NCBI GenBank assembly: GCA_945946665.1
Contig: CAMEWO010000006.1
Location: 27,958 to 91,957, forward strand
DNA: 64,000 nucleotides
Direction of reading: 5' to 3'
DNA from: an uncultured Eubacterium sp.
GTDB lineage: Bacteria > Bacillota > Clostridia > Lachnospirales > Lachnospiraceae
Shown: one piece after another, positions 1 to 64,000 of the stretch
How positions within the stretch are numbered: position 1 is the stretch's first letter
Layout of the letters: each line of letters starts with the position of its first letter
Made by a program: the position numbers and the translations under genes
Notes under the pieces: generated by a model
What the model saw: only the letters and a program-made list of their open reading frames with translations
Databases searched by the model: none
Told to the model about the DNA's origin: nothing

Positions 1-2375
1 TATATTACAGGCATTAACACCATATTGTCTGTGCTACCGCACTCCACTGTCACCTTAAGTGAATTACTGTCAGCAGATGTTTCGCACTTTACATCCTTTT
101 TAGAATCAACAAATTTACAGAACTTGTTCATATCCATTCCGGCAAGGGTAACTTCACTTACCTTGTTATACCATGGATCATCATATTCAACTCTGATTTT
201 AACTGACTCATCTGAAAAACAGCCAAGATAAACCAGATTGTTATTATAATCCGTAAAATATGCTGTATTGTTCACATCTCCAAGAGTTGGTACAGTGACA
301 ACCTTATCATTTACATATATGTGGATTGAACTTATAAGCCATGAGCTGTTAGCATCAGATTCCCTGTTGTTAATATCCACAACATTAATGTAAAGTGCTT
401 TGCTGCCAGTTACATCTATATTATATTCTCTTGAAGTTGATGTATTATGCACAGTTCCACCAAAACCCGTAATCAGTTCTTCTTTATCACCTGATAATGC
501 CGTGTATAAAGCATTCTGGGTATCTATCCAGTTTCCAGACATATCTGCTTTGGTAATTCTGCTGTTAACAGAATAAGCGAATGGAAGGACATAATTGGCA
601 TCATACAGTGTATATTCTCCCACTGTCTTAACAGGAGTATAGAATTCTGTATCCAGAGGATTAATATTAGCTGCCTGTGTGATGTGGAACAATGTATTAG
701 TAAATATTGTTCCGCCTGAATCAAGAAGCCACAGGAAATATTTAGAATATCCCAGTCTCTTTGCATACCCCTGGGTCTCACTCTGGAGAGCCGCTGTAAA
801 GCTTGAAAGCGCACCTCTCCTCAGTATTAAAGGATAATTTGCATTAAGGCTTAAATCTGGATTGATTATTCTGTCTGTAGCAGATTCTTCAATATCAAGA
901 GTTTCTTTTACCTGATTAGCTGTCTGGACATAATCACCATACTGGTAATCCTCATATTCATAATACTTTGGAGGACCTACAAGGGCATAGGAAGAAACAA
1001 ACAGTTCCACAGCAATAAGTAACATCACAGGAACCATATTAGTTCTTATGCCAGGCTTAATTCTCCTTACATGGCACCTTACCATTACTATGAATACAAC
1101 AAGATAGAATATTCCTGCTATAAACACATTATTAACAGGGAGAAGATTATATACAATAATAAACGCCAGAGCTGCTCCTGCCCCAATTACAGCCATTTTT
1201 TTATATGGTCTTACATCTGCATATACTTCCTTAAAAATCTTCTGTGCGTATTCAGCTGCCACCATTATCAGTGTAAATGCAACTAGAAATCCATTTCTTA
1301 ATGTGTAACCATTATATGAACCGAAGTGCCACATAAGATTTATTCCTTCAACTTCCACAGGAAGAAGGGCAGCAAGAATAAGTACAATGTTAGAGTTTCT
1401 TAGTTTCTTGTCACTCCAGTATTTTTTCATGCCAATTACAATAACAGCCACTGCAAATGACAGGCCATATATCATCATCCATCTCTGGAAAGCAGCCATT
1501 GGGCCATCTGTTACAATAGCACTTTTAATCCAGCCAATATACTGTCCAATAATATTACCGCCAGAACCGCCCCGCTGTGAACTGCTAAGCTGTATCATAA
1601 CTGGAACCAGCACGAATGCCGACAGACCAACACCTGCAACTGTACCTGTTCCCAGATTCCAGGCATGATCCTTCCATGTCTTTTTCTCACATATCATAAG
1701 AATATATACAGCACTTACAACAAGAATGTACACCAAAGACATGGCACTGAGGTAATAGTTAATAATAAACACTAGTCCCAGCATGAATATGTACATTCCC
1801 CTTTTGCCTGTATCAAGCATTCTGAAGAATGCCAGCATAAGAAGAGGAAACAAAGCCACAATATCCATCCATGGCGTAAAGCATGAGCCATAGAGAAGTG
1901 TATAGCTGCAGAAAGCATACATTAATGAAAATGTCAGCTTTAACCAGTAACTTAAGGACTTATTTCTGTAATTAACCACGGCATACATAGAAACAGCCAT
2001 GACCATCATCTTTACAACTGTAAGAATAGAAATACTCTCTAATATAAGGTTTCTTGGAACAAGATAAAGCAGAAGATTAAAAGGACTAAGCATGGAGAAT
2101 GCCGATATACTCATTGACACATTGGTGCCGAAACCGGTATACCAGTCAAACCAGATTGAAGCCTTTCCATGCATCCAGTCCCACAGATGGGCATACAGAG
2201 GAGCAACCTGCTGCATATTATCAAAATAGTCAATTCTGTTGGTTCCAAATGGCCATATTCCTTTACATATAAGAATTACCAGCATTACAACCATGGTAAT
2301 AAGCCCTGGTATAAGATACGGCATTACTTTTTTGGTACTTTTCTCTTTAAGCACAGTATTGGTTTGTCTTTTCAT
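1..2375 (-). CDS. YfhO-family / GT-C-like polytopic membrane protein (3' end truncated by window edge)
   Basis: Open minus-strand frame from ATG at 2375 (MKRQTNTVLKEKSTKKVMPYLIPGLITMVVMLVILICKGIWPFGTNRIDYFDNMQQVAPLYAHLWDW...) with GGAGGAAT SD; YfhO-like N-terminus; runs off the window and so is absent from the ORF track. Confidence 0.8.
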   Translation of the reverse strand, partial: MKRQTNTVLKEKSTKKVMPYLIPGLITMVVMLVILICKGIWPFGTNRIDYFDNMQQVAPLYAHLWDWMHGKASIWFDWYTGFGTNVSMSISAFSMLSPFNLLLYLVPRNLILESISILTVVKMMVMAVSMYAVVNYRNKSLSYWLKLTFSLMYAFCSYTLLYGSCFTPWMDIVALFPLLMLAFFRMLDTGKRGMYIFMLGLVFIINYYLSAMSLVYILVVSAVYILMICEKKTWKDHAWNLGTGTVAGVGLSAFVLVPVMIQLSSSQRGGSGGNIIGQYIGWIKSAIVTDGPMAAFQRWMMIYGLSFAVAVIVIGMKKYWSDKKLRNSNIVLILAALLPVEVEGINLMWHFGSYNGYTLRNGFLVAFTLIMVAAEYAQKIFKEVYADVRPYKKMAVIGAGAALAFIIVYNLLPVNNVFIAGIFYLVVFIVMVRCHVRRIKPGIRTNMVPVMLLIAVELFVSSYALVGPPKYYEYEDYQYGDYVQTANQVKETLDIEESATDRIINPDLSLNANYPLILRRGALSSFTAALQSETQGYAKRLGYSKYFLWLLDSGGTIFTNTLFHITQAANINPLDTEFYTPVKTVGEYTLYDANYVLPFAYSVNSRITKADMSGNWIDTQNALYTALSGDKEELITGFGGTVHNTSTSREYNIDVTGSKALYINVVDINNRESDANSSWLISSIHIYVNDKVVTVPTLGDVNNTAYFTDYNNNLVYLGCFSDESVKIRVEYDDPWYNKVSEVTLAGMDMNKFCKFVDSKKDVKCETSADSNSLKVTVECGSTDNMVLMPVI

Positions 2376-2393
2376 ATATTCCTCCGGGACATT

Positions 2394-2975
2394 TTATTTA
2401 TCAAGAATTACGCTGTATAAAGTATATGTACTTCCATTATTGTCAAATCTGATTGTAAGAAGCTGGTTTTCCTTAGTATTTCCTACCTGAAATGAATGAG
2501 TTCCATCAGAGCTTATATTTCCAATCAGTTTATCATCAGCATAAACCGAAACTCCATTGCCCTGAAATCCCTTTAATTCCACCGTAAATACTGCCATATC
2601 CGCAGATTCAGAGGGAAGATAATATATATATGATTTATCTTCGTCCGGCATAACCCCGTCAGCCTTTGCCTTGGCAAAGCCCTGTCCTTTTCTTGCACAT
2701 ATTACTTCTAATGTGTTTGATACGGCTATGTCTGCTAAGGTTTTTTCATTTCTTTCAATACATATTTCCTTAGTTCCATATGTATACTCAAGATTTCCAT
2801 AGCCTGGCCAGTCTGACAGTTCATGAGTCAGGTAATACATCCTGTACTCAATACCCACATTAGGATTAAATCCCCACCAGAGCACAAGGCAGTAAAAAAC
2901 AACCAATGCAGCACAGATGGCGTATACCGCCACCCTGCCGCATTTATTTAATCTGTCTGATTTATTATTCTTCAT
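2394..2975 (-). CDS. Hypothetical protein, N-terminal TM helix plus predicted extracytoplasmic beta-rich domain
   Basis: 193-aa ORF between the manC-PMI fusion and the YfhO gene; hydrophobic N-terminus VAVYAICAALVVFYCLVLWW. Confidence 0.7.
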   Translation of the reverse strand: MKNNKSDRLNKCGRVAVYAICAALVVFYCLVLWWGFNPNVGIEYRMYYLTHELSDWPGYGNLEYTYGTKEICIERNEKTLADIAVSNTLEVICARKGQGFAKAKADGVMPDEDKSYIYYLPSESADMAVFTVELKGFQGNGVSVYADDKLIGNISSDGTHSFQVGNTKENQLLTIRFDNNGSTYTLYSVILDK

Positions 2976-3020
2976 AACATCACCATTTCTTAAGCGTTAA
3001 TTGCAAATATGCTGATATGC

Positions 3021-5375
3021 TTAAACATGTGTCACTATACATGTAGCCTTTCCACTGACGATTACATTTCTCTTGGCAGCACTGATGAAGAAGCTGTCTC
3101 CTGCCTTAAATGGCATCTCATCAGCATAATCATCAGCATGAATCATTCCCTCACCTTCAATTATTACAACTGATATAAATGATGACTCATCCATCTTTAT
3201 CCTGGCTTCATCCTTTATCTCATACTTCAGGCACTCAAAATACTTACACTGTACGAGACGCTCCAGCTGGTAACTATCATTTTCCTCAAGAATGACTTCG
3301 CAGGTCTTGTCTTTTTCATAGGCATTGGTATCAACCACATCCAGTGCCTTCTCTACATGAAGCTCACGTGGGTTGCCATACTTGTCCCTTCTGTCATAAT
3401 CATACATTCTGTATGTGCTGTTTGAGTTCTGCTGTATTTCACAGATGATAATACCTGCACCGATAGCATGTATTGTGCCTGCCTTAACCATAACAACATC
3501 ACCCTTGTGGACATTTACCTTGTTGAGAACCTCAGTAATTGTATTGTTGGCAATTCTTTCCTCTATTTCTTCCTTTGTCACGGTTCTGGAAAGACCACAA
3601 TACAGGTATGCCCCAGGCTCGCAGTCCACCACATACCACATCTCATTCTTTCCATACTCATTCTCATTCTCCAGAGCATACTCATCATCCGGATGAATCT
3701 GTATTGAAAGAGCCTGCTTCGCATCAATGAATTTAATCAGAATAGGGAATCTGTCCTGAGCCTGGCACTTCCATCCCAGGGATTCCTTGCCGATAATAGA
3801 AAGGTATTCATTGAAAAGCATTCCTCTGTATCTGCCTGTGGCAATTCGGCTCTGTCCGTCAGGATGGGCAGAAAGTTCCCAGCTTTCCGCAATTATGTCA
3901 TAGTCACATTTCTTGCCAAACTTGGTTCTCAACTTGGTTCCACCCCACAGGTTATCCTTGAATGCAGGGTCAAGCTTGACAATTGGATTAGTTGTGTCTA
4001 TTACATAGTTAAATTCTGAATCATCGTCATTATATATTTTAACAGTATCGCTCTCTGATATTTTCTCACCAATAGATACTTCGATAATTACCACATTCTG
4101 GTCTGTCTTGTTGGCAATCTTGTGCTTGGTTCCCACAGGAAGGAACACACTCTCAAACTTATGGTAATCTCTTGTTTCCTGGTTTAAGGTAATTGTAGCA
4201 GTACCCTCTACAACTGACCAGTGTTCACTTCTCATCTCATGCTGGTGGAGATTCATACTCATTCCCGGAAATACTGTAATCTTCTTAACTGAATATTTCT
4301 CGGAATATGTGAGAAGTTCATGAATACCCCATTCTCTGTAGGACAATCTGTTGAAGTCAAAATACTCCTCATACTTGTCCACATTGTCCTTCATAATCTG
4401 CTTAATGTCCTCAGAATGGCTCTTTGATGACACATAAACTGCATCCTCTGTATTTACCACCACAATATCTGAAAGGTCATTGGCAATTACAAGATGTCTT
4501 TCAGCATTATTAATTACAGTGACATTATCACAGTTATTTTTAATTACCAGTTCCGAATGAGTTATTGTATTAAGCTCATCCACATCATCTACTGTACCGA
4601 TATCTTTCCACTCAAATTCAGCTTTTACCACTTTAAGCTTATCAATGTAATGGAATATTATCTCTTCCATGCTGCCTGTAGGAATGTCCCTCATAACAGC
4701 TTCTGAGAAACGGATTGACCTCCTTATGGCTGGAACCTTTCTCTTTGCAGCCCGGCATGTGTTGAACAGCTTTGAGTCAAATTTCTTTGCCCTGTTAAGG
4801 AAATCACCAACCCTGAATATATACATTCCGCTGTTTAGAAGCCCCTCTGCTCCCTCAGCAATCTCAGGAATTATCTCTAAGGATTTCTTCTTGGCAAATC
4901 CTACAATCTCTTCACCCTCACTGATAATACAGTCATACGACTCCCTTATGTTATCTGAAGGGCTGATTCCCAGCGCAACAATATTACCTTCCTTTGCCAG
5001 TTCCTTACTACGCAGCACTGCCTCCTTATAACCTGTTCCATCAATAATATGGTCAGCAGTTACAACGAAAACCAGTTCTGACTGGTTGCAGAAAAAAGCC
5101 GCCAGCATAATGGCTGCTGCTGTACCCTTAGGAGTATTCTCTAAGATAAGTCTGTACCTAAGGCTCTGAAATACCTTCATCTGACCATTTACAATATTCC
5201 TGTAACTTTCCTTGGTCACAATGATAAATTCATCACAAAAAGGCATGTTACGGACTATTGTCTCCTGTAACATAGAACGCCCTTCTTTAATGTTCATAAA
5301 CTGCTTGGGGTAGTTTTTTCTGGATAAAGGCCAAAGGCTGTCTCCACTACCTCCCGCTAAAATAATACATTTCAT
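3021..5375 (-). CDS. Fusion: mannose-1-phosphate guanylyltransferase-like domain + type II PMI cupin + type I mannose-6-phosphate isomerase
   Basis: ATG at 5375 with GGGAGG SD; N-term MKCIILAGGSGDSLWPLSRKNYPKQF; cupin REWGIHELLTYSEKYSVKKITVFPGMSMNLHQHEMRSEHW; type I PMI LSIQIHPDDEYA, KAGTIHAIGAGIIICEIQQNSNSTYRMYDYDR. Confidence 0.9.
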   Translation of the reverse strand: MKCIILAGGSGDSLWPLSRKNYPKQFMNIKEGRSMLQETIVRNMPFCDEFIIVTKESYRNIVNGQMKVFQSLRYRLILENTPKGTAAAIMLAAFFCNQSELVFVVTADHIIDGTGYKEAVLRSKELAKEGNIVALGISPSDNIRESYDCIISEGEEIVGFAKKKSLEIIPEIAEGAEGLLNSGMYIFRVGDFLNRAKKFDSKLFNTCRAAKRKVPAIRRSIRFSEAVMRDIPTGSMEEIIFHYIDKLKVVKAEFEWKDIGTVDDVDELNTITHSELVIKNNCDNVTVINNAERHLVIANDLSDIVVVNTEDAVYVSSKSHSEDIKQIMKDNVDKYEEYFDFNRLSYREWGIHELLTYSEKYSVKKITVFPGMSMNLHQHEMRSEHWSVVEGTATITLNQETRDYHKFESVFLPVGTKHKIANKTDQNVVIIEVSIGEKISESDTVKIYNDDDSEFNYVIDTTNPIVKLDPAFKDNLWGGTKLRTKFGKKCDYDIIAESWELSAHPDGQSRIATGRYRGMLFNEYLSIIGKESLGWKCQAQDRFPILIKFIDAKQALSIQIHPDDEYALENENEYGKNEMWYVVDCEPGAYLYCGLSRTVTKEEIEERIANNTITEVLNKVNVHKGDVVMVKAGTIHAIGAGIIICEIQQNSNSTYRMYDYDRRDKYGNPRELHVEKALDVVDTNAYEKDKTCEVILEENDSYQLERLVQCKYFECLKYEIKDEARIKMDESSFISVVIIEGEGMIHADDYADEMPFKAGDSFFISAAKRNVIVSGKATCIVTHV

Positions 5376-5417
5376 GAATAAATATCCTCCCAAAGGACCG
5401 TATGTCAATGTATGTTG

Positions 5418-7016
5418 CTATTGTTGCTGGACATTGTTACCAGTGTTACTACTTTCGTTTGTCGTATTACCACTATTGTTTGATGTATTATCCCCACCAG
5501 CATTGTTACTTCCACCAGCTGTGTTATTTCCTTCGGATGTATTGCTACCTCCACCAGCTGTGTTATTTACTCCGGATGTATTGCTACCTTCACCAGCTGT
5601 GTTATTTCCTCCGGATGTATTGCTACCTCCACCAGCTGCATTATTTCCTCCAGATGTATTGCTACCTCCACCAGCTGCGTTATTTCCTCCGGATGTATTG
5701 CTACCTCCACCAGCTGCGTTATTTCCTCCGGATGTATTGCTATCTCCACCAGCTGCATTATTTCCTCCGGATGCATTTCCATCTCCACCAACTGCATTAT
5801 TTCCACCATTTGCACCATTATTATTCGAATTATTATTCACTGGTGGAACTACAGGTTTTTGCTCAGGAGTTTGTGCTGTTGCCTTGGTTGGCGTAGCAGG
5901 TGTTGGTGCTTCTGTAGCAGGTGCCGCTGTGGTTGTATTAATCTCAACCTGTGGCTGTGTTCCCTGCTGAACCTTCTTTTTTGTAGTTGTCTCTTCCTCT
6001 GTGGTTGTCTCCTCCTGGGCTGTTGTAGGCTCCGCAGTTGTATTATTAGTTACCTGTGGTTTTGTAGCCCCTGTTGTTGCAGCATTGTTGTTTCTGTTTC
6101 TATTATGCCCTGAAGCAACTACAACAATCACAATAACAATTATAAGAACTACTGCTGCCACTACACCGATTATAAGTCCCTTAAGTTCTTTTTCTGTGAG
6201 CCTTAACTTTCCTATGGCATATTTCTTCTTATTCCTGTCAGCTATGATCCTTGCCCTGCTTTGTCTTTCTGATTCAAAGAAATCATCATCTTCTTCGTAC
6301 TCACTATCTTCATCATATTCATCCTCTGACTCATACTCTGAATCCTCAGAATCAGCATCACCGTCATCATTGCCATACCCTGCAGCTATAGCACTATCTG
6401 CAAGAACATCTTCAACAACGCCGTCATTCTCAGCCTTGATTGGAGCATATTCCGCAAGAACTCCATCCCTCATTCCTGCAATTTCACTCATAATAAAACT
6501 TGAATCAATCTCGATAATTGACTCAATCTCATCTATGGTATAACCCTCATAACAATAGAGAAGATATATTATCTTCTCACCAATTGTAAGGTTTGCAGCG
6601 AATTCTACAGCAGGGTCAAATCCTTCCTCTGTGAGAAATGCCTCGTTAAATTCGGCAGATGCCTCTCCTAACTCATCATCCTCCTCTATAGACTCATAGG
6701 AATAATCTCTCTGCTCAATCTCATCACTGAACATATCATCCCCACGCTTAACAGCAACATTGTATATCTCTTTAGTAGCCTCTCTTGCCATCCAGAGATG
6801 AATGTCGCACTCTTCGCTGTCGAAATCAGCAATGCTCTTGAATGCCTTGATAAAGAGATGCTTTGTAAGCTTCTCCCTTGTCTCATCATCCTCATATATG
6901 AAAGCAGACAGGTTATATATCTCACTGTAAAGCTCTGCAATAACCTTTCTGTATGCGTCCTTATCTCCCTTCTGTGACTTCTTTATGTAAGTCTCCAGAC
7001 TATCTTTCTTTGCCAT
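5418..7016 (-). CDS. ECF-sigma-like N-terminal domain, acidic linker, single TM helix, Thr-rich and Gly/Asn/Ser repeat C-terminus
   Basis: Sigma region 2/4-like segments (AFKSIADFDSEECDIHLWMAREATKEIYN; GEKIIYLLYCYEGYTIDEIESIIEIDSSFIMSEIAGMRDG), TM LIIGVVAAVVLIIVIVIVVVA, then TTT/EET and GGNNAAGGGSNTS repeats. Confidence 0.75.
   Translation of the reverse strand: MAKKDSLETYIKKSQKGDKDAYRKVIAELYSEIYNLSAFIYEDDETREKLTKHLFIKAFKSIADFDSEECDIHLWMAREATKEIYNVAVKRGDDMFSDEIEQRDYSYESIEEDDELGEASAEFNEAFLTEEGFDPAVEFAANLTIGEKIIYLLYCYEGYTIDEIESIIEIDSSFIMSEIAGMRDGVLAEYAPIKAENDGVVEDVLADSAIAAGYGNDDGDADSEDSEYESEDEYDEDSEYEEDDDFFESERQSRARIIADRNKKKYAIGKLRLTEKELKGLIIGVVAAVVLIIVIVIVVVASGHNRNRNNNAATTGATKPQVTNNTTAEPTTAQEETTTEEETTTKKKVQQGTQPQVEINTTTAAPATEAPTPATPTKATAQTPEQKPVVPPVNNNSNNNGANGGNNAVGGDGNASGGNNAAGGDSNTSGGNNAAGGGSNTSGGNNAAGGGSNTSGGNNAAGGGSNTSGGNNTAGEGSNTSGVNNTAGGGSNTSEGNNTAGGSNNAGGDNTSNNSGNTTNESSNTGNNVQQQ
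5511..5805 (-). repeat. 39-bp in-frame tandem repeat (about 7-8 copies) encoding GGNNAAGGGSNTS
   Basis: Plus-strand unit ~ccaccagctgcgttatttcctccggatgtattgctacct repeated with few substitutions. Confidence 0.9.
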
Positions 7017-7040
7017 ATAAGTCCTCTTTTCTTAAACTGA

Positions 7041-8141
7041 TTAATCCAGCTGTTCCCTAACCATATCCAAAGCAGCTCCTATAACCTTATCCATGTCATA
7101 ATACCTGTAGCTTCCTAAACGGCCTCCGAATATAACCTTACTCTCCTGCTTTGCCAGTTCCTCATACTTTGCATACAAAGCACCATTCTTGTCATCGTTG
7201 ACAGGATAGTATGGCTCATCACCTTTAGTCCATTCGCTGGAATACTCTCTTGATATAATAGTTACAGGCTGTTTTCCGAATTCAAAATGCTTGTGCTCAA
7301 TTATTCTCGTATACGGAACTTCCCTGTCTGTATAATTAACAACTGCATTACCCTGGAAGTTATCAGTCTCAAGTTTCTCTGTTTCAAACCTGACAGAACG
7401 GTACTCAAGCACTCCCAGCTTATAATCATAGAATCTGTCAATCATTCCGGTATATATTACCTTATCTGCCAGACTATCCAGTTCCTCTCTGTGTTCCAGA
7501 TAATCTGTATTAAGTCTCACATCTGCCTTTGAAAGCATTTTCTCAATTATGGCAGTATACCCTCCGATTGGGATTCCCTGAAACCTGTCATTAAAATAAT
7601 TATTGTCATATGTAAATCTTAATGGAAGCCTCTTGATAATAAATGCCGGAAGATCCTTACAGTCTCTTCCCCATTGCTTTTCTGTATATCCTTTAACAAG
7701 CTTTTCATACACGTCTCTTCCCACAAGTGACAGCGCCTGCTCCTCAAGGTTGTGAGGCTCACTTATTCCCAGATCCTTAATCTGGGATGCTATTATGTCC
7801 TTAGCCTCTGCCGGAGTAGTTATTCCCCACATCTTGCTGAAGGTATTCATGTTAAATGGAAGATTGTACAGCTCATCCTTGTATCTTGCTATTGGTGAAT
7901 TCACGTAGTTATTAAACTCTGCAAACTCATTAATATATTCCCATATAAATTTGTCAGAAGTGTGAAAAATATGTGCCCCATACACATGAACGTTAATTCC
8001 GTCCATCTCTTTAGTATATATATTGCCTGCCAGATGGTCTCTCTTCTCCACAACCAGACATTTTTTCCCTTTTTTTGCGGCCTCATTGGCAAATACTGCG
8101 CCATACAGACCTGCTCCTACAATAAGATAATCGTAATGCAT
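7041..8141 (-). CDS. glf: UDP-galactopyranose mutase
   Basis: 366 aa; YDYLIVGAGLYGAVFANEAAKKGKKCLVVEKRDHLAGN, GAHIFHT, FNMNTFSKMWG, KGYTEKQWGRDCKDLP. Confidence 0.95.
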   Translation of the reverse strand: MHYDYLIVGAGLYGAVFANEAAKKGKKCLVVEKRDHLAGNIYTKEMDGINVHVYGAHIFHTSDKFIWEYINEFAEFNNYVNSPIARYKDELYNLPFNMNTFSKMWGITTPAEAKDIIASQIKDLGISEPHNLEEQALSLVGRDVYEKLVKGYTEKQWGRDCKDLPAFIIKRLPLRFTYDNNYFNDRFQGIPIGGYTAIIEKMLSKADVRLNTDYLEHREELDSLADKVIYTGMIDRFYDYKLGVLEYRSVRFETEKLETDNFQGNAVVNYTDREVPYTRIIEHKHFEFGKQPVTIISREYSSEWTKGDEPYYPVNDDKNGALYAKYEELAKQESKVIFGGRLGSYRYYDMDKVIGAALDMVREQLD

Positions 8142-8219
8142 GACTCCCCCACCTTTGTTAAGATAATCACATTATGTTATTATACCAATTCTGCAATACC
8201 ATTGTAAAGAGTATTTGAA

Positions 8220-8960
8220 TCAGTCATAGTATTTCTTGATGTAAACTCTGTTGAATATTGAAAATGTATCCTTAAACACCTTCAATACATCTTTGGTCCC
8301 TATTCTTTTTGCTTCCTTATCCCTGACATACTTTAGTTCCACCGGCATCTCCTCAATTCTGTATCCCCGCCTGTTAAGTGCCACAAGAAGCTCAATATCA
8401 TAAGCAAATCCCGATGTTCTTACAAGATGGGCCACAGACTTGATTGCCTCCCTCCTAAACAGCTTTATGCCTGTCTGGGTATCCTGTACCTTCAGATGAA
8501 AAAGAAACAGCAGCATAATATAATAACATCTGCTCATAATCCTTCTTTTCAGAGGATATACAATATGGGAATCCTTGTGGAATTTGCAGCCTATCACTAC
8601 ATCTGCTTTTGACTGTTCCATTTTCTTAAGGAATCCCTTAAGCTGGCCAGGAGGCAGTTCCAGGTCTGCATCCAGAAATGCTATATAATCCCCATCTGCC
8701 ATGGTAACCCCTGTAATAATTGCAGCTCCCTTTCCATGATTCTTATCAGATGAAACAAGCTTTACCCTGCTGTCTTTCATGCAGGCTCTTTCTATTTCTT
8801 TTCTGGTATTGTCCCTGCTTCCGTCATTGACAGCAACAATCTCAATATTTTCTGCAAAGTCTGACACAACCTCAAGAGTTGTCATTATGCTGTTATATAT
8901 TAAAGCCTCCTCATTATAGGCAGGCATAACTATTGATATTTTTCCCTGTGTCACAGTCAT
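8220..8960 (-). CDS. Family 2 glycosyltransferase, dolichyl-phosphate beta-glucosyltransferase-like
   Basis: ISIVMPAYNEEALIYNSI, FLDADLELPPGQL, TQTGIKLFRREA; start codon uncertain (nearby GTG possible). Confidence 0.85.
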   Translation of the reverse strand: MTVTQGKISIVMPAYNEEALIYNSIMTTLEVVSDFAENIEIVAVNDGSRDNTRKEIERACMKDSRVKLVSSDKNHGKGAAIITGVTMADGDYIAFLDADLELPPGQLKGFLKKMEQSKADVVIGCKFHKDSHIVYPLKRRIMSRCYYIMLLFLFHLKVQDTQTGIKLFRREAIKSVAHLVRTSGFAYDIELLVALNRRGYRIEEMPVELKYVRDKEAKRIGTKDVLKVFKDTFSIFNRVYIKKYYD

Positions 8961-9049
8961 CCTCTTTCATATATACTTTATCTGTAATATGTCCAACTGG
9001 TACATCCTTGCGTAATGTATAGAAACCGGTGTACCAGATGTAACCTCAA

Positions 9050-9098
9050 GCTAAAACTAAAAATGACAGCAAAGTGAATAAGCCACTTCACTGTCATA
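9050..9098 (-). terminator. Rho-independent terminator of tRNA-Leu
   Basis: Minus strand TGACAGTGAAGTG-GCTTATT-CACTTTGCTGTCA followed by TTTTTAGTTTT. Confidence 0.8.
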
Positions 9099-9107
9099 CA
9101 TAAATTA

Positions 9108-9194
9108 TGCCGGCAACGGGAATCGAACCCGTATGGGAGTATAAGTCCCGCAGGATTTTAAGTCCTGTGCGTCTGCCAGTTCCGCCACACCGGC
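9108..9194 (-). tRNA. tRNA-Leu(UAA), CCA not encoded
   Basis: Minus strand GCCGGTGTGGCGGAACTGGCAGACGCACAGGACTTAAAATCCTGCGGGACTTATACTCCCATACGGGTTCGATTCCCGTTGCCGGCA; anticodon loop CTTAAAA; class II variable arm. Confidence 0.95.
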
Positions 9195-9210
9195 CTGCTA
9201 ACAATAAAGG

Positions 9211-9239
9211 ATTGTAGCATATTTTTTAGTAGTAATCAA
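9211..9239 (-). promoter_or_regulatory. Sigma-A-type promoter for tRNA-Leu
   Basis: Minus TTGATT-17 nt-TACAAT upstream of the tRNA 5' end. Confidence 0.65.
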
Positions 9240-10189
9240 GCCTTATCGGACTCCTCATCAAAGTTTATTCTCTCCTCCTCAATAACAAGAGGTCTGTTCA
9301 TAACTCTCTGATTGATACTTATTATATATTCACCCATAAGTCCGATAAAGAACAGCTGAAGGGAACCGAGAAATGATACAAGAAGAATAAGTGGAACCAT
9401 ACCTGCTGTAAATCTGTCCCAGTAAATCAGCTTTAATACAAGATAAACTATTGCCACAACAATACTTATTCCGCCACATATTACTCCCAGAAATGTCGCA
9501 ATCCTTAATCCCATCTTTGTATATGAGGTAAAGCTCAACATAGCAGCATCATAGAGAGTAAAGAAATTATTATGTGTCTTTCCTGCTCTTCTCTGTGCCT
9601 GTGTATATTCAATCTCAGTTTTCTTGAATCCCAGCTCTCCAACAATTCCCCTTATGAATGGAATCGGGTCCTTTAAATCCCTTAACACCTGGACAAAGGA
9701 CTTATCATATAACCCAAAGCCTGTAAAATGCTCAATCTGTTCAGCAGATGACATTTTTTTGATAATCTTGTAGTAGCATGATCTCAGGAAATACATTATC
9801 TTATTTTCCTTGCTGGAAGTCTTTACGGCGCACACTATCTTGTAGCCCTTCTCCCACTCAGCCACCAGTCGTGGAATTACGTCAATAGGATCCTGGAAAT
9901 CAGCGCATACCGGAATAGTACAGTCACCATCAGTCTGAAGTATTCCGTAATAAGGCGAGTTAAACTGGCCAAAGTTCTTGGCATTGAATATTGCCTTGAT
10001 TTTCCTGTTTTCCTTGCAGAGTTGTCTTAACTTCACTCTTGTTGCATCTGTCGAGTCATTATCAATGAACAGAATATCATAATCATACTGAGGGAGATCC
10101 TTTTCAAACATCTGTATTAATGCCTGGCTAAGGGGCACAACATTATCTTCCTCGTTGTAACATGGCACCATAATACTTATCTTTTTCAT
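9236..10189 (-). CDS. Family 2 glycosyltransferase with two C-terminal TM helices (GtrB / Und-P glycosyltransferase-like)
   Basis: MKKISIMVPCYNEEDNVVPLSQAL, DADF-type region, IEHFTGFGLYDKSFVQVLR, C-terminal TM pair and GEYIISINQRVMNRPLVI; start overlaps upstream stop (TAATG). Confidence 0.9.
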   Translation of the reverse strand: MKKISIMVPCYNEEDNVVPLSQALIQMFEKDLPQYDYDILFIDNDSTDATRVKLRQLCKENRKIKAIFNAKNFGQFNSPYYGILQTDGDCTIPVCADFQDPIDVIPRLVAEWEKGYKIVCAVKTSSKENKIMYFLRSCYYKIIKKMSSAEQIEHFTGFGLYDKSFVQVLRDLKDPIPFIRGIVGELGFKKTEIEYTQAQRRAGKTHNNFFTLYDAAMLSFTSYTKMGLRIATFLGVICGGISIVVAIVYLVLKLIYWDRFTAGMVPLILLVSFLGSLQLFFIGLMGEYIISINQRVMNRPLVIEEERINFDEESDKA

Positions 10190-11154
10190 TACTCTACCTG
10201 ACCTTTCGTCAACTGATTCTTCCACCAGGAAACAGTTTCGGCTATTCCCTGCTCAAATGTATAGGAAGGCTGAAATCCTGTATCTCTCACCAAATCCTCG
10301 ATATCAGCACACAGGTACATAACCTGCCTGTCTGAATAAGGAACCTCACCAAACCCAACCGGGAGGCTTTTATCAACAGTATCTCTAATAACAGCAATGT
10401 AATCTTTAAGAGGTCTTGCCTGTCCACTTCCCAGACAGTAAACCTGACCATCTCTTCCCTTTTCTGACAGTGCAAGCAAAGCCTTTGCTGCATCCTTTGA
10501 ATACAGATAATCCCACATCTGCTCGCCCTTGGTGCAGGAAGGCTTCTCACCATTCAGAAGTTTAATGATGGTAGAGGAAACCATGGTATTTTCCCCGTCA
10601 TAAGGACCATATACACTTAATATACGGACCCATATATGCTTTATGCCCTTCTCCCTGCATGCGATTCTGGTCATCTGTCCTGCACACAGCTTGGCTATTC
10701 CATATCCATTTTCAGGAAATGCAGGAACTCCTGCATTAAGCTTCCCTTCAAATCTTCCATACTCTGCCTGGGATCCAGCCCCTACAAATGTAGAGCACCC
10801 CAAAGCTTGGGCGGCTTCCACTGCATCCAGCGCATATCGCACATTTTGATTCTGTCCATACATATTGTTACGGCTGTTTCCAAATGTGCCATCCCATCCA
10901 AAATGATAGAATGTATCAGCCCCTTCTGGAATCAGTTCAGGCAGTCTGTTAAGTTCCTTAAGGTCACAGTACACAACCTTAACATTATCTGATTCCTGTA
11001 TTCTCCCGGCTCTCTTAGAACCGGGTCTTACCACTGCCACCACCTGTACCCCGTTGTGGGACAGACACTGTATTAATGCTGTTCCAATAGCTCCAGTTGG
11101 CCCTGTTATAACTGCTCTTTTCAATTTATATTCTCCATTATATATGACTTTCAT
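10189..11154 (-). CDS. NAD-dependent epimerase/dehydratase (SDR); candidate reductase of the branched-sugar pathway
   Basis: KRAVITGPTGAIGTALIQCL Rossmann motif; extended SDR Y-x3-K-like motif YGIAKLCAGQM. Confidence 0.85.
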   Translation of the reverse strand: MKVIYNGEYKLKRAVITGPTGAIGTALIQCLSHNGVQVVAVVRPGSKRAGRIQESDNVKVVYCDLKELNRLPELIPEGADTFYHFGWDGTFGNSRNNMYGQNQNVRYALDAVEAAQALGCSTFVGAGSQAEYGRFEGKLNAGVPAFPENGYGIAKLCAGQMTRIACREKGIKHIWVRILSVYGPYDGENTMVSSTIIKLLNGEKPSCTKGEQMWDYLYSKDAAKALLALSEKGRDGQVYCLGSGQARPLKDYIAVIRDTVDKSLPVGFGEVPYSDRQVMYLCADIEDLVRDTGFQPSYTFEQGIAETVSWWKNQLTKGQVE

Positions 11155-13031
11155 TACGAAAGAGGCTTGATTATCATATTGCTGTAGAATTCATCCCTGT
11201 CCAGGAATGGTGCAAGGTCTTCAAGAGGAGGTGACACAAGAGTTCCATCTGGAAGTCTCTTGGTGGATGATTTAGGCTCAAAATTCTGTGTTGTAGATAC
11301 AAATATCTCACATACAGCAGGACCATCCTCTGCCAGAGTATCCTCAATTGCCTTTTCCAGCTTATCATTACTGTCTGCACTGTAGTATGGATATCCGTAA
11401 GCAGCCACAATCTTTCCCATATCAGGAAAGCTTAAATCACCGCTTTCAGGACCTATACCCACAAACTGCTTATTGAACAGATTTGTCTGTGTCTGTCTTA
11501 TAGAATGATATCCCTGGTTATTTATAATAAATATCTTGATTGGCATCTTGTGGTGAATAATGGTCTGAAGCTCCTGTATATTCATCTGGATACTTCCGTC
11601 ACCTGTTACAAGAATAATATCCTTGACTTTCTTTCCAAGAGACCTGCCATTTAATGCTTCATCTCCAAACTCAGCCACAGCAGCTCCGATTGCTGCAGGA
11701 AGGTCATATCCCATAGAAGCAATAGCAGAATTAATGATGAATCTCTGGTCTTTCTTAATCTCATAGCCATGGCTTCCCACGACACAGGCAGAACCGTTAC
11801 CTACAACAGTTACCTGGCCTTCGTCAAGCCTTCTGCTTAATTCTTTAATAAATGCATATACATTGGCATGGTCCTTGTCTTCATAATGCTTAGGAAGAAC
11901 AACAGGATATTTTTCCTTCCAGTTCTGGCATGTCTTAACCCATTCTTCATTCTGGAATAACTTACCACCTGCAAGCTGACCTGATTTTTCCATACCACCA
12001 AGAACCTTCTCCATCTTTGAGAGAAGTTCCTTTGCATCTCCCCATACAGGCATATCAACATGAAGTGTAGGCTTCTTTAACTCGGCCTCATCTACATCAT
12101 TCATAATAACATAAGCTTCTCTCGCCCATGTCTTCCAGTTATATCCAACCTGACGGATGCTTAATCTGTTACCAATTGAAAGCACCAGATCCGAATTCTG
12201 TACTGCGAAATTACCGGCTCTGTCTCCCATTATTCCGCCACGTCCCACATAATATGGGTGTTCATCATATATGGCATCAATGCTGTCCCAGCAGGTTGCC
12301 ACAGGAATTCCCAACAGCTCAACAACCCTTTTAAAGCTGTCGTATCCTCCTGATATTCTTATTCCATTGCCGGCATAGAGCACCGGACGCTTCGCATTCT
12401 TAATCTTGTCTATAATAGCTTCAACAGTTGAATCTTCAATGTGAGGCGGAAGATTATTTTCATATTCCTCAGGATCAAAACCTCTTAACTCCTCTGTCTC
12501 TACTGTTCCTCCCTGTACATTAAGAGGAATATCAAGCCAGCATGGACCCGGTCTTCCTGTTGTAGCAATGTACAACGCCTTTTCAAGACAATATCTGATA
12601 TCATTTGGATTAATTACCATCTGGGCGTATTTAGTCATTGCCTGGGCAGATTTAGTAATATCAAATTCCTGGTCTCCCATGGCTCTTAAGTTAAGTCCGG
12701 TGCTTCTGGCAGTTGTATCGTATCTGACCTGTCCTGATATTACAAGCATAGGGATAGAATCAAGATATCCTCCTACAACTCCTGTCATGGCATTAGTTCC
12801 ACCAGGGCCTGTAGTCACACATAAAAGCGCTATCTTATTATGAATTCTTGCATAGCTTTCCGCAGCAATGGCACATGCCTGCTCATGATGGTTATACACA
12901 CATGTAAGACCCTTCTGGTGTCCAAAACTGTCATTAAGATGCATGGCTCCACCACCGGTTACCGTAAATGCATGGGTTATCCCATAATCCACCAGAAACT
13001 GTGCAATATAGTCAGATACCTTTACCTTCAT
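11154..13031 (-). CDS. Thiamine pyrophosphate-dependent enzyme, acetolactate synthase-like (YerE-type candidate)
   Basis: MKVKVSDYIAQFLVDYGITHAFTVTGGGAMHL; VTGDGSIQMNIQELQTIIHHKMPIKIFIINNQGYHSI TPP-binding motif. Confidence 0.9.
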   Translation of the reverse strand: MKVKVSDYIAQFLVDYGITHAFTVTGGGAMHLNDSFGHQKGLTCVYNHHEQACAIAAESYARIHNKIALLCVTTGPGGTNAMTGVVGGYLDSIPMLVISGQVRYDTTARSTGLNLRAMGDQEFDITKSAQAMTKYAQMVINPNDIRYCLEKALYIATTGRPGPCWLDIPLNVQGGTVETEELRGFDPEEYENNLPPHIEDSTVEAIIDKIKNAKRPVLYAGNGIRISGGYDSFKRVVELLGIPVATCWDSIDAIYDEHPYYVGRGGIMGDRAGNFAVQNSDLVLSIGNRLSIRQVGYNWKTWAREAYVIMNDVDEAELKKPTLHVDMPVWGDAKELLSKMEKVLGGMEKSGQLAGGKLFQNEEWVKTCQNWKEKYPVVLPKHYEDKDHANVYAFIKELSRRLDEGQVTVVGNGSACVVGSHGYEIKKDQRFIINSAIASMGYDLPAAIGAAVAEFGDEALNGRSLGKKVKDIILVTGDGSIQMNIQELQTIIHHKMPIKIFIINNQGYHSIRQTQTNLFNKQFVGIGPESGDLSFPDMGKIVAAYGYPYYSADSNDKLEKAIEDTLAEDGPAVCEIFVSTTQNFEPKSSTKRLPDGTLVSPPLEDLAPFLDRDEFYSNMIIKPLS

Positions 13032-13073
13032 AAAACACCTCACCTCTGCGCTGTTTGAAACGCCAAAATATAT

Positions 13074-13583
13074 TTATTTCTTCCCAAAAGCCCACAGCTT
13101 GTTCATGAAGAAATTAATAGGAATGTTAATAATAAGATTAATTATTGGTGCTATCATCTTATTAATTCCCAGTACTGATACCCAAAGATACAGAAGCACG
13201 TTATTGAGAATCAGACCAGTAAATGCATATGAACAATATGTTTTAAACAATGCCGCCCATATGTTTCTCTTCTCACCATCATCAGCCTTGAATACATATT
13301 TGTTATTCCAGTAGAATGACCAGAGAACACTTAGCAGGAAAGAGACCACGTTAGCTATAAAATAATCAATTGAAGGAAACAGTCCTGCATTAATAAGAAT
13401 TCCAAGTGTTATGGCATACAGGGCATATGAAACGATTGTATTAGATACACCCACCAGACCAAATTGAAGAAACTCCTTAAATGTCTGTCTTGTCTTGTCT
13501 GTAAGGTCCTTTTTCAGAATTCTGAAAAGAAGTTCAACACATTTCATGTATATGTTTTCTATTGCTTTATATACTTTCTTCAT
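13074..13583 (-). CDS. GtrA-family membrane protein
   Basis: FKEFLQFGLVGVSNTIVSYALYAITLGILIN...ANVVSFLLSVLWSFYWNNKYVF. Confidence 0.9.
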   Translation of the reverse strand: MKKVYKAIENIYMKCVELLFRILKKDLTDKTRQTFKEFLQFGLVGVSNTIVSYALYAITLGILINAGLFPSIDYFIANVVSFLLSVLWSFYWNNKYVFKADDGEKRNIWAALFKTYCSYAFTGLILNNVLLYLWVSVLGINKMIAPIINLIINIPINFFMNKLWAFGKK

Positions 13584-13605
13584 TATGAATCTGCCTCACA
13601 TGTTT

Positions 13606-14943
13606 CTACTGATTAACTGCTTCTTTAATTGTTTTAGCCATAAAATCAATCATTTCATCAGTCATTCCAGGATATACACCAACCCAGAAAGTATCATTCA
13701 TGATTCTGTCAGTTACCTCAAGACCGCCATACACTCTGAAGCCTTCACCAGAAGCTCTCATTTCATCAAAGCATGGATGCTTGATAATATTTCCTGCAAA
13801 GAGATTTCTTGTCTGTACGCCGTGATCTTCTATATACTTAACAACCTGCTTTCTGTCAATTCCCTCTCTTACAGTGATTAGGAAACCAAACCAGCTAGGT
13901 CTTGAATTAGCACAGGCTTCTGGAAGAATGATTTTATCTGCAACTTCCTCTAATGCTGCCTTTAATCTGTCAAAATTATGTCTTCTTCTCTCAACGAATG
14001 ATGGGAACTTCTCAAGCTGGGCACAGCCTACAGCAGCCTGCATGTCTGTTGCCTTAAGGTTATATCCGAAATGAGAATATACATATTTATGGTCATATCC
14101 CAGTGGCAGCTCACCATACTGTCTGTCAAATCTGTGACCGCACATATTATCCACCCCTGATGGGCATACACAGTCACGGCCCCAGTCCCTGAAAGAACGG
14201 ATACATTTGTTAAGAAGAGGATTGTTAGTGTATACAGCACCGCCTTCACCCATAGTCATATGATGAGGTGGGTAGAAGCTGCTTGTTCCAATATCACCGA
14301 TTGTTCCGGTAAATTTCTCCTCGCCGTTGATTGTATACTTTGAGCCCAGGGCATCACAGTTGTCCTCCACAAGCCAGAGGTTGTGCTTATCACAGAATTC
14401 TTTAACTGCCCCAAGGTCAAATGGATTACCCAGGGTGTGGGCAATCATAACTGCCTTAGTCTTATCTGATAATGCTCCCTCCAGTTTAGTAACATCAATA
14501 TTGTACTGTGGAATTGTAACATCTACGAATACAGGCACTGCACCATACTGGATTGCAGGTGTGATTGTTGTAGGAAATCCTGCTGCCACAGTAATAATTT
14601 CGTCACCCCTCTTAATTCTTCTGTCACCTAACAGCGGAGAAGTAAGAGCCATGAAAGCATTAAGGTTGGCAGATGAACCTGAGTTAACTACCGATACATA
14701 CTTAACATTAAGATACTCACCCAGCTGTTTTTCAAACTGCTCAGTATATCTTCCTGATGTCAGCCAGAACTCCAGTGCTGAATCCACCAGATTCATCATC
14801 TCCTTACTGTCGTATACACGGCTTGCATAAGGGATTCTGTCTCCTTCCTTGTACTCCTTATTGTTGTGGTACTTCTTACAGTACTCATCAACCATTGAAA
14901 GTATCTCTTCTCTTGCCTGTGATTCATTCTTATTCTCGAACAT
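13606..14943 (-). CDS. rfbH: CDP-4-dehydro-6-deoxy-D-glucose 3-dehydratase (E1-type, PLP/Fe-S)
   Basis: 445 aa DegT/AHBA-like; YASRVYDSKEMMNLVDSALEFWLTSGRYTEQFEKQLGEYLNVKYVSVVNSGSSANLNA; SSFYPPHHMTMGEGGAVYTN (His in place of PLP-Lys, typical of RfbH/E1). Confidence 0.95.
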   Translation of the reverse strand: MFENKNESQAREEILSMVDEYCKKYHNNKEYKEGDRIPYASRVYDSKEMMNLVDSALEFWLTSGRYTEQFEKQLGEYLNVKYVSVVNSGSSANLNAFMALTSPLLGDRRIKRGDEIITVAAGFPTTITPAIQYGAVPVFVDVTIPQYNIDVTKLEGALSDKTKAVMIAHTLGNPFDLGAVKEFCDKHNLWLVEDNCDALGSKYTINGEEKFTGTIGDIGTSSFYPPHHMTMGEGGAVYTNNPLLNKCIRSFRDWGRDCVCPSGVDNMCGHRFDRQYGELPLGYDHKYVYSHFGYNLKATDMQAAVGCAQLEKFPSFVERRRHNFDRLKAALEEVADKIILPEACANSRPSWFGFLITVREGIDRKQVVKYIEDHGVQTRNLFAGNIIKHPCFDEMRASGEGFRVYGGLEVTDRIMNDTFWVGVYPGMTDEMIDFMAKTIKEAVNQ

Positions 14944-14952
14944 TGCTTCCTC

Positions 14953-16005
14953 CTAGTTAAAAAACTCCTGAATTTCTTTGTCCATACATGCCACAACATC
15001 TCCGCCTGCAGCATACACCTTTGACCATTCCACTGATTTCTCAATGGCAGTATCAAAATTCCATCTTGGCTTCCATCCAAATGTAGTCTTAAGCTTTGAA
15101 CAGTCAAGCTTAAGAAAATTAGCCTCATGAGGGCCTCCATCATAGCGGTCAATCCACTTAATACCCTCACCCCATTTGGCACAGAATGTATCTACAAGTT
15201 TTCCTGTAGTAACGCAGTCTGTCTCATCTGGTCCCACATTATAGAAACCTGCATATTTCTTATCTTCAAACTGTTTCTGGGCAATTATCAAATAGGCTGC
15301 CAGAGGCTCCAGCACATGCTGGTATGGTCTTGTGGAATGTGGATTTCTCACTATAATATCCTTTCCCTCAATAGCTGCCCTTACGCAGTCAGGAACAATT
15401 CTGTCATTGGCAAAATCACCGCCACCGATAACATTTCCTGCCCTGGCTGTAGAAACTGCCAGATCCATATTGTTAAAAAATGAATTGATATAGCTGTGGG
15501 TTACAAGTTCTGAACATGACTTGCTGTTGGAATATGGATCAAATCCATCCAGAGGCTCATTCTCCCTGTATCCCCATTCCCATTCATTATTCTTATATAC
15601 CTTGTCAGTTGTGACATTCAGGAAAGACTTAACGCATGGATTAAGCCTTACACACTCACATATATTCACAGTACCCATTACATTAGTTTCATAGGTATAT
15701 ACAGGATCTTTGTAAGAATCTCTCACAATTGGCTGTGCTGCCAGATGAAGTACAATCTCCGGCTGTGTCTGTTCAAATACCTTCTTAAGATGGTCAAGGT
15801 CTCTTATATCTCCGATAACAGAATTCATCCTGCTTTCCACATCAGCCATAGAAAACAGATTAGGCTCTGTTGGAGGGTTTAATGAATATCCCGTAACCTG
15901 CGCCCCAGCATTAATAAGAATTCTGCAAAGCCATGTTCCCTTGAATCCGGTATGTCCCGTAACAAGAACCTTCTTACCCTTATAAAAACTTAAATCCATT
16001 GCCAT
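14953..16005 (-). CDS. rfbG: CDP-glucose 4,6-dehydratase
   Basis: KKVLVTGHTGFKGTWLCRIL, LHLAAQPIVRDSYKDPVYTYETNVMGT, TDKVYKNNEWEWGYRENEPLDGFDPYSNSKSCSEL. Confidence 0.95.
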   Translation of the reverse strand: MAMDLSFYKGKKVLVTGHTGFKGTWLCRILINAGAQVTGYSLNPPTEPNLFSMADVESRMNSVIGDIRDLDHLKKVFEQTQPEIVLHLAAQPIVRDSYKDPVYTYETNVMGTVNICECVRLNPCVKSFLNVTTDKVYKNNEWEWGYRENEPLDGFDPYSNSKSCSELVTHSYINSFFNNMDLAVSTARAGNVIGGGDFANDRIVPDCVRAAIEGKDIIVRNPHSTRPYQHVLEPLAAYLIIAQKQFEDKKYAGFYNVGPDETDCVTTGKLVDTFCAKWGEGIKWIDRYDGGPHEANFLKLDCSKLKTTFGWKPRWNFDTAIEKSVEWSKVYAAGGDVVACMDKEIQEFFN

Positions 16006-16023
16006 TCTCCTTCACCGAAAAAC

Positions 16024-16800
16024 TTAATCCCAGTTCTTCCATGGAGCCTTGCCAGACTGCCACAGTTCCTCCAGCTTTTCCATCTCTCTCTTGGTATCCA
16101 TACACTGCCAGTAACCGTTGTGGTTAAATGCCTTTAACTGTCCAAGCTGGGCACATTTTTCAAGAGGCTCCTTCTCAAATACAGTTGAATCCCCGTCAAT
16201 AAAATCAAAAATCTCTGGTTCGAGAACCATGTAGCCGGCATTGATACGGCTTCCATCTGATGTCTGTTTTTCCCTGAAAGACTTAATTGTGTTATCACTG
16301 TCTATATCAAGCACACCAAATCTCTGTCCTACTGTAACCGCTGTCATAGTAGCAATCTTACCATGGGACTCATGGAACTTCACCAGGTCATTAATATTAA
16401 TATCACACACACCGTCACCATAGGTAAGCATAAATGTCTCATTACCTACATATGGCTGGATTCTCTTAACACGTCCGCCTGTCATTGTATTAAGTCCTGT
16501 ATCTACCAGTGTTACCTTCCATGGCTCTGAGAAATTGTTATGCACTGTCATCTGTCCGCCTTTGGTAAAGTCAAAGGTAACATCTGAATTATGAAGGGCA
16601 TAATCTGCAAACCACTCCTTAATCACATACTGCTTGTAGCCACAGCATATGATAAAATCGTTGTATCCATAGCTTGAATATTCCTTCATAATATGCCAGA
16701 GAATTGGCTTACCACCAATCTCAATCATTGGCTTTGGTTTTAAATGACTTTCCTCACTGATTCTTGTTCCGAATCCACCTGCTAAAATTACTGTTTTCAT
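16024..16800 (-). CDS. rfbF: Glucose-1-phosphate cytidylyltransferase
   Basis: MKTVILAGGFGTRISEESHLKPKPMIEIGGKPILWHIMKEYSSYGYNDFIICCGYK. Confidence 0.95.
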   Translation of the reverse strand: MKTVILAGGFGTRISEESHLKPKPMIEIGGKPILWHIMKEYSSYGYNDFIICCGYKQYVIKEWFADYALHNSDVTFDFTKGGQMTVHNNFSEPWKVTLVDTGLNTMTGGRVKRIQPYVGNETFMLTYGDGVCDININDLVKFHESHGKIATMTAVTVGQRFGVLDIDSDNTIKSFREKQTSDGSRINAGYMVLEPEIFDFIDGDSTVFEKEPLEKCAQLGQLKAFNHNGYWQCMDTKREMEKLEELWQSGKAPWKNWD

Positions 16801-16815
16801 GTTAATCTCCATTCT

Positions 16816-17769
16816 TTATGGGTTTATCTTAGTTTCCCTGCGCCAGTACTCAAGGGTTTCCTTAAGTGTAGTCTCTAATTCAATCTCAGGCTCCCATCCA
16901 ACTGTCTCCCTGATTTTAGTAATATCAGGCTCAATAATAGGTACATCCACAGGTCTTAACTTGCTTTCATCAACCCTTACTTCAATATCCTTATCTGACA
17001 GGGCAACTATTCTTTCAAGAATTTCCTGAATAGCAACTGCATGTCCTCTTCCCACATTGTAGGTTTCCCCCCTCTTGCCATCTTTAACCAGCATGGCATA
17101 AGCCCGGACAACATCTCTTACATCAGTGAAATCTCTTCTGGCGCTCAGGTTTCCCACATATATAACAGGCTCTGCCAGTCCATTTTCAATATCAGCAACC
17201 TGCTTGCAGAAATCTGCAACCACGAATACAGGTGTCTGGTTAGGACCAATATGGTTAAACGCCCTTACCATCATCACATCCATATCATAGGCATCAAAAT
17301 ATATCTTTCCCAGCATGTTCTGGCAGGATTTGGTGGCTGCATATATATTGCCGGGACGTAATACATTATCCTCAACAATAGGACATTCCCCATCCTTGAT
17401 ATGCCCATACTCCTCTCCTGAGCCAATAAGAAGCACTCTTGGTTTATAATCCAGCGCTCTTACTCCATCCAGAAGGTTAACACAGCCTTTGATATTAACA
17501 TCAATTGTAAGCCCAGGATTCTTCCATGAATAAGCAACGGATGACTGGGCTGCAAGGTGAAATATATAATCTGGTCTTATCTTATTAAGAAGCTGTGTAA
17601 CCTGGTTAAGCTCAAGAATATCAAGGTCGTATATTCCCGAACAATCCATATCAAGAGTCTCTTTTTCAGTTTTGGTGACATAGACTTCCATCCCCTGCTC
17701 TTCCTTAAGATGCTTCACAAGATAGGGGCCTACGAATCCTCCACCGCCAACAACTAAAGCCTTCATCAA
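16816..17769 (-). CDS. rmd: GDP-4-dehydro-6-deoxy-D-mannose reductase-like SDR
   Basis: KALVVGGGGFVGPYLVKHL, LHLAAQSSVAYSWKNPGLTIDVNIKG, ARAFNHIGPNQTPVFVVADFCKQVADIE-type motif; next to gmd. Confidence 0.8.
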   Translation of the reverse strand: MMKALVVGGGGFVGPYLVKHLKEEQGMEVYVTKTEKETLDMDCSGIYDLDILELNQVTQLLNKIRPDYIFHLAAQSSVAYSWKNPGLTIDVNIKGCVNLLDGVRALDYKPRVLLIGSGEEYGHIKDGECPIVEDNVLRPGNIYAATKSCQNMLGKIYFDAYDMDVMMVRAFNHIGPNQTPVFVVADFCKQVADIENGLAEPVIYVGNLSARRDFTDVRDVVRAYAMLVKDGKRGETYNVGRGHAVAIQEILERIVALSDKDIEVRVDESKLRPVDVPIIEPDITKIRETVGWEPEIELETTLKETLEYWRRETKINP

Positions 17770-17786
17770 CGCCTCATTTCTACATC

Positions 17787-17831
17787 AAAAATTTGCACCC
17801 CTATGCTATTTAAGATATGAGTGCAAATTTT
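17787..17831 (-). terminator. Possible intercistronic terminator/attenuator between gmd and rmd
   Basis: Inverted repeat AAAATTTGCAC...GTGCAAATTTT flanked by A/T tracts; long (22 nt) loop. Confidence 0.4.
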
Positions 17832-17838
17832 ATTGTTT

Positions 17839-18873
<1,035 letters not shown>

Positions 18874-18894
18874 CTATCCTCCAAATATGTGGCA

Positions 18895-19977
18895 TTATAA
18901 ATATTGTGTATTGCCATCTTCTCTTAACTGTGCAAGAACCTTCTTAATCTCCCCGGCGTTCTCCTTGGTTGAGATAAGTGTGGCATCTTTAGTATCTACC
19001 ACAATTATGTCTCTTAAACCAACTGTTGCAATAAGTTTCTCAGAACCCTCAATTATACAGTCCTTAGTATTAACCGCTACCACATTACCGTTAATAACGT
19101 TTCCCTCGCTGTCGTTAGCTTTAATTCTTCCTACAGCAAGCCATGAGCCTACATCATCCCAGCCAAAATTACCAGCCAGTGTATAGATATCAGAAGCCTT
19201 CTCCATAATTCCATAGTCTACAGACTGTGATTCCAGATTAGGGAACTCCTCATTAAGAACCTTCTGGTAATCATCTGTTCCGATGCTGTCCTTAATCTTT
19301 AACAGACCATTGTATGTGGAATTCATAAACTCCTTAAAGCAGTTTAGAATTGTTGATACCTTCCACACAAACATTCCTGAATTCCACAGGTATGTTCCAT
19401 CAGCAAGGTATGACTTCGCTGTCTCAAGGTCAGGCTTCTCAACAAACTTCTCAACAGGGTAACTTCCGTTATTACAAGCATCTTTGTTATACTTAATATA
19501 TCCGTATCCTGTCTCAGGATAGTTAGGCGTAATACCTACAGTAACAAGATTGCTGCCACTTTCAGCCACCTCACAGGCTTTAACAAATGTATCCTTAAAG
19601 ATATCATTATTCTTAATGAGGTGATCCGATGGAAGCACAATCATTACCCCATCCTCATACTTACTGGCAACATGTACGGCTCCAAGTCCGATACATGGTG
19701 CGGTATTTCTTCCAACCGGCTCACACAGAATATTCTCTTCTGGAAGTCCCGGAAGCTGTTCCTTTACTAATTCTCTATAATTCTCATTAGTTGCAATATA
19801 CACATCTTTAATGTCAACTAATGGACTGATTCTCTCCACTGTCAGCTGAATCATTGTCTTTCCGTCATCTGTCAACGATAAGAACTGCTTAGGAAGATTT
19901 ACACGGCTTCTTGGCCAGAATCTCTCTCCCTTTCCTCCTGCCATTATCAACGCTGTTTTCTTCATCATAATCCTCAT
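18895..19977 (-). CDS. manC: Mannose-1-phosphate guanylyltransferase (canonical motifs)
   Basis: KTALIMAGGKGERFWPRSRVNLPKQFL; PSDHLI; VEKFVEKPDLETAKSYLADGTYLWNSGMFVW. Confidence 0.95.
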   Translation of the reverse strand: MRIMMKKTALIMAGGKGERFWPRSRVNLPKQFLSLTDDGKTMIQLTVERISPLVDIKDVYIATNENYRELVKEQLPGLPEENILCEPVGRNTAPCIGLGAVHVASKYEDGVMIVLPSDHLIKNNDIFKDTFVKACEVAESGSNLVTVGITPNYPETGYGYIKYNKDACNNGSYPVEKFVEKPDLETAKSYLADGTYLWNSGMFVWKVSTILNCFKEFMNSTYNGLLKIKDSIGTDDYQKVLNEEFPNLESQSVDYGIMEKASDIYTLAGNFGWDDVGSWLAVGRIKANDSEGNVINGNVVAVNTKDCIIEGSEKLIATVGLRDIIVVDTKDATLISTKENAGEIKKVLAQLREDGNTQYL

Positions 19978-20076
19978 TTCTGAGCGACTTGTTGGGCAAG
20001 AACCATCTGCTTTCGCTCAAAGCAGACAGTCACATGAAAAATAGGCACACTTTCCCGAGTACACATACTCTAAGAA

Positions 20077-20105
20077 ATTATATATCCAACCCGGCTCTTT
20101 GTCAA
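20077..20105 (-). promoter_or_regulatory. Consensus sigma-A promoter upstream of manC
   Basis: Minus TTGACA-17 nt-TATAAT, exact consensus. Confidence 0.85.
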
Positions 20106-20127
20106 TTATGCTGTTTCACAGTACAGA

Positions 20128-21456
20128 TTAATTAATTTCATCCATAACACTCATATATGCCGGACGTATAATCTTATTGCTGGTAATCAGTTCTTCAATT
20201 CTGTGGGCACTCCACCCCACGATTCTTGCAACTGCAAATATTGCTGTGTATAGTTCCCTTGGAATTCCAAGCATGTCATACACAAACCCACTGTAAAAGT
20301 CAATGTTTGGACTTACTCCCTTGAAAATATGTCTCTTTTCTGCAATAAGTTCCGGAGCGGTCTCCTCTATATTCTGATAAAGCAGCATGTCATCTTCACG
20401 GTGCTTTTCCCTTGCCAGCTTCTCTACATACTTCTTAAAGACTCTTTCCCGTGGGTCTGACATAGAGTAAATGGCATGTCCCATTCCATATATAAGCCCC
20501 TTACCATCAAAGGCCTCCTTATCAAGAATCTTTGACAGATATGCACGCACCTCATCCTTGTCACCATAGTCATATACATGGTTCCTGATGTCTTCCATCA
20601 TCTCCATTACTTTTATATTTGCGCCGCCATGCTTTGGTCCCTTAAGTGATGACATTGCAGCTGCAATTGTAGAATATGTGTCTGAGCCGGAAGATGTAAC
20701 AACCCTTGTTGTGAAGGTAGAGTTATTGCCTCCGCCATGTTCCATATGCAGAATTAAAGCTGTATCAAGTACTTTTGCTTCCGTCTCCGTATAATGCTGG
20801 TCTGGTCTTAACATCATCAGAAGGTTAGCTGCTGTGGACAATTTGCTGTCAGGATTATGAATAATCATACTTGCATGATTTTCATAATGATTGTACGCAT
20901 TATACCCATATACAGCCAGAAGAGGAAACTGGCTGATTAACTGGATGCACTGCCTTAACGCATTAGGCACACTTGTATCCTTTGCATTCTCATCATATGA
21001 CTCAAGTGTAAGAATACTCCTTGTCATGGAATTCATTATATCCTCTGATGGTGCCTTCATAATAACATCCCTGGTAAAATTAGCCGGTAATTCCCTGCAT
21101 TCACCTATCAGTTCTGCAAAATCTCTCTCCTGTTCGCTATCTGGAAGTTCACCCATCAACAGAAGATATGCTATTTTTTCAAATCCAGGTTCCATCTCTC
21201 CTAATGAATCAATCAGATCTTCCACCCTGTATCCACGGTACCACAGCTTTCCGTCATCTGGAATCTTCTGACCATTCTCAATCTTTGATGAGGATATTTT
21301 GGAAATATTAGTAAGCCCTGTAAGCACGCCATTTCCTTTTTCATCACGAAGCCCCAGATTCACACCGTATTCGTCATACAGTCGTGGTGATATGCTGTCA
21401 TTTTTCTGGCAGATATTCTGCCACTTTTCAACACAGTCATTCAATTGTTCTATCAT
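20128..21456 (-). CDS. Citrate synthase (citrate/2-methylcitrate synthase family)
   Basis: LRDEKGNGVLTGLTNISKISS, LWYRGYRVEDLI, MEHGGGNNSTFTTRVVTSSGSDTYS, GPKHGGANIKVMEMM, GMGHAIYSMSDPR; an upstream GTG at 21489 is an alternative start. Confidence 0.9.
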   Translation of the reverse strand: MIEQLNDCVEKWQNICQKNDSISPRLYDEYGVNLGLRDEKGNGVLTGLTNISKISSSKIENGQKIPDDGKLWYRGYRVEDLIDSLGEMEPGFEKIAYLLLMGELPDSEQERDFAELIGECRELPANFTRDVIMKAPSEDIMNSMTRSILTLESYDENAKDTSVPNALRQCIQLISQFPLLAVYGYNAYNHYENHASMIIHNPDSKLSTAANLLMMLRPDQHYTETEAKVLDTALILHMEHGGGNNSTFTTRVVTSSGSDTYSTIAAAMSSLKGPKHGGANIKVMEMMEDIRNHVYDYGDKDEVRAYLSKILDKEAFDGKGLIYGMGHAIYSMSDPRERVFKKYVEKLAREKHREDDMLLYQNIEETAPELIAEKRHIFKGVSPNIDFYSGFVYDMLGIPRELYTAIFAVARIVGWSAHRIEELITSNKIIRPAYMSVMDEIN

Positions 21457-21937
21457 CTTCCTTAGGCACCCCCATTCTTTCAACTTCACTGCTCATGACA
21501 GTTTCCAGCTGTTTCATCAGATTCAGCAACTGTATCAGATTATCTTTTCCAAACTTATCTATGACATTACCATAGTATTCTTCCAGTATTTTTTGCTGCT
21601 GAGTCAAAAGCTGCTGACCGGATTCTGTGATAGTGACATAGGTTCCTTCACTTCCATTTCCATCATGGGACCATACCACAAGTCCACGTTCTTTCAGATT
21701 CCCAATCATCTTTGATATCTGGCGCATTGACAGCTGCATTTTTTCTGCCAGATCCTTAAGATATGTTCTCCCGGAATATATCTGTTCATTTGTCTCTGTC
21801 TCTCTGATAATATTTAATGCTATGTAATCTGGTGCACTAAGCACCCGGCTTATCTGCTCTTTATTGAATAAATATCTTCTTATTGTCAGCTCATTGCTAA
21901 GCTTTAAAACATCTATTTCATTATTTTTATCTTTCAT
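21437..21937 (-). CDS. MarR-family transcriptional regulator
   Basis: 166 aa wHTH: YLKDLAEKMQLSMRQISKMIGNLKERGLVVWSHDGNGSEGTYVTITESGQQLL. Confidence 0.75.
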   Translation of the reverse strand: MKDKNNEIDVLKLSNELTIRRYLFNKEQISRVLSAPDYIALNIIRETETNEQIYSGRTYLKDLAEKMQLSMRQISKMIGNLKERGLVVWSHDGNGSEGTYVTITESGQQLLTQQQKILEEYYGNVIDKFGKDNLIQLLNLMKQLETVMSSEVERMGVPKEDDRTIE

Positions 21938-21961
21938 TATGTGTTCCTTTCTGTCTGTGTC

Positions 21962-22007
21962 AAAAATGCCAGTCTGCGGACGTACTATTATTGTCCACAG
22001 GCTGGCA
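21962..22007 (-). terminator. Terminator of groESL
   Basis: Minus TGCCAGCCTGTGGAC-AATAATAGTAC-GTCCGCAGACTGGCA then TTTTT. Confidence 0.85.
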
Positions 22008-22074
22008 CTGCCTTTTTAGAGGTACACGGCTTACTGCCGTTAAATATACCTGCGTAATATAAATATATGTATTA

Positions 22075-23706
<1,632 letters not shown>

Positions 23707-23724
23707 TCACATAATATTATATTT

Positions 23725-24012
23725 TTATTCAACCACTGCAATAATGTCATTCTGGCTGAGAATTACATACTCTTCATCATCATTAATCTTTACTTCAGTA
23801 CCTGCATACTTGGAACAGATAACTGTATCGCCTTCCTTAACCTGCATTGGAATTGTCTTTCCATTCTCTTCTTTTCCTGGGCCCACCGCAATAACAACTG
23901 CTTCCTGTGGCTTTTCTTTGGCACTGTCTGGCAGAATAATACCTGACTTTGTCTTTTCCTCTGCCTCCTTGTACTTTAATACAACCTTGTCACCTAATGG
24001 TTTTAACTTCAT
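23725..24012 (-). CDS. groES: Co-chaperonin GroES
   Basis: [46 protein letters not shown]. Confidence 0.98.
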
Positions 24013-24049
24013 ATTAACTACCTGCCTTTCCCTAATCCCAATGTTTCTG

Positions 24050-24076
24050 TTAGCACTTGTTGTCTGTGAGTGCTAA
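24050..24076 (-). promoter_or_regulatory. CIRCE element (HrcA operator) upstream of groES
   Basis: TTAGCACTT-N9-GAGTGCTAA, one mismatch to TTAGCACTC-N9-GAGTGCTAA. Confidence 0.95.
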
Positions 24077-24084
24077 TGGAACTT

Positions 24085-24112
24085 TAAAAAATAAAGCTTC
24101 CTGGGAAGCATT
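24085..24112 (-). terminator. Terminator-like leader hairpin between the groESL promoter and CIRCE
   Basis: Minus AATGCTTC-CCAG-GAAGCTTTATTTTTT. Confidence 0.5.
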
Positions 24113-24145
24113 AAAGATTAATTTTAAATTGTTTATTTTTAAAGT

Positions 24146-24173
24146 ATTATATCGCCATATTTCATTTTGTCAA
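24146..24173 (-). promoter_or_regulatory. Consensus sigma-A promoter for groESL
   Basis: Minus TTGACA-16 nt-TATAAT. Confidence 0.85.
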
Positions 24174-24223
24174 CACTGTTTATATATATTTTATTTTTTT
24201 TATCCCTCCTTCACAATTGCCAG

Positions 24224-24685
24224 TCACTTAAGCATCTCTGCTATATTTCTATAAATCTTCTCCGTAGTCTTCTTGTATGTCTCCAGTTCTTCCCTGGTAA
24301 TACCCTTGAATAACTGTTCATCCATCTCCCTTCTTGCTTCAGAAATCTCTTCTATAATCTTCCTTGATTCCTTGGTAACCTTATAATGCGTGTACCTTCT
24401 GTCCTCCGCATCAGGAATCGCAGTAATATACTTACGCCTGCACAGATTATCTATCGCCTGGGAAACGTGTCCACGGTTTAATTTCAAGCGTCTATATATG
24501 TCAGTAGGAGTATCATCATCACTGCACTGTGACAGAAAGAACAACACTTCAATATCAACCTTCTTTAAATCATACTTCTTCTTTATATCCGAGAAAAAAC
24601 TTTCCAGAAGACGTTTAAATTCTCCACCCTTTAATGCTACTTCTAATTGCTCATCCATTGCCTTATCCCACTCTTTTTTCTTCAA
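24224..24685 (-). CDS. MarR-family transcriptional regulator
   Basis: wHTH: TDIYRRLKLNRGHVSQAIDNLCRRKYITAIPDAEDRRYTHYKVT. Confidence 0.85.
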   Translation of the reverse strand: MKKKEWDKAMDEQLEVALKGGEFKRLLESFFSDIKKKYDLKKVDIEVLFFLSQCSDDDTPTDIYRRLKLNRGHVSQAIDNLCRRKYITAIPDAEDRRYTHYKVTKESRKIIEEISEARREMDEQLFKGITREELETYKKTTEKIYRNIAEMLK

Positions 24686-24693
24686 GAACCTTC

Positions 24694-25737
24694 TTATAAT
24701 ATATCTCCAGATGACCCCTTAACCTGCTTATACCCCGGCTTTCCTGCTTCACACATCAGAATACCCATATATGCATCATACAAAGCCTCATCCATTGGGT
24801 ACACTTCTTTTCCTGTATCAACGTACTCTTTCATTCCAAGCAGTATTCCTGTAATTGCCGCTTCATCCTCCGACAATCCCGCATATCCATAAGGGTTGGT
24901 TATGTCCAACTTCTTACAGGCAGCCAGATTATCCTTGTCAAGATAATAGACTGTATCATTGATAATCTCGCCTCTTGTACCCCTTAAGTTTATGTACCGG
25001 TTTCTTATAGGACTTCTGTACTGGTCAGACATAAAATCATAGAATGCAGTCTTTCCATCAGCATACTCCATAATAAGGTGTTTTTCTTCCTTTTCAACAA
25101 CTCTGCCCTCTGTCAGCACCTCATATCTTGTTCTGGTATCTGTAACCTTCATGGAAAATGTTTTGCCTGTTATTGCCACATCTTCCAGCCCTGTGCCAAG
25201 CATCCGCCTTATAACACTAGCAGCATGGTAATCGTGCATGGCTGATATGGTAAGAGAAACTGGCTCTCCTATAGTTCCCGATTTACATTCGTCAATTAAC
25301 GCCTTTATAGAAGGATAGAGAAAATACTGCTCAGCCACCTGGATTCTGGCTCCATTTTCCACATCCTGCCTGATAGCTTTAAGTGTATCAATATCAAGTC
25401 CCGCAGGAGTCTCTGACAGAACAGGAATTCCCTTAGCTGCCCAGTATCTTACCACATCACTCATACTGGATTTATTCACTGCACTAACGACAAAATCTGG
25501 CTTTGACGCAATTATCTCATCTTCACTTGTGGTAGTATGAATCCCGTACTCCTTCTGTATCCTGTCAGCCTTCTCCTGCCCTCTGCAAAGTAATGCTGTC
25601 AGTTCAAACATATCTGGCAACGCTCTTGCAATTCTTACATAAAACAGGCTTCTCCACCCGGAACCAATCACAGCAAATCTAATCAATATCTTTTTACCTC
25701 CTGCTTTGCGTGTCATTATACATCTTCCTCTATACAC
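24694..25737 (-). CDS. Gfo/Idh/MocA-family oxidoreductase (true start probably internal)
   Basis: IRFAVIGSGWRSLFYVRIARALPDMFELTALLCR...KPDFVVSAVNKSSMSDVVRYWAAKGIPVLSETPAG. Confidence 0.85.
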   Translation of the reverse strand: MYRGRCIMTRKAGGKKILIRFAVIGSGWRSLFYVRIARALPDMFELTALLCRGQEKADRIQKEYGIHTTTSEDEIIASKPDFVVSAVNKSSMSDVVRYWAAKGIPVLSETPAGLDIDTLKAIRQDVENGARIQVAEQYFLYPSIKALIDECKSGTIGEPVSLTISAMHDYHAASVIRRMLGTGLEDVAITGKTFSMKVTDTRTRYEVLTEGRVVEKEEKHLIMEYADGKTAFYDFMSDQYRSPIRNRYINLRGTRGEIINDTVYYLDKDNLAACKKLDITNPYGYAGLSEDEAAITGILLGMKEYVDTGKEVYPMDEALYDAYMGILMCEAGKPGYKQVKGSSGDIL

Positions 25738-25738
25738 G

Positions 25739-27073
25739 TTACTTCCTCTGACTCAGATATTTTTTAACTAAAAATGCACAAAAATACGGAAATGTATATA
25801 TATTGTTTACACATCCAACATTGCCATTTATTAATTTCAAGCCATATGTTATATCAGAGTATTTTTCACTGTTAATCAGTGTGGAAAGAGATTTGGATTT
25901 ACTATTGGTTGCTTTCACTTCAACGGGAACAAGATTGTTTGCTGTCCTTACGAAGAAATCCTCCTCAAGCGTAGAATCATCACGTTTGTAATAATACAAT
26001 CCACAGCCGCTTTTTACCAATGCCTCTCCTACAATATTTTCATACAATGCACCTTTATACACTCCAAGATTCTTATTTGCTCTCAGGTCAACCTGCGCTT
26101 CCTCATCCAGCATTGCTACAAGTAATCCCGTATCAGCAAAGTATAATTTGTATTTCGTCTCATCATAATTTCCTTTCAACGGTAGTTCGGGAAAATTAAG
26201 ACAATAGCACACATTAACAATTCCGGCATCCTTCAACCACTCAATACATCCTCTGTAATCCTTAAACCTTGCACCTGAAGCCACCTTACTTAACTGAAAC
26301 TTCTTATTATCCCTGGACAACTGAGGTGGAATCTGGTCAAAGACATTGAGTATTCTTGTCTGGTCCATTCCCTGTGCATACTTTCTTATATCTTCCCTGT
26401 AATCAGATATAAGCTGACGCTGTGTCATTAATGATCCTTCAAATGTTCCAGTAGCAATATAATTACGGACTACAGCAGGCATTCCCCCCAGGATGCAGTA
26501 ATCCATAAACAATCCATGGTAAACAGACAGCTCCAGTTCATTAAATGGCACAAGTTCATTCATATGGTCGAGCATCTCATTTACAGTTTCACAAGAATAC
26601 CCTTTTGCCCACAAGAACTCTTCAAAATCCATAGAATACATTTCATAATCTGTTTTATATCCAACACTATTACTCTCTATTCTCTTGTAATTAATTCCAA
26701 GGAGCGAGCCACTGCATATAACATCAAAACGTCCATCCTGAAAGAAAAACTTAAGTGATGTTGCAATTTCAGGAAATTCCTGCAGCTCATCAAAGAAAAT
26801 AAGAGTCTTCCCCTCTATGAAATGCTTAGATGGATCAATACGTGATATATTCCTGATTATGTCTTCCGCCTTATATCCATCACTGATTATCATTTTATAT
26901 TTTGGCTCTTCAACAAAATTTATCTCAATTACTTCATCATAATTACCCTTTGCAAAACGACGTATACTTTCTGTTTTTCCAACCTGTCTTGGTCCTTTTA
27001 CCACAAGAGGTTTTCTATCTGAGCTGGCTCCCCATTCTTTAAGATATTCATCAATTTTTCTCTTTAAATACAC
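25739..27073 (-). CDS. AAA ATPase with C-terminal DUF4143
   Basis: RKPLVVKGPRQVGKTESIRRFAKGNYDEVIEINF; LIFFDELQEFP; DUF4143-like YKLYFADTGLLVAML...NIVGEALVKSG..YYYKRDDS..EEDFFVRT...PVEVKATNSKSKSL. Confidence 0.9.
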   Translation of the reverse strand: MYLKRKIDEYLKEWGASSDRKPLVVKGPRQVGKTESIRRFAKGNYDEVIEINFVEEPKYKMIISDGYKAEDIIRNISRIDPSKHFIEGKTLIFFDELQEFPEIATSLKFFFQDGRFDVICSGSLLGINYKRIESNSVGYKTDYEMYSMDFEEFLWAKGYSCETVNEMLDHMNELVPFNELELSVYHGLFMDYCILGGMPAVVRNYIATGTFEGSLMTQRQLISDYREDIRKYAQGMDQTRILNVFDQIPPQLSRDNKKFQLSKVASGARFKDYRGCIEWLKDAGIVNVCYCLNFPELPLKGNYDETKYKLYFADTGLLVAMLDEEAQVDLRANKNLGVYKGALYENIVGEALVKSGCGLYYYKRDDSTLEEDFFVRTANNLVPVEVKATNSKSKSLSTLINSEKYSDITYGLKLINGNVGCVNNIYTFPYFCAFLVKKYLSQRK

Positions 27074-27100
27074 AACAACACCCCGCTATCATCAGACATT

Positions 27101-27129
27101 CTGTAATTATATTATATGTTCAATTACAG
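27101..27129. promoter_or_regulatory. Perfect 8-bp inverted repeat overlapping the ATPase promoter
   Basis: CTGTAATT-N13-AATTACAG; minus-strand TTGATA-17-TATAAT spans 27111-27139. Confidence 0.7.
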
Positions 27130-27146
27130 GAAATATCAACATATTT

Positions 27147-27265
27147 ACGCAAAAATGAGGGAATATCTTACCTTTGGTTACAAAAATATGAGGGAATATT
27201 ACGCCATATATCACAAAAATATGAGTGAATATTATACTCTATGTTACAAAATATGAGTGAAACTG
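27147..27265. repeat. Four imperfect direct repeats with exact 33-bp period upstream of the AAA/DUF4143 gene
   Basis: Units start at 27147, 27180, 27213, 27246: ACGCAAAAATGAGGGAATAT / ACAAAAATATGAGGGAATAT / ACAAAAATATGAGTGAATAT / ACAAAATATGAGTGAAACTG. Confidence 0.9.
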
Positions 27266-27269
27266 CAAA

Positions 27270-29330
27270 TCACCTCTCCAGCACATAATAATATATACAT
27301 CCCTGTATACTTGAGTATCTTCCCTGGTCAACAAGGTTGTAATATTCTAACGCTTCATTTATCGCAGCTTCATTATCAATGCCTTTATAGTAAGGGTTTA
27401 CTATCAGCAGAACCTTGTCGCTTGACTGCCTTGCAAACTGGTACAGATCCTCTGTAAGAATGTAATCACTCATTTCCACGGTATTCCCGTTAGTATAGAA
27501 CACTCTTCTCTTCCTTTTATCATCCCAGTTCAGACGGTACATATTACCATTAATAAAATTACCATTAGATGTTGGAATTATAATATTCCAGTCAGCTTCA
27601 TACCCTGTTTCCTTAAGAATATAGTCATAAGCCCTGTCAATATAGGTATACTGGGTGTTGTATATCAGGTAATCCCCGTAAAAAATATCCCCAACAGGTA
27701 TGTTCTTATCTCCAGTATAACACATTGTTACACTGTCTGTATCAAGATTAATAAAACTAAGCAGTGTAAAAGGGTCTATTGTTATAAAACACTGTACTGC
27801 AAGAAGCACTCCAACCGCAGCCTGCCCTGCTCTTAAAGCCACAATCTCTTTTCTTACCTTAACTACCTTTCTCACTCTCTCCACAACATATATGGCAATT
27901 AAATACAACAGAATATCTCCCACCACGTTATACCTTGCCATAGGTGCCGTAATATAGAGACATGAAAATGCCACAAATGCAACTAACGACGCTATAATAC
28001 AGTGTATATATTCATTTTTCTCTCTCTTCTTTTTATCCCTGATGCCATATACAATAAGGACTATGGCACACACCAGAATAATTACCACAATAAGCCAGTT
28101 AAAATTAAGAATGAACTGCTGCTTTAACTTAGTAACTATATGGGTGATATTAAATCCCAGACAATTAGTTCCGTTACTATTCCACTTGATTCCTGTATTT
28201 TCCTCTCCATACTGGGTCCACTGGGACACTCCGCCAATAGTCTTCATATACCATAACTGAAGAATAGTAGATACAAGAGTTGTATACAGACATCCATCTG
28301 TAGCAATTTTCTTTATTGCAGAAGTTCCTTTACCACTTGTTATATGCCTTATAAATGTTCCCACAACCAGACCAAATACTATCACAATTCCTGTCTCTTT
28401 CGTCTGGAAACACATAAGGCTGGCTACACCTGCAATTAATGGCTTATTATATATAAATCCATACAATGCCATCATGAAGAAACATCCAAGAGCATAATCC
28501 GGGTTAAAATATGTGGCAGTACTGTAGAACAGTGGTGCCAGAGATATAATAAATGTATAGATAGCAGCATTTTTTTCAGATGTGCCCTTAACTATCCTTA
28601 ATATAATCTTGTAGATACACCACAATGCCACAGCTGTAACACAATAACTGGTTAATGACACGCCAATTATTCTTTCAGGAAAAAGCAGCTCCCCAGCAAG
28701 ATATATAAGAGAAAACATCATGGTTGGATGTTTACATATACAGAACAATCCTCTGTATTCTTCAAAATCAGTGAAAGTAAACTGCTGCACAGCCTGGCTG
28801 AATCTCCAGTAGTACTCTCCCGAATCCCATCTCTGCATCATTTCAATAAAAGGAAATCTCATGGCAATTGCAACACCAATAACAAGAATAATGAATTTTT
28901 CCCTGTTAAACCACTGCCCCATGACGGTGTCACCATTAATGAAGGAAATACATCCACATATAATAAAATACAATGCAAAAGGGAGAACAGAAAATACCCA
29001 GTAAACCAGGTCTCCAGAAAAATCAATGGTCTTGACAGAAGAAAAAATAATTGCAACTGACAGCGCAACCGGCTGCACTGATAAGAACATAAGCTGACTG
29101 TTAAACTTCCCAATCAGATTCTTGCTTAGAGCATATACCACACCAAACACCGCATATACAACCACTACAATCAGCAGCTGCAACACCTTGCCATGCTGGA
29201 TATAATACCCCCATGTCATAGCTCCCCACAGAGCCATGGCAAGAAGCATCCCAAATATATATTCTAATTTTATTAAGAGTTCTTTTTTTTCGTTATATTC
29301 TTTGCTATTCACTGCCTGCACCTTTCTCAT
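27270..29330 (-). CDS. Polytopic GT-C-type glycosyltransferase-like membrane protein
   Basis: 686 aa, many TM helices; MRFPFIEMMQRWDSGEYYWRFSQAV; TATYFNPDYALGCFFMMALYGF. Confidence 0.75.
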   Translation of the reverse strand: MRKVQAVNSKEYNEKKELLIKLEYIFGMLLAMALWGAMTWGYYIQHGKVLQLLIVVVVYAVFGVVYALSKNLIGKFNSQLMFLSVQPVALSVAIIFSSVKTIDFSGDLVYWVFSVLPFALYFIICGCISFINGDTVMGQWFNREKFIILVIGVAIAMRFPFIEMMQRWDSGEYYWRFSQAVQQFTFTDFEEYRGLFCICKHPTMMFSLIYLAGELLFPERIIGVSLTSYCVTAVALWCIYKIILRIVKGTSEKNAAIYTFIISLAPLFYSTATYFNPDYALGCFFMMALYGFIYNKPLIAGVASLMCFQTKETGIVIVFGLVVGTFIRHITSGKGTSAIKKIATDGCLYTTLVSTILQLWYMKTIGGVSQWTQYGEENTGIKWNSNGTNCLGFNITHIVTKLKQQFILNFNWLIVVIILVCAIVLIVYGIRDKKKREKNEYIHCIIASLVAFVAFSCLYITAPMARYNVVGDILLYLIAIYVVERVRKVVKVRKEIVALRAGQAAVGVLLAVQCFITIDPFTLLSFINLDTDSVTMCYTGDKNIPVGDIFYGDYLIYNTQYTYIDRAYDYILKETGYEADWNIIIPTSNGNFINGNMYRLNWDDKRKRRVFYTNGNTVEMSDYILTEDLYQFARQSSDKVLLIVNPYYKGIDNEAAINEALEYYNLVDQGRYSSIQGCIYYYVLER

Positions 29331-29440
29331 ACATACTACTATCAGCCCACTGCTTTATGAATTTCTTCGTTGCAATGCAACTCCCGCAATTCTATCACAC
29401 GTCTGATTTTTTTCAACATAATAAATGTGAAATTTTTATG

Positions 29441-29479
29441 AAAAAGACCATCTACAGCCATTTACGACTGTGATGGTCT
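29441..29479 (-). terminator. Rho-independent terminator downstream of the flippase gene
   Basis: Minus AGACCATCACAG-...-CTGTAGATGGTCT then TTTTT. Confidence 0.75.
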
Positions 29480-29581
29480 ACTAGTTACTACTATTTATTA
29501 TTCATCAGAATATCATTATTATTCAGATATTATGATGTGTGTGCCAAATCATTGCCTATGCCAGATTAATTCTTTGACGGA

Positions 29582-30784
29582 TTAATTCTTTGGCAGCTTC
29601 ATCTTTCCCACTACCATTACTGCCACAATCTTAATCAGATTAACAATGAGAAGTGCCCATGCCATTCCCCATATTTTCCATGCAAATGTCATGGGAACTG
29701 CCAGAACAACGAACATTATCATATACACAATATTAATATACAGCTGGTACTTTTCATCAGTAAATCTTAAAAGCACAACAGTAAGTGTATTAGAAAGGAA
29801 ATAGTATATCTGGCCTGCATTGGCAACCCACAGATAAGGCTTTACATCACTATATATATCAGGGTACATAATCATTACAAATACCATGGATACCCCGACA
29901 CAAAGTACATTAAGCACTGCGCCTCCTGCAATAACAGCCATACACAGCTTAAGGAATGTGCTGCCCTTAAGCTTTCCATTAAATCTTGCCAGATGCCCCA
30001 TGATAACCCCGTTAAGAGGCATGGAAACCAGTGATATCATCTTTCCAACCAGCGTTGCGGCATAGAATATGGTAACAGCCACTCCTCCTGCAATTGCCTG
30101 AAGCATAAGCCTGTCAGCATTGAGAATTACGGCTGCAATAAGCTCGGTAAGAGACAATATTATAACAGACTTCATGTTATCCTTGTAATAATCGGACTTC
30201 CTAAATACAGGTTTGCGGTACAGAGAGCCCTTAATTACAACAAATCCTACTGCCAGAGCCTCACCAATAAGCATAGCTGCAATCCATGAGTGAGTAACAG
30301 GAAAAAGAATTATTCCAACAACATACCCCACAGATACGAGAATATAATATAACAGAAAGCCTCTGTAATTAACATTAAGCCTGAATTCTACATCACTGTA
30401 ATATCTAAGAACAGTTACAACCATAAGTGCAAAAAATCCCAGAAACATCAGGACAGAACCATCTCCCAGCCACATAAGGCCTGCCAGGGACACTGGTATG
30501 CAAAGAACTGCAATATACAGAAGAAATCTGTTATAATCCCCATTACAGTCAATGTTCTTAGTCCTTGCCACCATTCTGGAATAATTAGCTGCCACACCGA
30601 ATGTAGAACCCATAATAGACACGATTGACAGAAGAGTTAACACCTGTCCGAATCTGTCTGTACCCAGCTGCCTCTGAAAGCATGGATACAGAAGGAGCTG
30701 GATAACGCCATTCATGGCAATAAGCCCCAGCATACTGTCTATCAGATCTCTTGAAACGCCTTTAACCTTATCTAATACCTTCAC
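29582..30784 (-). CDS. Wzx-like polysaccharide/oligosaccharide flippase (MOP superfamily)
   Basis: 400 aa multi-TM; IQLLLYPCFQRQLGTDRFGQVLTLLSIVSIMGSTFGVAANYSR; NADRLMLQAIAGGVAVTIFYAATLVGKMI. Confidence 0.8.
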   Translation of the reverse strand: MKVLDKVKGVSRDLIDSMLGLIAMNGVIQLLLYPCFQRQLGTDRFGQVLTLLSIVSIMGSTFGVAANYSRMVARTKNIDCNGDYNRFLLYIAVLCIPVSLAGLMWLGDGSVLMFLGFFALMVVTVLRYYSDVEFRLNVNYRGFLLYYILVSVGYVVGIILFPVTHSWIAAMLIGEALAVGFVVIKGSLYRKPVFRKSDYYKDNMKSVIILSLTELIAAVILNADRLMLQAIAGGVAVTIFYAATLVGKMISLVSMPLNGVIMGHLARFNGKLKGSTFLKLCMAVIAGGAVLNVLCVGVSMVFVMIMYPDIYSDVKPYLWVANAGQIYYFLSNTLTVVLLRFTDEKYQLYINIVYMIMFVVLAVPMTFAWKIWGMAWALLIVNLIKIVAVMVVGKMKLPKN

Positions 30785-30796
30785 ATGTTCTCCTAT

Positions 30797-31615
30797 CTAT
30801 ACAATCACGTGGTCGGGAACCTGCTTCTCAACTGGTGGAAGCTGCATGTAATCACCATACTGTGCCTTTAACACCTCATCAAAGCATGCAGGCGCATCAA
30901 AGTAATCGTCATCCACCTGAACAGATACAATATCCTTAAACCATTCTTTCTTAAGCGTAATTCCAATCAGGTTAATTGGATAATTGCTGTAGAAATATCT
31001 GCCTGTACTGCCCTTTACAGAGCGGCTTAACTTCTCATATCTTCTGTACAGATAATTCAGGCTGAACAGCTTTCCCACTGCGGCAAGCACAGCTACAACA
31101 ACCTTTGAAATGCCTGAATACTCAGAGAGGTCAATGCTGTCCCTGTGTCCCATTGCCATTCCATATACGAATGTAAGTCTTGTCTTTAATATCTTTTGTT
31201 TGAAATCGCTGTCATATGCATTATCCAGAATGAAGAAATCAATGCACATCCTGTTCCTGCATTTATCAAGACACTTGCTTATACATTTGTCAAATGTCTT
31301 TACAGGAACTTCATCTCTTACATTCACAAGTCTTGTAGTGTAATCAAGGAATCCGCCAGGAGTAAGCTCCTTGCTTGTCACAAGCACGAAATCCTCACCC
31401 CACTCCTCTGCTGGTACTGCAAGAATCTTCTCATATTCTTCCCTGGTAAATGCCACATCTATATCATCATCCCATGGAACGAATGACTTGTGTCTTACAG
31501 CCCCGATAAGAGCACCTGAATCATAATAATACTTAATTCCATATTTATGGCACACCTCATGAAGCTTTCTCATGGTATATCTGTTAGCTTCCTGTGCCTT
31601 CTTTAAATTATCCAT
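30797..31615 (-). CDS. LicD-family phosphotransferase
   Basis: YGIKYYYDSGALIGAVRHKSFVPWDDDIDVAFTREEYEKIL. Confidence 0.95.
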   Translation of the reverse strand: MDNLKKAQEANRYTMRKLHEVCHKYGIKYYYDSGALIGAVRHKSFVPWDDDIDVAFTREEYEKILAVPAEEWGEDFVLVTSKELTPGGFLDYTTRLVNVRDEVPVKTFDKCISKCLDKCRNRMCIDFFILDNAYDSDFKQKILKTRLTFVYGMAMGHRDSIDLSEYSGISKVVVAVLAAVGKLFSLNYLYRRYEKLSRSVKGSTGRYFYSNYPINLIGITLKKEWFKDIVSVQVDDDYFDAPACFDEVLKAQYGDYMQLPPVEKQVPDHVIV

Positions 31616-31639
31616 TATCCTTTGTTACCCCACTAAACC

Positions 31640-33466
31640 TTATCTTACTTCAACTTCCTTTAATGCTGCTACAAGAGCGTCATTGTCCTTCTCGTCTCTT
31701 ACTGCAAGCCTTATATACTGTTTTCCGTCACCCACCTTCTTGGTAAGGTCTTTAATAAGTATGTCCTTTTTTAACAATATACAGCACAACTCATGACCTG
31801 TAATTCCAGAAAGCTCACACATAACATAATTTGCCTGGGATGGGAACACCTTAATATATGGAATACTCTCAAGTCCCTGTACAAGCTTTGCTCTTGCAGC
31901 TCTTAACTTAACTAAAGAAGCTGCATAATCCTTATTGTACTTCTCCATAATCTGCATGTAGAATTCACCAAATGAATTGATATTCCATATGGCAACATCC
32001 TTCTTCATGTCAGCAATAACATCTGTATTACTGCTTGCCAGAATACCAAGTCTCACACCAGGCACACCGTATGATTTAGATATACTCTTAACCACATACA
32101 GTTCACTGTAAGATTCTAATATGTTATCATCCAGTAAAGACAGATCCTTAACGGCTGCTCCTTCAGGAATGTCAGCAAAATCCACAAAGCTTTCATCAAT
32201 AACAAGTTTTATTCCCTTGCTCTTGCACCAGTCAATTAATTTCTTAAGTCCATCCAATGGAATATAATTACCACTTGGATTATCAGGATTAATAAGAATC
32301 AGATTATCAACAGCATTATCGGTATAGAACTTTATAATATCATCTGCATCGTATCTGAAGCCTTCCTTTTCAGGTCTGTATCCCACAATCATTGACTTAT
32401 CATATCTGTTAGGATACTCCTCGAATGTTGGATATATACATCCAAGCTTACCTGTGAAATGTTCCATCAGAGATTTAATAAGCTCAGCTGCACCATTTCC
32501 AACAAGAACATATTCCTGTCTTATTCCGAAATTATTGGCTGCAAGAAGAGAATTAACCTCCATACCAGATGGATACTGGGCAATCAGTGTCTCGAAATTA
32601 GACTTTATCTCCTCGTTAAGCTTTTCTGGTGGATAATATGGATTAACAAGATAACAGAAATCCTTTAATCCCGGATATCTCCAGAATCCACCATATCTTC
32701 TGTTAATCTTGTCCAGCTTATCATCATCACTGTCTGCAAACAGAGACTCAGCAATATTAAGATCCTGTATATTATCTATCTCATACCACTTCTGGCCTGT
32801 CAGTCTCTTTGCACGGATTTCCTTAGTCTCAAGCATGGCAATAAGCTTAATTACTGACTCATAATACTCATTCTCGCCCATTGCCTTCTCATAGGCAGAC
32901 AGAAATGGCACGTATGTATTAGCACTGAAATGACTGCTGAACTTATATATATTAACTGTCTTATAATACTTTTCCTTCTCCGCAAACTTAAGATGCTTTC
33001 CAGGAATAAAATCAACGATGCAGTCGTCATCGTCAAGCTCCATACATGTTCCATCCATCCAGCTCTCAAACTTATCCACCAGAGCCAGAGTCTCTCTCTT
33101 ATCATCAAGCAGAACATCAATAAGACTTTCCTCGAATACCAGATCTGATTCAAGAAGAAGTGTATCCTCTGCACACAGATAATCTTTAGCAAGTGCCAGA
33201 GAATAGATATTGTTAGTCTTATCATATATTGGATTGTTGATGAACACTACTGGTGTCTTCACATTCAGAGTTCCAATATAATCAATTAACTTCTGTCCTT
33301 CGTATCCAACTACTATTACAATTCTTGATAAGCCTTTCTTATCCAGAATACGGAGTGCTCTCTCAATCATTGTCACTCCATTAACCTTAACCATGCACTT
33401 GGTATTATTGTTTGTAAGAAACTTAAGCCTTTTCCCCATACCTGCAGCCAGAATTAAACCCTGCAT
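31640..33466 (-). CDS. Fusion: LicC-like nucleotidyltransferase + fold-type I PLP enzyme (HisC/CobD-like)
   Basis: ATG at 33466 with AGGAGAG SD; MQGLILAAGMGKRLKFLTNNNTKCMVKVNG; C-term VGNGAAELIKSL, INPDNPSGNYIPLDGL, VIDESFVDFAD, SISKSYGVPGVRLGILA. Confidence 0.9.
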   Translation of the reverse strand: MQGLILAAGMGKRLKFLTNNNTKCMVKVNGVTMIERALRILDKKGLSRIVIVVGYEGQKLIDYIGTLNVKTPVVFINNPIYDKTNNIYSLALAKDYLCAEDTLLLESDLVFEESLIDVLLDDKRETLALVDKFESWMDGTCMELDDDDCIVDFIPGKHLKFAEKEKYYKTVNIYKFSSHFSANTYVPFLSAYEKAMGENEYYESVIKLIAMLETKEIRAKRLTGQKWYEIDNIQDLNIAESLFADSDDDKLDKINRRYGGFWRYPGLKDFCYLVNPYYPPEKLNEEIKSNFETLIAQYPSGMEVNSLLAANNFGIRQEYVLVGNGAAELIKSLMEHFTGKLGCIYPTFEEYPNRYDKSMIVGYRPEKEGFRYDADDIIKFYTDNAVDNLILINPDNPSGNYIPLDGLKKLIDWCKSKGIKLVIDESFVDFADIPEGAAVKDLSLLDDNILESYSELYVVKSISKSYGVPGVRLGILASSNTDVIADMKKDVAIWNINSFGEFYMQIMEKYNKDYAASLVKLRAARAKLVQGLESIPYIKVFPSQANYVMCELSGITGHELCCILLKKDILIKDLTKKVGDGKQYIRLAVRDEKDNDALVAALKEVEVR

Positions 33467-33523
33467 ACCTTTGCTCTCCTTTGGTAATCTAATTATTTCA
33501 ACCCATAAATAAAATGTTACATG

Positions 33524-33567
33524 AAAAAAAGTGTGAAAAACCAACGGATTTCAAAAGCTTTTCACAC
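33524..33567 (-). terminator. Leader terminator-like hairpin just downstream of the promoter
   Basis: Minus GTGTGAAAA-N19-TTTTCACAC followed by TTTTTTT. Confidence 0.55.
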
Positions 33568-33578
33568 ATTTTTCACAT

Positions 33579-33607
33579 ATTTTACTCTTTATTTACTGTA
33601 CTGTCAA
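33579..33607 (-). promoter_or_regulatory. Sigma-A promoter for NTase-PLP/licD/flippase unit
   Basis: Minus TTGACA-17 nt-TAAAAT. Confidence 0.75.
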
Positions 33608-33639
33608 TGGTGTCAGTATTGTTATAATCTCCCAAAGGG

Positions 33640-35445
33640 TTAAAACTTTATAAAATACAGATTTCCATTGTCACTGGATATAAAGCTGCCTCCTGCGGCA
33701 CCTTCCAGTCCAGTCTTTAATTCAGAAAATTCCTCATCCAGATATGCTCTTCTGTCCACATATATGCCGGCAAACCCCTGTTCCTTTAGATACTTTACCA
33801 TATCGCCATAACTCATCTCTGAAACATTCTTATTCCACTTATCCTCTTCTCTTCCCTTGATAGAGCCATAGCTCCATCTTAAGGTATCAGAGTGAACAAA
33901 TCCAACATACAGATGATAATCCCACATATCATTTACCGGACCAAATTCCGGATATTCATGGTACGGAAGCTGGTAAACCATAGCTCCTTCATCAAGCTGG
34001 TTCTCAATTCTTTCCACAAAATCCTTATCACTTGCATATTCTTCCCTGATAGTATCATAAGGAGGAGTTGCAAGATTCGGACATCCTTCCCATATACTGA
34101 ATATACATGCAAGGCCAAAAACGCCATAAACAATATATATAAGGATACCTTTAAGCACTTTCTTTGCATTGATAACTTCCACAAGCCTGTCCATGCATAA
34201 TGCCACCGCAAGAATTGCCACATATTCAATAAATATTGAAATTCTGTTGTATCCCCGAAGCAACGGACTTACAAAGAATGCAAACATTGCACCAATTCCG
34301 CCTATTGTTCCAAGCAGCACCATGGCAATATTAAGCTCTGACAGATACCCCAATCTTTTACTTAATATTCCATCCTTTCCATCTCTCCTTGCAAAAAGCC
34401 ACAATCCAAGAATTATGAATCCTATCATTCCAATTATTCCCAGATACGCTGTAGAATTCTCATTTACAAGAAAAGCTGCATCATTGTAATAATCAATATA
34501 CTTATCGTACAGTCCATGTCCATTAACAGGCATGAAAAGCTGGGCAATCTTTAAGCCATACAGCTCTGCCTGCTCAAATCCCGAACGGTCGATAGCAGCG
34601 CTGTTGCTTCCGTTAATCAGTGTGTATATTTTCCCTGGCAGAATACTTAACACCACGAAAAAGCATACCATAACAGTAGCAATTACGCCTCTTAACCCCT
34701 GCCGTATCTTACCTGTCTTTAACAGCTTGGATATGGCAGTTACAAGGAATATGAAGCATGTAAAGAATGGATAATAAGCTATACCATTATTTGCAATCAA
34801 AAATGTAAAAAACAGAACCACATAATTAATCTTTCTCTTGAAGAAATTCCTGTCTGGTACAAGAACATCATCTCTTTCATATATCCACAGGCATATAAGG
34901 ATTGAAAGAGGAACGAAGTAACATTCAGTAAGAACGATGTGTCCTATATTTCTGTACAGCATATATGGGGATACCGCAAATACAGATGAGGCAAGTGCAT
35001 TTGTCCAGCAGTTTATCTTCATATTTCTCATTACAAAATATGAGATAATCCCTGCCATAAAATATATAGACAAATACGTAAGATTCATAGCTGCCGCTGC
35101 ACTTCCGGTTATAACGGCGAATATTTTCATAATCAGCAGGCCCACATTATGCATCATGGATGATGTAAAATCATAGTACTGTACGGTAAAAGGTGCTCCC
35201 AGCCTGTCAGATGTCATGTTCCATCCCTGCTCTGTAAACTGCTTGGCGTTTACAAGAACCCCCATATCATCGCCACCGAAATATGACATTGGAATATTAA
35301 TATCCAGCTGGCTTAAATCCATGAGATGATAAAGCATTGCAAATATTATTACAATCATCAGTAAAAAGCTGCAATAATCCTGCCATTTATTTTTAAAATG
35401 CTCACCAAGCTTTGATTTCATATGTCTTATCCTTTCTTCATTCAT
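33640..35445 (-). CDS. Polytopic membrane protein, GT-C/YfhO-like
   Basis: 601 aa multi-TM; IPMSYFGGDDMGVLVNAKQFTEQGWNMTSDRLGAPFTVQYYDF. Confidence 0.75.
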   Translation of the reverse strand: MNEERIRHMKSKLGEHFKNKWQDYCSFLLMIVIIFAMLYHLMDLSQLDINIPMSYFGGDDMGVLVNAKQFTEQGWNMTSDRLGAPFTVQYYDFTSSMMHNVGLLIMKIFAVITGSAAAAMNLTYLSIYFMAGIISYFVMRNMKINCWTNALASSVFAVSPYMLYRNIGHIVLTECYFVPLSILICLWIYERDDVLVPDRNFFKRKINYVVLFFTFLIANNGIAYYPFFTCFIFLVTAISKLLKTGKIRQGLRGVIATVMVCFFVVLSILPGKIYTLINGSNSAAIDRSGFEQAELYGLKIAQLFMPVNGHGLYDKYIDYYNDAAFLVNENSTAYLGIIGMIGFIILGLWLFARRDGKDGILSKRLGYLSELNIAMVLLGTIGGIGAMFAFFVSPLLRGYNRISIFIEYVAILAVALCMDRLVEVINAKKVLKGILIYIVYGVFGLACIFSIWEGCPNLATPPYDTIREEYASDKDFVERIENQLDEGAMVYQLPYHEYPEFGPVNDMWDYHLYVGFVHSDTLRWSYGSIKGREEDKWNKNVSEMSYGDMVKYLKEQGFAGIYVDRRAYLDEEFSELKTGLEGAAGGSFISSDNGNLYFIKF

Positions 35446-37241
35446 TCTCCAATAACAATACTGTTAATATCAATATCCACAGGAAACTTGAACCTGATTA
35501 CCTTTCCATATCTTCCTGTCTTAATCACATTGCCATCAGCAGTATCAACTCTTACTCTTGTGCCTGAAGAATCCTTACATGTAAATACTTCAGGCGAATA
35601 ATCATACAGAAACATATCCATTGAATCAGAATATATACAAAAACTGTAACCATCTTCTCCAAGCTTTAAATCTAATTCATTACAATCTGCCAGCACTACA
35701 TACCATTTTGCAAGATGACTTAATGTCTTAAATCCACTGCTTTTCATTGTATCATAAAGCTGTTTTAATTCGGCGCTTTCACCTTTGTTTGTATATATAT
35801 CATCCCAGCCTACAACATTATTCTTCCTCTTAAGCCATGTTGTATATGCCCTGTTGGTATAATCCGGATCTAAGGTATACGTAGCATAAGATGTATCCAG
35901 AACATATTCCATCCCGATATCATCAAGAAGTCCCGCATCAATACTGTCTTTCATTGTATCAACATCGTTCTGGTAAAACGTATCTGCATCCTGAACAGAG
36001 TAACTTCCAACAATACTGTCAAAGGCAAATGTAAGTGTTATAAGAAATGCTGCAGCCACATTAAAGCATACAAACCAATTCCTGTTACCCAGTAACCTGC
36101 TGCTAATGTAAATTATAACAACGGCTAATATAAGAGAAAGGCCCCAGCTGCCAAAATATGCAGGAATATAACCTTTAAACCACTCTACTTCCTTCTGATA
36201 TTTAACTGATATACTGATAAGAACTGATGGCATAACGATTAATATGGTGCCTAACACAGCCATACCACCCAGGTTCCTTACCTTTTCATCATTCATATAT
36301 ATAAGCACGAGGATTAATGCTGCAAACAAAAGTATATATGACAGGACCTCTGAAAAACCCACATTATTTTTAATGAAATCTACCCACTCAACAAAACTAA
36401 GCTGATGCAAATCTGTTATTGCAGCTCCCAATCCTACCGAACCTGAACATTGCTTAAGGAATGTAGGAATAATCTTACCAGGAGACATGTTAGGTGTAGC
36501 TCCATCATAATCTCCTGAAGCTAGAAATCTTGCAACAATATTTGCAATACACCATATAATTTCAATAATTATCTGTGGAAGTCCAGTTTTAATTGACTTC
36601 CAGAAATGTTTTTTTACATAATCCCATCCATCAATACATACTAAGGCAACAATAAAACACAAACATAATACATATGCTGCCTCATATATGCCAAGAGAAA
36701 TAAACCAGAATATACAGCTTGCAACCTGAAATCTTACTTTTCCGGTTTTTCTGTAACGGATATATGAATACACTGCAAGAAGAACCATCAGAAGACAGAA
36801 CTGCACAAGTCCATGGAATGCATACACACCTGTATAGTATGTTGCTCTAAGAGAAATAACAGCAGGGAAAATTAAAACAGTAAGATATTTTAGTCTTTTG
36901 GAGTCTGTTAACTCTCCTATTATCCCTCCTAATACTAATCCATCAAGAAACATTGCACCAACAATCATACCCTTATACACTATAAGAGGAAGATAATTCA
37001 ATGCAAAGTTACTGTAAAACGAAAATATCAGTATCCTTCCATATGATGTAACCCATCTTTCAATGTCTCCAAGCACCATTTTTCCGATTGTAGTGTCATT
37101 ATTAATTGCCACTCCCAGATCAACAGAACTCCACATATCATCAAACATGTAACCACTTGTAATCACCAGCTTGAAACACAGTATATACATTATGGCAATG
37201 GAAATCCACATTATATATTTTCTGTAATTATTCCTTATCAT
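35442..37241 (-). CDS. Polytopic membrane protein, GtrII/GT-C-like
   Basis: 599 aa multi-TM; SGYMFDDMWSSVDLGVAINNDTTIGKMVLGDIERWVTSYGRILIFSFYS. Confidence 0.7.
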   Translation of the reverse strand: MIRNNYRKYIMWISIAIMYILCFKLVITSGYMFDDMWSSVDLGVAINNDTTIGKMVLGDIERWVTSYGRILIFSFYSNFALNYLPLIVYKGMIVGAMFLDGLVLGGIIGELTDSKRLKYLTVLIFPAVISLRATYYTGVYAFHGLVQFCLLMVLLAVYSYIRYRKTGKVRFQVASCIFWFISLGIYEAAYVLCLCFIVALVCIDGWDYVKKHFWKSIKTGLPQIIIEIIWCIANIVARFLASGDYDGATPNMSPGKIIPTFLKQCSGSVGLGAAITDLHQLSFVEWVDFIKNNVGFSEVLSYILLFAALILVLIYMNDEKVRNLGGMAVLGTILIVMPSVLISISVKYQKEVEWFKGYIPAYFGSWGLSLILAVVIIYISSRLLGNRNWFVCFNVAAAFLITLTFAFDSIVGSYSVQDADTFYQNDVDTMKDSIDAGLLDDIGMEYVLDTSYATYTLDPDYTNRAYTTWLKRKNNVVGWDDIYTNKGESAELKQLYDTMKSSGFKTLSHLAKWYVVLADCNELDLKLGEDGYSFCIYSDSMDMFLYDYSPEVFTCKDSSGTRVRVDTADGNVIKTGRYGKVIRFKFPVDIDINSIVIGE

Positions 37242-38421
37242 CAGAATTCTTTCCTACTCTCTCAATAATCCTGTCGAACTTCTTCATAATGTCATCCCAC
37301 TGGAAGTAGTCCTCCACATATTTTCTGGCATTCTTACACATGATGGCGTATTCTTCAGGATGTTCCATCATATAGTTGATGCATCCCTCAAATTCGAAAT
37401 AATTCTTATAATACAGACCACCATTACTCTTCACACAATGACCTTTTAACACATCACATATTCCGTTCACAATTACAGGAACAGAAAGTGTCATTGCCTC
37501 AAGAACAGAGATAGAAAGGCTTTCAAACTTTGATGGAAGTATAAGTGCCTTGGCACCTTTAATACCATCAAACTTGTCCTCCTCACTTACGAATCCAAGA
37601 CTAATAATATCCGGACTCTTAGGAATATCGCATACAGCCTTTCCCATAAGAACCAGCTTTAAATCACTCTTTACTCTTCTCTTATACTCAATGAAATACT
37701 TAAAAAGCCTTGGGCAGTCCTTGCCCTCATCAATACGCCCCACATATATAAGATAATTATCAAGGTTGTATTTCTTCTTAAATCTTTCGCTGTCCACAAC
37801 CTCTGGAACCTCAACACCAACGCCCATAACCTCGTATGGTACATTTTCATTGTGGAAGATTGAATGAACCAGGTCCTTTTCCTCATCTGTTAAGAAAACA
37901 AATGCATCTGCTGCCCCGAACACCTTCTTATACATATCAAAATGTATGAAAGGCTCCTGATGGGCTGTAGGTATGAATATTGCCTTGTTCTTAATTCTTA
38001 CTATACTCTTTACAGCAGTATAATACAGGTATGTTACAACAATTATTGCCTCATACTCATCCTGATGCTTGTCCACATACTCCACCAGATCAGGACAGTA
38101 TGGTCCCATATGTTCAATCCACTGCTCTGATATCTCCTCCTCAATGTGAGGGTTGGAAAGCATCATTGAATCCAATGCAGAGAATACCTTGGGTTCACGC
38201 TCATGGAGAGTCTTGAATCTTCTTACTGTAACACCATTAATCTGCTCCACGCCTTCGTTGTAGTAATTAGACCACTTAACATACTCCACTGCACATGAAG
38301 TCAGCACTTCCACATCATATTTTGCAATCAGTCTCTCGGCAATCTGTCTTGAATACAGCTCTGAGCCTCCGTTAACCTCCAGGCCATATCTCTGGTTGAT
38401 AATAGCAATTTTCTTCTTCAT
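37228..38421 (-). CDS. Glycosyltransferase family 4
   Basis: NQRYGLEVNGGSELYSRQIAERL; YVGRIDEGKDCPRLFKYF; LPSKFESLSISVLEAMTLSVPVI. Confidence 0.9.
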   Translation of the reverse strand: MKKKIAIINQRYGLEVNGGSELYSRQIAERLIAKYDVEVLTSCAVEYVKWSNYYNEGVEQINGVTVRRFKTLHEREPKVFSALDSMMLSNPHIEEEISEQWIEHMGPYCPDLVEYVDKHQDEYEAIIVVTYLYYTAVKSIVRIKNKAIFIPTAHQEPFIHFDMYKKVFGAADAFVFLTDEEKDLVHSIFHNENVPYEVMGVGVEVPEVVDSERFKKKYNLDNYLIYVGRIDEGKDCPRLFKYFIEYKRRVKSDLKLVLMGKAVCDIPKSPDIISLGFVSEEDKFDGIKGAKALILPSKFESLSISVLEAMTLSVPVIVNGICDVLKGHCVKSNGGLYYKNYFEFEGCINYMMEHPEEYAIMCKNARKYVEDYFQWDDIMKKFDRIIERVGKNSDDKE

Positions 38422-38436
38422 AACATCCTATCCTCT

Positions 38437-39615
38437 CTACTGAAAGGCCTCCATAAGTTTATCTGTAATAATGTCCCATTTAAAGTTATCTAATACGAAT
38501 TGTCTTCCGTTCATACCCATTCTGTGGGCAGTTTCCTGATTATCAAGGATATAATTAACGCAGCCTTCAAACTGGAAATAATCCTGAAAATACAATCCGC
38601 CATTAGAACGTTTTGCAAAATCTGTAGTTACCTCACATCCTGTGTGGACAAGAACAGGTCTTTCACACAGCCAGCTTTCCATAATAACAAGGGAAAAGCT
38701 CTCATGTAATGAAGGCTGGCAGAGCAGCTCTGCTCCTGCGTAGGCATCGAATTTAAGCTGTGGTTCAAGGAATCCCATATTGATAATGTCATCCCTGCTC
38801 TCCTCCGGGATAGTAACTTCGCCGCCACCAATCATAACAAGCTTAAGATTACTGCGTTCCGGATTTCTTTTCTTGTATTCTGCAAAATACTTTATCAGTG
38901 TATATATATTTTTACTCTCATCCTTCCTACCTGCATAGAGTATATAAGGATAATCTATATTGAATTCTTTTCTGAACCTGTCCCCATCATACTGGAATTC
39001 TGTATCCACTCCTGCTCCAACAACAGTTTGTTTTACCCCGGACAGCTTAAACAGCTTATTTGCCAGCTGTTTTTCCGGTTCTGACAGATATATCATACCT
39101 GCAGCTTCAGAGTACACCTCCCTGAAAGTCTGGAAGTAGGCATAACACTCATCATGGAGACATGGGATAAGAATTGACTTGTATGGACATGCCCTCACTC
39201 CCTCATATGTGGTAGTAAACATATATGGAATATATATGAACCTGTGATATTCCTCACTGTGGTCCTTAATATATTCAAACAAATCAGGGCTGTTTACCAT
39301 TTCCCTTAAAAATGTCTCTTCTTCATCGTAGGTAATGCTCTCACCCCTTAACAGCTTACCATTAATGCTGTGAAACAGAAGGCTGTTCCCCTGTCTTACC
39401 TTAAATCTTCTCACAGGAATTCCTTCTACCTCCTCCAGACCTTCCTTGAAATAATTTACTGTCCAGTCCGAAGTAAATTCCTTGACGCAGGTGGTAAGAA
39501 CCTCTAATTCCACACCCTTCTTATGAAGATGCTCAACTATTCCCTTTAATTCCAGTTCCGCTCCACCTCTTATGTCCTTGTGGTACCACGGAATAACAAA
39601 TCCTAATTTTTTCAT
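38437..39615 (-). CDS. Glycosyltransferase family 4
   Basis: PWYHKDIRGGAELELKGIVEHL; YAGRKDESKNIYTLIKYF; QPSLHESFSLVIMESWLCERPVLV. Confidence 0.9.
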   Translation of the reverse strand: MKKLGFVIPWYHKDIRGGAELELKGIVEHLHKKGVELEVLTTCVKEFTSDWTVNYFKEGLEEVEGIPVRRFKVRQGNSLLFHSINGKLLRGESITYDEEETFLREMVNSPDLFEYIKDHSEEYHRFIYIPYMFTTTYEGVRACPYKSILIPCLHDECYAYFQTFREVYSEAAGMIYLSEPEKQLANKLFKLSGVKQTVVGAGVDTEFQYDGDRFRKEFNIDYPYILYAGRKDESKNIYTLIKYFAEYKKRNPERSNLKLVMIGGGEVTIPEESRDDIINMGFLEPQLKFDAYAGAELLCQPSLHESFSLVIMESWLCERPVLVHTGCEVTTDFAKRSNGGLYFQDYFQFEGCVNYILDNQETAHRMGMNGRQFVLDNFKWDIITDKLMEAFQ

Positions 39616-39651
39616 GATTAATCACCATTTCTAATGGATTTACAGTTAATT

Positions 39652-40734
39652 CTAATTACCATTACTTCCAATAAATGAAACTAAATATTTTTTAAATTTA
39701 TCTGCAACAGCCTCATAACGGAAATCATTTACCCTTTCATTCTGAAGCCTTATTATTTCTTTTCTTAAATCATTATCTGTCACTACTCTGTCAATGCACC
39801 CTGCAGCAACTAAAGGGTCACTGCTTTCAAGTATCATCCCCTGGTTATTCATAGTTTCAGGAATTGCTGTTGTACCATATGCAATTACAGGCACCTGAAG
39901 CATCATGGACTCTACTATTGGTACACAGAATCCCTCGTGCTCACTCATGCACAGGAACACATCTGCCAGCTTGTAACATGCCAGTATCTCATCGAATTTA
40001 ATGTGCCCTGTAAATACAACATCCTCCCCTATTCCCAGTTTGTTTACATACTTCATTAATCTTAAGTAGTATGCATCCTCTTCTTTATAAGAACCGGCAA
40101 GAATTAGCCGGGAATTCTTATTATACAGCTTTTTGTAATAATAGAATGCTGCAATAACATTCTCATGCTTCTTATTAGGTGCCACTCTTCCTGTAAAGAG
40201 AATATTAGTCTTATTATCCCTGAAGTCCTTCATAAAATGCCGTGATGGCTTTCTCTTATAATCCTCCATTGGGATAACGATTGGAAGTACATCTATCTTA
40301 CACTTATATCCCATATTAATCAGGTCGTTCTTGTTGAAGGTTGACACCGCAAGACAATAATCAACCTTATCTGCAAGATATTTTGCCCCCTCAAGACCAT
40401 ATTTACATATCTGGCAGAATCTTTCATCATTGCCTTTAAAGAATTCAGGAGGAGTGACATTATGATATACCATAATTTTTCTGCACTTGAATCTTGCAAT
40501 GTCATAATTAAGCTTTGTTCCTGTGGAAAAATGATATATAAGCACATCCGATTTATCCAATGTGCCAATCTTCTCAACAGGCTGGGCAACTCCCCTCTTA
40601 ACATTGGAAACAATGCTTTCTGCATATATTCCTGTGGAATAACCCATGCTTTTTATTACCTTCTCGAATGCCACTGCATCATTACTTACAGCATCACCAT
40701 TAGCAATGGTGGATAATACCTGGATAACTCTCAT
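39652..40734 (-). CDS. Glycosyltransferase family 4
   Basis: LFTGRVAPNKKHENVIAAFYYYKK; SEHEGFCVPIVESMMLQVPVIAY. Confidence 0.9.
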   Translation of the reverse strand: MRVIQVLSTIANGDAVSNDAVAFEKVIKSMGYSTGIYAESIVSNVKRGVAQPVEKIGTLDKSDVLIYHFSTGTKLNYDIARFKCRKIMVYHNVTPPEFFKGNDERFCQICKYGLEGAKYLADKVDYCLAVSTFNKNDLINMGYKCKIDVLPIVIPMEDYKRKPSRHFMKDFRDNKTNILFTGRVAPNKKHENVIAAFYYYKKLYNKNSRLILAGSYKEEDAYYLRLMKYVNKLGIGEDVVFTGHIKFDEILACYKLADVFLCMSEHEGFCVPIVESMMLQVPVIAYGTTAIPETMNNQGMILESSDPLVAAGCIDRVVTDNDLRKEIIRLQNERVNDFRYEAVADKFKKYLVSFIGSNGN

Positions 40735-40746
40735 GTTGATAATCCT

Positions 40747-41166
40747 TTACTGTTTATTAGACTCTGATTCTAATTGCGAAATCTTTGCTTTCAATTCTTC
40801 AATTTCTTTTTCCTGCTGGTCAATATAACAGTTCATCTGGTTCATCATACGCACTACAGATGCATTGAAGCCATCCTGTGCCATAACAATAGGCTCTACA
40901 AAGAAATATACCAGCTTTCTTATAACCTTTCTTATGAATACCCTTATTCTGCCTCCCTGAAGTGGTCTGTAAGGGTTAACATTCCATTCATGATTAGCAA
41001 CATACAGGTCTTCCTTAAACTGTAGCTTGTCAAACTTAACAACATTCATTGAACTGACATCAACAACCACATCATCGAAACTAAGCAGATCATTAGTGTA
41101 GCCTTTGGCATTAATATCAGCCTTGATCTGCTTCATAATCTCTTCAACATTAATATTATTTTCCAT
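40747..41166 (-). CDS. Small hypothetical protein with C-terminal coiled coil
   Basis: 139 aa; INVEEIMKQIKADINAKGY ... QQEKEIEELKAKISQLESESNKQ; tightly packed in the operon. Confidence 0.75.
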   Translation of the reverse strand: MENNINVEEIMKQIKADINAKGYTNDLLSFDDVVVDVSSMNVVKFDKLQFKEDLYVANHEWNVNPYRPLQGGRIRVFIRKVIRKLVYFFVEPIVMAQDGFNASVVRMMNQMNCYIDQQEKEIEELKAKISQLESESNKQ

Positions 41167-41182
41167 ATTAGCCTCCGTTCAA

Positions 41183-42769
41183 CTAGAAGTTTGCATATAT
41201 AAATGACTGAACTCCCAGAGTATAACCAAATACAATAATTATAAGAATCAGGCCATAATATACCAGCCATCTTACAGGCAGGGCCATCTTGGCTACAGAC
41301 TCTCTTATATTTATGCCCTTCTCTTTAAGTAAACTTATAACAAATACTACTGCACATCCTGCCAGAATCACAATATAATCCTGTAATTCAAGTCCCAGAT
41401 TGAAAAGGCTTCCATCAGTAAACTGAATGAACCTGAAGCTTACCAGTGAATACTTCATCATAATGAGTGCCGCTGTAAGAGAAACACCCATATCGAAATA
41501 CCATCCAATATTTACAAGTATAAATGTCCTTATAATCTGGAATATATGCCATCCCCTGCTTTCAGCATTAATATGACATACCTTCAGTCCCTTTTCATAC
41601 ACCGGCTTAAGAAGTGCACTTATGGCAATAATAAAGCCGTTGTACAATCCGTAAGCAATATATTTCCATGAAGCACCATGCCATATACCCACCACAAAGA
41701 AAATTACCAGATTGGCAAAACAAATTGGAAGTGTCTTTCCTACAAATGAACCAAAATGCTTCTTTCCCCATTTACCAAATCTGTTCATTGCCTTTGACAG
41801 TGACAACGGATAGAATATGTAATCCTTCATCCATGTACCAAGTGTGATGTGCCACCTTCTCCAGAACTCACTGATAGATTTTGAAAAATAAGGCTGCCTG
41901 AAGTTCTCACTCATGTTAACCCCAAACATCTGGGCTGTACCTATTACGATATCCATACCGCCTGAAAAATCCATGTACAACTGTACAGAATACATAAGCA
42001 CTGCAACTATATATATCAGCCCGCAGTAATTGTCATAATTATTAAATACCTCATTGACAACAACTGCTGCCCTGTCTGCAATTATAATCTTCTTGGCAAT
42101 ACCCCACAGAATTCTCTGTAGTCCAAACTGAAGATTCTTAATATCAAGTCTTTTTCCTTCAAAAAGCTGTGGTGCAAGATGGTTGAATCTTCCAATTGGT
42201 CCCTGCAAAAGCTGTGGGAAAAAGGATACGAACAATCCCAGCTTGAAAGGATTCTTCTCTGCCTCATATTTCCCCTGATATACGTCTATGATGTAGGAAA
42301 CTGACTGAAATGTAAAGAAGGATATTCCTAATGGCAGAACCCAGTTTACCGGTTCAATAAGAGAGCCCCCGGTTCTTGAAAGAACTGCATTAATATTCTC
42401 AATTGCGAAATTAGTGTACTTTACAACAGCTAACATTCCAAAATTAAGAATACATGCAGTTGCAAGGATTAACCTTTTCTTTCTCTTTATCTTTTCCTTG
42501 TATACCTTCTTTTCTTCTTTGGTAATTGTTTCCTTGTTGGCTTCCAGATATTCATCTGAACCTTTAATGACTTTATCCAGAAGTATACCGCATATATATA
42601 TGACAGCAGTGGCATATACCAGAAACAGCGAACATTTCACACTGGATACAAAATAATATCCATAGCTTACAATAAGAAGCCATATCCATCTGTATTTCTT
42701 AGGGATAACATAATACCCAATAAGACATGCTGCAAGGAATGCAAAGAAATATAATGTTGTAAATAACAT
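41183..42769 (-). CDS. MBOAT-family O-acyltransferase
   Basis: YFFAFLAACLIGYYVIPKKYRWIWLLIVSYGYYF; DFSGGMDIVIGTAQMFGV; FWRRWHITLGTWMKDYIFYPLS; GIWHGASWKYIAYGLYNG. Confidence 0.95.
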   Translation of the reverse strand: MLFTTLYFFAFLAACLIGYYVIPKKYRWIWLLIVSYGYYFVSSVKCSLFLVYATAVIYICGILLDKVIKGSDEYLEANKETITKEEKKVYKEKIKRKKRLILATACILNFGMLAVVKYTNFAIENINAVLSRTGGSLIEPVNWVLPLGISFFTFQSVSYIIDVYQGKYEAEKNPFKLGLFVSFFPQLLQGPIGRFNHLAPQLFEGKRLDIKNLQFGLQRILWGIAKKIIIADRAAVVVNEVFNNYDNYCGLIYIVAVLMYSVQLYMDFSGGMDIVIGTAQMFGVNMSENFRQPYFSKSISEFWRRWHITLGTWMKDYIFYPLSLSKAMNRFGKWGKKHFGSFVGKTLPICFANLVIFFVVGIWHGASWKYIAYGLYNGFIIAISALLKPVYEKGLKVCHINAESRGWHIFQIIRTFILVNIGWYFDMGVSLTAALIMMKYSLVSFRFIQFTDGSLFNLGLELQDYIVILAGCAVVFVISLLKEKGINIRESVAKMALPVRWLVYYGLILIIIVFGYTLGVQSFIYANF

Positions 42770-42771
42770 AA

Positions 42772-43896
42772 TTATAATCCCCTCCATTCCAAACCTGTTA
42801 CCTTAGTATAATCTTCTGCCATATTATTGTAGAAGTCTTCAAATGTATCGTAGAAATAATCTGATTTATTATAACTTCCGTCAGCTACATCCTCAAGGAA
42901 TATCGCCAGAGCTTCAGAATATACGTTGCCAAGTGCTCCACCCATATGTCCCTCCTGGTCACCATAATCACAGTCAGAACGTGGGATGAAGCTCATTTTA
43001 GCATTATTAAAATCATAATACTCCACATTACACTCTCCTGTGATAAACTGACTGAACGTTTCGTGGACATAATCCATTCTTAAAGTCTTTACTATAGTAG
43101 GAGTAATCGGAGAGGTTACACATATAAGCCTGATATTGTTGTCATTACAGTACTTCACCATCTTCTTAAATACTGTCTTTACATTCTCGTCAAGATTGTC
43201 ATCACTTCTGCCAACCCAGGTCTTAATATAATCCTCTCCTGGAGGAAGCTTTCCATATTCCGTACCCTGCCTGTCAAAGAAGCCCTTGCCCACATAAGGT
43301 CCGTCAGCTCCTTCCACAAATCCGTCCGTACTGTATGCAGACTCAATATCATTATTCTTATAGGCATCTGACGTCTTAACAGCAATATTACGCTTAACTC
43401 CTGACACAGAAACATCCCAGCTCAATCTGCTGGCAAGAAGATTTCTCATATCCATTACATCCCTGTTATTAAACAGATACTCCATCTTAACTTCCGGATT
43501 CTTAAGCTGCTGATATATAAATGACCTTGTAAAATGTGTTGTAGGCTGCTCCCACATCCAGTACTGGTAATCCACATCAAGTATCACCGTCTTAATATCA
43601 TTATCATCTGCCACATCTTTGAGAATATAATAGGAATCTTCTACAGTTTCTCCCGGTATTGCCATATTTAATCCATTAGTGTGGAGTCTTTCATCAAGTT
43701 TTGCAGGATTAATTGCACCCCTGCAGTGAGATGCACCAAGAATTATGGTATCATAATTCGTTTCCTTTGACTCTGCTTCGTTCATAATAAAACGGACATA
43801 GCCTGTCTGGGCAAATATGAATTTACATCCGCTTAAGATTACCGCCAGAAGAAGCAGGAATATACCACTCCTTATCCAGGGCATTAATTTCTTCAT
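42772..43896 (-). CDS. DltD/SGNH-hydrolase-like partner of the MBOAT protein
   Basis: N-terminal anchor; YDTIILGASHCRGAINPAKLDERLHTNGLNMAIPGETVEDSYYIL. Confidence 0.8.
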   Translation of the reverse strand: MKKLMPWIRSGIFLLLLAVILSGCKFIFAQTGYVRFIMNEAESKETNYDTIILGASHCRGAINPAKLDERLHTNGLNMAIPGETVEDSYYILKDVADDNDIKTVILDVDYQYWMWEQPTTHFTRSFIYQQLKNPEVKMEYLFNNRDVMDMRNLLASRLSWDVSVSGVKRNIAVKTSDAYKNNDIESAYSTDGFVEGADGPYVGKGFFDRQGTEYGKLPPGEDYIKTWVGRSDDNLDENVKTVFKKMVKYCNDNNIRLICVTSPITPTIVKTLRMDYVHETFSQFITGECNVEYYDFNNAKMSFIPRSDCDYGDQEGHMGGALGNVYSEALAIFLEDVADGSYNKSDYFYDTFEDFYNNMAEDYTKVTGLEWRGL

Positions 43897-43920
43897 AGTT
43901 CTTTCTCCAATCCTTATTCA

Positions 43921-44964
43921 CTACACCAGAAGCTGGTTAAGCTTGTATGCCTGTTTATCCCAGCTGTATGCGTCAAGTATTCTGTCTGCCCCTGTAGTTT
44001 CCTCTCTCATAAGCTCTGACAGATTAACATAGGGGTCATCTGGTGAGATATATACCGCAGCCTTCCCAAATATCTCTGGAAGGCTGGCTCTATCAGATAC
44101 AATTATTTTTGCTCCTACACTTAAAGCTTCAAGGGGCGGAATTCCAAATCCCTCATAATATGAAGGAAATATGAATGCCCTGCAGTAAGTCATAAGTGCT
44201 TTTGCCATTCCATCTGATGCAAATCCCACATATATTACATTATTAAGTCTTTCACTTCCGATAATCCTGTCAAGATTCTTTCCTGCAATAACGAAAGTAT
44301 CCTCCGGGTTTGCTCTTGCACACTTAAGCACCCAGTTTACATTCTTATTCTTATTGCATGAAGTAAGGGTGAAATAATACTCTCCCTTTTTAATTGAAGG
44401 ATACTTCTTAAAGCATTCCTCATCAGGCACCACATCCTTAAAATGCTGCCATCCGTTGCCAATTACCTGTATCCTGCTTTCATCAATTTTAAGCAGATCC
44501 TCAATTCTTCCCTTAGAGAACTGTGAAACGGTAATAACAGTATCTGCTTTTTTCTTTATACGTTTATACACCTTGTTAAACCACAGAATCTCTTCTGAAG
44601 GATAATCATTAATCTGAGGAAATATATCAGCAGTCTCTGCATAGCACACATCATGCAGACATACAATTCCCTTAGGTGCTATCATGGAAGCTTCATTACA
44701 CAGATTAACCGGAATGTATCCGTGCAATCTGGTATACAGTCCGAATACCCCCTGTGTCCAGCATCGTGAAAATCTGCTTCTTATTACCTTAATATTCCTG
44801 TATTCAGGAACAATGACAGCATTTGCTGGAACAAGAATGCTTATATCCTTGCCTTTACATATTTTATCCAGTTCATTAAGTATCTGGTATGCATATCTGT
44901 CCACACCAGAAGACATGCTGGAAAGGAATCTTCCATCAAAACAATATTTCATATCTTTTCCCAT
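43921..44964 (-). CDS. Glycosyltransferase family 4
   Basis: TVITVSQFSKGRIEDLL; IGNGWQHF; FPSYYEGFGIPPLEALSVGAKIIVSD. Confidence 0.9.
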   Translation of the reverse strand: MGKDMKYCFDGRFLSSMSSGVDRYAYQILNELDKICKGKDISILVPANAVIVPEYRNIKVIRSRFSRCWTQGVFGLYTRLHGYIPVNLCNEASMIAPKGIVCLHDVCYAETADIFPQINDYPSEEILWFNKVYKRIKKKADTVITVSQFSKGRIEDLLKIDESRIQVIGNGWQHFKDVVPDEECFKKYPSIKKGEYYFTLTSCNKNKNVNWVLKCARANPEDTFVIAGKNLDRIIGSERLNNVIYVGFASDGMAKALMTYCRAFIFPSYYEGFGIPPLEALSVGAKIIVSDRASLPEIFGKAAVYISPDDPYVNLSELMREETTGADRILDAYSWDKQAYKLNQLLV

Positions 44965-44983
44965 AATATAAAAAACCGCAACA

Positions 44984-46240
44984 TTACATCCTGTTGTCTT
45001 TTAATATCTCAATATCATCAAATGTCCAGCTGTGAGGAACTCTTAAGACTCCCACATCGGTCACATTGGAAACCACCTCGAACCTCATGGCTTCCTTGTA
45101 GTAATCCACTGGATTGCCTTCACCCCACTCAATAGTCACATCTACCCAGTACTCTCCTGGAATGAGCATAACCTCATCAAGTTTTACCTGGTAATGTCCG
45201 TCCTTTTCAATATCGAAATTGTCGAATCTGTCTATTCTGGTATTCGTTCCATAACACCATAATCCGTCACTTCTGAATATTCCGAATCCGAATACACCAT
45301 CTGTAACCTTTTCCTTCACAGAATAACTTAGATCCAGGGTGATACTCTCACCTGTCTTGAAAGTTCTTTGCTCCTCCCCATTGCCGTTAAGCATCTTAAC
45401 TTCTGTAAACTGAACTCTCTTATCGCCATATCGTTTATTTCTTGCCCGTGCAGCCTTAGTCTCCTCCCGGATTCTGTCTTTTTCTGCCTGATCCATTCTC
45501 TCATTATTCATGTAATCAAGATAATGCAGGTGAACCTCCTTAGGCTCTCCTTCCATCTCAATCACACCATCCTTTATCCATATTGAGCGGTCACATATCT
45601 GCTCAATCTGTCCCAGAGAATGGGATACAATGACAATTGTAGTGCCTGCCGCCTTGATTTCGCGCAGCTTGTTAAAGCATTTTGCCTGGAAATTAGCATC
45701 ACCTACTGCAAGAATCTCATCAATAAGAAGAATGTCCGCATCCACATTAATTGCAACAGAAAATGCAAGGCGCATATACATACCTGAAGAATAAGTTCTT
45801 ACAGGATTATCTATGAATTCCTGCAGCTCTGAGAAATCAATTATATCCTGGAGTCTTGCATCAATTTCCTTCTTGGTCAATCCAAATATAGATGCATTGG
45901 TATAGATGTTCTCCCTTCCGCTCATATCAGGATGAAAGCCTGCTCCCAGCTCAATAAGGCTTGATACCCTTCCACACATCTCTATAGAACCACTGTTAGG
46001 ATATATTATTTTCGTCAGAAGCTTAAGTGTAGTACTCTTTCCACAGCCATTTTTTCCAATAAGACCTACTGCCTCCCCCTTCTTAATGGAAAAACTGATA
46101 TTGTCAAGAACAGTTCTGTTTTCATATTTATTTCTTTTCCAGAACAGAGCTCTCTCCTTTAATTCACTGCCCTTGTCGAAATAAACCTTAAATTGTTTGG
46201 TCAGGTTATTTACCTCAATTGCATTATCCTTATTTTTCAT
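44984..46240 (-). CDS. Polysaccharide ABC transporter ATP-binding protein with Wzt C-terminal domain
   Basis: GLIGKNGCGKSTTLKLLTKI; YSSGMYMRLAFSVAINVDADILLIDEILAVGD; C-terminal FKTGESITLDLSYSVKEKVTDGVFGFGIFRSDG. Confidence 0.95.
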   Translation of the reverse strand: MKNKDNAIEVNNLTKQFKVYFDKGSELKERALFWKRNKYENRTVLDNISFSIKKGEAVGLIGKNGCGKSTTLKLLTKIIYPNSGSIEMCGRVSSLIELGAGFHPDMSGRENIYTNASIFGLTKKEIDARLQDIIDFSELQEFIDNPVRTYSSGMYMRLAFSVAINVDADILLIDEILAVGDANFQAKCFNKLREIKAAGTTIVIVSHSLGQIEQICDRSIWIKDGVIEMEGEPKEVHLHYLDYMNNERMDQAEKDRIREETKAARARNKRYGDKRVQFTEVKMLNGNGEEQRTFKTGESITLDLSYSVKEKVTDGVFGFGIFRSDGLWCYGTNTRIDRFDNFDIEKDGHYQVKLDEVMLIPGEYWVDVTIEWGEGNPVDYYKEAMRFEVVSNVTDVGVLRVPHSWTFDDIEILKDNRM

Positions 46241-46328
46241 ACTGATTTTATCCTCATTTCTATGCGAATATTACATACCTCAATATGCACCTGTTTTTCT
46301 TCTCATGTTATACTTATTAACAAGGCTT

Positions 46329-47117
46329 CTAGAAATTCTCTGCAAAGCCCTTCTGAAGCTTGTTAAAGCACACAAATCCCAGAATTATGAATATAACCCC
46401 TATTCCCAGCACGTATAACAATGACATCATCTCCGGCACTTCCTTGTAGTACAGAATCTGTCTGTACATTTCAACTATTGGTGTCATTGGATTTGCCCTG
46501 AATATTGGCAGAGCCCAGTCAGGAACCATCTCGCTTCCATACATGACAGGTGTCATGTACTGGAGAGCCATTGTGACAATTCCAAGAATGTACTGGAGGT
46601 CTCTTAAGTAAACTGTCAGTGCAGCTACAATCATTGCAATGCCTAAGCACAATATGTATTCAACAATCATAACTACAGGAAGACATAACAAAGCCAGAGG
46701 ATTAATTCCTCTGCCGGATACAATAAGAACTGCAAATATAACTAAAAAGGTGAGAAGCATGTTGACAAATCCGCTTGTCACTGTTGCTATTGGCATTACC
46801 TCGCGGGGAAAATATATCTTCTTCACCATATCTTTCTCACGCAAGATTGAGGTAGAACCGTCCTGTATGCTGGATGCAAAGAACATCCATGGAACCAGGG
46901 CAACGAAAAGAAACAGATAATACTGCTCATAATTAGCCCTCATTATTATCTTGAACACCATGGTAAACACAAGAAGCTGAAGCAGTGGATTGATGAATGT
47001 CCATAAAAATCCCAGGACAGACCCCTTATATCTACCTCTTAAATCTCTCTTTACAAGGCTTATTATCATCTCCCTGTAGTCATACAATTCTTTTAAATGT
47101 TTCACTTTAATCCTCAT
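46329..47117 (-). CDS. Polysaccharide ABC transporter permease (Wzm/TagG-like)
   Basis: LVKRDLRGRYKGSVLGFLWTFINPLLQLLVFTMVF; YFPREVMPIATV; NPMTPIVEMYRQILY. Confidence 0.95.
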   Translation of the reverse strand: MRIKVKHLKELYDYREMIISLVKRDLRGRYKGSVLGFLWTFINPLLQLLVFTMVFKIIMRANYEQYYLFLFVALVPWMFFASSIQDGSTSILREKDMVKKIYFPREVMPIATVTSGFVNMLLTFLVIFAVLIVSGRGINPLALLCLPVVMIVEYILCLGIAMIVAALTVYLRDLQYILGIVTMALQYMTPVMYGSEMVPDWALPIFRANPMTPIVEMYRQILYYKEVPEMMSLLYVLGIGVIFIILGFVCFNKLQKGFAENF

Positions 47118-47142
47118 TTCTTAAGCGCATCGCGTTATTTTC

Positions 47143-48402
47143 TTATCTAAGAATGTAGTCCATTCTGTTCTTTACAGTTTTGGCACTGTTTTCCACGGAA
47201 AGTTTTTCCTTTACATGTGCACAGGCATTAGATCTTATTATATCATAAAATCCCTTATCATCAAATAATCTTCTCATATAGCCTGCCGCCTGGTCTTTAT
47301 CTGCCTCTGCCCATCTGTACCCTTTCTTGAATGGCGGAATATCTTTATCAAGAGTAACCATCTCATAATCCACCATACAGGCACTGTCCTTATCCATAAA
47401 CTGTGTAGTAGCCGACCATCCTGTGGCTATTACTGGCGTTCCAACCACCATTGCCTCAGCGCAGGTAAGCCCAAACCCTTCTGCCCTATGCAGGGACACA
47501 TATACATCCACACATTTAATCAGGCTGTTAACCTCAGTTCTGGTCATATTCCTGTCAAGAAAATATATATTGTCATATCCTCTGGTAAGGTTTTTTATGT
47601 CTTCTATATCCTTATCACTGTTCTCTTTTAGTTTAACCACCAGTGCCACATCTTTTTCTTCCGGACTGAATGCTGCCTTAAAGCTTTCAATCACCTTGCC
47701 GGGATTCTTTCTTTCTGCGCAGCTTCCTCCGTCATACATCATAAGAAAGATGAATTTGTCACCTGGAAGTCCGAAGTACTCCCTTGAAAACCTTTCATCC
47801 ACTGGTGCCTTTACAGGATATGGCACAGTAACAACTGGTTTTCCGGTAAGCTTTGAGAATATCTTCTGTTCAAAGTCTGATGGTACCCACAGCTCATCAA
47901 CCAGATTTAACACAGGCATCCATTCTGAAGGAAAATCCTCCATCTCCCACAGCCAGAAACCAATATTATAGTGTCCATCGAAGACCTCTTTTCCTAAATC
48001 CATATAGGCTGATGCCATCTCGCTGGCATTGATATGGAATATATTAACGTTATACCTGAGGCAGTCTTCAATCTTATCATCACAGGAGTGGTCTGTCATA
48101 TTCATTCCCGGAGGGACATAATAATTATATATAAGATTAGGAACCCCAGCATTATCAAGAATTTCAGACACATATCTCATGCTCTGTCCCAGACCTGTGT
48201 CAACTCTTATGTCACCGATAAGATTAATCCCGTCAGGAAATTCACTCCTTGCAAAGCTACGGATATGGACTGAACCTATATTTTCTGCCTCTCTGTTAAG
48301 CACCCCTGCCTTAATCCTTGAAAGCATGCTCTGTGGTATACATTTTTTAAGAAGGGGGCGCATCCTTTCCCCTGCATTAAGTATTGCCTTGGAAATACTC
48401 AT
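47143..48402 (-). CDS. Glycosyltransferase family 4
   Basis: INLIGDIRVDTGLGQSMRYVSEIL; SLHRAEGFGLTCAEAMVVGTPVIATGWSATTQFM. Confidence 0.9.
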   Translation of the reverse strand: MSISKAILNAGERMRPLLKKCIPQSMLSRIKAGVLNREAENIGSVHIRSFARSEFPDGINLIGDIRVDTGLGQSMRYVSEILDNAGVPNLIYNYYVPPGMNMTDHSCDDKIEDCLRYNVNIFHINASEMASAYMDLGKEVFDGHYNIGFWLWEMEDFPSEWMPVLNLVDELWVPSDFEQKIFSKLTGKPVVTVPYPVKAPVDERFSREYFGLPGDKFIFLMMYDGGSCAERKNPGKVIESFKAAFSPEEKDVALVVKLKENSDKDIEDIKNLTRGYDNIYFLDRNMTRTEVNSLIKCVDVYVSLHRAEGFGLTCAEAMVVGTPVIATGWSATTQFMDKDSACMVDYEMVTLDKDIPPFKKGYRWAEADKDQAAGYMRRLFDDKGFYDIIRSNACAHVKEKLSVENSAKTVKNRMDYILR

Positions 48403-49490
48403 ATCTTCTGCTCCATAATAAAATCATGTACCGTCTTACCCAGCTTCTGCGGACTGAAACGGCTTACAGTATTCCTGTATGCAGATTCATCCACCCAGGG
48501 ATTGTAATTATTAAGCATTGCTGCCAGATTGTCAATCTGTTCTTTTTCCCCGCAGTCAATGTCAAATGTGTTAATACTGCCATCTGTAATCTCCTGGAAT
48601 ATAGGAAGATTGCTGGCAATTATAGGCTTATTGAACTTCATTACCTCTATTACAGGCATTCCAAATCCTTCCGCCTTGGAAGGGAACACGAATGCCGACA
48701 TGGAAGCATACAGCTCATGTTTCTTATCGTGGGTTACATAATCAAGGTATATTATATTGCTGTCCCTGGCCATGGCTTCCTGAAGCTGTGTTCTTATGTC
48801 CTCTTCCTGCATCTTGCCTGCAAGAACCAGCTTTTTGGTTCCTCCATTATCCCTGTACTTCTGGAATCCTTTAAGAAGCAGGTCAACACCTTTACGCTTC
48901 TCCATATTACCTACATACAGGAAGAAATCCTTATCAGAATTCTCCCAGGTTTTCTTAAGGGGATTAGCAATAATATAGCCGTTACAATTAGGAATATTAC
49001 GGCTTACAGGAAAATATTTTTCCGTTGTAAGTTTTGTCTGCATGGAATTATACAGAATCATATCCGTTTCCTTCAATGTCTTTGAAAGTCCATGCTTAAA
49101 ATACAGGCTGTAAACCTTTCCAAAATACTGCACATACTCAATAGGGAACATGTCATGGACAGTTATCATAATCCTGAAATTCCCTTTAAGCTTTACAGGA
49201 ATAACAGTATTAACCTCCCAGAATATGTCTGGTTTAATTCTGCTAAGCTCCCTCTGCACAAATGAAAAATAAGAATACACACCAACACTTTTATATATCT
49301 TTTTCCCCTGTGTAACCACTGGTATTCCCATTTTCTCAAAGTTTCGTATATACTCACTCTCTGCCACATCTGACAAAAGATAAAACTCTAAGTCATCATA
49401 CTTTATCAGCTGGTTTAAAAAATCATTGAGATACATGCCCACGCCGCTGGGTCTGCTACCCATGGTTCTGGCATCAATAGCTATCTTCAT
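48399..49490 (-). CDS. Glycosyltransferase family 4
   Basis: MKIAIDARTMGSRPSGVGMYLNDFL; FLYVGNMEKRKGVDLLLKGFQKY; FPSKAEGFGMPVIEVMKFNKPIIAS. Confidence 0.9.
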   Translation of the reverse strand: MKIAIDARTMGSRPSGVGMYLNDFLNQLIKYDDLEFYLLSDVAESEYIRNFEKMGIPVVTQGKKIYKSVGVYSYFSFVQRELSRIKPDIFWEVNTVIPVKLKGNFRIMITVHDMFPIEYVQYFGKVYSLYFKHGLSKTLKETDMILYNSMQTKLTTEKYFPVSRNIPNCNGYIIANPLKKTWENSDKDFFLYVGNMEKRKGVDLLLKGFQKYRDNGGTKKLVLAGKMQEEDIRTQLQEAMARDSNIIYLDYVTHDKKHELYASMSAFVFPSKAEGFGMPVIEVMKFNKPIIASNLPIFQEITDGSINTFDIDCGEKEQIDNLAAMLNNYNPWVDESAYRNTVSRFSPQKLGKTVHDFIMEQKI

Positions 49491-49516
49491 ACAGCCACAG
49501 CCTCCAAATCAACACT

Positions 49517-50605
49517 TCATTGGACACACTGGTCCAGACATTTACATAACTTACTGGCAGAATCTGTCCAGGAATGGCTGTTAAGCACACGAGCCACAGC
49601 TTCCTCATCCTGCTTCCATCCACTAACCAGCTCATCAATATTTATGTATGGGTCTTTACAATCCACATACCTGGCACTGTCCCCATAAACTTCATGAAGC
49701 ACAGGAATATCGCCAAGAATAATCCTGGCACCCATACACAATGCCTCCATTGGAGGTATTCCAAATCCCTCAAAGGTTGATGGGAACAAAAATGCCTTAC
49801 AGTACTTCATTAATGCCTTTGCCGTATTATCTGACACATACCCCACGTAGACAATGTTCTTCTGCTTATCAATAGCTGTCCTGTCTCCCAGCGCCTTTCC
49901 TGATATTACATATGTTGCCTGTGGGTTCTTCTTTGCATTCTCAAGAATCCACCTTAAATTCTTATTAGGTGCCAGAGAAGCAAGATAAAAATAATACTGG
50001 CCTCTCTTAATCCTTGATGCATACTGGTCAAATATCAGTTCATCAGTCTTACCTGTATCAAAATGCTGCCATCCATTTCCCGCTACTGTAATGTCCGGAT
50101 TCTTCAATCTATAATGTGAAAGAATCTCCTGCTTGGAGAATTCACTTACCGTAAGTACTGCGTCTGCCTTGCCAAAAGCCTTTCTGTACATAAGCCTGCG
50201 GAACAGTATCTCATGCCAGTCTCCCGGCTCATTAAAATATTCCGGATGGGTTCTGAAAGCAATATCGTGAACTACGGCAATTCCGTCTTTCATGAGAAGA
50301 GAAACCTCATTACACAGATACACAGGCTTTGCCTTCTGTGACTTCACATATCTGTTGAATGTGAACTGGTCCCATTTTCTCCCTGCTGTGCCTTCAATCA
50401 CCACAATCTTAATGTTATTGTACATTGCCTGGTATTTTTCAGGAAAGACAGAAGTTCTCTCTGAATCAATGGAAGGCATTACAATCTCAACTTCATATGG
50501 CTTGTCTTTAATTAATTCATCCAGCTTACGTGTTATTTCCCTTGCATACCGCTGCACTCCCAGCACCGGTCCATACAGGAAATTACCATTAATCACGTAT
50601 TTCAT
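49517..50605 (-). CDS. Glycosyltransferase family 4 (paralogue of 43921-44964)
   Basis: ADAVLTVSEFSKQEILSHY; VAGNGWQHF; FPSTFEGFGIPPMEALCMGARIILGD. Confidence 0.9.
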   Translation of the reverse strand: MKYVINGNFLYGPVLGVQRYAREITRKLDELIKDKPYEVEIVMPSIDSERTSVFPEKYQAMYNNIKIVVIEGTAGRKWDQFTFNRYVKSQKAKPVYLCNEVSLLMKDGIAVVHDIAFRTHPEYFNEPGDWHEILFRRLMYRKAFGKADAVLTVSEFSKQEILSHYRLKNPDITVAGNGWQHFDTGKTDELIFDQYASRIKRGQYYFYLASLAPNKNLRWILENAKKNPQATYVISGKALGDRTAIDKQKNIVYVGYVSDNTAKALMKYCKAFLFPSTFEGFGIPPMEALCMGARIILGDIPVLHEVYGDSARYVDCKDPYINIDELVSGWKQDEEAVARVLNSHSWTDSASKLCKCLDQCVQ

Positions 50606-50628
50606 ACCCATCACTCCCTGCATTACAT

Positions 50629-52491
50629 TTACATCTTTGGTTTATAAGTAGGTACAATTTCCTTAATGCATTCTCTTATATCATCCTGATCCTCAGAATA
50701 TGCAGTTTCTTTAAGCTTAACAAGCTTTTCCTCGAAATGTTCTTTATCGAATTCAATAGGCTTTCCTATGTGAATCATCTTGTTGGCAGTATCCTGAAGT
50801 CCTTCCTCATCCATAAGAAGTTCCTCGTACAGCTTCTCCCCGGGACGAAGTCCGGTATATTTTATCTCCATATTAACGCCCAGGGTATATCCTGAAAGAC
50901 GTATAAGGTTTTTCGCCAGATCATCAATTTTAACAGGCTCTCCCATATCAAGTATAAATATCTCCCCGCCCTTTGCGTAGGCTCCTGCCTGTATTACAAG
51001 AGAAACAGCTTCCGGTATTGTCATGAAGTATCTGATAATATCCGGATGGGTTACAGTAACAGGGCCTCCTGCCGCAATCTGTTCCTTGAACAGCGGAATT
51101 ACAGAACCATTACTTCCCAGCACATTGCCGAATCTTACAGCCACGAATTCTGTAGATGACTTCTCATTAAAATACTGGATAATCATCTCACATATTCTCT
51201 TGGTGGCTCCCATAACATTAGTTGGATTAACTGCCTTGTCTGTGCTTATCATTACAAATCTCTTAACATGGTATTTATCAGCGGCATTGGCTACATTCCA
51301 TGTTCCAATTACATTATTCTTTACCGCCTCATTAGGGCTGTCCTCCATAAGGGGAACATGCTTATGGGCTGCTGCATGATACACAATATCCGGCTTGAAA
51401 TTCTCAAATATCCATTCCAGTCTGCTTACATTTCTCACTGAACCGATTAAAGTAACCACATCAGCCTGTGGGTAGTCTCTCTTTAATTCCTGCTGGATAT
51501 CATAGGCATTGTTCTCATATATATCAAATATAATCAGCCTCTTAATTCCATGCTTAACAAGCTGCCTGCACAACTCCGAACCAATTGAACCGCCGCCTCC
51601 GGTAACAAGAATTGTCTTTCCTGACACATATCCCATAATAGACTCCAGGTCTACATTAATAGGGTCACGTCCAAGAAGGTCAGTTACATCAACATTTCTG
51701 ATGTCATTAACATTAATCTCACCATCCATCATCTGATATACACCAGGAATGATTTTCAGGTTACATGGAGTTTCCTTACATATGTTAAGAATTTCTCTCT
51801 TTGTCTGTGTAGACGCAGAAGGAATTGCAAATATAATTTCATCCACATCGTAATATCTGGCGTACTGCTTAATGGTATCCCTGTTTCCCACAACCTTAAC
51901 GCCTCTGATGAATTTGCCGATTTTCTGTGGGTCATCATCAATAATGGCAACAACTTTGGAATTATCCAGATACCTTGAGTTGAATATCTCTCTCATCAGT
52001 ACGTTTGTAGCCTCACCGGCACCAATAATCATAATATTTATCTGCTCAGAGGTATGCCTGTAATTCTGTATAAGCGTTCTTATGATTCTGTACATAAAAC
52101 GGCTTGTACACATGGCAACTGTCATAAATACCCCGGCAGTAAAATAACATGATCTTGGAAGCATTTTACCGCTTATGGCTGTCATGGCAAGATATGCCAC
52201 ATCTGCCACAACACAGGCCTCCACAATCTTATACAGCTCCGCAATACTGGCATACTGCCACAGACTGTGGTACATCCTGAATACCCAGAATATTATCAGA
52301 GTCATTATTGTAAAAATCAACCATGTATCTTTCACATTATCAATATACTGAGGCTCAATTGATGCAATATTTACATCAAAACGCATAACCAGTGCCAGCA
52401 GCACACATCCGTTAATCAGTATGATATCTGTAATTATAAGAAAAACACGTCTTATTAAAAGCTGTAGTTTATCCCTTTTTGTCTCTTCCAT
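50629..52491 (-). CDS. Membrane-bound NDP-sugar 4,6-dehydratase (CapD/PglF-like)
   Basis: N-terminal TM region; GKTILVTGGGGSIGSELCRQLVKHGIKRLIIFDIYENNAYDIQQEL; AAAHKHVPLMEDSPNEAVKNNVIGTWN; STDKAVNPTNVMGATKRICEM. Confidence 0.95.
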   Translation of the reverse strand: MEETKRDKLQLLIRRVFLIITDIILINGCVLLALVMRFDVNIASIEPQYIDNVKDTWLIFTIMTLIIFWVFRMYHSLWQYASIAELYKIVEACVVADVAYLAMTAISGKMLPRSCYFTAGVFMTVAMCTSRFMYRIIRTLIQNYRHTSEQINIMIIGAGEATNVLMREIFNSRYLDNSKVVAIIDDDPQKIGKFIRGVKVVGNRDTIKQYARYYDVDEIIFAIPSASTQTKREILNICKETPCNLKIIPGVYQMMDGEINVNDIRNVDVTDLLGRDPINVDLESIMGYVSGKTILVTGGGGSIGSELCRQLVKHGIKRLIIFDIYENNAYDIQQELKRDYPQADVVTLIGSVRNVSRLEWIFENFKPDIVYHAAAHKHVPLMEDSPNEAVKNNVIGTWNVANAADKYHVKRFVMISTDKAVNPTNVMGATKRICEMIIQYFNEKSSTEFVAVRFGNVLGSNGSVIPLFKEQIAAGGPVTVTHPDIIRYFMTIPEAVSLVIQAGAYAKGGEIFILDMGEPVKIDDLAKNLIRLSGYTLGVNMEIKYTGLRPGEKLYEELLMDEEGLQDTANKMIHIGKPIEFDKEHFEEKLVKLKETAYSEDQDDIRECIKEIVPTYKPKM

Positions 52492-53564
52492 TATCTGGAC
52501 TCCTTTTTCAATATTCCTGCAACGGTTCCAATTCCGTAGCTAAGGTGCAGCAAAAGAAACAGGCCTGGTAAAGCTGCATTAGTTTTATTTCTCTTATCAC
52601 CGGCTTTTACTGATGCCATCACTGACATTACTGCTGCCAGTACTCCATAGGCTCCCCACATTATACCTGTGAGAAGATTAACTGTCTTCATTATTCCATC
52701 CAGTGCTTTTCCGAAGAATTTCTTTATCAGCGAGCATTTCCTGGCAAGTTTCACAACTGCCATAGTTATCCCTGATAATCCAATGGCACTTACAAATGCA
52801 AATGGCACAAAATGATATACTGACAGGCACTCCGGACACACCTTTGATGTGACTCCAATCCAGTATCCATTGGCATATTTCTGTTTAAGCATCTTTGGAA
52901 GGCTACTTCTAATATGCTGGTATGAGATTATCTGTGGGTCAAAACAGATTTTGAATCCTGCTTCTCTCATCCGGTAATGAATCTCATTATCTTCTGTCCT
53001 GACAAGATTCTCATTAAATCCCCCTACTGTGTCGAACACCTTTCTCCTGTATGCCCCATGAAACACTGATTTAACATATGTTTTACCTGGATTATTCCTG
53101 TAAGGGGCTATACCTGAACCAAACATGCTGTTTTCTGCAAGAAGCAGCGTTTCCTTCCATGGCGTTGATTCATCAAGAATTGCAGGTCTTTGTCCTCCAC
53201 ATATATCTTCCCCGGATTCCAGCACAGCAATATTCTTACTTACGAAATCCTCTGGAATCTCTGCATGGGCATCCACCTTAATAATAACCTCTGAGGTGTA
53301 GTGCGCCAGTGCCACATTCCACCCGCTTGGAAGATTCCTCTTAGGATTGTCCAAAACCATTACTCTCTTAAATGGGTTGGCACTGTCTTCGTTCTCCTTT
53401 GCAAACTGTTCCATAACAGCCTTGGTATTATCTGTGGAAGCACCATCTACAAGAATAACTTCACAGAGATTATGACCATAATCCTGTTTTCTGATACAGT
53501 CCAATATGATATTAATTGATTTTTCTTCATTGTATGCAATTACACATATAGTACAGCTAAGCAT
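52491..53564 (-). CDS. Family 2 glycosyltransferase (ExoA-like) with C-terminal TM helices
   Basis: CTICVIAYNEEKSINIILDCIRKQDY; LVDGASTDNT; KVDAHAEIPEDFV. Confidence 0.9.
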   Translation of the reverse strand: MLSCTICVIAYNEEKSINIILDCIRKQDYGHNLCEVILVDGASTDNTKAVMEQFAKENEDSANPFKRVMVLDNPKRNLPSGWNVALAHYTSEVIIKVDAHAEIPEDFVSKNIAVLESGEDICGGQRPAILDESTPWKETLLLAENSMFGSGIAPYRNNPGKTYVKSVFHGAYRRKVFDTVGGFNENLVRTEDNEIHYRMREAGFKICFDPQIISYQHIRSSLPKMLKQKYANGYWIGVTSKVCPECLSVYHFVPFAFVSAIGLSGITMAVVKLARKCSLIKKFFGKALDGIMKTVNLLTGIMWGAYGVLAAVMSVMASVKAGDKRNKTNAALPGLFLLLHLSYGIGTVAGILKKESR

Positions 53565-53580
53565 ATTCTCTCTCCAAAAT

Positions 53581-54267
53581 CTACTTTAAAACTGAAACAA
53601 AGGTATTCCACATTACAGTCATATCTTCCCTTACCCCGAACCTTCTTAAGCTCTCAAGATTATATTTCATCTTAACAGGAAGAATCTCATTTACATATAC
53701 CTTATCCGCGTCCTTCGCATCCTTTAACAGCTTGTCCTCATCCTTGTAGGCTATACTTGTCCTTGAGGTAAGACCTGCTGGAAGCAGAAGTGTGGCATAC
53801 ATCTCACCAGAATATTCCTTAACATATTTCACAACCTCCGGTCTTGTCCCAACCAGGGTCATGTCACCAGCCAGTATATTAAAAAGCTGTGGAAATTCAT
53901 CCAGCCTGTATTTTCTAAGAAGCTTTCCAACCCTGGTGATTCTTGAATCATTATTAACAGTTACCTGGCTTCCCAGCTGTGAAGCATTGTCCACCATGGT
54001 ACGGAATTTATATATCTTAAATATCTTTCCATACTGTGTCACTCTCTCCTGCCTGAAAAAGACTGGCCCCTGGGAATCCGTTTTAATCATAAGGGCAATT
54101 ATTCCCATTGGTATTAATAATATTGCAAGAAGCACCAATGAAACGCATATGTCCATCACTCTTTTTACCTTAAACCATCCGGAATGGCGGACAATGATAT
54201 TATAATAACGCCTTACTTCCCTGGTTCTCATTTTCTCAGGAAGTTCTTCCCATTTTCTAAGCTTCAT
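53581..54267 (-). CDS. Undecaprenyl-phosphate sugar phosphotransferase (PglC/WcaJ-like)
   Basis: KRVMDICVSLVLLAILLIPMGIIALMIKTDSQGPVFFRQERVTQYGKIFKIYKFRTMV; YRLDEFPQLFNILAGDMTLVGTRPE. Confidence 0.95.
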   Translation of the reverse strand: MKLRKWEELPEKMRTREVRRYYNIIVRHSGWFKVKRVMDICVSLVLLAILLIPMGIIALMIKTDSQGPVFFRQERVTQYGKIFKIYKFRTMVDNASQLGSQVTVNNDSRITRVGKLLRKYRLDEFPQLFNILAGDMTLVGTRPEVVKYVKEYSGEMYATLLLPAGLTSRTSIAYKDEDKLLKDAKDADKVYVNEILPVKMKYNLESLRRFGVREDMTVMWNTFVSVLK

Positions 54268-54325
54268 ATAATCCTCATTTCTCAGGGTTTATCCCACCCA
54301 GTATTAACGCATCTTCCAATCAATC

Positions 54326-55519
54326 TTATTTTACCAGTTCATTAAAAGTATTTATCACATAATCCACCTGCTCGTCTGTGAGAAGTGTGTGCAGTGGCAG
54401 TGTAATCTCATTGTGGTACATATTATATGAGTTAGGAAAATCCTTAATATCAAAGCCCAGATTCTTATAGGCAGTATGCATTGGAAGAGGCTTATAATGC
54501 ACATTTGTTGCAATCCCCTTCTCTGCCATCTTAGTGATAAGGTTGTTTCTGTCTTCCTCATTCATATTAAGGACTCTTACAAGAAACAGATGTCCACTGG
54601 ATTTAAAATCACTTCCATAGTGGGCAAGAATCTGGATATTGTCACCACTTATACCTTTAGTGTACTTTTCTATTATTTCTTTTCTTCTTGCAAGAAGCCC
54701 CTGGTATCTTCTAAACTGGGCAAGTCCTATTCCAGCCATAATATCGGTCATATTGCACTTGAAATATGGTCCAACAATATCATATTCCCAGGCTCCAAGC
54801 TTTGTCTTTGAGAGAGCATCCTTAGACTGTCCATGAAGTGTAAGAAGCATAAGCTGATGATAAATCTCCTCATCATCCACACCTGGGATGTGTCTCCATA
54901 CCAGCGCACCACCCTCTGCTGTGGTAAAGTTCTTTACTGCATGGAAAGAAAAGCTGGTAAAGTCCGCATCTTCCCCACTCATCTTACCCTTTCTGCTGGC
55001 ACCGAAACCATGTGCTGAATCAGCAAGAATAAGAATATGTCCCAGAGCCTCCTGAAGCTTTCCCTGTGGCTTGAACAACCCTCTCTTATCCATAACGATA
55101 TCTCTTATTCTGTCATAGTCCACCATGACACCGGCTATATCCACAGGAATAATGGCTTTAGTTTTATCAGTAATAAGTTCTTCCAGTTTTTCATAATCTA
55201 TATGGTAGGAGTCTGCCCCCACGTCAACCAGCTTTAAAGTTGCTCCAACATGTACCACAACGCTGGCAGAAGCTGTGTAAGTGTAAGCAGGAACAATAAC
55301 CTCATCTCCCGGACCAATTTCAAATAATCTTAGAGCCATCTCCATACAAGCAGTTGCAGAATTAAGCGCAACTGCCCTGTCAGTATGGCAGAATCCGGCA
55401 ATTTTTTCCTCCAGTTCCTTAGTCTTAGGCCCTGTTGTTATCCATCCGGATTTTAAAACCTCTGTTACCTCTTTAATCTCTTCATCAGTTATATCTGGTG
55501 GTGAAAATGGAATCTTCAT
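54326..55519 (-). CDS. DegT/DnrJ/EryC1 NDP-sugar aminotransferase (PglE/PseC-like)
   Basis: IPFSPPDITDEEIKEVTEVLKSGWITTGPKTKELEEKI; SFSFHAVKNFTTAEGGALVW (PLP-Lys). Confidence 0.95.
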   Translation of the reverse strand: MKIPFSPPDITDEEIKEVTEVLKSGWITTGPKTKELEEKIAGFCHTDRAVALNSATACMEMALRLFEIGPGDEVIVPAYTYTASASVVVHVGATLKLVDVGADSYHIDYEKLEELITDKTKAIIPVDIAGVMVDYDRIRDIVMDKRGLFKPQGKLQEALGHILILADSAHGFGASRKGKMSGEDADFTSFSFHAVKNFTTAEGGALVWRHIPGVDDEEIYHQLMLLTLHGQSKDALSKTKLGAWEYDIVGPYFKCNMTDIMAGIGLAQFRRYQGLLARRKEIIEKYTKGISGDNIQILAHYGSDFKSSGHLFLVRVLNMNEEDRNNLITKMAEKGIATNVHYKPLPMHTAYKNLGFDIKDFPNSYNMYHNEITLPLHTLLTDEQVDYVINTFNELVK

Positions 55520-55546
55520 ATCATCCTCTCATTTCTTAAGCAGCTT

Positions 55547-56908
55547 CTATTCCTGTGTCTTTACCATATCAGGAAAAGCATAGGTAAGATTTCCTGCGGA
55601 ATCACCTACAGTAATGGAATAGCTTATTGTATTATACCCATTTTTTGTAAGAGTTATTGTCTTAGTTCCTGCTGTTTTCCTGAATGTGCATGGAACAGTT
55701 CCCACATACACACTGTCCACATACACGCCTGCTCCCTCAGGAGATGTAATAATTATATTGTAACTTCCGGAAGCTGTTGTTGAAGCTTTTGCGGTTGTGG
55801 TCTTTTCTGATGCTGTGGTTGTTTCTTTCGCCGCTTTCGTAGTGGCAGCTGTAGTAGATGTAGCTGTCATATCAATAACCTTAGTTACATAGGCAGAATT
55901 AACTTCTATTATCTCTGTATATTCCTTATAATTGTTCTTTACCAGCTTTACAGTATGCCTTCCGTAAGGCAGCTGTACTGGTGTGGAATAATCCACCTCT
56001 TCACCATCTATGGACATAACTGCCCCCTCAGGTGTTACCATGAAATTCACTGAACCCTGCTGGGTTACAGGCAGGAGATATTCACCAAAATCCAGTGTAA
56101 CCTCCTCTCCCTTCTCCACAGTAACTTCCTTAGTAGCTTCCATTGAGCCATTCTTCAGGTTAACTTTATACGTTCCTGTGCCGGCAGTTATCATCATGTC
56201 CTCTGTTACATTAAATAGCTGTGCATTACCTATCTGGGCATATCCTCCCACAAATGCATCGACACCTGTAAACTTAATATATCCATGCCCCTTATCAACC
56301 ACTATGGAATATACTGTGTTGCCAATTCCTCTTAATGTCACCTCATCCTGCTTGAGAACCTCTGAGACAGGTATCTTATCTTCTCCTGATATAACAAGGG
56401 CCTTATCACTGTACACATAGTTTGATGCACCGGAGCTTATCTTTCTTTTGTTCTCATCAATCTCAACATTATTAAATCCTGTCACCTCAAAGCTTTCAGG
56501 ATTACCATATATAGATGTGGCCACACCTTTTTTGCTGCATATTACGTCGTATATTTCTCCAAGGGTAAGATTAGAGGCCGCAATAGCGGTTTTGTATTTT
56601 GTCTGGAAATCAGTTCCTCCCGAATATGGAACCTCATACTCCACTCCTGACGATATATCTATAAAATTAGCTTTTTTGTTATCTCTATCAATATATGACA
56701 GAACACCTGTCACTGTTATCTCCTGTGAAGCATTAGTTGTTGCTTCTGTTATATTTTTCTTTGGTGCAGGAAGTATTGAGCTGCCCGGTGTCAGCGTTCC
56801 GGTTTTATTACCATTGCCGATAGTGCAGCCAACCAGTGCCATAACACATATCTGAACCACCAGAAGAACAGCTGTTGTTCTTTTCTTAATGGAATTATTC
56901 TTATCCAT
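55547..56908 (-). CDS. Putative lipoprotein with PEGA domains
   Basis: Signal with LVGC lipobox; VNFMVTPEGAVMSIDGEEVDYSTPVQLPYGRHTVKLVKNNY; Thr/Ala linker; IIITSPEGAGVYVDSVYVGTVPCTFRKTAGTKTITLTKNGY. Confidence 0.85.
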   Translation of the reverse strand: MDKNNSIKKRTTAVLLVVQICVMALVGCTIGNGNKTGTLTPGSSILPAPKKNITEATTNASQEITVTGVLSYIDRDNKKANFIDISSGVEYEVPYSGGTDFQTKYKTAIAASNLTLGEIYDVICSKKGVATSIYGNPESFEVTGFNNVEIDENKRKISSGASNYVYSDKALVISGEDKIPVSEVLKQDEVTLRGIGNTVYSIVVDKGHGYIKFTGVDAFVGGYAQIGNAQLFNVTEDMMITAGTGTYKVNLKNGSMEATKEVTVEKGEEVTLDFGEYLLPVTQQGSVNFMVTPEGAVMSIDGEEVDYSTPVQLPYGRHTVKLVKNNYKEYTEIIEVNSAYVTKVIDMTATSTTAATTKAAKETTTASEKTTTAKASTTASGSYNIIITSPEGAGVYVDSVYVGTVPCTFRKTAGTKTITLTKNGYNTISYSITVGDSAGNLTYAFPDMVKTQE

Positions 56909-56975
56909 AACCTCGGATGTACCTTTCTATAGAGTATAGTTACCCAGTTTTTATGTATACTATTTTTTGATTTTA

Positions 56976-58025
56976 TCACATTGCACGTATAGTTGCAAGA
57001 AAATCAAGCCTTCTGCCATTCTGGGCTATACAGTTCTCCAGCTTTTCAATGCTCTTGGGAGGAACCCATGCTTTATTCATGTTGTAATAGTAATTTGTAA
57101 TCTTCCAGAATTTTTCTGGAAATGTAAACAACACTGACAGGACTTTCAGTTCCCCGTCTTCTACTGGCTTGACTTTGTCATATTCATCCAGCATCTTGAA
57201 AGCAAGGTCTATATCCCAGTTATATTTCTCCAGTATTTTTCTCATAAACTGGTATAAATCCCATATCTGGCAGTCAACCCTGCATTTTTCCATATTAGTT
57301 ACCGCCGTCATAACACCAGCGGTGTTGCTGCCTGCAGGACAATTCCCCCGCTCTGGTTTATCACATATAATCACATTATGATAATTGAAATTACCATGAA
57401 TAAGTTCATTGCTGTCCAATGCCTTTTCAAGCCTTGCTTCAACCTCACTGTTTTGAAGCATATCCACAGCCGTCCTTGCTTCTGAATAGAATTTACCCAG
57501 TTGTCTGTATATTGTCAGTTCATATTCTGTCCTTCGTTTCTTATTTTTCAGATAGTTTTCTGCCATCTTAAGCTCTCTGGTATGCCTTACAACAGTATCC
57601 TTTATACTGCCTCTGGACAGCCTCACACCACTGTCATTAAAGCACAGGGATCTGGATGCGGCATTAAGGGCAATATGGAGCCTTGCCATAGTTGATACAG
57701 ATGCCTTTATATCCTGTAGATTTTTAACATTGCACTCACTGCCAGGGTACATATCCTTAAGGACATATTTCCGGCCCTCATCTGGCAGGACGGATATTAT
57801 CTCATTATCAGAATTTCTTACATATGTATCAACATTTTCAAATCCATTCTCTTTTACCGCTCTTGTTATGCAATCCTCTCTCAGATAGTATTTATCCTGT
57901 TTACTGCATTCCAGCAGCAGCTTTTCTCCCTTGTCAGTAGACACCAGTATTCCACCCCGTCCCCTGACACAGCCCATTATCTTTACATCATACTGGTTAA
58001 GTACTTCCAGTGATTTCTCATTCAT
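56976..58025 (-). CDS. CotS-family / aminoglycoside phosphotransferase-like protein
   Basis: MNEKSLEVLNQYDVKIMGCVRGRGGILVSTDKGEKLLLECS; LIHGNFNYHNVIICDK; DLYQFMRKILEKYNWDIDLAFKMLDEY. Confidence 0.8.
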   Translation of the reverse strand: MNEKSLEVLNQYDVKIMGCVRGRGGILVSTDKGEKLLLECSKQDKYYLREDCITRAVKENGFENVDTYVRNSDNEIISVLPDEGRKYVLKDMYPGSECNVKNLQDIKASVSTMARLHIALNAASRSLCFNDSGVRLSRGSIKDTVVRHTRELKMAENYLKNKKRRTEYELTIYRQLGKFYSEARTAVDMLQNSEVEARLEKALDSNELIHGNFNYHNVIICDKPERGNCPAGSNTAGVMTAVTNMEKCRVDCQIWDLYQFMRKILEKYNWDIDLAFKMLDEYDKVKPVEDGELKVLSVLFTFPEKFWKITNYYYNMNKAWVPPKSIEKLENCIAQNGRRLDFLATIRAM

Positions 58026-58078
58026 TGACGGTCTCCCCCACACTCTCTTTCTGATTATAACTATTATTATGTGTGGGT

Positions 58079-58113
58079 GAAAAAAATAATGCCCCTAAGT
58101 TTTACTTAGGAGC
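58079..58113 (-). terminator. Rho-independent terminator downstream of the CCA transferase gene
   Basis: Minus CTCCTAAGTAAAACTTAGGGGCATTATTTTTTT. Confidence 0.75.
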
Positions 58114-58145
58114 AAATCATTTTTTGTATTTTATTTTAATGATTT

Positions 58146-59381
58146 CTACTGGAAATGATCCAGCATGGCAATAAGGGTAGCCTTATCATTCAGCTTAGGA
58201 TTATCCATAACAACATGAAGAAGTTCATTCAGGGTCCTGCCTATCTGGGAGCCTGACATTCCATACTCTATAAGGTCATTTCCTGTTATATCCAGATCCT
58301 TAATAGTAAAGCAGTCTCCTCTGTCAATAATACCTTCCATCATCTTTCTTACAGCCACTATGTGATTGTGGGTTCCCGGTAGCATAACACCTGTAGTCTC
58401 TTCCTTTGCCTTCGCCAGAGCTTCTGCATGAATCAGAAGATTATTCATAAGCTCTTTGCCAAATCTGTTAAGGGCTTCTCTAATAGCTGGCTCATTCTCA
58501 TCAATCTTTCCCTTGGAATTAGCTACAATCGCTGTAACCGAATCAACTGTATGGTTGTCCATCTTCAGCCGTCTAAGGACACTTCTTGCCTCCTCCGGCT
58601 CAAGGGAATTCATAAGTGCTGCATATCTTAAAACCGGAGTATTCTCTGTGAATCTGACCATACACAGGGCATTCTGTCTGTATCTTCCCTCAAATATACG
58701 GGATATTTCAGGAAGAACTGCGGCAAATATTCCGGTTGAATAGAAAAGCTCTGCCTTTTCAGGGTTATCAGATAACAGTGTTTTGGTAAGCTCCACCTGT
58801 ATTCTCTCCATGCTGACCTGCTTAATTGTATCTGACAGCTTATTAATTGCATCATATGTATCCGGGTGAATATCAAATGAAAGCTGTGCCGAGAATCTGA
58901 TGGCTCTCATCATTCTCAATGCATCCTCTGTAAATCTCTCCATTGGATTACCAACACACCGTATAACCTTTCTCTCAAGGTCACCCCTGCCATCAAATTC
59001 GTCAACGAGACCATTCTTATCATTGTATGCCATGGCATTAATAGTGAAATCCCGGCGTTTCAGGTCTTCCACAAGATTAAGGGCGAATTCCACACTTTCA
59101 GGATGTCTCCCATCCTTATATTCACCATCAATTCTGTATGTAGTTACCTCGTATCCTGTTTTTCCTATCATAACAGTTACTGTACCATGCTTCAGTCCGG
59201 TATCAACTGTTCTTCCAAACATGGACTTTACCTGCATAGGCAGGGCAGAAGTAGTAATATCCCAATCGCTTGGTGTCTTACCCATGAGAGTGTCCCTTAC
59301 ACATCCGCCCACAGCATAGGCTTCACAACCATTTTTTTCAATTGTACTGATAATGTTTCTCACATTCTCAGGCAGTTCCAT
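58146..59381 (-). CDS. cca: CCA tRNA nucleotidyltransferase
   Basis: GCEAYAVGGCVRDTLMGKTPSDWDITTSALP; RRDFTINAMAYN; RFTEDALRMMRAIRFSAQL. Confidence 0.9.
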   Translation of the reverse strand: MELPENVRNIISTIEKNGCEAYAVGGCVRDTLMGKTPSDWDITTSALPMQVKSMFGRTVDTGLKHGTVTVMIGKTGYEVTTYRIDGEYKDGRHPESVEFALNLVEDLKRRDFTINAMAYNDKNGLVDEFDGRGDLERKVIRCVGNPMERFTEDALRMMRAIRFSAQLSFDIHPDTYDAINKLSDTIKQVSMERIQVELTKTLLSDNPEKAELFYSTGIFAAVLPEISRIFEGRYRQNALCMVRFTENTPVLRYAALMNSLEPEEARSVLRRLKMDNHTVDSVTAIVANSKGKIDENEPAIREALNRFGKELMNNLLIHAEALAKAKEETTGVMLPGTHNHIVAVRKMMEGIIDRGDCFTIKDLDITGNDLIEYGMSGSQIGRTLNELLHVVMDNPKLNDKATLIAMLDHFQ

Positions 59382-59437
59382 CAATACCTCCCAGTATGCC
59401 TTAACGCAGGTTTAGCCAGAGTATTCTTCTAGATATA

Positions 59438-60886
59438 CTAGTACGCCTTGCCCCAGTATACCATCTTCTGTGCTGGCTTTCCGCAGCATACGCATACGTC
59501 ACTTAAATGTTCCTGTTCAAATGGAATACATCTTGATGTAGCAGTTGTATCCTCTTTAATCTTGTCCTCACAAGCCTGGTCACCGCACCACATTGCCTTA
59601 ATAAATCCAGGCTTTGTAGCTGCTGTTTCCTTGAATTCATCATAATCTAATGCAACATATGTATGGGCATCTCTGTGTGCTCTTGCCCTTTCAAGCATCT
59701 CAACCTGCATTGTATCAAGAATTTCCTTAATCTTAACAGGCAGCTCATCAATGACAACCTCTGTCTTTTCTCTTGTATCTCTTCTGACAACGATAGCCTT
59801 ACCAGCTTCAATATCTCTTGGTCCCATCTCAACACGTACTGGAATTCCACGCATCTCCTGCTCTGAGAACTTCCATCCAGGATTCTTGTCTGAATCATCA
59901 ACCTTAACACGAAGTCCTGCTTCCTTAAGAGCCTTGGCAACTTCTGCTGCCTTCTCAAGAACGCCCTCTTTCTTCTGCATGATAGGTATTACATCAACCT
60001 GTACTGGTGCAATCATTGGTGGAAGCACAAGACCGCTGTCATCACCATGAACCATGATAATGGCACCAATAAGACGTGTAGTAGTTCCCCATGATGTCTG
60101 GTGAACATATTTTAATGTATTATCCTTATCTGTATACTGGATTCCAAATGCCTTTGCAAAACCATCACCGAAATTATGGCTTGTTCCTGACTGTAATGCC
60201 TTGCCATCATGCATCAGTGCTTCGATTGTATATGTTGCCTCTGCCCCGGCAAATTTCTCCTTATCAGTTTTGCGTCCCTTGATTACAGGAATTGCAAGAA
60301 CCTCTTCACAGAACTGGGCATATAGGTTAAGCATCTGCTGTGTTCTTGCCTCAGCTTCTTTTGCAGTGGCATGGGCAGTATGTCCTTCCTGCCACAGGAA
60401 TTCTCTTGAACGTAAGAATGGTCTTGTCTCTTTTTCCCATCTTACAACTGAACACCACTGGTTATACACCTTTGGTAAATCTCTGTATGACTGGATTTCA
60501 TCCTTGTAGAAATCGCAGAATAAAGTCTCTGATGTAGGTCTTACACACATTTTCTCCTGAAGTGGGGCAAGTCCACCCTGGGTTACCCAGGCAACCTCTG
60601 GCGCAAATCCCTCTACATGGTCTTTCTCCTTCTCAAGAAGACTCTCTGGAATGAACATTGGAAGATATACGTTCTCAACCCCTGTCTCCTTAAATCTTCT
60701 GTCCATCTCCTTCTGGATGTTCTCCCAGATAGCATATCCTGCTGGCTTGAATATCATGCAGCCCTTAACGCTGGAATAAGCCATAAGCTCTGCTTTCTTA
60801 ACCACATCTGTGTACCACTGGGCGAAATCTACATCCATGGATGTAATCGCCTCTACTAACTTTTTATCCTCTGCCATAACTCCCAC
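59438..60886 (-). CDS. proS: Prolyl-tRNA synthetase, short archaeal/eukaryal-type
   Basis: 482 aa; [81 protein letters not shown]. Confidence 0.95.
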
Positions 60887-61055
60887 TCCTTATTTTTATT
60901 TCATTAATTATTCTTTTCATTTCATCATGAGACTTATATTCTGTCAGAAACTGCTCAAAAACTTTAATTAGTGTATCACGTTGCTGCCCCTATTTCAAGA
61001 CATTTCACTATTTAAGCATACGCCATCTCTATTCGTGCATGCACTATCTCTATTA

Positions 61056-61790
61056 TCATATCCTCCACCATTCTGGTGTAATATCATATACTTTGCCGTC
61101 AACATTTATCGAATGGGCACATAGAGCAATTTCCCTGGGCTTAAGGCCAATTTCTTTTATTACTTCGTCAGACATTCTATCTGGCATACCAGTTCCGGAA
61201 ACATTCACGCCACTATTATACTTTACGTCACCAACTATTCCATGTCCTCTTGACGCAAACTGTGCCCTGATCTGGTGAAATCTGCCTGTAATAAGATTTA
61301 TTTCCACCATTGAAATACACATTCCGCCGTCTGGCTCACAACCTGTCCGGTTTTCTTCTCCATCTTGCGGTTTAATCTTTGCCTCTGCAACAACTTTATA
61401 CTCCAGCTTTGCCTCCTTTGCTCCGGGGCAGCCTTCTTTCACAACTTTAGCAATGTTATCATTACCTTTAATTAGATAATCCACAAAAATACCCTGTTTC
61501 TCATCAAGTTTTCCACATACAAGGGCATAATACTGTTTACAAAATCCCTGTTGCTGCATTATCTTTGTATATCTGCCAGCACTTTGCTTATTCTTCGCAA
61601 TGAGAACCAGCCCGCTTACCGGTCTGTCCAGTCTGTTTATAACAGCAGCATATACGCTTTCTTTCCTGCTCTTCTGGTAATTCATTACCTCACTTACCAG
61701 GTCCAGATCAAAATTCTTACCACTCTGGGTAAGCTGCCCTGCAGGCTTATTAACAATTATTTTGTCCTTATCCTCGAATACAATATCCAT
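61056..61790 (-). CDS. RluA-family pseudouridine synthase
   Basis: MDIVFEDKDKIIVNKPAGQLTQSG; VINRLDRPVSGLVLIAKNK; GRFHQIRAQFASRGHGIVGD; the longer ORF starts at 61856. Confidence 0.85.
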   Translation of the reverse strand: MDIVFEDKDKIIVNKPAGQLTQSGKNFDLDLVSEVMNYQKSRKESVYAAVINRLDRPVSGLVLIAKNKQSAGRYTKIMQQQGFCKQYYALVCGKLDEKQGIFVDYLIKGNDNIAKVVKEGCPGAKEAKLEYKVVAEAKIKPQDGEENRTGCEPDGGMCISMVEINLITGRFHQIRAQFASRGHGIVGDVKYNSGVNVSGTGMPDRMSDEVIKEIGLKPREIALCAHSINVDGKVYDITPEWWRI

Positions 61791-61848
61791 ATATCTATGC
61801 CTACCTCTGACTGAATACTTTGGCACCATCATATTATAAAAGCCAATG

Positions 61849-61871
61849 CCCGTCAATTTTTACTTGACGGG
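61849..61871. other. Perfect 8-bp inverted repeat (hairpin) in the 5' region of the rluA-like gene
   Basis: CCCGTCAA-TTTTTAC-TTGACGGG. Confidence 0.6.
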
Positions 61872-61980
61872 GTCTTTTAACTTGTTTATTATCAAAGTAT
61901 ATATGGGTGGGGAGCCCTTATATCTCACAATACTTACATAAAAAATAAGTGGTTGGAACCACTTAAGAAACGAGGTAATT

Positions 61981-62661
61981 ATGGATAATTATACACCAGA
62001 CCCATTCTGGAATAATAATCAGAACAATGTTCAGAGTAATAATCAGAATGATTCCCAGAATAATGTGCAGAATGACATTCAGAATAACAATCAGAATTCT
62101 GCTGGTAATAATAACAGTACTACTGGTTATGGCAGCTATTCTGATAATTATAGCAACAACCCTAATCAGCCATATAACAACGACAGCAACGTATATGGTA
62201 ACTCTGGCAACACCTACAACAACGGCAATGTCTACGGTAATACCGGCAACACTTACAACAACGGCAACGTATACGGTAATACCGGCAACAACTACAATAA
62301 CGGCAATGTATATGGCAACCCTGGCAACAACTACAATAATGGCTACAATAACAATGGCTATAATAATAACAATTATTATGGAAATAATGGTAACCAGCAG
62401 AACAATTGTCCGAATTTTACATTAATGCTTGTCTTCTGTATATTAAGCATCCTGTTCTTAAGCAAGATTGTTGGCGCTATTGCATTAGTATTTTTATTCC
62501 AGGCAAACAACAATTTCAGATATGGTTATTACGATAAATACGAATCAAACATCAAGATATGCAAGATTCTTCTTGTTGTCTCAGTATTTGTTGGTATATT
62601 CGTTTTCATAGGTTCAATGGCAATTGGATTTTCTACCAGTGGTTTATTCTCCATGATGTAA
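61981..62661 (+). CDS. Asn/Gly/Gln-rich low-complexity N-terminus plus two-TM membrane domain (CD225/DUF4190-like architecture)
   Basis: 226 aa; GAGG SD; 13-aa repeats NVYGNTGNTYNNG; two TM segments. Confidence 0.8.
   Translation: MDNYTPDPFWNNNQNNVQSNNQNDSQNNVQNDIQNNNQNSAGNNNSTTGYGSYSDNYSNNPNQPYNNDSNVYGNSGNTYNNGNVYGNTGNTYNNGNVYGNTGNNYNNGNVYGNPGNNYNNGYNNNGYNNNNYYGNNGNQQNNCPNFTLMLVFCILSILFLSKIVGAIALVFLFQANNNFRYGYYDKYESNIKICKILLVVSVFVGIFVFIGSMAIGFSTSGLFSMM
62191..62343 (+). repeat. 39-bp in-frame tandem repeat (4 copies) encoding (N)VYGNxGNxYNNG
   Basis: gtatatggtaactctggcaacacctacaacaacggcaat and three variants in tandem. Confidence 0.9.
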
Positions 62662-62668
62662 TGGCAGA

Positions 62669-63370
62669 TTATTCAACTTTCATCATTCTGTAACCAACGC
62701 CGATATGCGTCTGAATATACTGGGGAGAATCAGCGTTTTTTTCCAGCTTTTTCCGAAGTGTCGCCATGAAAACTCTCAGGGAAGCAATGTCGTTATCCCA
62801 ACTGCTTCCCCAAATACTCTGCGTAATGAAAGTATGAGTCAAAACCTTGCCGATATTTCTTGACAGCAGACACAAAAGTTTATATTCAATAGGCGTAAGA
62901 TGTAATTCTTCATCATCTAAATATGCGCATCCTGCAGCATAATCTATACGAAGTTTGCCGTTTGTGAAAACGGCGGCTTCGGCGGCGGTCTCGTTCTGTA
63001 TCATATTAAGCCGCCTTTGCGTAACCCTGAGCCTTGCCAATAGTTCCTCCACAGAAAATGGTTTGGTCAGGTAATCGTCAGCACCCGCATCCAGAGCATC
63101 AATTTTATCGGTATCTTCGCTTCGGGCACTTATGACAATAATAGGCATATTTGACCATGTGCGGATTTTTTTGATAACATCAACACCGTCAATATCGGGA
63201 AGTCCCAAATCCAGCAGGACAATATCAGGATTGTGGGATGATGCTTCCAAAACGGCGTCTGCACCGTTAGATGCGGTTAAGTATCTGTAATCGTGTGCTT
63301 TAAGGGTTGTTGAAATAAGATTTTTCACCGAATTATCATCTTCTACAACCAATATCAAGAGTTTATTCAT
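62669..63370 (-). CDS. kdpE: OmpR/KdpE-family response regulator
   Basis: LLILVVEDDNSVKNLISTTLKAHDYRYLTASNGADAVLEASSHNPDIVLLDLGLPDIDGVDVIKKIRTWSNMPIIVISARSEDTDKI. Confidence 0.85.
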   Translation of the reverse strand: MNKLLILVVEDDNSVKNLISTTLKAHDYRYLTASNGADAVLEASSHNPDIVLLDLGLPDIDGVDVIKKIRTWSNMPIIVISARSEDTDKIDALDAGADDYLTKPFSVEELLARLRVTQRRLNMIQNETAAEAAVFTNGKLRIDYAAGCAYLDDEELHLTPIEYKLLCLLSRNIGKVLTHTFITQSIWGSSWDNDIASLRVFMATLRKKLEKNADSPQYIQTHIGVGYRMMKVE

Positions 63371-64000
63371 GAATTTCTACCTCCCCGGCTGGTAATGTAA
63401 TAGTGAACACCGTACCATGCGGTGTATTGTCCGAAACGATTATTTTGCCGCCGTGTGCATTTACGATGGAACGGCACAGTGATAATCCCAAACCTAAGCT
63501 GCGTCGGCTGTCGGCTATTTTATTCGATCCGCTGTAAAACATATCGAACACCCGCTCTTTCATTTCATCGGGTATTCCATCACCGTCATCAGCAATGGAT
63601 ATAACGGCTTTATCTCCTTGCTTCCAGGTTTTAATCAGAATATTAGAGCCTTTCGGCGTGTATTTAATTGCGTTATCCACAATATTTATGATAACCTGCA
63701 CCATAAGCTTTGCATCCATTTTGGCAAGAAGATAATCCTCTTTGTTATGGACAGTGATATGGTGCTCCACGCTTTTTCTATTCACATGATGAAGTGCTTC
63801 GGTGATGACATCGTCTACCAAATCCTCTGTAATGTGAAGATTAAGCCGTCCTTCTTCAATTCTTGTTACCGAAAGCAGATTTTCCACAAGATTGATAAGC
63901 CACATAGAGTCATCGTAAATATCGCTATAAAGCTGATTCTTTGTTGCTTCGTCAAAGGAATTGCCGTTTGATATAAGATTGCTTGCGTTTCCCGAAATAG
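63363..64000 (-). CDS. kdpD: KdpD-like sensor histidine kinase (5' end truncated by window edge)
   Basis: Frame open to the window end; FDEATKNQLYSDIYDDSMWLINLVENLLSVTRIEEGRLNL; NIVDNAIKYTPKGSNILIK; GDGIPDEMKERVFDMFY; GLGLSLCRSIVNAHGG. Confidence 0.85.
   Translation of the reverse strand, partial: ISGNASNLISNGNSFDEATKNQLYSDIYDDSMWLINLVENLLSVTRIEEGRLNLHITEDLVDDVITEALHHVNRKSVEHHITVHNKEDYLLAKMDAKLMVQVIINIVDNAIKYTPKGSNILIKTWKQGDKAVISIADDGDGIPDEMKERVFDMFYSGSNKIADSRRSLGLGLSLCRSIVNAHGGKIIVSDNTPHGTVFTITLPAGEVEIHE

Follow-up and report, generated by a model that had tools for sequence, protein, structure and literature searches.

The window analysed here is a stretch of 64,000 nucleotides from an uncultured Eubacterium sp. 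In it three genes are closely packed on the minus strand, with gaps of 24 bp and 12 bp between them. They encode a bifunctional fusion protein, a LicD family phosphotransferase and a polytopic protein (Table 1). A sequence-only reading of this DNA had described them as a fusion of a nucleotidyltransferase (NTase) to a PLP enzyme, a LicD and a Wzx-like flippase, and the positions and order of the genes were found as described. The fusion gives Pfam matches to NTP_transf_3 (E 2e-10) and Aminotran_1_2 (E 1e-25), and its start is the ATG at 33466, which makes a longer TTG open reading frame from 33544 unnecessary. In LicD, one of four such genes in the genome, the motif GALIGAVRH..PWDDDID aligns with FKRP.

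Table 1. Features of the locus and of the related genes in the window
Feature	Position	Strand	Evidence or remark
Polyprenyl-phosphate glycosyltransferase, GtrB/PgfS/ArnC type	9236-10225	minus	NCBIfam PgfS, E 4e-48 (below cut-off)
SDR sugar reductase/epimerase	10189-11154	minus	Co-conserved with the flippase in relatives
YerE-like ThDP enzyme	11154-13043	minus	TPP_enzyme domains; best PDB match 8rph, E 8e-122
RfbH, 3-dehydrase, CDP-3,6-dideoxyhexose pathway	13606-14943	minus	NF011936, 723 bits, over cut-off
CDP-glucose 4,6-dehydratase	14953-16005	minus	TIGR02622, 449 bits, over cut-off
Glucose-1-phosphate cytidylyltransferase	16024-16812	minus	TIGR02623, 394 bits, over cut-off
GT87-family (GT-C) polytopic glycosyltransferase	27270-29330	minus	Pfam GT87, E 3e-7; downstream of the terminator
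Intrinsic terminator	29441-29479	minus	Hairpin -20.4 kcal/mol, z -6.2, then T5
Divergent MOP/Wzx-like flippase	29582-30784	minus	11 predicted TM segments (hydropathy)
LicD-family phosphotransferase	30797-31615	minus	Pfam LicD, E 4e-25
Bifunctional fusion, 608 aa	31640-33466	minus	Pfam and NCBIfam; PDB matches 6pd1, 1jyk, 6oux
Second promoter-like match	33520-33492	minus	Past the hairpin
Terminator-like hairpin and T7	33524-33567 (hairpin 33567-33531)	minus	12-bp stem, z -4.3
Sigma-70-like promoter match	33579-33607	minus	TTGACA-17-TAAAAT, 11/12
Polytopic 601-aa protein, candidate GT-C-type glycosyltransferase	33640-35445	minus	9 predicted TM

Flippase, transcription signals and sugar genes

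The flippase is divergent. On its own the sequence has no Pfam match above cut-off (Polysacc_synt, E 0.057), and since its predicted structure is poor (pLDDT 55), a profile-profile comparison was used. Here the family of 22 sequences matches a bona fide Polysacc_synt family with 97% probability (E 1e-10, 362 columns), while three other neighbour families reach 0.1-26%. This agrees with the earlier assignment and points to a remote member of the MOP/Wzx flippases; the 11 predicted TM segments lie in the range of 10-14 expected of such proteins. Its homologues adjoin LicD and/or a polyprenyl-phosphate glycosyltransferase, and its usual partners are the latter together with the biosynthetic genes of a branched CDP-3,6-dideoxy sugar.

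In this window these partners are encoded at 9.2-16.8 kb, about 15 kb from the fusion unit, with a promoter and a terminator of their own. The polyprenyl-phosphate glycosyltransferase has PDB matches to sll0501 (E 5e-45) and ArnC, and most of the 22 loci with a flippase homologue have an orthologue of it that is 58-81% identical. For the ThDP enzyme the match to 8rph far exceeds those to acetolactate synthases; the role of YerE is the branching of a dideoxy keto-sugar (PMC12247030), and the neighbouring SDR protein may have a role like that of YerF. The sequence-only reading took a promoter and a terminator to delimit a self-contained operon. Both the promoter match and a strong terminator exist, but a terminator-like hairpin parts the promoter from the fusion gene and the flippase's conserved partners map elsewhere in the window, and self-containment is not upheld. 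The function of the promoter match is doubtful because of this hairpin just downstream, which may be the terminator of an upstream operon or an attenuator.

The fusion protein

The N-terminal half of the fusion (amino acids 1 to ~245) is a nucleotidyltransferase of the LicC/PntC type and the C-terminal half (~258-606) is a PLP enzyme of the CobD/SMUL_1544 type. The AlphaFold model has a pLDDT of 91.5, and its top full-length fold match is 6pd2 (PntC-AEPT). Full-length homologues are present in 43 of 397 genomes of the family, and Fusobacterium also has one (47% identity), which rules out a chance open reading frame or an assembly artefact. The catalytic residues are kept across up to 123 loci. 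Among open-licence papers, no description of such an NTase-PLP fusion was found.

The best structural matches of the NTase domain are LicC and PntC, with similarity over the whole domain (6pd1, E 6e-15 over amino acids 2-239; 1jyk, E 2e-14 over 2-243). Its amine pocket is of the PntC type, with Glu106 in 123 of 123 loci and Glu203 in 122 of them. These correspond to Glu104 and Glu196 of Tde-PntC, which hold the primary amine of AEP, and to a pair of Asp residues in LicC (PMC6697681), whereas in fusions of an NTase with choline kinase position 106 is Ser or Ala. The preferred ligand of such a pocket would be a small primary amine. No other LicC-like NTase turned up in the genome; one further NTP_transf match was considered as a second LicC and rejected, as in our own reading of its sequence it is an IspD-like protein.

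In the PLP domain the best PDB match is SMUL_1544, with a profile score of 232 bits against 136 for CobD and at most 118 for HisC. The domain and SMUL_1544 group apart from CobD and HisC with support of 100/99 (85/84 in a more widely sampled tree), SMUL_1544 being a long branch in these trees. The two also have diagnostic residues in common, such as Ser300 and Ser426, which correspond to Asp and Ala in CobD. Among NCBIfam models the best is CobD (TIGR01140, 160 bits), below its cut-off of 290.55, and the HisC model TIGR01141 is likewise below (139 bits, cut-off 276.55). The PLP lysine, Lys464, is present in 120 of 123 loci. The position of the phosphate-side Arg (R323 in CobD) is taken by Lys572 in 119 of the 120 readable fusions, whereas SMUL_1544, CobD, HisC and the unfused partners from rhizobia all have Arg there. 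With this Arg missing, the domain is called related to the SMUL_1544 group and not a member of it, and the substrate may therefore differ from free phosphoserine. SMUL_1544 governs norcobamides, which carry an ethanolamine linker (PMC6759758). The PLP domain resembles SMUL_1544 and CobD in sequence, fold and many active-site residues, but unlike them it is joined to an NTase and lies in a glycan context; a cobamide role of the domain was rejected, as no CbiB was found in the genome.

Genome content and gene neighbourhoods

The absence of a choline kinase, stated in the sequence-only reading, holds for the whole genome, as there is no match to LicA (PF01633) while relatives are positive; no transporter is present in the three-gene unit. 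A PEP mutase match (PF13714) is likewise absent from the genome, though 11 of 14 control genomes are positive. SerC, on the other hand, is present. Near serC the genome has a DUF1015 gene, and in Fusobacterium and one other locus a gene of this family overlaps that for the fusion; this placement was counted as a link to phosphoserine.

In one relative a permease and a LicC-LicA fusion stand before a LicD and a flippase that is 54% identical to the one here. As the same LicD-flippase pair follows a module for choline salvage in that case, the NTase-PLP fusion looks like a replacement for it. Compared with the Lic-1 phosphocholine pathway (LicA, LicB, LicC and LicD), the locus shares a LicC-like NTase, a LicD and a probable surface glycan as target, but a PLP domain stands in place of import and kinase, and a Glu pair in place of the Asp pair.

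The sequence-only reading had proposed a survey of the fusion together with licD. The association is recurrent, but it covers only about half of the loci: LicD is found near the fusion in 53 of 117, a TagF-like phosphotransferase in 22 and an opine dehydrogenase in 32, and in 35 none of the three occurs within the stretch fetched.

A proposed ethanolamine-type tag and the alternatives

Phosphocholine and phosphoethanolamine tags on bacterial surfaces are usually ascribed to salvaged choline or to phosphatidylethanolamine. In this gut-type bacterium the fusion probably makes an ethanolamine-type tag from an ordinary amino acid intermediate instead of imported choline. The earlier proposal of a CDP-linked primary amino alcohol that is made de novo for LicD, with no salvage of choline or ethanolamine, is supported by the grouping with SMUL_1544, the PntC-type Glu residues, the presence of SerC, the lack of choline kinase, PEP mutase and CbiB in the genome, and the module swap in the relative. 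The explanation that we favour, with some confidence, is that a fusion of the FrbH/PntC type provides a CDP-ethanolamine-type donor, and that LicD and the flippase decorate and export a glycan sugar. The fusion would use O-phospho-L-serine and CTP: its PLP domain would take off the carboxylate and its NTase domain add CMP, and the product would be CDP-ethanolamine or another donor with a closely similar primary amino alcohol. LicD would then move the phospho-amino-alcohol onto a sugar, most likely an undecaprenyl-phosphate-linked branched 3,6-dideoxyhexose from the genes at 9.2-16.8 kb, the decorated monosaccharide would cross the membrane via the flippase, and a GT-C enzyme would join it to a surface glycan.

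The last steps would resemble three-component glycosylation with polyprenyl-phosphate monosaccharides (PgfS/GtrB, a flippase and YfhO/GT-C), in that most flippase loci have conserved the GT2 enzyme along with the flippase; the transfer by LicD and a supply of CDP-amino-alcohol would be extra here. The GT-C partner is only suggested. Candidates are the 601-aa protein, whose homologues (38-40% identical) adjoin the flippase and sugar genes in two other loci, the GT87 protein as a possible acceptor-side enzyme, and YfhO, which is found in one further locus.

FrbH, from the biosynthesis of FR-900098, is a cytidylyltransferase fused to a PLP decarboxylase, and L-2-amino-4-phosphonobutyrate is the phosphonate isostere of O-phosphoserine. 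By description, the architecture seen here, an NTase fused to a CobD-type PLP domain, has a precedent in FrbH, which acts on this isostere. If the favoured explanation holds, a strict FrbH-like order is a serious contender, though not the one to bet on: the NTase would make CMP-phosphoserine (CDP-serine), which the PLP domain would decarboxylate to CDP-ethanolamine. The PLP half of FrbH is said, in 2010 work by Johannes, to decarboxylate the CMP conjugate. Lys572 is confined to the NTase-fused proteins, and FrbH, whose cytidylyltransferase is from the Pfam family of the NTase here, cytidylylates L-2-amino-4-phosphonobutyrate (PMC6697681). Against this order, the amine site carries a pair of acidic residues, as it does in PntC, whose substrate is already decarboxylated, and SMUL_1544, the nearest characterised relative, has no link to an NTase. 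As systems the two differ in that FrbH belongs to a phosphonate antibiotic pathway, whereas the fusion has LicD and the flippase as neighbours in a region for surface glycans. In Priestia an enzyme that is probably FrbH-like, encoded next to an additional DXR gene, is on a separate branch from the PLP domain of the fusion.

An aminotransferase, which could for instance, like Cj1437, form serinol phosphate from dihydroxyacetone phosphate and lead to a CDP-serinol-type donor, is unlikely. Both chemistries do occur among HisC-fold enzymes, and the capsule pathway of Campylobacter jejuni has both Cj1436, a serine-phosphate decarboxylase, and Cj1437 (PMC12409886). However, the closest PLP relatives are decarboxylases, the family is set apart from HisC, and the NTase pocket suits a small primary amine. 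The C. jejuni pathway is, by description, similar to the favoured explanation in that a surface polysaccharide is supplied with ethanolamine phosphate made de novo from serine phosphate, but its amine is joined as an amide, with neither a CDP donor nor LicD.

Threonine phosphate as the PLP substrate, giving CDP-aminopropanol, is quite improbable. Although the top NCBIfam model is that for CobD, the L-threonine-O-3-phosphate decarboxylase, the score is under the curated cut-off, the tree and the diagnostic residues side with SMUL_1544, CbiB is lacking, and the common metabolite is phosphoserine.

A phosphonate route of the Pnt kind, with an AEP-type donor, has very little to recommend it and was rejected for this genome, as PEP mutase is absent. 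PntC-AEPT (Tde1415, PDB 6PD1/6PD2) does have the same order of NTase and PLP domains, and in rhizobia unfused NTase and PLP genes adjoin PEP mutase, but the PLP half of PntC-AEPT is a class V AEP transaminase, while here it is CobD-type, and its pathway requires PEP mutase. It is just as hard to credit that the NTase, although it belongs to the NTP_transferase superfamily, acts on a sugar-1-phosphate beside an ordinary sugar-pathway transaminase, given its LicC and PntC matches, the near-invariant Glu pair and the separate, complete set of CDP-sugar genes in the window.

It is somewhat short of an even chance that the favoured explanation extends to a widespread and apparently undescribed route, in which one fused enzyme leads from phosphoserine to CDP-ethanolamine and feeds interchangeable LicD, TagF-like or opine dehydrogenase modules, giving anaerobes zwitterionic tags for their surface glycans that need no choline or ethanolamine from the host. 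If true, LicD loci that have no salvage genes would be explained by a cassette for de novo CDP-ethanolamine synthesis, carried by Fusobacterium, many anaerobes of gut and rumen and other bacteria, and zwitterionic glycans would be predicted where they have so far been unsought. The exchange of choline salvage for de novo synthesis beside an orthologous LicD-flippase pair would also be a natural experiment on a change of tag. The opine dehydrogenase directly adjoins the fusion in 30 of the 117 loci, and in such a route it would yield N-carboxyethyl-ethanolamine phosphate; O-antigens are known that carry N-(1-carboxyethyl)ethanolamine phosphate as a substituent (PMC9630907).

Relatives and key residues of the fusion protein

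Among solved structures, those closest in sequence to the PLP half of the fusion are SMUL_1544 (6oux), followed by 3ftb, CobD and the HisC enzymes, and a fold-based ranking gives a similar order. The names CobD and HisC were ruled out for the fusion, as both scores fell below the cut-offs. A tree that covers 20 fusions along with 18 stand-alone family homologues and references groups the fusions with SMUL_1544 (support 100/99), separate from CobD and HisC. With wider sampling the grouping is kept (85/84), SMUL_1544 being a long branch in these trees. The residues common to the fusions and SMUL_1544, namely Ser300 (for Asp), Ser426 (for Ala/Cys/Thr) and Glu501, support it. We take SMUL_1544 to be an L-serine-phosphate decarboxylase. 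Going by the title of a study cited in PMC8749415 it governs norcobamide synthesis, and norcobamides have an ethanolamine linker (PMC6759758). Of 123 fusions, 120 keep the PLP lysine, Lys464. The three natural proteins without it (L068, L156 and L158) have Asp, Gln and Glu at this position; their decarboxylase half is probably dead, and their NTase half is intact. All the fused proteins that were compared across phyla carry Lys572, a position that is Arg in every unfused relative compared. One fusion copy (L005/L034) has an in-frame TAG inside a full-length match.

For the NTase half, the closest solved relatives are PntC (from a PntC-AEPT fusion) and LicC. In Tde-PntC the residues at the AEP amine are Glu104 and Glu196; both positions are Asp in LicC (PMC6697681). 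The aligned residues of the fusions are Glu106 (123/123) and Glu203 (122/123). Position 106 is Ser or Ala in those NTases of relatives that are fused to choline kinase. This favours a small primary amine over choline as the likely substrate.

A three-gene unit and its distant partners

Locations of the features discussed (window coordinates unless a locus is named)
Feature	Location	Strand	Remarks
Fusion gene	31640-33466	minus	608 aa; NTP_transf_3 (aa 3-122) and Aminotran_1_2 (aa 315-602), Pfam
LicD gene	30797-31615	minus	272 aa; LicD match across full profile
Polytopic protein (flippase) gene	29582-30784	minus	400 aa
Terminator of unit	29479-29441		z -6.2
Promoter match	33607-33579		11/12 positions
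Hairpin	33567-33524		12 bp + seven T; z -4.3
Second promoter-like match	33520-33492		weaker
Sugar and glycosyltransferase genes	9236-16812		59-84% identical to L058/L060
Promoter of their operon	20105-20077		perfect match
Terminator of their operon	9097-9063
444-aa protein	25739-27073		resembles DUF4143-type P-loop ATPase, by eye only
DUF1015 genes	L265 10070-11302; L053 10807-12033; L258 10820-11866		near serC / overlapping fusion
Fusion lacking PLP lysine	L068 8984-10789
Fusion with in-frame TAG	G286 C56 4935-6767		L005/L034
LicC-choline-kinase fusions	L223 11781-13589; L050 14470-16257		~600 aa
Opine dehydrogenase gene	L047 10896-11987
Mu-crystallin-type gene	L044 8772-9731
YidC fusion gene	L068 10810-12723
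Sulfatase-family genes	L034 2916-4883; L052 6942-8999
Gloeothece gene row	L263 7968-11430
Priestia fusion with neighbouring genes	L262 7992-11638

The sequence-only reading had described a self-contained unit of three tightly spaced genes between a promoter and a terminator. The three genes are confirmed, with intergenic gaps of 24 and 12 bp. A single-sequence Pfam search with the flippase gene gave no significant match; in a profile-profile alignment its family (22 sequences) matched a Polysacc_synt family with 97% probability over 362 columns (0.1-26% for three other neighbour families). Because of this family-level match and 11 predicted TM segments, we regard the polytopic protein as a divergent Wzx-like flippase, with remote similarity only. 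The terminator is supported by folding. The promoter side of the frame is doubtful, since a hairpin with seven T lies between promoter and gene, ~5 bases past the point where transcription is expected to start. This hairpin either terminates the upstream operon or acts as an attenuator; its place right behind a near-consensus promoter makes it a possible attenuator for the module. Beyond it come the second promoter-like match and a ribosome-binding-site-like AAAGGAGAG ahead of the fusion's ATG at 33466.

The unit is not self-contained. Flippase homologues were found in 20 other loci, usually together with a polyprenyl-P glycosyltransferase, glucose-1-P cytidylyltransferase, CDP-glucose dehydratase, RfbH, a YerE-like ThDP enzyme and an SDR, and in two of them (L058 and L060) all these partners form one gene run with LicD, flippase and fusion. 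In the window, orthologues of the sugar genes and the glycosyltransferase are encoded in a separate operon; the pathway is split, and the three-gene unit makes up half of it. The YerE product is a branched 3,6-dideoxy sugar (PMC12247030), and the ThDP enzyme of the window matches 8rph (E 8e-122) far above acetolactate synthases. The acceptor is likely a polyprenyl-linked branched dideoxyhexose made by these genes, on which LicD would act. For the fusion pathway we infer substrate, reaction order, acceptor and product alike. The 444-aa protein has an odd position, with glycan genes on one side and the 24-kb groES region on the other.

Donor supply and neighbours

Among the flippases found, the one closest to that of the window (54%) is from genome G200, where a LicC-choline-kinase fusion is followed by permease, LicD and flippase; the window counterpart is NTase-PLP fusion, LicD, flippase. 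Between the two genomes the donor-supply module is replaced while the transfer-flip pair, LicD and flippase, is constant. In G234 both donor types are found within one locus (L050). The LicC-choline-kinase copy of L223 has an N-terminal HTH domain.

The source genome (2.45 Mb, 99.95% complete) contains SerC and four LicD genes; PEP mutase, choline kinase and CbiB were each sought there and none was found. No LicC-like enzyme other than the fusion was found: the further NTP-transferase matches that could be identified are an IspD-like protein, a glucose-1-phosphate cytidylyltransferase and mannose-1-phosphate/phosphomannose-type enzymes, and the remaining few show no similarity to the NTase of the fusion at E 0.001. 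In this genome serC has a DUF1015 gene nearby, and genes of this family overlap that of the fusion in G123 (L053) and Fusobacterium. These neighbourhoods link the fusion to phosphoserine metabolism and suggest a candidate phosphoserine-related role for DUF1015.

Of 397 family genomes, 43 have a full-length or near full-length fusion, and neither of the two same-genus genomes sampled does; across the phylum, 3 of 399 genomes have one. Most of the named records belong to Butyrivibrio, Hungatella, Mogibacterium, Ruminococcus and unclassified Lachnospiraceae. The Fusobacterium fusion (47% identity) has LicD in the same locus. In Gloeothece (L263) the row is fusion, SAM methyltransferase, LicD, possibly giving de novo phosphocholine through methylation of an ethanolamine donor.

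The donors of LicD and TagF enzymes are CDP-linked, and opine dehydrogenases catalyse the reductive condensation of an amine and a 2-oxo acid. Of 117 non-identical loci, 53 have LicD in the stretch fetched, 22 have a TagF-like transferase (PF04464 with YidC) there and 32 an opine dehydrogenase (PF02317). The counts for immediate neighbours, at most two genes away and on the same strand (38, 14 and 30), are more telling, because all such genes cluster in polysaccharide loci and this raises the raw co-occurrence. Among solved structures, the fusion-linked opine dehydrogenase best matches octopine dehydrogenase and N-(1-carboxyethyl)norvaline dehydrogenase. Known substituents of O-antigens include N-[(R)-1-carboxyethyl]ethanolamine phosphate (PMC9630907). 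Together, these neighbours and this substituent fit an ethanolamine-type donor; where an opine dehydrogenase adjoins the fusion, the predicted product is N-carboxyalkylated ethanolamine phosphate. Such direct adjacency is seen in L047 and about 30 other loci. In L044 and 3 others the adjoining gene is of the ornithine-cyclodeaminase/mu-crystallin (ketimine-reductase type) family, perhaps an alternative N-alkylation enzyme, and in L068, L039 and L045 it encodes a membrane protein with YidC fused to a CDP-glycerol glycerophosphotransferase domain. In L034 and L052 a sulfatase-family membrane protein, from a family that includes LTA synthases and phosphoethanolamine transferases, comes directly before or after the fusion.

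Phosphonate precedent

L-2-amino-4-phosphonobutyrate is an isostere of O-phosphoserine, with CH2 in place of O, and CMP-3-aminopropylphosphonate, which the FR-900098 biosynthesis enzyme FrbH reportedly makes, is an isostere of CDP-ethanolamine. The former is the FrbH substrate for cytidylylation (PMC6697681). The reaction proposed for the fusion is the phosphate-ester version of this phosphonate chemistry, a precedent which makes it more likely that cytidylylation comes first. A probable FrbH-like enzyme is encoded on Priestia megaterium plasmid pBM700 beside an extra DXR gene, and forms with the Rahnella enzyme a branch of its own in the wider-sampled tree. Acetyltransferase and ATP-grasp genes are also near this NTase-PLP fusion (L262), making the cluster a candidate for a fosmidomycin/FR-900098-type phosphonate cluster with self-resistance. 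Loci of Rahnella (L259), Bradyrhizobium (L261) and Rhizobium (L264) have NTase and PLP genes, fused or separate, with a CDP-alcohol phosphatidyltransferase, and in the rhizobial members PEP mutase too; they look like related natural-product-like clusters.
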